A stretch of 32,575 nt of DNA from Nitrospirota bacterium (lineage in GTDB: Bacteria > Nitrospirota > Nitrospiria > Nitrospirales > Nitrospiraceae): the NCBI GenBank assembly GCA_030684575.1, contig JAUXVD010000010.1:1-32575 (forward strand), written 5' to 3'. The notes beneath the pieces are model-generated. The model was not told the DNA's origin and did not search any database. It saw only the letters and a list, made by a program, of their open reading frames with translations. The position numbers and the translations under genes are program-made. Below, in pieces: positions 1-32,575 of the stretch (the first letter of the stretch is position 1; the number at the start of each line of letters is the position of its first letter).

Positions 1-525
1 TCTGGACCGCCAAAGGCGACGGCACCTTTGACGTAGCCACCTTCCGTCCTTGGGAGGGCTACGGTATGAATCGCGGCACCTGGCTCACCGGCGATTTCAA
101 TCAGGATGGTAAGACCGACCTGGTGCATGCCGTGCAAGACACCGACTACGTCCACATCTGGACCGCCAAAGGCGACGGCACCTTTGACATAGCCACCTTC
201 CGTCCCTGGGCCGGCTATGTCATTTCCACAGGGAGATGGCTAACCGGAGATTTTAATGGGGACGGGAGAACGGACCTCTTCCATGCCATCGAGCAAGCAG
301 GCTACGCAAACATCTGGGCGTCACGTGAGAATGGTGGATTTGACGTCACAACCTTTTCCCCCTGGCAAGGCTACGACGCTTCAGACGGCATATGGGTAGT
401 TGGCGATTTCACCGGCGACAAGATGTCTGACGCATTTCATTTTCGCCACGGAGTTAAAAACTCTGTTCTCTGGGTATCCACCTGGCCACGACAGAATCAA
501 ATTTTCCTTGAGGGCATAGAAGTGA
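1..525 (+). repeat. Four tandem 156-bp (52-residue) VCBS-like units
   Basis: The TCTGG that begins each unit recurs at 1, 157, 313 and 469, an exact 156-bp period. The first unit is cut by the window edge and the fourth is degenerate. Units 1 and 2 are nearly identical in DNA: the first 32 bases match perfectly and the next 29 carry four mismatches. Units 3 and 4 match mainly at protein level. Each unit carries an IW/LW-type strand, a GFD/TFD loop and a GDF(N/T)GD calcium-loop segment. Confidence 0.85.
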
Positions 526-2831
526 CACAGTCGATCCAACGAATGGATAACAGCGTGCCCCTCATTGCATGGAAGGAGACGGTTGCCAGGGCTTATTTTA
601 CCGGCCTATTCCAGAATCCGCGACGGATCGACGCTACATTGAAGATTAAGCTCTCCGACGGAACGATCGACTACCTTGTGGCGACGGGAGCGGTCGTAGA
701 TCCGGCCGATAATTTTAATCTCAAACGGAAACGCGAAGCGCCCCTCTCGAGGCATAAGAGTCTGGTATTCCCGCTTCAAGCATGGCTCAAACCCAACACG
801 CGATGGGCCAGGCCAGGCATGAGCGTAACCCTTACCATTTTCGAGGTACGGGACAGCGACACGGGCTCTCTCATAACCTGCTCCAATTGCAACACATCAG
901 TAACCGTCCCTTTCATCGATTCTGCTCCTCTGGTGGTCGATCTCATTGGCTTCTACTCCGACAAATCGACAACCGCCATCCTCCCAAGAGATCTGGATAA
1001 GGCGCTAGTTAGTTCTTGGCTCGGTCGCGCCTACCCCACCTATTACGCCTTTGCCTCGGCGAGAGAAGTGCAAGCGACAGACAAGGATTTCAATCCGACT
1101 GGTCCTTCTGATTGCCGATCAGTACTCCTGGAACTTGAGACGCTCCGTGCATCCGACGCATTGTCTAATGATCCAACCTATACAAACTATCGGAAACGAT
1201 ACTACGGCCTTGTCTATGATCAAGGAAGCCACGACGTCGAAGCTACAAGTTCCAAAACGTTCATATCCGGCTGCAATGGGGGAAAGATTGAACCAACTCA
1301 GCTGGTGAAACTCCCGGTCGCAGCTGGCTCAACGGGTCGATGGAATTGGAAATGGGATAACGATACACCAAGCGAGACCTCCTATGGAGACTGGTACACG
1401 GGCCATGAGTTGGGGCATACCTTCGGACTCTCCCATGTCGATGCGCGCCTGCCACTCCGCGATGAAAAAAATACGAGTTGCGATGACCCTTCTGAACCTC
1501 ACGACCCGTACCCGTTCAAATTCGGGCAACTTTCCCCTTTCATTGATCCGACTCTATCCGATGATTCTGGTGATTTCGTTGGATTTGATACTGGTGCGCA
1601 GGCGATTGCTGCGCAGGTGGGAGACCCGTACCAAGGAGTGGCCATGCAAGTGTTGCCCGGAGAGACCTACCATGACGTGATGACCTATTGCCGGTACAAA
1701 TGGCTCAGCCCTCGGACATATCAGGTTATCCAAGATCGACTCAATTTTGAGAAAAAGTCGGTTGATGATATCTATGCCTTTAAGAAATGGCTCCGAGACA
1801 TTATCGAAGGCATCTCCCCTCACGGCGGACGATTGGACAGCAGTGAAGGAAGCAGCAGGCCTTCGAAGAAGGATCCGGTAGGCCCGCAAGCGATCATCGG
1901 CTCTGCCGATGCCCAAACAATTAAACTGGGACACACAGAACCGCCCGCAGTGGTGCGAGGCAGCGATACTCCATCACCTATGCGTCAGGGACGGGATCTA
2001 AGACCTGAGCCATTGGCCCCAGCCATGGCTCAGGCGCAATCAGCGATGTCCGCACCGGCAAGATCAATTTCTCGAGCTGAGCCGGCCACGTTGTCCCCTG
2101 CTTCAATCCGATATGGTCTTGTGATTGTAGACAAGAACGCGGCTCCCATCCCCGTGACACCGCCATTCGACGTGAGAACAGGAAACCTGGTCCAAATCAT
2201 CGCGTCAGTCAACTTAACCCAATCCAGCGGGGACTTCGCATATGTCACGCGCGTGTCCGAAGCCGTCATTCCGCGGTCATCAGAAAAGACTGATGCATCT
2301 ATTCGCATGCTCGATGCCGCATGCAAAGCCCTCAGCGATGACCATCCAGTGCCGGTCGGTTGGATACAACACGAAACGCCCGCAAAGGAGAAAACGGGAT
2401 TGATCGACGCCGTGGTAGAGTTGCATCCAAAAACAGCTTACCTGCAACTGGTCTGGACAGGAAAACCCGTCTCGACCCGCGCCGTGAGCGCCAATGCGCC
2501 GAAGTTCACATCGATCACGCTCCCGAAAGAGCCGTTTCACAAGGATGCCGTGGTGACATGGGTAGCCTCGGACAGTGACGACCAGGCCCCCGAGCTTCCA
2601 GGATGTGTCGATCCCCCTGCCAAACAAGTGCCCTTGAGCTATAGCGTCTTACTCACACGCGACGAAGGCCTGACCTGGGAAACGATTGCCATGGGCCTCA
2701 CAAATCCCTCACTACACCTCATACCAGATCAGCTTCGCGGACTTTCGAGCCTCACGATTCGCGTATTTGCGAACGACGGGATCAACAGTGCGAGCAAAAC
2801 GAGTACGACCTTAGAGCTTGTGAAGCAGTAG
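1..2831 (+). CDS. VCBS/FG-GAP repeat zinc metalloprotease, 5' truncated by the window edge
   Basis: The reading frame is open to base 1, so the ATG at 66 is internal and the N-terminus lies outside the window. The first ~170 visible residues are FG-GAP/VCBS-type repeats (GDFNxDGxTD Ca-binding loops and HIWTAKGDGTFD blocks), typical of extracellular beta-propellers. A zincin motif, HELGHTFGLSH, lies at 1404-1436. It gives HExxH plus a third histidine with the metzincin spacing HExxHxxGxxH, so a zinc endopeptidase is likely. A Pro/Ser/Ala-rich linker (about 1850-2100) precedes a C-terminal beta-rich region ending in FANDGIN-type Ig-like sequence. The protein is probably secreted or surface-anchored, but the signal peptide is not visible. 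The substrate is unknown. It lies upstream of other exported proteins on the same strand, 132 bp from the next gene. The metal site is clear; the peptidase family within metzincins is not assigned. Confidence 0.85.
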   Translation, partial: WTAKGDGTFDVATFRPWEGYGMNRGTWLTGDFNQDGKTDLVHAVQDTDYVHIWTAKGDGTFDIATFRPWAGYVISTGRWLTGDFNGDGRTDLFHAIEQAGYANIWASRENGGFDVTTFSPWQGYDASDGIWVVGDFTGDKMSDAFHFRHGVKNSVLWVSTWPRQNQIFLEGIEVTQSIQRMDNSVPLIAWKETVARAYFTGLFQNPRRIDATLKIKLSDGTIDYLVATGAVVDPADNFNLKRKREAPLSRHKSLVFPLQAWLKPNTRWARPGMSVTLTIFEVRDSDTGSLITCSNCNTSVTVPFIDSAPLVVDLIGFYSDKSTTAILPRDLDKALVSSWLGRAYPTYYAFASAREVQATDKDFNPTGPSDCRSVLLELETLRASDALSNDPTYTNYRKRYYGLVYDQGSHDVEATSSKTFISGCNGGKIEPTQLVKLPVAAGSTGRWNWKWDNDTPSETSYGDWYTGHELGHTFGLSHVDARLPLRDEKNTSCDDPSEPHDPYPFKFGQLSPFIDPTLSDDSGDFVGFDTGAQAIAAQVGDPYQGVAMQVLPGETYHDVMTYCRYKWLSPRTYQVIQDRLNFEKKSVDDIYAFKKWLRDIIEGISPHGGRLDSSEGSSRPSKKDPVGPQAIIGSADAQTIKLGHTEPPAVVRGSDTPSPMRQGRDLRPEPLAPAMAQAQSAMSAPARSISRAEPATLSPASIRYGLVIVDKNAAPIPVTPPFDVRTGNLVQIIASVNLTQSSGDFAYVTRVSEAVIPRSSEKTDASIRMLDAACKALSDDHPVPVGWIQHETPAKEKTGLIDAVVELHPKTAYLQLVWTGKPVSTRAVSANAPKFTSITLPKEPFHKDAVVTWVASDSDDQAPELPGCVDPPAKQVPLSYSVLLTRDEGLTWETIAMGLTNPSLHLIPDQLRGLSSLTIRVFANDGINSASKTSTTLELVKQ

Positions 2832-2963
2832 GCACAGATCGTGTTTGGATTCGCTCTGGCAAATGAGAGAAGACACCAAAAGCAACAGAGGATTCAGATT
2901 ATACGGGTCACGAGGGAAGCTTCACAGTCGGCTTAAGAATATCTCACCAAGGGGGGCAACGCG

Positions 2964-3884
2964 ATGAATGCTAAAAGCTCGGTTTTGCTCGTGTTCGGGT
3001 TCGCCTCGTTATCGTGCTTCTTTTCTCAGGCAGCCCAGGCTCAGACTGTGAATGTCACGATCCAGGACAATTCTGGTGCAGTCTGTGCGCTTCCTACAGC
3101 GGCTAAGACTGTCTTACTACCATCAACCCCTCCTGCTCCCTGCGCAGCCTACAGCGGCTTTTCGATTGCAGGTATCGGTGCCGGTGCCAGAGTCACTGAT
3201 GGCGGCGCGAACGATGCAACCGAGGATGTGCTTCTTCTGCGCGGGACCGTGATCACGGCGACCGCGGCGAATGTAACGGGCAAGATTACCTTCTGGGCAA
3301 CAGACTTTACATCCGGCCCGACAGGCCCGTCCAATTACGAGACCACGGCCAAAGGCACATTGACTCGGTCGAATGGGACAAGAGCAGCGAAGGATAGTTG
3401 GATCAAGATCAGCGGCTACTGGCAGCAGCTTAACTGGGACGAGATGGGGACTCAACAGTCCCACTATGTGTCTAGCGAACTTCCAGTGTCATACGGAACG
3501 ATCAACAAAGCGACGGCGGAACTCTACAGCCCAAGCGTCACCAACCGCGGGCTCAAAGGCTATGTCGAGTTCTTCCTCAAGAACAGTGGGGACAAACTCA
3601 CGTTTTCAGATGGGACAACCGATGGGGTGCGAGTGCGGTATGCGACTCCGGGCGGCGAAGGCAGTTGCCCTCCTGGCTTAACGTGCAACGAAGATCCAGA
3701 ACTATGCCGTGCCGGCCCTCCGGCTTGCCCGGAAGGGTCTCAATGTCTTTCCTGCGTTAAAGAATCGGAGAGAACATGGTTTAGCAAGTGGTTGTGTAGC
3801 ATGGGGATAAGATGCCCTGCTTGCATCATTCCAGACCTTGAGACCACGGGGGAAGTAAAATTTGAGAAGACCATCAAGAAATAG
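2964..3884 (+). CDS. Exported Cys-rich protein of unknown function
   Basis: This 306-residue protein is not recognised as a named family. The start is supported by an AAGGGGGG Shine-Dalgarno 7 nt upstream of the ATG. The N-terminus is a clear Sec signal peptide, with Lys at position 4, a hydrophobic core and a probable cleavage after the AQA at about residues 25-27. The middle (about 30-225) is polar, Gly/Thr/Ser-rich and probably beta-stranded. The C-terminal ~75 residues hold about ten cysteines in CxxxxxC and CxxC arrangements (CPPGLTC, CLSC, CPAC), suggesting disulfides or metal binding in the periplasm or outside the cell. It sits between the metalloprotease and the TpsA exoprotein on the same strand, so it may belong to the same surface programme. 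That link rests on position only. Confidence 0.75.
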   Translation: MNAKSSVLLVFGFASLSCFFSQAAQAQTVNVTIQDNSGAVCALPTAAKTVLLPSTPPAPCAAYSGFSIAGIGAGARVTDGGANDATEDVLLLRGTVITATAANVTGKITFWATDFTSGPTGPSNYETTAKGTLTRSNGTRAAKDSWIKISGYWQQLNWDEMGTQQSHYVSSELPVSYGTINKATAELYSPSVTNRGLKGYVEFFLKNSGDKLTFSDGTTDGVRVRYATPGGEGSCPPGLTCNEDPELCRAGPPACPEGSQCLSCVKESERTWFSKWLCSMGIRCPACIIPDLETTGEVKFEKTIKK

Positions 3885-3914
3885 TAATTTTCGCCTGGCA
3901 CAAGCGCATCATGC

Positions 3915-3946
3915 GGAGAATATGGTGAAGATTCTTCACGCTCTCC
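3915..3946 (+). terminator. Candidate hairpin downstream of the Cys-rich gene
   Basis: Inner arms GTGAAG (3925-3930) and CTTCAC (3934-3939) pair across a 3-nt loop. Outer arms GGAGA (3915-3919) and TCTCC (3942-3946) extend the structure with an internal loop. It begins 30 nt after the stop codon. There is no U-tract, so it may be an mRNA-stability hairpin rather than an intrinsic terminator. The rest of the 201-bp gap shows nothing recognisable. Confidence 0.3.
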
Positions 3947-4085
3947 AAAGATCATGTTGTCCTTTGGTGCGGCGTATCGATCAAGCGATTTAAAGTTTCG
4001 CGAAAAAGAACTCCGTTGGTTTTTGCGTAGCACCTGGCAACCTTGTGGAATGGACGGCTTTATTTGAACAAGGGAGGGCCTGGAC

Positions 4086-7000
4086 ATGGCTCAACAGTGG
4101 CTGACATTCCCTGGCGCAATCGCGAGTCGGCTAGCTGCGATTACCATCGGAGTCCTGCTTAGTGTGACTGAAATTCTGACGCCGGTTACCAGCCAGGCGC
4201 AGATGAGATCGGCTATTGTGTCTGACGGAACTCTGCCTACACCAACCGCGGTGACTCAAGTTGGCAATGTGTATAACATCAATGGAGGGACAATCCGAGG
4301 GGGCAACCAGTTCCAGAGTTTTGACGTGTTTTCGGTCGGGACCGGTGATATCGCCAGCTTCAACGGACCCAGCGGTATTACCAACATCCTCAGCCGAGTC
4401 ACCGGTCTTCAATCAGGGCTGCAACAGTCGCTCATCGATGGAACGCTGCAGACCTCGATACCTGGGGCGAATCTATTCTTAATGAATCCCGCCGGAGTCG
4501 TGTTTGGACCCAATGCCACGCTAAATGTGAGCGGTTCGGTCACCATCACCTCCGCCGACTATCTCCGGCTTGGAGAAACAGGCCGGTTCAATGCCACTCC
4601 AGGAGTTGCAGATGCGCTCTTGAGCGCCGCTCCCGTCGCAGCCTTTGGATTTATCAATCCAACTCCCGCTCCCATTACCGTGCAGGGAAGCTTTCTGAAT
4701 ATCCCCATTACAACAGATCCCGAAACGAGCCAACCCGTCGGCCACGCTCTTTCGCTCGTCGGTGGAGACATTACGGTCGCCGCTGATCCCTTAACTGGAA
4801 CCCCCAGTTATCTTTCAGTCCCCAGCGGACAAATCGCTCTTGTTAGTGTCGCATCTCCCGGCGAAGTCCTCTCGCCATCACTTCAGAGCGGAGCGAACGT
4901 CACGATGGGAACGATCCGTCTCCAAGAATTTTCCATCCTCGATGTGTCCGGCAGCACACTCGAAGGCGATGGGCATGCAGGAACTATACGCATTAGAAGC
5001 GGGCAGCTCGTCATGGATAGCGCCATCATCCTTGCCGACACAGTAAGCGGTATCAGCGGGAACAACCTGGGGGTCAGTATCGTCACGCAGGGTGACGTCT
5101 TCCTCGCCAATACAAGCTTGATCTTGACTGAATCATTCGGAGCAGGGCGATCCGGAGACATCGAGATCAGTGCGCGGAATGTGACCATCGCAGACGGCTC
5201 GCTCGTGCAAACGATCACTACCGATGTCGGCCAGGGAGGAAACATTACCGTCAATGCATCGAATTCCGTGGCTGTAACCGGGACGGATAGCTCTGGGAAT
5301 CCCAGCAACATCCAGACTCTTACCTTTGGCACAGAGAATGGTGGCTCAGTCAGCATTGTCGCTTCGTCGCTGAATGTCAGCGACAATGGATTCCTTCAGA
5401 CGGCCTCGTTCGGGTCAGGGAATCCGGGGTACGTGTCCATCCTTTTAGGAAATGATCTGAATGTCACAAGCGGGGGCAGGATTTCGAGCGACGGCGGCGG
5501 AGTCACGTCCGGGAATATCACTATTACCGCTGATCAGGCATTCATTTCCGGGCAGTCAGACCAAGGTCGAAGCCGCATTGAGAATAAAAACGGGACAGAG
5601 CGGACTGGTAACATTGAATTTAATGTCCGTGATCTCATCGTGACGGATGGCGCCAGAATCAACAACGAAGGGCCAGGACAGAGCGGAAACATTACAATTG
5701 TCGCAACTGAGTCAGTCTCAGTTTCCGATCAGGCAAAGATTCGCATGGTAACGGATTCTGGTCCAGGAGGTGTCCTGGATATTTCTGCACCGACCTTTAC
5801 CATGGATCAAGGGATTCTCCAGACGTTGGCTGTCAGGTCCGGAGACGCGGGAGCAATCACCCTGAATGCCGACAACGTAACGCTCAGGGGGAGCCAAATC
5901 AACAGCCAAACGGTGCAGGGCCTCGGAAGGGGCGGAGACGTGACAATCAATTCAACCAATATGGTCAAACTATTTGGACAGTTTACCGGCAGTGAAACAG
6001 ACATTGCAGGTCCGGCAGGCATTTTCACGACAACAGCAGGGTTGGGAGCTGAGGCCGGTTCCGTTCTTGTGAAAGCAACGGCCGTGGAGCTTTCTGAAGG
6101 AGCCAGAATAAATAGCAGTACATTTGGCGCTGGCAATGCAGGGACTATCACAGTGCAAGGCCTCGCCAGCCCGGCTGATTCCATAACCATCAACGGCTCT
6201 GGTAGCGGCCTGTTCACCGATACACAAGGGTCTGGCGCGGGCGGCAACATCACCGCCTGGGCGAATCAGGTGCAACTCTCCAACGGCGCGACGATCTCAT
6301 CGAAGACCAGCGGCTCGGGGAACGCTGGTAACATTCTGGTCAAGGCCAACGATGTTGCGATGAGTGGCGGCGCGACCATCACGGCCGCCTCGACCGGCGC
6401 CGGCAACGCCGGAACCGTAACGATTCAAGGCACGAACAGCCCGGCCAATTCCATCGTCATCGCGGGCGTTGGCACCGGCCTCTTCACCGACACGCAGGCC
6501 ACCGGCGCGGGAGGCAACATCGATCTCAACGCACGCACGATCACCCTCCAGAACGGCGGGACAGTCTCGGCCAACAGCTCCGGTACCAACACTAACGCCA
6601 CAGGCGGCTCGATTACGATGAACGCAACGGATCAAGTCACGATGACCGGCGGCAGCGCGATCACGGCCACCAGCACCGGCCCCGGGAACGCGGGCAATAT
6701 CTCGATCAATGCGGGCCAGCAATTCGACATGCGCGACAGTTCCATCAACACCGAATCCTCCCAGGCCAGCGGCGGGAATATCGATGTACAGGCGATTGCT
6801 CAGGTACGACTCGTGAACAGTACCATCAGCACCTCCGTCCTTGGCGGCAGCGGCAGCGGCGGAAATATTACGATCGATCCGAACGTGGTGGTGCTGCAGA
6901 ACAGTCAGATTATCGCGCAAGCGATCCAAGGCGCCGGGGGGAATATTACAATCTTCACTCCCCTCTTCCTGGCCGACTCAACCAGCCTGGTGAGCGCCTC

Positions 7001-7382
7001 GTCGCAATTCGGACTGAACGGAACGGTGACGATCCAAAGTCCCACGTCTAATTTGAGCGGTAGCCTAGGGGTCTTGTCTTCGAAGACAGGCCAAGCCCAG
7101 GGCCTCGTGACGCAGCGCTGCGCGGCCTTGGCCAACGGACAGGCCAGCAGTTTCGTCGTCGCAGGGCGCGAGCAGTTGCCGGCCGACCCTGGGGGCTGGC
7201 TGACGAGTCCGCTGGCATTCGCCGGACTCGAGCCTGACCGGTTCTACAATGATGCCGTGGCCTCCGCACCAATGGCATTGACCATCCAGGATACTGAGAT
7301 GGTCTCGCTCCGCCGAATCACTCCGCCCGGCTTCTTGCTTGCACACTTTGCCGAGAGCGAGGCAACCGGGTGCCGCTCATAG
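4086..7382 (+). CDS. TpsA-type filamentous haemagglutinin exoprotein (two-partner secretion)
   Basis: This 1098-residue exoprotein is predicted to be exported by the TpsB transporter encoded next. The start has an AGGGAGGG site 6 nt upstream. A long signal peptide with cleavage near SQA-Q (residues 36-38) is followed by the TPS/haemagglutination-activity domain (about 42-190). That domain includes the GANLFLMNPAGVVFGPNA segment, with NPAG (134-137) in the position of the canonical NPNG/NPNL motif. The rest is a beta-helix of degenerate ~20-residue repeats (GNAGNI, GGNITI, GAxI). The C-terminus (CAALANGQASSF, then LPADPGGW) resembles the end of cyanobacterial and similar FHA-like proteins. The gene overlaps tpsB by 13 bp, implying co-translation. 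Role: surface adhesin or biofilm exoprotein; ligand unknown. It is small compared with FHA. Base composition changes inside the gene (see findings). Confidence 0.92.
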   Translation: MAQQWLTFPGAIASRLAAITIGVLLSVTEILTPVTSQAQMRSAIVSDGTLPTPTAVTQVGNVYNINGGTIRGGNQFQSFDVFSVGTGDIASFNGPSGITNILSRVTGLQSGLQQSLIDGTLQTSIPGANLFLMNPAGVVFGPNATLNVSGSVTITSADYLRLGETGRFNATPGVADALLSAAPVAAFGFINPTPAPITVQGSFLNIPITTDPETSQPVGHALSLVGGDITVAADPLTGTPSYLSVPSGQIALVSVASPGEVLSPSLQSGANVTMGTIRLQEFSILDVSGSTLEGDGHAGTIRIRSGQLVMDSAIILADTVSGISGNNLGVSIVTQGDVFLANTSLILTESFGAGRSGDIEISARNVTIADGSLVQTITTDVGQGGNITVNASNSVAVTGTDSSGNPSNIQTLTFGTENGGSVSIVASSLNVSDNGFLQTASFGSGNPGYVSILLGNDLNVTSGGRISSDGGGVTSGNITITADQAFISGQSDQGRSRIENKNGTERTGNIEFNVRDLIVTDGARINNEGPGQSGNITIVATESVSVSDQAKIRMVTDSGPGGVLDISAPTFTMDQGILQTLAVRSGDAGAITLNADNVTLRGSQINSQTVQGLGRGGDVTINSTNMVKLFGQFTGSETDIAGPAGIFTTTAGLGAEAGSVLVKATAVELSEGARINSSTFGAGNAGTITVQGLASPADSITINGSGSGLFTDTQGSGAGGNITAWANQVQLSNGATISSKTSGSGNAGNILVKANDVAMSGGATITAASTGAGNAGTVTIQGTNSPANSIVIAGVGTGLFTDTQATGAGGNIDLNARTITLQNGGTVSANSSGTNTNATGGSITMNATDQVTMTGGSAITATSTGPGNAGNISINAGQQFDMRDSSINTESSQASGGNIDVQAIAQVRLVNSTISTSVLGGSGSGGNITIDPNVVVLQNSQIIAQAIQGAGGNITIFTPLFLADSTSLVSASSQFGLNGTVTIQSPTSNLSGSLGVLSSKTGQAQGLVTQRCAALANGQASSFVVAGREQLPADPGGWLTSPLAFAGLEPDRFYNDAVASAPMALTIQDTEMVSLRRITPPGFLLAHFAESEATGCRS
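6123..6592 (+). repeat. 90-residue internal duplication in the TpsA beta-helix
   Basis: Copy A begins with GAGNAGTITVQG (GGGACTATC at 6141) and copy B with GAGNAGTVTIQG (GGAACCGTA at 6411), a shift of 270 bp. Both copies share SPA(D/N)SI and a GLFTDTQ-x-x-GAGGNI block. Codon choices differ, so the duplication is not recent. Confidence 0.7.
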
Positions 7383-9166
7383 ACCCGCACATCGCTCGAT
7401 GCGTGACCGGGCTGGTATCCCGTCGAGCGGCGGGGTGGCTCATATGCGTTGGAGGCGCCATGCTAACGCTGCTGGTAGCAGCTTCATCGTATGCGCAACA
7501 GGCGCTCCCTCCGATCTTCGATCCGACTGGCCGATCAGGCGAGCCGCCTGCGCCGCTGAAGAAAGAGTTTACACCACCCCCCTCCGGCCCCCAGCCGGCC
7601 CTCCCGATCGTGCCAAGCCCTCCAGCGCGAGATGGAAAAAGTCCGCTGGGCCAGATCAGGGTCTTTGTCAGCTATATTCATGTGATCGGCAATACGGTCT
7701 TCACCGATGAGGAGCTGGCCGAAGTCACCGCTCCCTACAAGAACCGGGTGCTGACGACAGAGGATCTCGAACGCCTCCGTCTCGCATTGACCCTCCTCTA
7801 TGTGAATCGAGGCTACATCACCTCCGGCGCAATCATCCCCGATCAAGATGTCACGTTCGGCGTGATCACCGTCCAGCTCATCGAAGGCACCTTGTCCCGG
7901 ATCGACATCGAAGGCCACGATTGGTTCCGCGCCGGGTATCTCCGCGACCGCGTCGAGCGAGGCGCACAGACGCCGCTCCGGCTTGAGCCATTACAAGAAC
8001 GGTTGCAGTTGCTGCAGCAGGATCCCCGCATCGAACAGATCAATGCCGAACTCCGTCCAGGCGATAAACGCGGCGACAGCCTCTTGCACGTGAAAGTGAA
8101 AGAGGCCAGTCCCTGGAAGGCCTGGCTGGACTTCAATAACTACCAAACTCCCGTGGTCGGCGCTGAGCGCGGCCTTGCGACGATTGCCCACCAGAACGTC
8201 ACCGGCAACGGCGATGTCTTCAGCTTCACCTACGGCAAGTCGCGAGGGGTGAATCCTATCATCGATACCTCCTATGCGCTCCCGTTGAACCGATACGACA
8301 CCACCTTCATCGCCTCCTACCGGCGAAACGATTTCCTCGTCGTGGACAATGCCTTTCGCTTTCTCGACTTGAATGCGGAAGCGGAAATCATCGGCCTGAC
8401 CATCCGTCAACCGATCTATCGGACCGTCTCCGACGAATTCGCGATCGCAATCACCGGCGAACACCTCTACAACAAGATCACCTCGATCTTCGACGATATC
8501 CCAGATCAGCCGCTGCTCTTCATCCCCGGCTCCTCGAACACAGGGGTGAACACGGTGAGTGCGCTTCGCTTCACGCAGGAATATACGCATCGCACGTCGA
8601 CCTCGGTGATTGCCGCCCGCTCTCGTTTCAGCCTGGGCATCGACGTCCTCGGCGCCACGATCAACGGTGGCCCCACACCCGACGGCCAATTCTTCTCATG
8701 GTTGGGACAGGTCCAGGCGGTCCGGCGATTGGACGATTGGTGGGGCATGCAGCTCCTGGGACAGATGAGCCTCCAACTCGCGAACGATCGGCTCTTTCCG
8801 CTTGAGCAGGTTCCTGTCGGGGGGCGATTCAGCGTGCGCGGGTATCGTGAGAACACCCTGATCCGCGACAACGCCTTTCTTGCCTCGGTCGAATCGCGAT
8901 TTCCCCTGATGCATTACGGCACAGGAGAACCGCTCTTGCAGTTCGCGCAATTCGTGGATCTCGGACGGGCCTGGAATGCCAAAGGCACGACGCCGGATCC
9001 TCAAACATTGGCGAGCGTGGGGCTCGGCCTGCGGTGGAACATCCTGCCGCGCGATCGCGCGCGCTTTGAACTCTACTGGGGTGTGCCGCTGAATCATGTT
9101 CCTCACCCGCCGGGGAACTTGCAAGACCACGGCATTCATCTGCAATTCGTCGTGCAGGTTCTGTAA
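7370..9166 (+). CDS. TpsB outer-membrane transporter (ShlB/FhaC/HecB family)
   Basis: This is the outer-membrane beta-barrel pore that recognises the TPS domain of TpsA and exports it. The GTG start at 7370 lies inside the end of tpsA (13-bp overlap). Another in-frame GTG at 7403 is possible. A signal peptide with hydrophobic core to about residue 40 ends in SSYAQQ. A Pro-rich linker (about 45-95) leads to a POTRA region (about 100-180; RVFVSYIHVIGNTVFTDEEL, then NRGYITSGAIIPDQ), a second POTRA-like segment to about 245, and a ShlB-type barrel to the end. The conserved L6-loop motif VRGY is at residues 489-492 (8834-8845). The protein ends in an aromatic-poor beta strand (LQFVVQVL). At 598 residues its length is normal for the family. 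Only 2 bp separate it from the CHAT gene. Confidence 0.94.
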   Translation: MPLIDPHIARCVTGLVSRRAAGWLICVGGAMLTLLVAASSYAQQALPPIFDPTGRSGEPPAPLKKEFTPPPSGPQPALPIVPSPPARDGKSPLGQIRVFVSYIHVIGNTVFTDEELAEVTAPYKNRVLTTEDLERLRLALTLLYVNRGYITSGAIIPDQDVTFGVITVQLIEGTLSRIDIEGHDWFRAGYLRDRVERGAQTPLRLEPLQERLQLLQQDPRIEQINAELRPGDKRGDSLLHVKVKEASPWKAWLDFNNYQTPVVGAERGLATIAHQNVTGNGDVFSFTYGKSRGVNPIIDTSYALPLNRYDTTFIASYRRNDFLVVDNAFRFLDLNAEAEIIGLTIRQPIYRTVSDEFAIAITGEHLYNKITSIFDDIPDQPLLFIPGSSNTGVNTVSALRFTQEYTHRTSTSVIAARSRFSLGIDVLGATINGGPTPDGQFFSWLGQVQAVRRLDDWWGMQLLGQMSLQLANDRLFPLEQVPVGGRFSVRGYRENTLIRDNAFLASVESRFPLMHYGTGEPLLQFAQFVDLGRAWNAKGTTPDPQTLASVGLGLRWNILPRDRARFELYWGVPLNHVPHPPGNLQDHGIHLQFVVQVL

Positions 9167-9168
9167 CC

Positions 9169-11508
9169 ATGAGGCTCGCCATGCCAGGCCCTGCGCACCG
9201 GTCCCTCTCCCCGACAAGGCTCCGCGTCTGTCTGTTGCTCTGCCTGGCTCTCCTGATCCCTACGATCACGACTCCGGCCTCCGCGCCGATCTCGCCTGCC
9301 GATGAGGCCATGACACAAGGCACGCAGGCCTTTCAGCGTGGCGCCTATGAAGACGCGCTACGCCAATGGAAAGAGGCTGCGCGGCAGTACGAACGTCAGG
9401 GCCAGGCCCATCAACAGAGCCAGGCCTTCGTGGCAGCATCTCGGGCGGCAGAATCCCTCGGCCAGACCAGGCAAGCCCTCCAACTCCTCGAACTCGCCTC
9501 GACCCTTGCGCAGAAGGAACCGGATATCTCCTGGCGCGCGACGGTGTTGGCGCAATTGGGACATAGTTATTTGACCGCACGGCAGCTGGATGCCGCCTCG
9601 ACACATTTGATCCAGGCCCATGCCCTCACCAGAGACCTGTCAGCGCCGGCGCTAAAGGCGTCTCTCCTGAACGATCTCGGCATCCTCCATGCCCTTCAGC
9701 ATCGTCCTGAGGAGGCCCTCGCCGCCTTTACGGAGACTACCAAGCTGGCCAAGCAGGCAGGGCTGCCCCTCGTCTCACTGCATGCCAGGCTGAATGCGGC
9801 ACGCACACAACTCCAGCTCGAACAACCAACGAACAGCCGTCTGCAGATCGATCAAGCCCTTGAACAGGTCGATGCCTTGCCGCCTTCCCGCGACAAGGCC
9901 ATCGCGTTCATGAATATCGGTCTTCTGTATCGTCGCCTGCTCCCTTCCCTCCCAGAGATCCGCACCCCGCTCCTCCTCCGGGCGGCAGGGGCGCTGCAGG
10001 AAGCGGCAAGTTTGGCCGAACAGCTGGGCGATGCGCGGATCCTGTCGTTTGCCCTCGGGCACCTCGGCCATCTGTATGAGTTGGAACAGCGGTTGGACGA
10101 AGCCCTCTCATTCACGAGGCGCGCAATCTTTTCCGCCCAATCGGTCGATGCACCGGAGTCGTTGTATCGCTGGCAATGGCAACTGGGGCGGCAGCTGGCT
10201 ACCACGGGACAACTCGACGAGGCGATCGCCGCCTATCGGCAGGCCACCGACACCTTGCACCCGATTCGCCAAGCCGTCGCCGGAGCTGCGGCAGATGCCT
10301 CCTGGTCGGATGAAAATCCGATACGGCCATTGTTTTTTGAGCTGGCAGATCTGCTGCTCCAGCGGGCCTCGCTGACCGAAGCCCAGCCTGCTGCTACAGA
10401 GGATCTCTTAGCGGCCCGCGATGCGATCGAGGCCCACAAGGCCGCCGAGTTGCGAGACTACTTCAAGGACGAATGCGTCGATGCGCTGCAGGCCAAACTC
10501 ACAAAGTTCGACCGCCTGGCGGCGAACACGGCCGTCATCTATCCCATTCTGTTCCCGACCAGACTGGAACTGCTGGTGAGCCTGCCCACAGGCCTCACCA
10601 GATTTGCCGTGCCGGTCGGGGCGGACATGCTCACGAAAGAGATCCGCCTCTTCCGCCGCACCGTCGAAAAACGCACGACGCGGGAATATCTTGCGCATGC
10701 CCAACAGCTCTACGACTGGCTGATTCGCCCGCTTGAGCCGGCATTGGCCCAACAACACATCGCCACCCTGGTCTTTGTCCCGGATAGCGCGCTCCGGACA
10801 ATTCCCATGGCCGCCCTGCACGACGGCACCACATTTCTCATCAACAAATTTGCGGTGGCCATGACGCCGGGACTCAACCTGACCGACCCCCGCCCGATCG
10901 ATCGCGAGCGGGTGAAGCTGCTTTCGAGCGGTCTCACGGCGTCGGTGCAGGGATTTCCTGCCTTGCCCTACGTCGCGGGAGAAATGAGCACGATTCATGA
11001 CCTCTACCGTGGCGACCAATTACTCAATCGTGACTTCCTCACCAGCAGACTGGAACACGAATTGCGAGATGGGCAGTATGGGATTCTTCATATCGCCACC
11101 CATGGACAGTTCTCCACCGATGCGAATCAGTCCTTCCTGCTCACCTTCGATGGGAAACTGACCATAAACCAACTGGATCGGCTCATCGGTCTATTCAGGT
11201 TTCGTCGAGAGCCGTTCGAACTGTTGACCCTCAGCGCCTGTCAAACGGGGATAGGAGACGATCGTGCGGCCTTGGGTCTCGCAGGTGTCGCGATCAAGGC
11301 CGGCGCCCGCAGCGCGTTGGCGACGCTGTGGTTCATCAACGATGAGGCTTCGTCCGAGCTGGTCACTGAGTTTTACAAGCAATTGCGCAACCCCACCCTG
11401 TCAAAGGCACAAGCATTGCAACTCGCACAGCAAAGGCTCTTGGCAGATCGGGTCTATGAGCACCCGGCCTACTGGTCGGCGTTCCTCTTGCTCAATAACT
11501 GGCTGTGA
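9169..11508 (+). CDS. Exported TPR-CHAT cysteine peptidase
   Basis: This 779-residue protein has a signal peptide (Arg-rich start, hydrophobic core about 20-38, probable cleavage at TPASA), a helical TPR solenoid (about 45-400) and a C-terminal CHAT domain (about 480-779). CHAT domains are caspase-like peptidases of clan CD. The predicted catalytic His is H645 in HIATHGQF (codon 11101-11103), and the Cys is C691 in LSACQTG (codon 11239-11241). Conserved VPDSALRTIPMAAL, GVAIKAGARSALATLW and HPAYWSAFLL segments are also present, so the active site looks intact. The start follows the tpsB stop by 2 bp with only a weak upstream AGG, suggesting translational coupling. The export signal places the protease outside the cytoplasm. 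Processing or control of the TpsA exoprotein is a reasonable hypothesis, but the sequence does not prove it. Confidence 0.92.
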   Translation: MRLAMPGPAHRSLSPTRLRVCLLLCLALLIPTITTPASAPISPADEAMTQGTQAFQRGAYEDALRQWKEAARQYERQGQAHQQSQAFVAASRAAESLGQTRQALQLLELASTLAQKEPDISWRATVLAQLGHSYLTARQLDAASTHLIQAHALTRDLSAPALKASLLNDLGILHALQHRPEEALAAFTETTKLAKQAGLPLVSLHARLNAARTQLQLEQPTNSRLQIDQALEQVDALPPSRDKAIAFMNIGLLYRRLLPSLPEIRTPLLLRAAGALQEAASLAEQLGDARILSFALGHLGHLYELEQRLDEALSFTRRAIFSAQSVDAPESLYRWQWQLGRQLATTGQLDEAIAAYRQATDTLHPIRQAVAGAAADASWSDENPIRPLFFELADLLLQRASLTEAQPAATEDLLAARDAIEAHKAAELRDYFKDECVDALQAKLTKFDRLAANTAVIYPILFPTRLELLVSLPTGLTRFAVPVGADMLTKEIRLFRRTVEKRTTREYLAHAQQLYDWLIRPLEPALAQQHIATLVFVPDSALRTIPMAALHDGTTFLINKFAVAMTPGLNLTDPRPIDRERVKLLSSGLTASVQGFPALPYVAGEMSTIHDLYRGDQLLNRDFLTSRLEHELRDGQYGILHIATHGQFSTDANQSFLLTFDGKLTINQLDRLIGLFRFRREPFELLTLSACQTGIGDDRAALGLAGVAIKAGARSALATLWFINDEASSELVTEFYKQLRNPTLSKAQALQLAQQRLLADRVYEHPAYWSAFLLLNNWL

Positions 11509-11574
11509 TTCACATGAGAGACATGGTAGAGTTCCGCCGAAGGCAGAGAGCTGTATGTTAGATGGGGGTCTCGT

Positions 11575-12336
11575 ATGAGAACATCCGCTATCATAAGCAA
11601 TGTGCTGGCCATCGTCCTCAGTTCGATCGCGTCAAGTGCAAGCGGAGGTGCCTGGCCTTTCGCCGACTCACTCCTCACCGCTCAAGCCGCCACAACCGAT
11701 GAACCGCCGTTGCCGATCTATACCCCTCCGAGCGAGACCATGCCTCGAGCGCGAGTCGGCGGGAGCTTGCGAGGGACGGACGGGAAGGATCCTGAGATCG
11801 TGGCCCTCGTGCCCGACCATGTCGGCTTGACGGTGAAACAATCCCCTTCCTTAAACTGGTTCCTTTCGAAGCCGACAACCCTGCCCATACGATTCACGCT
11901 CATCGACGCCAGATCGGTCAAACCATTGTATGAAGGCCCGATTCCCACACCGGGTCAGGCGGGGGTCCAATCACTGAATCTCAAGGATCTCGGATTGGTG
12001 CTCGAACCGGACGTGCAATATCGCTGGTATATCTCCGTCATTCGCAATTCGAACTCCCCGTCGCAGGATATCGTCGCCGGCGGGATCATCGAGCGCTGTG
12101 AATTCAGCGCCTGCCTGGTGGAAACGGCCGTCGACCTCACCTGTGACCGGCAAAGCGTCCTGCGGAATGCCGTGCGAGGCTTCTGGTACGACGCCATGTC
12201 CTGCCTCTGTGAGATGATCGACGCAAGTCCCTCAGACCAGATCCTCCGGAGGCAACGTGCCGCGCTACTCAAACAGATCGGTCTCCATGAGGTGGCAGAC
12301 TGGGATCTTCGTTCAGCTCAAGCCCCCATCCGCTAG
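11575..12336 (+). CDS. Exported DUF928-family protein
   Basis: This 253-residue protein has an N-terminal signal peptide ending near SSASGG or TAQAA. The rest follows the DUF928 pattern known mainly from cyanobacteria: RARVGGSLRG, then a VALVPD segment and GLTVKQSPSLNWFL. It continues with a beta-sandwich-like stretch (PIRFTLIDA, then PGQAGVQSLNLKDLGLVLEPDVQYRWYISV), an IVAGGIIERCEF segment, and a helical tail (FWYDAMSCLCEMIDA). Six cysteines lie in the last third, which is unusual. DUF928 has no assigned biochemical activity. In cyanobacterial genomes these genes commonly lie beside CHAT-TPR and TPS genes, and here the gene follows CHAT by 66 bp on the same strand. A periplasmic partner of the CHAT/TPS machinery is inferred. 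The family call is from remembered motif order, not a profile search. Confidence 0.8.
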   Translation: MRTSAIISNVLAIVLSSIASSASGGAWPFADSLLTAQAATTDEPPLPIYTPPSETMPRARVGGSLRGTDGKDPEIVALVPDHVGLTVKQSPSLNWFLSKPTTLPIRFTLIDARSVKPLYEGPIPTPGQAGVQSLNLKDLGLVLEPDVQYRWYISVIRNSNSPSQDIVAGGIIERCEFSACLVETAVDLTCDRQSVLRNAVRGFWYDAMSCLCEMIDASPSDQILRRQRAALLKQIGLHEVADWDLRSAQAPIR

Positions 12337-12421
12337 CCCCATCCTCATCACCCCGATATTTGGTTTCTCTCGTAGGTGTGGTTGAACCAGATCGACCACT
12401 ATCCGTCTCTTCGATCCGGTC

Positions 12422-12452
12422 AATCCAATTGGATTCAGCACAGAATCCTTTT
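12422..12452 (+). terminator. Overlapping palindrome and weak hairpin with T4 tract
   Basis: AATCCAATTGGATT (12422-12435) is a perfect 14-bp palindrome. Overlapping it, GGATTC (12431-12436) and GAATCC (12443-12448) form a 6-bp stem with a 6-nt loop, followed by TTTT. It lies about 90 nt after the DUF928 stop and could be a weak intrinsic terminator. The palindrome could also be an operator. The remainder of the 281-bp gap (12337-12617) shows nothing else recognisable. Confidence 0.3.
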
Positions 12453-12617
12453 CGATTCAGTCAAACCATTCATTCCTTCTCCAACAACCGCACAAGATCC
12501 ATTTCTCGGGTAAAACCATCAACAGTGATAGGAAATCTGCTCCACCCGTTCAGGCACATAGCTTGCTGGATAGGCATTGAACCAACGGCAATTCCAGCAA
12601 TGAAGGGAGGCGCAACG

Positions 12618-12806
12618 ATGACACCGGAGATCATTGTGTGGGCGCTCCTTGCCGGATTGGTCAGCCTCATCTGGGTCATCGCAGTGGGTATCCTTCGCGC
12701 CGACCATCACTCCCAGGACAACCAACAAACAGATGCTCAACCGGAGCATCGCAATGGAATGACGCTGCATGAACAGACCTCCCAACAACCAAAAGCCGCA
12801 GCCTAA
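12618..12806 (+). CDS. Small single-pass membrane protein
   Basis: This 62-residue protein starts at an ATG preceded by AGGGAGG with an 8-nt spacer. An in-frame extension to 12360 exists, but it has no comparable ribosome-binding site and its sequence looks non-coding, so the internal start is preferred. Residues about 4-27 (IIVWALLAGLVSLIWVIAVGIL) form one strong transmembrane helix. The short N-terminus suggests the soluble tail is cytoplasmic. That tail (about 34 residues) is Gln/His/Asn-rich and polar. No family is recognised. It overlaps the ribbon-helix-helix gene downstream by up to 38 bp if that gene starts at its first ATG. Confidence 0.55.
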   Translation: MTPEIIVWALLAGLVSLIWVIAVGILRADHHSQDNQQTDAQPEHRNGMTLHEQTSQQPKAAA

Positions 12807-13188
12807 TGCAGGAACCCCTCATGCTGACTCTCCCTCTAATGGCATGAAACCAGCTCGACTATCCGTCACTCCTTCTCCTCTCAATGGAATCCACCAATCG
12901 CTCAGACCCACTCCCCATTCGGAGAAGCAGCGAGTCACCATCTCCATTCCCACCCCCCTCATTGAGCGTCTCAGAAATGCGGTGTATTGGACAGGACATA
13001 GCCCTCTTGTGGCCCTCGTGGCTCAGGCCATCGAAGACATTGTGGCCCAGATGGAGGAAGTGAATGGAGGAGCCTTTCCCCAACGTGTTGCCCCTCTGAA
13101 AGTAGGACGGCGACAAGGACAACGCTCCCCTCTCCGCCACGCCACGGACCACAGGTCCACATCGGCATTCCCTGACAGGTCGGAGTGA
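12769..13188 (+). CDS. Ribbon-helix-helix-like DNA-binding protein
   Basis: This 139-residue protein has a low-complexity Pro/Asn/Ser-rich N-terminus (about 1-50). Next comes an RHH-type core: RVTISIPTPLIERLRNAVYW as strand plus helix 1 (55-74), then a turn at TGHS, then LVALVAQAIEDIVAQMEE as helix 2 (80-97). A basic tail follows (APLKVGRRQGQR). RHH proteins bind DNA as dimers through the paired strands, so an autoregulator, antitoxin-like or plasmid-partition-like role is possible. No toxin-like gene adjoins it. The first ATG overlaps the small membrane-protein gene and has no good ribosome-binding site. ATG 12844 (residue 26) is an alternative start that keeps the whole RHH domain. Function beyond DNA binding is unknown. 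Confidence 0.6.
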   Translation: MNRPPNNQKPQPNAGTPHADSPSNGMKPARLSVTPSPLNGIHQSLRPTPHSEKQRVTISIPTPLIERLRNAVYWTGHSPLVALVAQAIEDIVAQMEEVNGGAFPQRVAPLKVGRRQGQRSPLRHATDHRSTSAFPDRSE

Positions 13189-13415
13189 TGAATCGAACCG
13201 GCTTGAGGACGCGATGAAGATAGACGAGCATGTCGAGAGCTCGAACCGAGGCACAACCACCACACTCACGCAGGATGCGCAATGGTTGAAGCATTGGGAC
13301 CTGGACGACAGGCATGGAGGGCAGTTATCGCGATCGTATTTTGTTTATACTGGACAGAACGCGCAACCGCGCGATGACTCCGACCACTCGAACCGCTATG
13401 GTCACTGAGGCCTCA

Positions 13416-14981
13416 ATGGTCACTGGAGCAAGTCACCATTCCGTGCTCGTCGTGGAAGATAACCAGGATCTCGTGATCGGGCTGCGGGATCTCTTGCTCC
13501 ACGATGGCTACGACGTCACCGTCGCCGGCACCGTCGCCGGTGCCATTGAACTCGTTCGCACCCATCGTTTCAATGCCATCCTCCTGGACTTAGGCCTGCC
13601 GGACGGCGATGGGATCGAGGTCCTCAAAGAAACGCAACGACTGGACCCCTCTCTCCCTGTCGTGATCGTGACCGCCCATATCTCGCCGGACCGCACCGTG
13701 GGATCCCTGACAGAGGGGGCGTTCGCCTATCTGACAAAGCCCTATCATCGAGAAGAGCTCAGACAAACATTGCAGCGTGCGATCGGAGTCAAGGAACTCC
13801 GCGTACAGGCCGAGCTGGCGGCACATCTGCTCCACGAAAGCGAATCCCGTTTCCGTTCGCTGGTCGAGTCGGCCACCGATGCGATCGTGGTCGCCGATAG
13901 TTGCGGACATATCCTCTCCTGGAATCGTTCTGCGGCGGCGCTCTTCGGCTATTCCAGCAACGACGCGATCGGCAAACCCCTGACCCTCCTCATGCCGGAA
14001 CGGTACCGTTCCGCTCACGAACAGGGTCTCGCTCGCATGGAATCCACGGGAACGAGCCGCGTAATCGGGTCCGTCGTGGAATTGCACGGACTGAGGAAGA
14101 ATGGCGCCGAATTCCCCATCGAGCTCTCCCTGGCGACCTGGAACACGACGGCCGGAAAATTCTACAGTGGCATCATTCGGGATATTTCTTCGCGAAAGAC
14201 GACCGAGGACGCACTGCGCCGGAGCGATCAAATTCTACGAGAAGTGGCGAACAACACCACCGCCGTGATCTACGTCAAATACTCGGACGGCCGGTATCTC
14301 ATGGTCAATCGCCGGTTTGAGAAGATCTTCAACCTGACCACCGAGCAGATCGTCGGCCATACCGATCACGAGATCTTCCCCTCACACATTGCGGACAAGT
14401 TTCGCACCAACGATCTCGTCGTGCTGGAGCAGAGACGCACGGTCGAGTATGAAGAAGAGGCGCCACATTCGGATGGAGCGCACACCTATCTCTCCATCAA
14501 ATTCCCGCTGTGCGATCACAACGGCACAGTCTACGCGGTCTGCGGTATCTCGACCGACATTACCGAGCGCAAACAGATCGAAACCGCCCTCCGCACCCGT
14601 GAAGAGCAACTCCGCCTGGCCCTGATCTCGACAGAAGTGGGCGGCTGGTCCTGGGACTGCCACACCGGACGAATCTATTGGTCGAAACAAGTCGACGACA
14701 TGCTTGGCATCTCAGAGGTCTTACGACCGCATAGCCAGGAGGAGTGGTTTGCGCTGATGTACCAGGATGATCGGCAGACAGCCGCCCACGCGATGCGTCG
14801 CGCCATGGAACAGCCCGGCATAGAGGCGCTGTTTGAGCATCGAATCATGCGAAAGGACGGCAGCCTCCGGTGGTTCGTCTGGACCGGTCAAATCATTCGA
14901 GACCGTAAGGGGAACGCCGTGCATATGTTAGGGATGGTCCGTACCAGGATGCCCGAGCAGGATCATGAAAATATCCGCTGA
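13416..14981 (+). CDS. Response regulator with REC-PAS-PAS-PAS architecture
   Basis: The preferred start is ATG 13416, which has GAGG 5 nt upstream. In-frame ATGs at 13314, 13374 and 13398 lack such a site, and a TATACT-like -10 box at 13346-13351 would lie inside the longest version. The 521-residue protein has an N-terminal receiver with phospho-acceptor D58 (ILLDLGLPDGDG), T86 and K108 (LTKP). Three PAS domains follow (about 145-260, 265-390, 395-515), ending in typical SGIIRDIS, VCGISTDITERKQ and HMLGMVRTR strands. It has no kinase, GGDEF, EAL or DNA-binding output, so it probably acts as a phosphorylation-gated sensory adaptor for the adjacent kinase. Its 3' end overlaps the next gene by 17 bp, implying an operon. 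Confidence 0.85.
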   Translation: MVTGASHHSVLVVEDNQDLVIGLRDLLLHDGYDVTVAGTVAGAIELVRTHRFNAILLDLGLPDGDGIEVLKETQRLDPSLPVVIVTAHISPDRTVGSLTEGAFAYLTKPYHREELRQTLQRAIGVKELRVQAELAAHLLHESESRFRSLVESATDAIVVADSCGHILSWNRSAAALFGYSSNDAIGKPLTLLMPERYRSAHEQGLARMESTGTSRVIGSVVELHGLRKNGAEFPIELSLATWNTTAGKFYSGIIRDISSRKTTEDALRRSDQILREVANNTTAVIYVKYSDGRYLMVNRRFEKIFNLTTEQIVGHTDHEIFPSHIADKFRTNDLVVLEQRRTVEYEEEAPHSDGAHTYLSIKFPLCDHNGTVYAVCGISTDITERKQIETALRTREEQLRLALISTEVGGWSWDCHTGRIYWSKQVDDMLGISEVLRPHSQEEWFALMYQDDRQTAAHAMRRAMEQPGIEALFEHRIMRKDGSLRWFVWTGQIIRDRKGNAVHMLGMVRTRMPEQDHENIR

Positions 14982-15927
14982 AAGAAATCTCAACACATGG
15001 CGCTTCTCAGCCACCTGGGCAGTAGCGAGACTCGTCTTATTACTCAGCCTCTCTGCCCTGTTCATATCCGAATCCATCGCCGCAGACATCGCCATTCTGC
15101 AGTCATCCGACATCGCCGCCTACCGAGAAGCCGTGACCGCCTTGAAGGCCACGGGCCCGATTGGTGCGATCTATACCGAATACGATGTGCAGGGCGACCT
15201 GGAGCTTGGGAAAAAACTTGCGCGCAAACTGCGGGCCTCCAACGCCTCACTAGTCGTCGCCGTGGGACTCAAGGCCGCAGTAGCGGCCAAGCTGGAAATT
15301 CCGGATATCCCGATTGTCTATATGATGATCCTCAACCCGTTAGGGCATCAACTCACCGCCGCAAACATGACTGGCACACTCCTCGAGATTCCCGCCGATC
15401 GCCAGCTGAAGATCATACGAACTTTTCTGCCGACCCTTCGCAAGCTGGGGACGCTGTACAATCCCGCCAAATCCTCCTTACAGGTGAAGGAGGCCATGAG
15501 GCAAGCCACCCTCTTAGACTTTCAGTTGAAGGGGTTTCCCGTGGAGAGTGAAAAGGACGTCCCCCAGCAATTGCGTACCTTGCTTGGGGATATCGATGCC
15601 CTCTGGCTCATGCCGGATTCCACGGTGCTCACGAACGAGTCCGTCCGATTCATCCTTGAATCCTCGCTCGCGAATCAGACGCCCGTCATCGGATTCTCGC
15701 CGGAGTTCACACGTCTGGGAGCACTACTTAGCCTATCCGTCAACTATGGGGATGTCGGCCGGGAGACGAGCCTGCTCGTGAAGCGCATTCTCAACGGAGA
15801 ACGGTTGCTGCCGCTGCACCCCGTGCCGATCGAACGAGTCAAGATCACCGTCAATCTCAAGACCGCACGATTCCTGGGCATCACGTTTTCGAAGGAGCTG
15901 ACGAGTCTCATCGATGAAACGTATTAA
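14965..15927 (+). CDS. Periplasmic ABC_sub_bind (PF04392-type) substrate-binding protein
   Basis: This 320-residue protein has a signal peptide (Lys/Arg start, hydrophobic core about 20-36, cleavage near SIAA-D). The mature part has the two-lobed ABC_sub_bind fold: DIAILQSSDIAAYREAV, VVAVGLKAAVAA, PIVYMMILNP, GTLLEIPADRQL, KLGTLYNPAKSS, DALWLMPDSTVL, TPVIGFSPEF and the C-terminal KTARFLGITF motif. Family members bind small molecules such as amino acids for ABC importers. Here no permease or ATPase gene adjoins it. It overlaps the upstream REC-PAS gene by 17 bp and the downstream histidine kinase gene by 14 bp. The most economical inference is a periplasmic ligand sensor feeding the kinase. 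The ligand cannot be deduced. Confidence 0.88.
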   Translation: MKISAERNLNTWRFSATWAVARLVLLLSLSALFISESIAADIAILQSSDIAAYREAVTALKATGPIGAIYTEYDVQGDLELGKKLARKLRASNASLVVAVGLKAAVAAKLEIPDIPIVYMMILNPLGHQLTAANMTGTLLEIPADRQLKIIRTFLPTLRKLGTLYNPAKSSLQVKEAMRQATLLDFQLKGFPVESEKDVPQQLRTLLGDIDALWLMPDSTVLTNESVRFILESSLANQTPVIGFSPEFTRLGALLSLSVNYGDVGRETSLLVKRILNGERLLPLHPVPIERVKITVNLKTARFLGITFSKELTSLIDETY

Positions 15928-18232
15928 TGGGGGCTGGAAATTGAATCCTTCTCGCCTACCTGAGGAACCCATGGATCCCGAGCTAATGCCCGTGGGCCGA
16001 TTCCTCGGCCTGCGCACAAAGTTCGTTCTATTTTTCAGCCTCATTCTTATCATGGCCTGCTCCACCCTGAGCTGGTACTACGTCGAAGAACGGCGCGAGG
16101 CGATGACCGGCAACCTTCAGCAGTTGGGCACGATCCTCCTGACGAACGTGGTGCGCAACGAACATTTCCGCTATGCGGGCCTCGTCGCGGAAGATCGCGC
16201 CACACTCCAACAATTCATCGATGGCCTCATGGCGGTCCAGGATGTGGTGTATGTGGTCATCACCGGCCAGGACGGCACGGTGCTCGCCCAGAACACGAAG
16301 GGAGCACGCCACTCTTCCGGCAGTCTGGTGCGCTCCATCGATCGTCCGTTGTACCCGACCCCTCAGATTGCAAAAGACCTCTTCCGCCCGTCACGCACCA
16401 GTCCCCAGATGACGCGACTCGCCATCTCAAACGCACTCGGCAACCGGTTTGCCTGGGAAGAAGTCGTCTACGATTTGGCTCTGCCGGTGCTGCGCTCGGT
16501 AAGAAGCGTCAGCCCGCTGCAGCCCTTGTCTCTCCATCTGGATGAAACACTTTCGCTCGCATCCCCGATCGAGCCGGCCCTCGTGTCCGGAGTCGTGCAA
16601 ATAGGATTGACCGATGCGCACCTGAAACACGAGCTCGCGACGATGATCAGAAACATTTTTCTCCTCACGGCCCTCATCATCGCCGCAGGCATGTTGGGCG
16701 CCCACCTCCTCACCCTCCGCATCACGAAACCGTTGAGGCAACTGGCCGACGTGGCGAGACAAGTCGCTGAGGGCCAGTCGCCCATGCCTCTCGCCCCCTC
16801 CACGCGCGACGAAGTCGGACAGCTGACAAGTATGTTTAACCTCATGACCCGTTCGTTAGAGGAACGAAGGCTCTCCATCACCGGGAACCTCGCCACCATC
16901 AAACACCAGGTCGGCCAATTGACCACGTTGCATGAAGCGAGTGCGGCCATCGCGAGGACGCTGGACCTGAACCTGCTCCTCAACACCGTCCTGCAGCTCC
17001 TGATCGAGAACCTGGGTTTTACACGCATGCTCTTGATGCTGCGCAATCCCGAACGAAACACGGCTTATGTGGCCCAGGTCGCGGGAGTCCCGCCGGACAT
17101 CGCGGAGGCAGCCCGTGAACTCGACCTGCCGATCCAGAGCGACGGCAGCCTCCAAGCCGACCTGCTGGTTGACGGCACACCCCTGCTCATCCTAAATCTG
17201 AATGACGTAACGGACCGCATGCACATGCCGATACTGGAATTGGCTCGCCGCATCGGAGTGAATTCGTTCGTGGCCGTACCGCTCCAGAGCCACAATCAGA
17301 TACTCGGATATCTGGCCGCCGACCGGGGCGCACAGCCCTGCACGGACGAGGATCTCCATATGCTGCTGACGATTGCCCGCCATGTGGCCGCAGCCATCGA
17401 CAACGCCAGAGCCTATTCCCATCTCGAAGAGCTCACGCAGCATCTCGAAGAACGCATCACGGATCGCACGTGTGAGTTGTCGAAAGCCAACGAACGGCTC
17501 CAGGAACAGGATCGGCGGCGATCGTTGTTTCTTTCCGTTGCGTCGCACGAATTACGCACCCCCATGACCGTGATCAGAAGCTTTGCGGACAATATGCGCG
17601 ACGGGATCGCGGGGCCGGTGAGCGACCAGCAAGTCACCTACCTCACACGCATCGAGCACAACCTGAATCGGCTCACCAGAATCATCAATCAACTCCTCGA
17701 TTGGTCGCGCCTTGAGTCGCAAAAGGAAGTCCTCTGTCTCAAACCGGTCTGCATTGAAACCACGGCCCTCCTGGTGGCCGATAGTTTGCGCACCGTGGCG
17801 GCTGAAAAAACGATCGCCCTCGACATCGTCCATTCGGATGGACTTCCAGCAGTCTTGGGCGACCCCGATAAACTGGAACAGATTCTCTGGAACCTGATCG
17901 GCAACGCGATCAAGTTTACCCCGCCCGGCGGCCGCATTACCGTCGACTTCCGAGCGATCCCCGAAGGTTTCATCCAAACCTGCGTCGCCGACAACGGCTG
18001 CGGGATCGACCAGGCTCATCTCGAAAAACTCTTTCAGGAATTCTCGAAAGTGCCGTCGGCGCTCCCCGCCGTTCAGGGCGCGCAGCTCGGCCTCTTCATT
18101 ACGAAAAGCCTGGTGGCGATGCATCGCGGACGTATTTGGGTCGAAAGCACACTTGGAGCCGGCACGCGCTTGTATTTCACGATGCCGATTGCGTCTTCAC
18201 CAGAAGAAACCCGTGCTAAGAGCGGCGGATAA
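15914..18232 (+). CDS. Membrane sensor histidine kinase (HAMP-GAF-HisKA-HATPase)
   Basis: This 772-residue kinase starts inside the end of the binding-protein gene (14-bp overlap). ATG 15971, with GAGGA just upstream, is an alternative. TM1 is at about 35-55, followed by an extracytoplasmic sensor region (about 56-240, with YVVITGQDGTVLAQ resembling a Cache/PAS-like strand) and TM2 at about 245-265. The cytoplasmic part is HAMP (about 267-320), GAF (about 335-490), a coiled linker, HisKA with autophosphorylated H545 (SHELRTP, codon 17546-17548), and HATPase_c (about 625-760; N box NLIGNAIKFT, G1 DNGCGID). G2 is divergent: VQGAQLGLFITKSL replaces the usual GTGLGL. Likely partners are the overlapping binding protein upstream and the NtrC-type regulator 71 bp downstream. 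Confidence 0.92.
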   Translation: MKRINGGWKLNPSRLPEEPMDPELMPVGRFLGLRTKFVLFFSLILIMACSTLSWYYVEERREAMTGNLQQLGTILLTNVVRNEHFRYAGLVAEDRATLQQFIDGLMAVQDVVYVVITGQDGTVLAQNTKGARHSSGSLVRSIDRPLYPTPQIAKDLFRPSRTSPQMTRLAISNALGNRFAWEEVVYDLALPVLRSVRSVSPLQPLSLHLDETLSLASPIEPALVSGVVQIGLTDAHLKHELATMIRNIFLLTALIIAAGMLGAHLLTLRITKPLRQLADVARQVAEGQSPMPLAPSTRDEVGQLTSMFNLMTRSLEERRLSITGNLATIKHQVGQLTTLHEASAAIARTLDLNLLLNTVLQLLIENLGFTRMLLMLRNPERNTAYVAQVAGVPPDIAEAARELDLPIQSDGSLQADLLVDGTPLLILNLNDVTDRMHMPILELARRIGVNSFVAVPLQSHNQILGYLAADRGAQPCTDEDLHMLLTIARHVAAAIDNARAYSHLEELTQHLEERITDRTCELSKANERLQEQDRRRSLFLSVASHELRTPMTVIRSFADNMRDGIAGPVSDQQVTYLTRIEHNLNRLTRIINQLLDWSRLESQKEVLCLKPVCIETTALLVADSLRTVAAEKTIALDIVHSDGLPAVLGDPDKLEQILWNLIGNAIKFTPPGGRITVDFRAIPEGFIQTCVADNGCGIDQAHLEKLFQEFSKVPSALPAVQGAQLGLFITKSLVAMHRGRIWVESTLGAGTRLYFTMPIASSPEETRAKSGG

Positions 18233-18303
18233 AAGAGAGGAGTATATTTTCTCGTGCCTAAGGTCTACACTTTCACTCGACATCCACTATCGCGGCAGAC
18301 ACC

Positions 18304-19770
18304 ATGCGCGCCAAAATCCTAATCGTCGACGACGATCGCGATATTCTTCTCGGACTCGAGAATCGTATCACCTGGATGGGGCACGAGCCTGTCACAGCCG
18401 ACAACGGCACGGACGCGTTGCGGCTGATCGAGCAGGGAGAATTCGATCTTGTCCTCCTGGATCTGGAGCTGCCGTTCCTCTCGGGTCTGGACATCCTAGA
18501 GCGGGTAAGAGCCAATACGCACAACGAGCAACGGACCGAACGGGCCATCAGCACCACCTACACCACACCGCTCATCGTCATCCTGACCGCCTTCGGCACC
18601 ATCGAGCGTGCCGTGCATGCCATGCAACTCGGCGCATTCGACTTCCTGGCAAAACCGTTCAGCGCCGACCATTTGACGGTTGTCGTGCAAAAAGCCCTCA
18701 CCACCGTGGCACTGCAACGTCAAGTCGATGTGCTTCGTCAAGAAGTCGACGATCGTTATGAGCATCTCGTCGGGGCCAACGCCAAGATGGCCGTCCAACT
18801 CAGGATCGCCAAACAAGCGTCCACGTCCGACGTGACCGTCCTCCTGCTCGGAGAAACCGGAACGGGAAAGGAAGTCGTCGCCCGCGCCATTCATCGATGG
18901 AGCCCGCGCCGTTCCAAACCATTTGTGGCGGTCAATTGTGCGTCCCTGCCGGAACAACTCCTCGAGAACGAACTATTCGGACACGAAAAGGGGTCCTTCA
19001 CCGGGGCGGTCAAACGAGAACCGGGAAAAATCGAAGTCGCAGAAGGCGGGACGGTGTTTCTCGATGAAATCGGAGATATGCCGCTGCTCTTGCAAAGCCG
19101 CCTCCTGCGGGTCCTCCAGGATCAAACGTTCTATCGTGTGGGTGGAACGCAGCCGGTTCACACCAATGTGCGGTTCATCGCGGCCACGAATAACGATATT
19201 CGTCGCGCGATCCAACAAGGCACATTCCGTGAAGATCTCTACTATCGACTAGCCGTGATCTCCGTCACCCTCACGCCCCTGCGTGAACGACTGGACGATA
19301 TCCCGGCACTCGCCCAGCATTTTCTCAATCGCGGGGTCAGAATGGGGATGCACCGCCCCTGTACCCTCAGTGACCAATCCCTACAGGCATTGCAACAGTA
19401 TCAATGGCCCGGCAATGTCCGCGAGTTGGAGAATGTGCTGACACGCGCCCTCATCTTATGCCCCGAGGATATCCTGATGCCCGCATGCCTGCATCTATCA
19501 GATGCGCCGTTCCCCTCGGCAACCGATGCCGAAACAGGCACACCGCTCCGCCTCTATCATGAAAGCGTGGAAGCCTATAGTCGGAAAATCATCGAAGCCG
19601 CGCTACGCAGGAATGGGTGGAACCAAACCAGAGCCGCCGAAGAGCTTGGCCTTCAACGAACCTACCTGACAAAACTGCTCCGGCAGAAAGACATACCAGG
19701 CAGAGCCCCTACGGGACCAGCCTCATCATCCGTGGACGATACACCGAGACAGGATTCTCGATACCCGTGA
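18304..19770 (+). CDS. NtrC-family sigma-54-dependent response regulator
   Basis: This 488-residue regulator has a receiver (1-125), an AAA+ domain (about 155-390) and a Fis-type HTH (about 425-468, NQTRAAEELGLQRTYLTKLL). In the receiver D53 is the phosphorylation site and K117 the switch Lys. An insertion of roughly 12 residues lies before its fourth strand (ANTHNEQRTERAISTTYTT). The AAA+ domain has Walker A GETGTGKE (183-190), sigma-54 contact loop GSFTGA (230-235, Ser for the usual first Ala), Walker B LDEIGD (D254, E255) and the arginine-finger region FREDLYYRL. It should activate sigma-54 promoters when phosphorylated by the upstream kinase. Target genes are not visible. No strong -24/-12 (GG-N10-GC) promoter was identified by eye near the neighbouring genes, though a motif search was not possible. 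Confidence 0.95.
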   Translation: MRAKILIVDDDRDILLGLENRITWMGHEPVTADNGTDALRLIEQGEFDLVLLDLELPFLSGLDILERVRANTHNEQRTERAISTTYTTPLIVILTAFGTIERAVHAMQLGAFDFLAKPFSADHLTVVVQKALTTVALQRQVDVLRQEVDDRYEHLVGANAKMAVQLRIAKQASTSDVTVLLLGETGTGKEVVARAIHRWSPRRSKPFVAVNCASLPEQLLENELFGHEKGSFTGAVKREPGKIEVAEGGTVFLDEIGDMPLLLQSRLLRVLQDQTFYRVGGTQPVHTNVRFIAATNNDIRRAIQQGTFREDLYYRLAVISVTLTPLRERLDDIPALAQHFLNRGVRMGMHRPCTLSDQSLQALQQYQWPGNVRELENVLTRALILCPEDILMPACLHLSDAPFPSATDAETGTPLRLYHESVEAYSRKIIEAALRRNGWNQTRAAEELGLQRTYLTKLLRQKDIPGRAPTGPASSSVDDTPRQDSRYP

Positions 19771-19860
19771 CGCGTCTCTCGTAAAGCGTGACGCGCAATC
19801 CGAAGACGACAAGTCCGAAGACTTCAGCCTCAGTCCGCCACCGTCAATCGTGAGCCGGCC

Positions 19861-20229
19861 TTACTTGTCCGAGTGGTAGCGCATGCGGGTGCCGTGGAGG
19901 AGAGAGAGTTCGATCTCACTGGCGGTCAGTTCTGGCGGAAAGTAGACGCCTGAAATCTTTGCGGCGTTGATGCTGGCGCCATCAAGCCTGGCATTTCGAA
20001 AATCGATGCTGCGCAGGTCCGACTGACGGAAGTAACAGTCGGTGAAATCCAACCCATCGGTATCCAACCCTCGGAGATCCAGATCTCGCAGATCGCACCC
20101 CCGCAGATCGACCTTCTCTCCCGAGGCTTTTTTGGCATTGAATTCAGTGATGCAGCCTTCGCGAAGCAGGAGATACATCGGGTCATTGGGACTGCGCAGT
20201 TTAGTACGGGCTGGATTATTCGCGTCCAT
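19861..20229 (-). CDS. Pentapeptide-repeat protein
   Basis: This 122-residue protein contains consecutive A(D/N)LxX-type pentapeptides (about residues 40-92: VDLRG, CDLRD, LDLRG, LDTDG, LDFTD, then SDLRS, IDFRN, ARLDG, ASINA). These form roughly two to three coils of a right-handed quadrilateral beta-helix. An N-terminal helix with DPMYLLLREG precedes it, and a short tail (LTASEIELSLLHGTRMRY) follows. There is no signal peptide or TM segment, so it is probably cytoplasmic. The start has GGAGA about 4 nt upstream. It is convergent with the NtrC-type gene (90-bp gap) and separated by a palindromic element from the next minus-strand gene. Pentapeptide proteins range from gyrase-protecting DNA mimics to scaffolds; this one is too short to assign. 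Confidence 0.85.
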   Translation of the reverse strand: MDANNPARTKLRSPNDPMYLLLREGCITEFNAKKASGEKVDLRGCDLRDLDLRGLDTDGLDFTDCYFRQSDLRSIDFRNARLDGASINAAKISGVYFPPELTASEIELSLLHGTRMRYHSDK

Positions 20230-20420
20230 GAGTCTCCGATCGTAATCGCTCTATGAGTCGTATCGGAACATTCCCGACCGACTTGAGTGGGGTGCGGCCG
20301 CCTGGAACGTGAGTGAGACATCACTTCGGTTCATCCATAACTCCAAGAGCTGCAGCTCCGGGAGGGCATGATGCTCAAACAGTTCGGCCAACAAGACCAC
20401 CATCATCCATCACGCGCTAA

Positions 20421-20511
20421 GGGGTAGCTGGGATGATCCAACTGCGCGCGTCCAACGAGGGCCTTCCCAGGCCGCGCGTTGCGCGAGCACGGGGATCGTC
20501 CCAGCTACCCC
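20421..20511. repeat. 91-bp palindromic element with 19-bp terminal inverted repeats
   Basis: Left arm 20421-20439 (GGGGTAGCTGGGATGATCC) and right arm 20493-20511 pair over all 19 positions, with one G.U (U20434 with G20498) as RNA. Inside, CAAC...GCGCG (439-448) pairs with CGCGC...GTTG (473-481) around a small GGCCT-TCCC-AGGCC hairpin (460-473). The element lies 14 bp beyond the stop codon of the REC-HATPase gene. It could act as a bidirectional terminator: a T5 tract follows on the + strand at 20516-20520, the direction opposite to the nearest gene. It could also be a non-coding mobile palindrome (REP/MITE-like). No coding capacity. Confidence 0.7.
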
Positions 20512-20525
20512 GCCATTTTTCAGCA

Positions 20526-21422
20526 TCATCCCAGGCGAACCGCGAACGTGACCTCATTACCCTTCTCGTTATAACGAAGGTCGGGGAAGAACGACTGCGT
20601 GAGGAAGATGCCGCGCCCGCTGGCATCCCCTGTCGGACAGGCATCAAGACGAAGGTTCCCACGCGACTTCCAATTGAATCCCTTTCCATCATCGGCAATC
20701 TGGTACGTCAACGTCTGTTCCCGCTTGTCGTAGATCGCACGGATCGTGACCCGCCGGTCTCGGAAACGGACGTCCTGCCGGCGTTGCTGAATCAACGCGT
20801 CATATTGGTCTTTCGCCATCGCCTCAATCTTGTCGCGATACCGAAGTTCGAGGCAGCCATGTTCGACCGCATTCATCACGAGCTCTTGCAATGCGGCTCG
20901 AAGATGGAGTTGCCGTGCCTCCATCAGCCCCATCGCCGTCCCTTGAATGAGCCAGGTGACCGTACTCTCGACGTAATTCGTGTCGGGACCCATGACCAGC
21001 ACATACTCCAGCCGTTCGACGCCCGGCGCATCGTCCACAGAGGCAGGCAGCGAATGAATCGCCCGCTGCAAGACCTGCGCAAAGGCCTCCTCATGAATCG
21101 GTTGCTGCATATAATCCAGGGCGCCGGCGCGCAACCCCTCCATCGTCGAGTCATCATGACCTGCGTCGGTGAGAAGCACGACGGGGCAGGTCGGACGGCG
21201 CTCACGAATCTGCTTCACCAGCGTCATCCCCTCCTGATCCGGCAGAAAAAGGTCCATAATCACGATATCGGGCTGCGTCATGTCGAACGTCGTCAAGCCA
21301 AGTGCCGGGGTCGTCGCAGCGATCACCGAATGACCCTTCGCCCGCGCATGCTCCAGAATCACCGTCTGGGTATCGGGGTTGTCTGCCACAACAAGTAACG
21401 TACGCGACGGTGTGGCGGTCAT
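20526..21422 (-). CDS. Receiver fused to RsbW-like anti-sigma HATPase
   Basis: The preferred start is ATG 21422, which overlaps the HPt stop in an ATGA arrangement and has GGAGG 9 nt upstream. ATG 21431 is in frame but lies directly against the GGAGG. The 298-residue protein has an N-terminal receiver (about 7-125) with D57 retained. The paired acidic position is A13-D14, and the switch Lys is replaced by Gln (Q107 in MQQP). The C-terminal part (about 150-298) is a GHKL/HATPase_c domain without HisKA: N box ALQELVMNAVEHG, G1 DDGKGF, and G2 GDASGRGIFLTQSF. This layout is typical of RsbW/SpoIIAB-like Ser/Thr kinases that phosphorylate STAS antagonists. The nearby STAS protein is its likely partner, making it the switch component of a partner-switch module. 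Confidence 0.88.
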   Translation of the reverse strand: MTATPSRTLLVVADNPDTQTVILEHARAKGHSVIAATTPALGLTTFDMTQPDIVIMDLFLPDQEGMTLVKQIRERRPTCPVVLLTDAGHDDSTMEGLRAGALDYMQQPIHEEAFAQVLQRAIHSLPASVDDAPGVERLEYVLVMGPDTNYVESTVTWLIQGTAMGLMEARQLHLRAALQELVMNAVEHGCLELRYRDKIEAMAKDQYDALIQQRRQDVRFRDRRVTIRAIYDKREQTLTYQIADDGKGFNWKSRGNLRLDACPTGDASGRGIFLTQSFFPDLRYNEKGNEVTFAVRLG

Positions 21423-21790
21423 GATGGGCATCCTCCGGCGATCAAATCCCGAAGCGCAGCATGCACCTCGGCCAAGCGTATGTCGACATCCGTGCAGACC
21501 GCCGAGGCCTCAGCAAACGCCCCTTGCCGGCCTAACTCTTCCAACCGCCTGGCGCTCTCGTACAGACGCGGCGCGCATATCTCCAGCACCGATCCCTTCA
21601 GTTTATGCGACGCGGCCACCAGTCCGGCTTGGTCCTGCCGCCCCAACGCCGCACGAGCGGCCGAGGCCTCCTTCGTGCTTTCCTGCACAAAAAGTCCGGC
21701 TAAGAAGATGAGCAATTCCTGGTCTCCATCCACCCGGTTCAAGGCCTCGGATAGATTGAACACTGCATTCGTATCCATTGGGCTTTCCAT
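21419..21790 (-). CDS. Stand-alone HPt phosphotransfer protein
   Basis: A small single-domain HPt protein of 123 residues from the ATG at 21790. A TTG at 21799 and an ATG at 21778 (GGAAAG just upstream) are alternatives. The motif AASHKLKGSVLEICAPRL contains the phosphorylatable histidine (H62 from the 21790 start) followed by the usual LKGS. Flanking helices match the four-helix HPt bundle. It begins just after the REC-SpoIIE phosphatase gene and ends in an ATGA overlap with the REC-HATPase gene. It is therefore translated with two receiver proteins of the partner switch. The hybrid kinase of the same strand has two receivers but no HPt, so this protein can complete a phosphorelay from that kinase. 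Confidence 0.88.
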   Translation of the reverse strand: MESPMDTNAVFNLSEALNRVDGDQELLIFLAGLFVQESTKEASAARAALGRQDQAGLVAASHKLKGSVLEICAPRLYESARRLEELGRQGAFAEASAVCTDVDIRLAEVHAALRDLIAGGCPS

Positions 21791-21795
21791 CTCAA

Positions 21796-23040
21796 TCAAA
21801 TACTGAGTTCCACCCCGACGACCGCCGCGTCATCGATGAAATCGCACTGCTCTTGCCACCGTCTCGCTTCGGTGAAGCAATGGGCAATCGTGGTCCCGAG
21901 CGGCGCATGCGCCTGCGTCTCAATCGCTTGCTGAAACCGCCAGCGCCCCCAGGGCTCCCCGGATGGGGACGGCGCTTCGTAAATACCGTCGCTCAGCAAG
22001 AAGAGCCGATCCGCCTGCTCCAACGTAATCCTATCCCCCGCAAAACCCGCGGATGGGTCGAATCCGAGTGGAGAGGAGGGACGCGTCAGCCATCTCGAAG
22101 AATGTGCTGCCCCACTGAGGAGTGCGCCATGATGCCCCGCCGACGCATAGGACAGGCTGCGGGTGGGCACATGGAGCTGCCCGACCCATAACGTGAAGTA
22201 TTCCCCCTCGGCGCTCAAGGGAAACCGCCGGTTGGCTTCGGACAATACTGTGACCGGATCGTACGAACCCAGTAATTGCAGGATGTTATCCACTCGCAGA
22301 AACGTCATCAACGACGCCGAACGCAGGGCGGCAGCCACTCCATGTCCCGAGGCATCGAGAATATAGAGGCCCAGGCTCTCCGTATCGATGGGCTCCACAC
22401 TGAACAAATCGCCGCCCAAGGTCAGCGCCGGCTGATACTCCCACGCGAGAGAGATGCCGGGTGCGGGGCTCCCGGGAGGAGGCAGCAACGACTGGACGAA
22501 GGCGGCGGCCGACTGCAGATCCGCTTCCATCTCCGTCTGCTTCGTTTGGAGCAGGGACATGGACAACTCCAGCTGAGTGCCAGTCATTTCCAGCTCGCGC
22601 ACCAATCGGCTGGTGCGCAGACCGGCCAGCACCCGTGCGCTGGTTTCCTGCTTACTCGCAGATTTACTCAGAAAATCGTCGGCGCCTCGCGCCAGCCCTT
22701 CGGCAATCTGCGCCGGCTGATCGTGGGCAGTCATCAGCAAGATATGGCTGGATTTCAGCAGAGGATCGCGGCGTACCGTTTCGCAAAACGTGGGGCCGTC
22801 CATCTCCGGCATCATCCAATCGACGATGATCAGATCGGGACGTTCGCGCCCAGCCACGTCAAGCGCCTCTCGTCCGTTTCCTGCCTCCAACACCCGATGC
22901 CCCAACCGCTTGAGCCGCGCCGCCATGCTCGCCCGCGTCACCGGTTCATCTTCCACCAGCAGAATGGTCGCGGCGATGGTACAGGGAAGAGCCGACGAAC
23001 TGAAGGATCGAACCGTCTGTTGGGTTGAGTCGTCATTCAT
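21796..23040 (-). CDS. Receiver-controlled PP2C/SpoIIE phosphatase (RsbU-like)
   Basis: This 414-residue protein has an N-terminal receiver (about 24-145; D74 in VDWMMPEMDG, T104, K126, with Ser instead of Pro after K126). A coiled linker follows (about 145-185; LVRELEMTGTQLELSMSLLQTKQTEMEADL). The SpoIIE phosphatase domain runs from about 190 to 414, with metal-binding GGD (209-211), DASGHG (D229) and LSDGIYEA motifs and the terminal DDAAVVGV strand. Such enzymes dephosphorylate STAS antagonists when their receiver is phosphorylated. The STAS gene lies 27 bp upstream and the RsbW-like kinase two genes downstream. The residues needed for receiver and phosphatase activity appear present. Confidence 0.93.
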   Translation of the reverse strand: MNDDSTQQTVRSFSSSALPCTIAATILLVEDEPVTRASMAARLKRLGHRVLEAGNGREALDVAGRERPDLIIVDWMMPEMDGPTFCETVRRDPLLKSSHILLMTAHDQPAQIAEGLARGADDFLSKSASKQETSARVLAGLRTSRLVRELEMTGTQLELSMSLLQTKQTEMEADLQSAAAFVQSLLPPPGSPAPGISLAWEYQPALTLGGDLFSVEPIDTESLGLYILDASGHGVAAALRSASLMTFLRVDNILQLLGSYDPVTVLSEANRRFPLSAEGEYFTLWVGQLHVPTRSLSYASAGHHGALLSGAAHSSRWLTRPSSPLGFDPSAGFAGDRITLEQADRLFLLSDGIYEAPSPSGEPWGRWRFQQAIETQAHAPLGTTIAHCFTEARRWQEQCDFIDDAAVVGVELSI

Positions 23041-23067
23041 GATCCTGCACCTTCGTGATCGGAGTGG

Positions 23068-23406
23068 TTACGCCGCGCGCGCCGTCAGCGCGTCCCCCTC
23101 GGTCTCATAAATCGGAATCATTTTTGGAATATTCGCCAGGCTCAGGATTTCCCGAACATAACTCTGCGGCTTGAGAAGGCTGAGCTGCGCCTGTTGAAGC
23201 TTGAAGCTCTGCGAGAGAAGGACGAGTAGCCCGAGACCAGAGCTATCCACGAATCGAACCTGCTCCAGGTTCACAATCAGGTGCTGGCAATTCCGGCTCT
23301 TCACCTGTTCGACGGCAGTCTTGAAGGCCGCCCGATTACTGTAGGTGAGATCGCCTTTCACATCCAAGACCATGGCGTCCTTCACGGCACGCTGTGTGAT
23401 TTCCAT
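23068..23406 (-). CDS. STAS-domain anti-sigma factor antagonist (SpoIIAA/RsbV-like)
   Basis: This 112-residue protein is a single STAS domain. The motif VRFVDSSGLGLLVLL contains the conserved phosphorylation serine (S55/S56 in DSSG). The phosphorylated serine of SpoIIAA aligns with the second of the pair. The N-terminal MEITQRAVKDAMVLDVKGDLTY and IVNLEQV strands are typical. The start has AAAGGA 8 nt upstream. It is the first gene of a tight group with the REC-SpoIIE phosphatase, HPt and REC-HATPase genes, so all three classical partner-switch components are encoded together. When unphosphorylated it should bind the RsbW-like kinase. No sigma factor is encoded in the window, so the final target is open. 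Confidence 0.95.
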   Translation of the reverse strand: MEITQRAVKDAMVLDVKGDLTYSNRAAFKTAVEQVKSRNCQHLIVNLEQVRFVDSSGLGLLVLLSQSFKLQQAQLSLLKPQSYVREILSLANIPKMIPIYETEGDALTARAA

Positions 23407-23560
23407 GAACGGGTCCTTTCATTGCATTACGCACAAGTGAGGTCGTTCGCGTCCGCGCCTGCCGCACGCGTCTGTCAGGCCGCTCGGGAGAGACGGTTCG
23501 CGTAGGCGCACATCGCCCCATGTACCCCTCGATACTCTATCGGTCGGTTACTGTCGATTC

Positions 23561-24025
23561 TTAACCAGCCGGATACCATACCAACAATAGGAGGTAGACC
23601 AGATAGGCCGTCGCCATGGTGCCGGAGAAGGTCCAGACCAGCAGCTGCCCCAGACGGCGATGCCGCGACAGTCTGGAGGACATGGCCCCCACACTCCCGT
23701 GGCGAATCCGATGGAGCCCCATATAGAGGTTGTAGCCGCCGAGACCGATCGTCGTCACCGCCAGCGCCATGTGCACCGAGAACAACGGCACATACAGCGT
23801 CCAGTACTGCCGGTCCGTCCCCCCAAATCGTTCGCGCCCGAAGAGCACTTGTTTCAAGACATAGGCCACGAGCCAGATCCCGACGATCGTACAGGCCACG
23901 ATCATCCGCCGTGAATGATGCGACACCTCATGCTGCCTGGCGGATCGCACGCCGGCCATCGCCACCAGATAGGCCGCCGTCAGGCTGATCAGCACGCCGT
24001 ACCAAAGCCCAGTCTTTATGTCCAT
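23561..24025 (-). CDS. DUF420-like four-helix membrane protein
   Basis: The start chosen is ATG 24025, with GGAGGG 4 nt upstream. ATG 24028 and TTG 24037 also fit. The 154-residue protein has four predicted TM helices (about 5-25, 42-62, 80-104, 126-150). Conserved-looking His residues flank the helices: HHSRRM before TM2 and SVHMALA in TM3, with RHRRLGQ before TM4. That pattern resembles the DUF420 family, whose members are found near cytochrome oxidase genes and have been linked to oxidase assembly. No respiratory genes adjoin it here; it sits between signalling genes on the same strand. The family call is made by pattern and could be wrong. The polytopic membrane nature is clear. Confidence 0.65.
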   Translation of the reverse strand: MDIKTGLWYGVLISLTAAYLVAMAGVRSARQHEVSHHSRRMIVACTIVGIWLVAYVLKQVLFGRERFGGTDRQYWTLYVPLFSVHMALAVTTIGLGGYNLYMGLHRIRHGSVGAMSSRLSRHRRLGQLLVWTFSGTMATAYLVYLLLLVWYPAG

Positions 24026-24186
24026 CATGCCCTCCAACGACGCAGGAGAGATGCCTGCCGCTGACTGCTCTATCGGTTGGGCAAGCCCCTGGCTGAATGT
24101 CCAACGTCAGCTCCTCAATGCACTGCGGGCATGGTCGGCCTGACAGCTGTGAACGCAAGAGCCGGACCAACAAGCAAAGCGCGGCC

Positions 24187-24915
24187 TCAGCCCTTGAGCG
24201 CGGCGGCATCGGGTTGCGACTGGATGTAGGCCTGAAGCGTCATCTCCAGTTCCTGAAGCACTCGCAACAAGGCAGGACATTGGGAACGGCCAGGCAGGGT
24301 TTGCCCCATACATGTCGAAAAGAGCAGCAAGAATTTATCGGCGCCCAACATAGACGCGCTTTCCGCAAGTTCATTCAGCAACCGCCCAAGATTCTCGGAA
24401 ATCGGCTCGTCCGAGTCTCCCTGTTCCAGCACCACAATCGGGAGGGTGGCAGTCAATTGAGCCGCAAATGCAAGAGCCAGCTCATGATACTCCCCCAACT
24501 TAATGTCCAATCGCTCCATCGTTTTCTTTGCGCTCAGCAGCACGGCCGGCTGAGATTTTATGAGCTGTTCAACCCGCTTGATCAATTCTTGCCGGTCGAT
24601 GGGTTTGACCAGGAAGCCATCGCAGGCTAAGCTCTGTACCCGTTGAATCGTGGCAAGATCGCCATGCGCCGATGTGACGAGCATGGGAATGCGGTCCGGA
24701 CTCAGCAAGGCCCTGGCCTTCTCAATAAACTCAAACCCATCCATTTCCGGCATCATGTAGTCCGTGATGATCAGCTGGAGGTCCGGCATGTCAGCGAGAG
24801 TTGCCAGCGCTTCTTTCCCATTCCCGGCCACCACCGTCTGATACCCCTGTGCCTTCAGCATAAGCCCTAACAGCCTTGCATTGACCGGATTATCTTCAAC
24901 AATCAGAATAGACAT
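24187..24915 (-). CDS. Response regulator with a degenerate HPt-like C-terminal domain
   Basis: This 242-residue protein starts at an ATG with AAGGAG about 9 nt upstream. The receiver (1-122) is complete: D52 in ITDYMMPEMDG, T81 and K104 in LVKP. The C-terminal part (about 130-240) is all-helical and resembles an HPt bundle. The segment LLNELAESASMLGADKF aligns with the HPt signature HxLKGSAxxLGA, but Asn (N181) occupies the phospho-histidine position and Glu replaces the Gly. It should therefore bind rather than transfer phosphate, if the alignment is right. It is 64 bp downstream of the hybrid kinase on the same strand and is a probable target of it. The receiver call is secure; the HPt relationship is tentative. 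Confidence 0.82.
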   Translation of the reverse strand: MSILIVEDNPVNARLLGLMLKAQGYQTVVAGNGKEALATLADMPDLQLIITDYMMPEMDGFEFIEKARALLSPDRIPMLVTSAHGDLATIQRVQSLACDGFLVKPIDRQELIKRVEQLIKSQPAVLLSAKKTMERLDIKLGEYHELALAFAAQLTATLPIVVLEQGDSDEPISENLGRLLNELAESASMLGADKFLLLFSTCMGQTLPGRSQCPALLRVLQELEMTLQAYIQSQPDAAALKG

Positions 24916-24979
24916 CGTGCTCGCTCCTTGCCGTCACATGTACTGCGGTGACCACCATCGTACGGTCGCCCAGCGCAGA

Positions 24980-29329
<4,350 letters not shown>

Positions 29330-29638
29330 AGAATGGCCTCGTGACGGCGCCGGTTCGCACCAGTGAATGATATAAAAATGAGGACGCCACAGCTGACAGG
29401 GATAGCTGTCGCGAGATGACGCTCCTCGTCATATAGTTCTTCGGACTGTTTGCACGTAAACTTAACGGCGACGAACGATAATCAGGAGAAGAGCAATGGC
29501 TGGGTACGGATCAGGCTCTCGCCTGACGCCCTGGAAGGGCTCTGGGGACGCGAGCAGACAGGAGGGATACTGGCAGGCAGTGTAAGACATCGCGGACACC
29601 GTCACGTAGAGGGCCGATGGGACGATCGGTCAGGCGAC
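29330..29638. other. 309-bp gap between motB and the hybrid kinase gene
   Basis: No convincing gene lies here. It should hold the promoter of the minus-strand kinase gene; an A/T-rich patch (ATATAAAAAT at 29370-29379) is the only promoter-like composition. On the + strand TCAGGC-TCTC-GCCTGA (29511-29526) forms a small hairpin. A 29-codon ORF at 29496-29585 has a GGAGAAG site upstream but no recognisable product. The 3' end of motB adjoins on the right. Confidence 0.5.
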
Positions 29639-30454
29639 CTACCCCGGCCCCCGCAATGCGGCAGGTATGTCGGATGACCCGGTGCCGGCCTCTCCGTCAG
29701 CCGTCGTCGCCGGTGACTCGTCCCGTTCAGGCAAGGGCGGCGCCTTACGCTCTAAGACGACGATTTCGACTCGACGATTTTTCGCACGATTCTCCGCAGT
29801 TTCGTTGGGCACGAGAGGTCTGGAATCGGCATATCCGATGGCCGAAAGGTTCTTCATCGGCACCCCGTACAGTTCACCTAACGCCCGGACTACCATCACC
29901 GCTCGCATCGAAGAGAGTTCCCAATTGGATGGGAACTGCGCCGACCGGATCGGCACATTGTCCGTATGACCTTGCACCCTGACCTGACGATCGAGTTCGA
30001 CCAGCACCTCGGCGAGCGTCTGGAGAAATGGCAGGGCCTCGGGACGGAGCACCGCCGCCCCGCTCTCGAACAGGACCAGCTCAGGAAGCGACAGGACGAT
30101 GGTGCTCTCGCCCGGCTCAGTCATGAGGATGGGCTCGATTTTGGCAGACACCTGGAGCGCCTTGAGAGCCTGACGCAGGCGTCGAACCGCCAAATCCCTT
30201 GAGGGGATCACATTGGGCACAATGTTGGCCGGCTTGCTGGCACCGACTTGAAATGGCGTGGGGGAAGAAGGCGGACTGACGATCGGATTTAATGCTGCCT
30301 TAATAGACTCACTCACCGTGCGGAACTTGCCCTCGTTCACCGAGGAGATCGAATACATGACGACGAAAAACGCAAAGAGCAGGGTGATGAAGTCCGCATA
30401 GGACACCAGCCACCGCTCGTGATTCTCATGTTCTTCGTGTTTCTTTTTTCCCAT
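29639..30454 (-). CDS. motB: Flagellar motor stator protein MotB
   Basis: This 271-residue protein has a short basic N-terminus (MGKKKHEEHENHER) followed by one TM helix, WLVSYADFITLLFAFFVVMY. It carries the proton-binding Asp essential for torque (D21). A plug/linker region with Pro-rich sequence (about 55-85) leads to an OmpA/MotB peptidoglycan-binding domain (about 125-240; VQGHTDNVPI, FPSNWELSSMRA, GYADSRPLVPNETAENRAKNRRVEI). The C-terminus has an extra acidic/Pro/Ala-rich tail of about 30 residues. It forms the stator with MotA, encoded upstream on the same strand. The two are separated by 154 bp carrying a large inverted repeat, rather than overlapping as is usual. No strong Shine-Dalgarno is evident before the ATG. 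Confidence 0.96.
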   Translation of the reverse strand: MGKKKHEEHENHERWLVSYADFITLLFAFFVVMYSISSVNEGKFRTVSESIKAALNPIVSPPSSPTPFQVGASKPANIVPNVIPSRDLAVRRLRQALKALQVSAKIEPILMTEPGESTIVLSLPELVLFESGAAVLRPEALPFLQTLAEVLVELDRQVRVQGHTDNVPIRSAQFPSNWELSSMRAVMVVRALGELYGVPMKNLSAIGYADSRPLVPNETAENRAKNRRVEIVVLERKAPPLPERDESPATTADGEAGTGSSDIPAALRGPG

Positions 30455-30469
30455 GTTCGGCTATGAATA

Positions 30470-30602
30470 GTGATCAGTGATGGGTGATGAGTGATCGGTG
30501 CTTAGAAACCCGTCATCGATTGATGCCCTGTTGTTCCGATCGTTTCAGTTCTCACGGCTCATGCTCCTCTTTGCACATCACTCATCACCCATCACTGATC
30601 AC
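30470..30602. repeat. 133-bp element bounded by a perfect 26-bp inverted repeat between motA and motB
   Basis: Bases 30470-30495 (GTGATCAGTGATGGGTGATG...) are the exact reverse complement of 30577-30602, separated by 81 bp. The arms are themselves built from GTGAT-type pentamers. Transcribed as part of a motA-motB message, the arms would form a 26-bp stem. It could reduce motB expression, protect the motA 3' end, or be a small palindromic insertion. The first base of the right arm lies 32 nt from the motA end. Confidence 0.75.
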
Positions 30603-30608
30603 GTCTCC

Positions 30609-31379
30609 CTACTTTTTCGCTTCTTTCGTTCTCTCGGATACAGGCAGAAAACTCTCGAGTTTTTCCTGCAAGAGGCGCGGATTCTCGCCTTGCGCCAATC
30701 CCACGAGTCCCATAATGATCATCATGCGCGAGCCCGCTTCTTCCTTGATCTTGAATTTCATCTTGCTGGCCAGCGGAAGAAAGAACAGATTGGCCGCGGC
30801 CACACCGTAGACCGTCGCCACGAACGCCACGGCGATGCCGCCGCCGAGTTTGGAGGGGTCGGCCAGGTTTTCCATGACGTGAATCAGCCCGAGCACCGCG
30901 CCGATGATCCCGACGGTCGGCGCATAGCCGCCTGCGGCCTCCCAGACCTTCGCCGCGTTGAGGCCCTCTTCTTCATGATGTTCGACGTCAATCTCCAGGA
31001 TCTCATGCACCACCTTGGGATCGGTCCCATCCACGATCAACTGCACGCCTTTGCGGAAAAATGGATCGTGGATGTCCTTCAGCTTGCCTTCGAGCGCCAA
31101 GAGCCCTTGCTTCCTGGACACATTCGCCAGATCGAGGATCGTCTTAATGGTGCCTTTGTTGTCGTGTTTGGGATTCATGATGCCGAGACTGAGCATCGAG
31201 ATCCCCTTCAACACGACGGACAGCGGATTCTGCACGCAGACCGCCCCGATAGTGCCGCCCATCACGATAATGAAGGCGGTGAGCTGCATGATAGAGCCGA
31301 TATGGCCGCCTTCGAGGGCCTGCCCCCCGACGATGGAGCCGAGTGCGAGAACGATTCCTAGAATGGTCGCAATATCCAC
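30609..31379 (-). CDS. motA: Flagellar motor stator protein MotA
   Basis: The chosen start is GTG 31379, giving MDIATILGIVLALG, the typical MotA N-terminus, with AGAAGGA about 10 nt upstream. An in-frame TTG at 31403 would add eight residues. The 256-residue protein has four TM helices: two near the N-terminus (about 3-22 and 28-48) and two after a cytoplasmic loop (about 148-168 and 182-202). The loop contains the charged segment for rotor contact (GKLKDIHDPFFRKGVQLIVDG). TM3/TM4 carry the family signature GGYAPTVGIIGAVLGLIHVM and a following VAFVATVYGVAAANLFFLPLA. It forms the ion-conducting stator with MotB. It is divergent from the small helical gene to the right. Confidence 0.95.
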   Translation of the reverse strand: MDIATILGIVLALGSIVGGQALEGGHIGSIMQLTAFIIVMGGTIGAVCVQNPLSVVLKGISMLSLGIMNPKHDNKGTIKTILDLANVSRKQGLLALEGKLKDIHDPFFRKGVQLIVDGTDPKVVHEILEIDVEHHEEEGLNAAKVWEAAGGYAPTVGIIGAVLGLIHVMENLADPSKLGGGIAVAFVATVYGVAAANLFFLPLASKMKFKIKEEAGSRMMIIMGLVGLAQGENPRLLQEKLESFLPVSERTKEAKK

Positions 31380-31513
31380 GTCGCGCGGTTCCTTCTCTGT
31401 CAATGACTGGATCCAGCATGTACTCGTCCGGCCCGATACCCATGCTTTCGTACTATAGCCAGCCCGGCGTGAGCTCTGGTACGGTGCAGCACCACAGGGA
31501 TTGGGAGGTCGAT

Positions 31514-31756
31514 GTGAGCGAACTGGACTGTCTGATACTCGATGCCAAACAAGCCATCCTTCACGAACAATATCGACGGTTCCAGGAGCTCCAACAGGAG
31601 AAGAAGTGGGCCGAAGCCATGCAACAGTTTCAAACCACGATGAGTTGCGCCTCCGACCTCCTGAACGAATCGCTCGGACTGTTGGAACGCGTCATCGAAA
31701 AACAACGGCTGAAATCTCAGCCACCGCCCCCTAGCGCCCCGCCCCCTGCCCTGTAG
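31514..31756 (+). CDS. Small helical protein between motA and cheW
   Basis: An 80-residue protein is predicted from GTG 31514, preceded by GGGAGG with a 5-nt spacer. The open frame extends further left, but the upstream part looks like translated promoter sequence. The product is strongly amphipathic and helical (LILDAKQAILHEQYRRFQEL, then LLNESLGLLERVIEKQRL) with a Pro-rich tail. It looks like a coiled-coil or flagellar-chaperone-sized protein, but no family is recognised. It is divergent from motA and its last 26 bp overlap the 3' end of cheW on the other strand. A minus-strand ORF across the same DNA looks like an antisense shadow. Confidence 0.5.
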   Translation: MSELDCLILDAKQAILHEQYRRFQELQQEKKWAEAMQQFQTTMSCASDLLNESLGLLERVIEKQRLKSQPPPPSAPPPAL

Positions 31757-32282
31757 CCGCATCCAGCGTGGCCTGCTCATTGGGCATCAACAGGCGATTC
31801 AGATCCAAGACAATCAGGAGACGATTGTCGATCCGGCCCACGCCCTGCGTGAATTCCGCGCCGGCAGAACTGCCGAACGAGGGCGGCGGTTCAATCGTGG
31901 ATTTCGGAACGCGCAGCACCTCCACCACTTCATCCACGATCAATCCCACCATCCGCTGCCGCACTAAGACCACCATAATACGGGAATTATCGGACTTCTC
32001 GACCGGCGGGAGCCCAAAACGGCGCCGGAGATCCAGGACCGGAATAATCCGACCGCGCAGATTGATCACCCCTTCGACGTAAGCCGGCGCCTTCGGCACC
32101 CGCGTGATTTCGACCATGCGATTGATCTCCTGGACGCTCAAGACATCCAGCGCGAATTCTTCACGGCCGATCAGGCAGGTGACCAGTTGGCGGAGGTCAT
32201 CCCCGGCGACCGCTTCCCGGGTCAGCACGCCGGCGCCCCCACCCTGGCCCTGTTGCGCCTCAACTTTTTCTTCGACAATCAT
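31731..32282 (-). CDS. cheW: Chemotaxis adaptor CheW
   Basis: This 183-residue CheW-like protein starts at an ATG with GGAGA 6 nt upstream. After a ~28-residue Gln/Gly-rich N-terminus it follows the CheW pattern: QLVTCLIGREEFALDVLSVQEI, ITRVPKAPAYVEGVINLRGRIIPVLDLRRRFGL, SRIMVVLVRQRMVGLIVDEVVEVLRV, and terminal RLLIVLDLNRLL. The NLRG-x-x-(I/V)PV(L/I)DLR core is diagnostic. It couples chemoreceptors to the kinase CheA. A receptor gene ends 26 bp upstream on the same strand, so receptor and adaptor are probably co-transcribed. No CheA gene is in the window. Confidence 0.95.
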   Translation of the reverse strand: MIVEEKVEAQQGQGGGAGVLTREAVAGDDLRQLVTCLIGREEFALDVLSVQEINRMVEITRVPKAPAYVEGVINLRGRIIPVLDLRRRFGLPPVEKSDNSRIMVVLVRQRMVGLIVDEVVEVLRVPKSTIEPPPSFGSSAGAEFTQGVGRIDNRLLIVLDLNRLLMPNEQATLDAATGQGAGR

Positions 32283-32308
32283 CGGTATCTCCTCTCTTCA
32301 GCGTGATG

Positions 32309-32575
32309 CTAGACCTTGAACGATCCCACAATCCCTTGCAGCTCAACGGCCAACTGGCTGAGGTCATGGCTTGCTTTGGCCGACTCATTGGCGCCCGACG
32401 CGGATTCCTTCGTCACCTTCGCGACATTCTCAATGTCGTTGGCGATTTGCTGCGTGGCCACCGACTGCTCTTCCGAGGCCACGGCAATCTGGCGAATCAT
32501 ATCCGCGCTTTCGGACACCATCTGCACGATCCGGGTGAGCGCTTCGCCGGTCTTGTTGACCAGTTCGACACCGCC
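32309..32575 (-). CDS. Methyl-accepting chemotaxis protein, C-terminal end only
   Basis: The frame is open to the window edge, and the 88 visible residues are the C-terminus. They match the end of the MCP signalling domain and methylation helix 2: GGVELVNKTGEAL, IRQIAVASEEQSVATQQI, then ANDIENVAKVTKESASGANESAKASHDLSQLAVELQGIVGSFKV. The E-Q-rich segment (SEEQSVATQQI) is the usual methylation region. There is no C-terminal CheR/CheB-binding pentapeptide. The sensor domain and the start lie outside the window. It adjoins cheW by 26 bp. Confidence 0.94.
   Translation of the reverse strand, partial: GGVELVNKTGEALTRIVQMVSESADMIRQIAVASEEQSVATQQIANDIENVAKVTKESASGANESAKASHDLSQLAVELQGIVGSFKV

What the first reader, a model, noticed from the sequence alone, without database searches (positions are those of the whole stretch)
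4086..12336. TpsA-TpsB-CHAT-DUF928 cassette: a possible protease-coupled two-partner secretion system
Seen: FHA-like exoprotein, cognate TpsB, an exported TPR-CHAT peptidase with intact H645/C691, and an exported DUF928 protein, in that order on one strand, with a 13-bp overlap, a 2-bp gap and a 66-bp gap. Known: TpsB exports TpsA; CHAT is a caspase-like peptidase best studied in the cytoplasm (for example with type III-E CRISPR); DUF928 has no known activity but is often near such genes in cyanobacteria. Inference: the CHAT protein matures, releases or polices the exoprotein in the periplasm or at the surface, with DUF928 as its inhibitor, chaperone or substrate adaptor.
Basis: partly seen in the sequence, partly recalled or inferred. 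Interest (0 to 1): 0.78.

Follow-up and report, generated by a model that had tools for sequence, protein, structure and literature searches.

The report
Secretion system with its own caspase-like protease
A surface-protein export system in a Nitrospira-type bacterium travels as a conserved gene set with an exported caspase-like protease and sensing proteins across several bacterial phyla, and its surface protein carries a conserved tail that tracks the protease, which suggests the protease holds or cuts that tail.

Summary
The link is not local. In 246 Nitrospirota genomes all 53 with DUF928 also have CHAT and 50 have TPS; 63 of 73 DUF928 genes lie within 7 kb of a CHAT gene. The cluster recurs in Proteobacteria, Scalindua, Rokubacteria, Acidobacteria and Cyanobacteria, often with a CHASE2 receptor gene (frequently with adenylate cyclase). 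New here: these TpsA share a flexible, Cys-containing C-terminal tail motif. In Nitrospirota it occurs only in genomes with CHAT (55/55); TPS proteins not linked to CHAT lack it. In Pseudomonadota a blind search found it in five genomes without DUF928, and four of these have CHAT next to the tailed TpsA. Six proteins in three phyla fuse TPS and CHAT in one chain with intact catalytic residues, and all lack the tail. Best reading: a two-partner secretion class whose periplasmic TPR-CHAT protease engages, and probably cuts, the exoprotein tail still held in or below TpsB; DUF928 (Ig/FN3 plus TPR fold) and CHASE2 form the sensing side. Cleavage itself is untested.

The parts
4086..7382 (+). TpsA exoprotein, 1098 aa: export segment, TPS domain (residues 44-283, DNA 4215-4934), beta-helix body
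   Evidence: Pfam TPS E 1.9e-34, TIGR01901; C-terminal beta-helix modelled at pLDDT about 95
7053..7235 (+). Conserved C-terminal tail motif of TpsA (residues 990-1050; C1012, SSF, GR, LP..P..WL.SP); a second Cys, C1096, lies 3 residues from the end
   Evidence: Profile hit E 3e-26; invariant Cys in 68/68 rows; tail modelled as disordered, pLDDT about 47; second Cys within 15 aa of the C terminus in 58 of 70
7370..9166 (+). TpsB transporter, 598 aa: POTRA_2 plus ShlB/Omp85 barrel
9169..11508 (+). Exported TPR-CHAT peptidase, 779 aa; CHAT at residues 510-774 (DNA 10696-11490)
   Evidence: Pfam E 5e-57; export segment, peak hydropathy 3.5
11101..11103 (+). Catalytic His645 codon
   Evidence: column H in 68/68
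11239..11241 (+). Catalytic Cys691 codon
   Evidence: column C in 68/68
11575..12336 (+). Exported DUF928 protein, 253 aa: Ig/FN3-like sandwich (about residues 75-175) plus TPR-like helices (192-249)
   Evidence: Pfam E 1e-33; AlphaFold2 mean pLDDT 86.9; PDB 4z29 MtxA as best fold match, Z 9.6 over 161 residues, rmsd 5.2
2964..3884 (+). Small exported protein of unknown family just upstream of TpsA; probable lineage-specific extra member
   Evidence: homologues upstream of TpsA in five related loci: L038, L041, L056, L059, L063; no Pfam hit

Best explanation
This is a two-partner (type Vb) secretion class with a dedicated caspase-family protease. TpsB exports TpsA N-terminus first, so the flexible Cys-bearing tail of TpsA is the last part and stays in the periplasm or the TpsB pore, as in HMW1 and HxuA. 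The periplasmic TPR-CHAT protein binds this tail, probably with its TPR arm, and CHAT cuts it or a site near it, which frees or resets the tethered exoprotein. DUF928 and, where present, the CHASE2 receptor sense the state of this complex or of the envelope and tune CHAT or report inward (cAMP where the cyclase is present). Shown here: gene linkage, conserved export segments, conserved catalytic residues, tail-CHAT association, and natural TPS-CHAT fusions. Inferred: periplasmic retention of the tail, TPR-tail binding, cleavage, and the roles of DUF928 and CHASE2. The window itself has no CHASE2 gene.
For: Nitrospirota, 246 genomes: DUF928 53/53 with CHAT, 50/53 with TPS; 63/73 DUF928 genes within 7 kb of CHAT. 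Order TpsA(1-3)-TpsB-CHAT-[CHASE2-cyclase]-DUF928(1-2) in most of 36 neighbourhoods, and in other phyla. Tail motif: 55 motif-positive genomes all have CHAT; of 30 TPS-positive motif-negative genomes 6 have CHAT and none DUF928. TPS proteins without CHAT linkage lack the tail, even in genomes that also have the cassette. Blind test in Pseudomonadota: four of five motif-positive, DUF928-negative genomes carry CHAT beside the tailed TpsA. Six TPS-CHAT single-chain fusions with H and C intact, in Nitrospirota, Desulfarculales and cyanobacteria, none with the tail. Tail divergence tracks CHAT (partial r 0.34) and its TPR arm (0.47) beyond TpsB and the TPS domain; the TPS domain does not clearly track CHAT once TpsB is controlled (0.14, p 0.08). 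Precedents: periplasmic DegP and CtpA trim the FhaB C-terminal prodomain (PMC8263021); the HMW1/HxuA C terminus stays periplasmic, locked by a disulfide loop (PMC5422565); the CHAT protease Csx29 recognises the C-terminal domain of its substrate Csx30 (PMC10028731).
Against: No cleavage was observed. The GR of the motif is lost in some lineages (L035, L054, L062, L109), so it is not a universal cut site, and 10 of 70 tails lack the second Cys. In G524 three tailed TpsA had no CHAT in the stretches fetched; the rest of that genome was not searched. DUF928-CHASE2 pairs in cyanobacteria often stand without TPS or CHAT in the fetched stretch, so part of the cluster works elsewhere too. Genomes in the counts are related, so the p-values overstate independence, and the motif profile was built from linked TpsA.
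Confidence: 0.45

Rival explanations
1. CHAT, DUF928 and CHASE2 form an envelope-stress or contact-sensing relay whose protease substrate is not TpsA. TpsA is only the output or the antenna, and its tail docks on TpsB or anchors the protein as in HMW1/HxuA.
For: DUF928-CHASE2 pairs are common in cyanobacteria without TPS nearby; the tail also tracks TpsB (partial r 0.39); the tail has the two-Cys layout of known anchors; DUF928 resembles periplasmic MtxA, which lies in an operon with signal transduction genes.
Against: The tail follows CHAT, not DUF928 or CHASE2, in Pseudomonadota; TPS proteins with their own TpsB but no CHAT lack the tail; TPS-CHAT fusions lack the tail.
Confidence: 0.3
2. 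CHAT is a second cargo or surface effector: it acts outside the cell on other cells or host proteins and is brought there by the TPS exoprotein.
For: Six TPS-CHAT fusions put CHAT as the C-terminal part of a TpsB-type substrate.
Against: In the common form CHAT has its own export segment and no TPS domain, so it would stop in the periplasm; no immunity-like gene is constant.
Confidence: 0.12
3. The genes are neighbours through shared regulation or joint transfer only, without a mechanistic link.
For: Cyanobacterial versions lie partly on plasmids, and the spacing and orientation of the genes vary between lineages.
Against: Several phyla, fusions, tail-CHAT co-occurrence and a successful blind prediction.
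Confidence: 0.05

Closest known systems
FhaB/FhaC of Bordetella with periplasmic DegP and CtpA and surface SphB1 (PMC8263021)
   Same: TPS exoprotein whose C-terminal part is handled by periplasmic proteases to control release
   Different: There the proteases are not caspase-like and no CHAT protein is involved; here a caspase-family cysteine protease is encoded with the exporter
HMW1 and HxuA TPS proteins (PMC5422565)
   Same: beta-helix exoprotein with a Cys-pair C-terminal tail expected to stay periplasmic and lock in TpsB
   Different: A longer tail with a conserved motif, coupled to CHAT; no protease partner is described for HMW1 or HxuA in the passages read
Craspase TPR-CHAT (Csx29) with Cas7-11 (PMC10028731)
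   Same: TPR-CHAT architecture, His/Cys dyad, substrate known to be recognised through its C-terminal domain
   Different: Here the protein is exported, in an operon with TpsA/TpsB, with no Cas gene found in the window
MtxA of Magnetospirillum (PDB 4z29, PMC4439547)
   Same: exported protein with an Ig/FN3-like domain followed by TPR; best fold match of DUF928
   Different: no sequence match at the sensitivity used; context is magnetotaxis genes
CHASE2-DUF928-WD40 cluster of Nostoc (PMC5587647)
   Same: CHASE2 next to DUF928
   Different: that report does not mention CHAT

Membership tests
Two-partner secretion (type Vb) | TpsA with N-terminal TPS domain including the NPXG-type motif | tested here: met
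   PF05860 and TIGR01901; NPAG visible in the sequence
Two-partner secretion (type Vb) | Cognate TpsB with POTRA domain and Omp85-type barrel encoded beside it | tested here: met
   POTRA_2, ShlB, Omp85; 13-bp overlap
CHAT peptidases (PF12770) | CHAT profile above cut-off with His/Cys dyad | tested here: met
   E 5e-57; H and C in 68/68
CHAT peptidases (PF12770) | Proteolytic activity | not testable with these tools
   needs purified protein
Craspase (type III-E CRISPR TPR-CHAT) | Cas7-11 effector encoded beside it | tested here: not met
   no such gene among the window proteins scanned
Craspase (type III-E CRISPR TPR-CHAT) | Cytoplasmic location | tested here: not met
   export-type N terminus in the window and in 71 of 76 relatives, by hydropathy only
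DUF928 (PF06051) | Profile above gathering score | tested here: met
   116.7 bits against a cut-off of 26
Contact-dependent inhibition (CdiA/CdiB) | C-terminal toxin domain on TpsA | tested here: not met
   only the TPS domain is hit by Pfam; the tail is a disordered conserved motif
HMW1/HxuA-type C-terminal anchor | Cys pair near the C terminus of an otherwise Cys-poor beta-helix exoprotein | tested here: met
   second Cys within 15 aa of the end in 58 of 70; 49 of 70 have no Cys in the body
HMW1/HxuA-type C-terminal anchor | Disulfide loop retained in the TpsB pore | not testable with these tools
   needs biochemistry

The most novel reading that the evidence does not exclude
A surface-to-cytoplasm signalling machine: the TpsA tail, still threaded in TpsB, is a tension or contact fuse read by a periplasmic caspase-like protease; cutting it releases the exoprotein and, through DUF928 and the CHASE2 receptor-cyclase, changes cAMP inside. 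This would give a substrate and a role to a large group of exported bacterial CHAT proteases.
Probability: 0.3. Interest if true: 0.87.

Novelty: new variant of a known kind. Interest (0 to 1): 0.72.

Why it matters
Bacterial CHAT (caspase-like) proteins are numerous in cyanobacteria (up to about 20 found per genome here), and most have no known substrate; the best studied one works with Cas7-11 in the cytoplasm. This cassette names an extracytoplasmic substrate candidate down to a peptide motif, ties CHAT to secretion across several phyla, and gives DUF928 a fold and a context. In the held library of 5.39 million papers no text pairs 'CHAT domain' with 'two-partner secretion' or DUF928 with CHAT.

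Tried and rejected
PDB sequence searches with CHAT and DUF928 gave no relevant relative. The 16-row DUF928 alignment was too diverse for pattern search; a five-row one worked. The idea that the conserved GR of the tail is the universal cut site was weakened because several lineages lack it. The first regular-expression check suggested a lost CHAT dyad in L070 and L067; alignment showed H and C in all 68. DUF928 as an obligate partner was rejected. A CDI-type toxin tail was rejected. Promoter and terminator scans were uninformative.
Full report
Observation. The CHAT dyad H645/C691 is intact; 68 of 68 related CHAT domains keep both residues. All four proteins begin with a hydrophobic export-type segment, and 71 of 76 CHAT relatives do; most of the five exceptions look like over-extended start sites (inference from the N-terminal sequences printed).

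Conservation. In 246 genomes of the phylum DUF928 occurs in 53, CHAT in 95, TPS in 85. All 53 DUF928 genomes have CHAT, 50 have TPS, and 63 of 73 DUF928 genes lie within 7 kb of a CHAT gene; with one to a few CHAT genes per 4-Mb genome, chance proximity would be of the order of 1% (inference). Thirty-six neighbourhoods mostly show TpsA(1-3)-TpsB-CHAT-DUF928(1-2), often with a CHASE2-adenylate cyclase gene between CHAT and DUF928; the window lacks the CHASE2 gene. The cluster or large parts of it appear in Gammaproteobacteria, MAGs labelled Deltaproteobacteria, Candidatus Scalindua, Rokubacteria, Acidobacteria and cyanobacteria. Of 41 loci found by DUF928 alone, 33 hold at least one other family of the set despite short contigs. 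In 117 cyanobacterial genomes DUF928 and TPS (over the cut-off) each occur in 37, with 36 shared.

A tail that follows the protease. TpsA proteins of these loci share a C-terminal motif of about 55 residues with one invariant Cys, a S-S/T-F/L stretch, usually GR[DE]xLP, and a nearly invariant later P. The fold model shows beta-helix at high confidence up to the motif and a disordered tail after it. A second Cys lies within 15 residues of the end in 58 of 70. TPS proteins not linked to CHAT lack the motif, including ones from genomes that also have the cassette. Over Nitrospirota genomes all 55 motif carriers have CHAT and 50 have DUF928; of 30 other TPS-positive genomes 6 have CHAT and none DUF928. 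In cyanobacteria all 31 motif carriers have DUF928. In 259 Pseudomonadota genomes the motif is in 9 and DUF928 in 5 over the cut-off. Of the 5 motif carriers without DUF928, 4 proved to have TPR-CHAT and TpsB beside the tailed TpsA; the fifth (G524) showed none in the stretches fetched. So the tail tracks CHAT more closely than it tracks DUF928 or CHASE2.

Fusions. Six proteins join a TPS domain and a CHAT domain in one chain with both catalytic residues: one Nitrospirota (L068), one Desulfarculales (L110, between TpsB and CHASE2-DUF928), four cyanobacterial (L173-L176). None has the tail. Either CHAT is separate and TpsA has the tail, or CHAT is covalently attached and the tail is gone. This is what one expects if the tail is the CHAT docking or substrate element. 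One further protein, L111, has a TPS domain, a weak motif and then TPR-like sequence before it runs off its contig, so the rule may not be absolute. Distance analysis over 42 loci agrees: the tail tracks CHAT and most of all its TPR arm beyond TpsB and TPS, while the TPS domain tracks TpsB; the tail also tracks TpsB.

DUF928. AlphaFold2 gives a confident Ig/FN3-like sandwich followed by TPR-like helices (pLDDT 86.9). The best solved match over both domains is MtxA of magnetotactic bacteria (Foldseek E 5e-5; VIA Z 9.6, 161 residues, rmsd 5.2), an exported protein with Ig and TPR domains that its authors place in periplasmic interactions or signalling. A shared fold does not show a shared function. 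DUF928 most often sits with CHASE2 in the cyanobacterial loci read.

Mechanism. In TPS the N-terminal TPS domain leads (established knowledge), so a conserved C-terminal tail is last in the periplasm, where an exported CHAT protein without a TPS domain would be. HMW1/HxuA tails are thought to stay there, locked by a disulfide loop, and FhaB is trimmed there by DegP and CtpA. The studied CHAT protease Csx29 recognises the C-terminal domain of its substrate. I therefore propose that TPR-CHAT binds and probably cuts the TpsA tail, with DUF928 and CHASE2 as the sensing and reporting side. Linkage, export segments, dyad, tail association and fusions are shown; binding, cutting and signalling are inferred.

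Limits. Genomes are related, so counts are not independent; the motif profile was built from linked proteins, though the Pseudomonadota check was blind to linkage; export was judged by hydropathy; Mantel tests are weak evidence; absence from the held paper library is not proof of novelty.

Noticed in passing
window 3-2831: Large protein open at the contig edge with FG-GAP repeats and a HELGHTFGLSH metalloprotease-type motif (HExxHxxGxxH), upstream of the cassette; no homologue in the related loci fetched.
   Followed up: no
window 2964-3884: Exported 306-aa protein without Pfam hit, with homologues just upstream of TpsA in L038, L041, L056, L059 and L063.
   Followed up: partly
window 13314-19770: Response regulator-PAS, ABC_sub_bind protein, HAMP-GAF histidine kinase and sigma-54 regulator follow the cassette; the ABC_sub_bind gene recurs in ten related loci.
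   Followed up: partly
L070 and G055, G091, G127, G143, G245 and others: A second, shorter type of set, TpsB-TPS (about 425-490 aa)-CHAT, without DUF928 but with a divergent form of the tail.
   Followed up: partly
G250 (Desulfonema magnum, genome of L095): Twelve tail-motif matches in one genome.
   Followed up: no
L074 5472-6431; L137, L143, L147: A DUF1822 protein (annotated so in L074), and similar-sized unannotated genes in the other loci, sit next to CHASE2 in cyanobacterial versions.
   Followed up: no
L082 9125-10648: Two DUF928 domains in one protein, next to CHASE2-cyclase and CHAT, in a Scalindua genome.
   Followed up: no
L089, L097, L101, L107, L108: DUF928 at the C terminus of proteins of 458-947 aa whose N-terminal parts match no Pfam family convincingly.
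   Followed up: no
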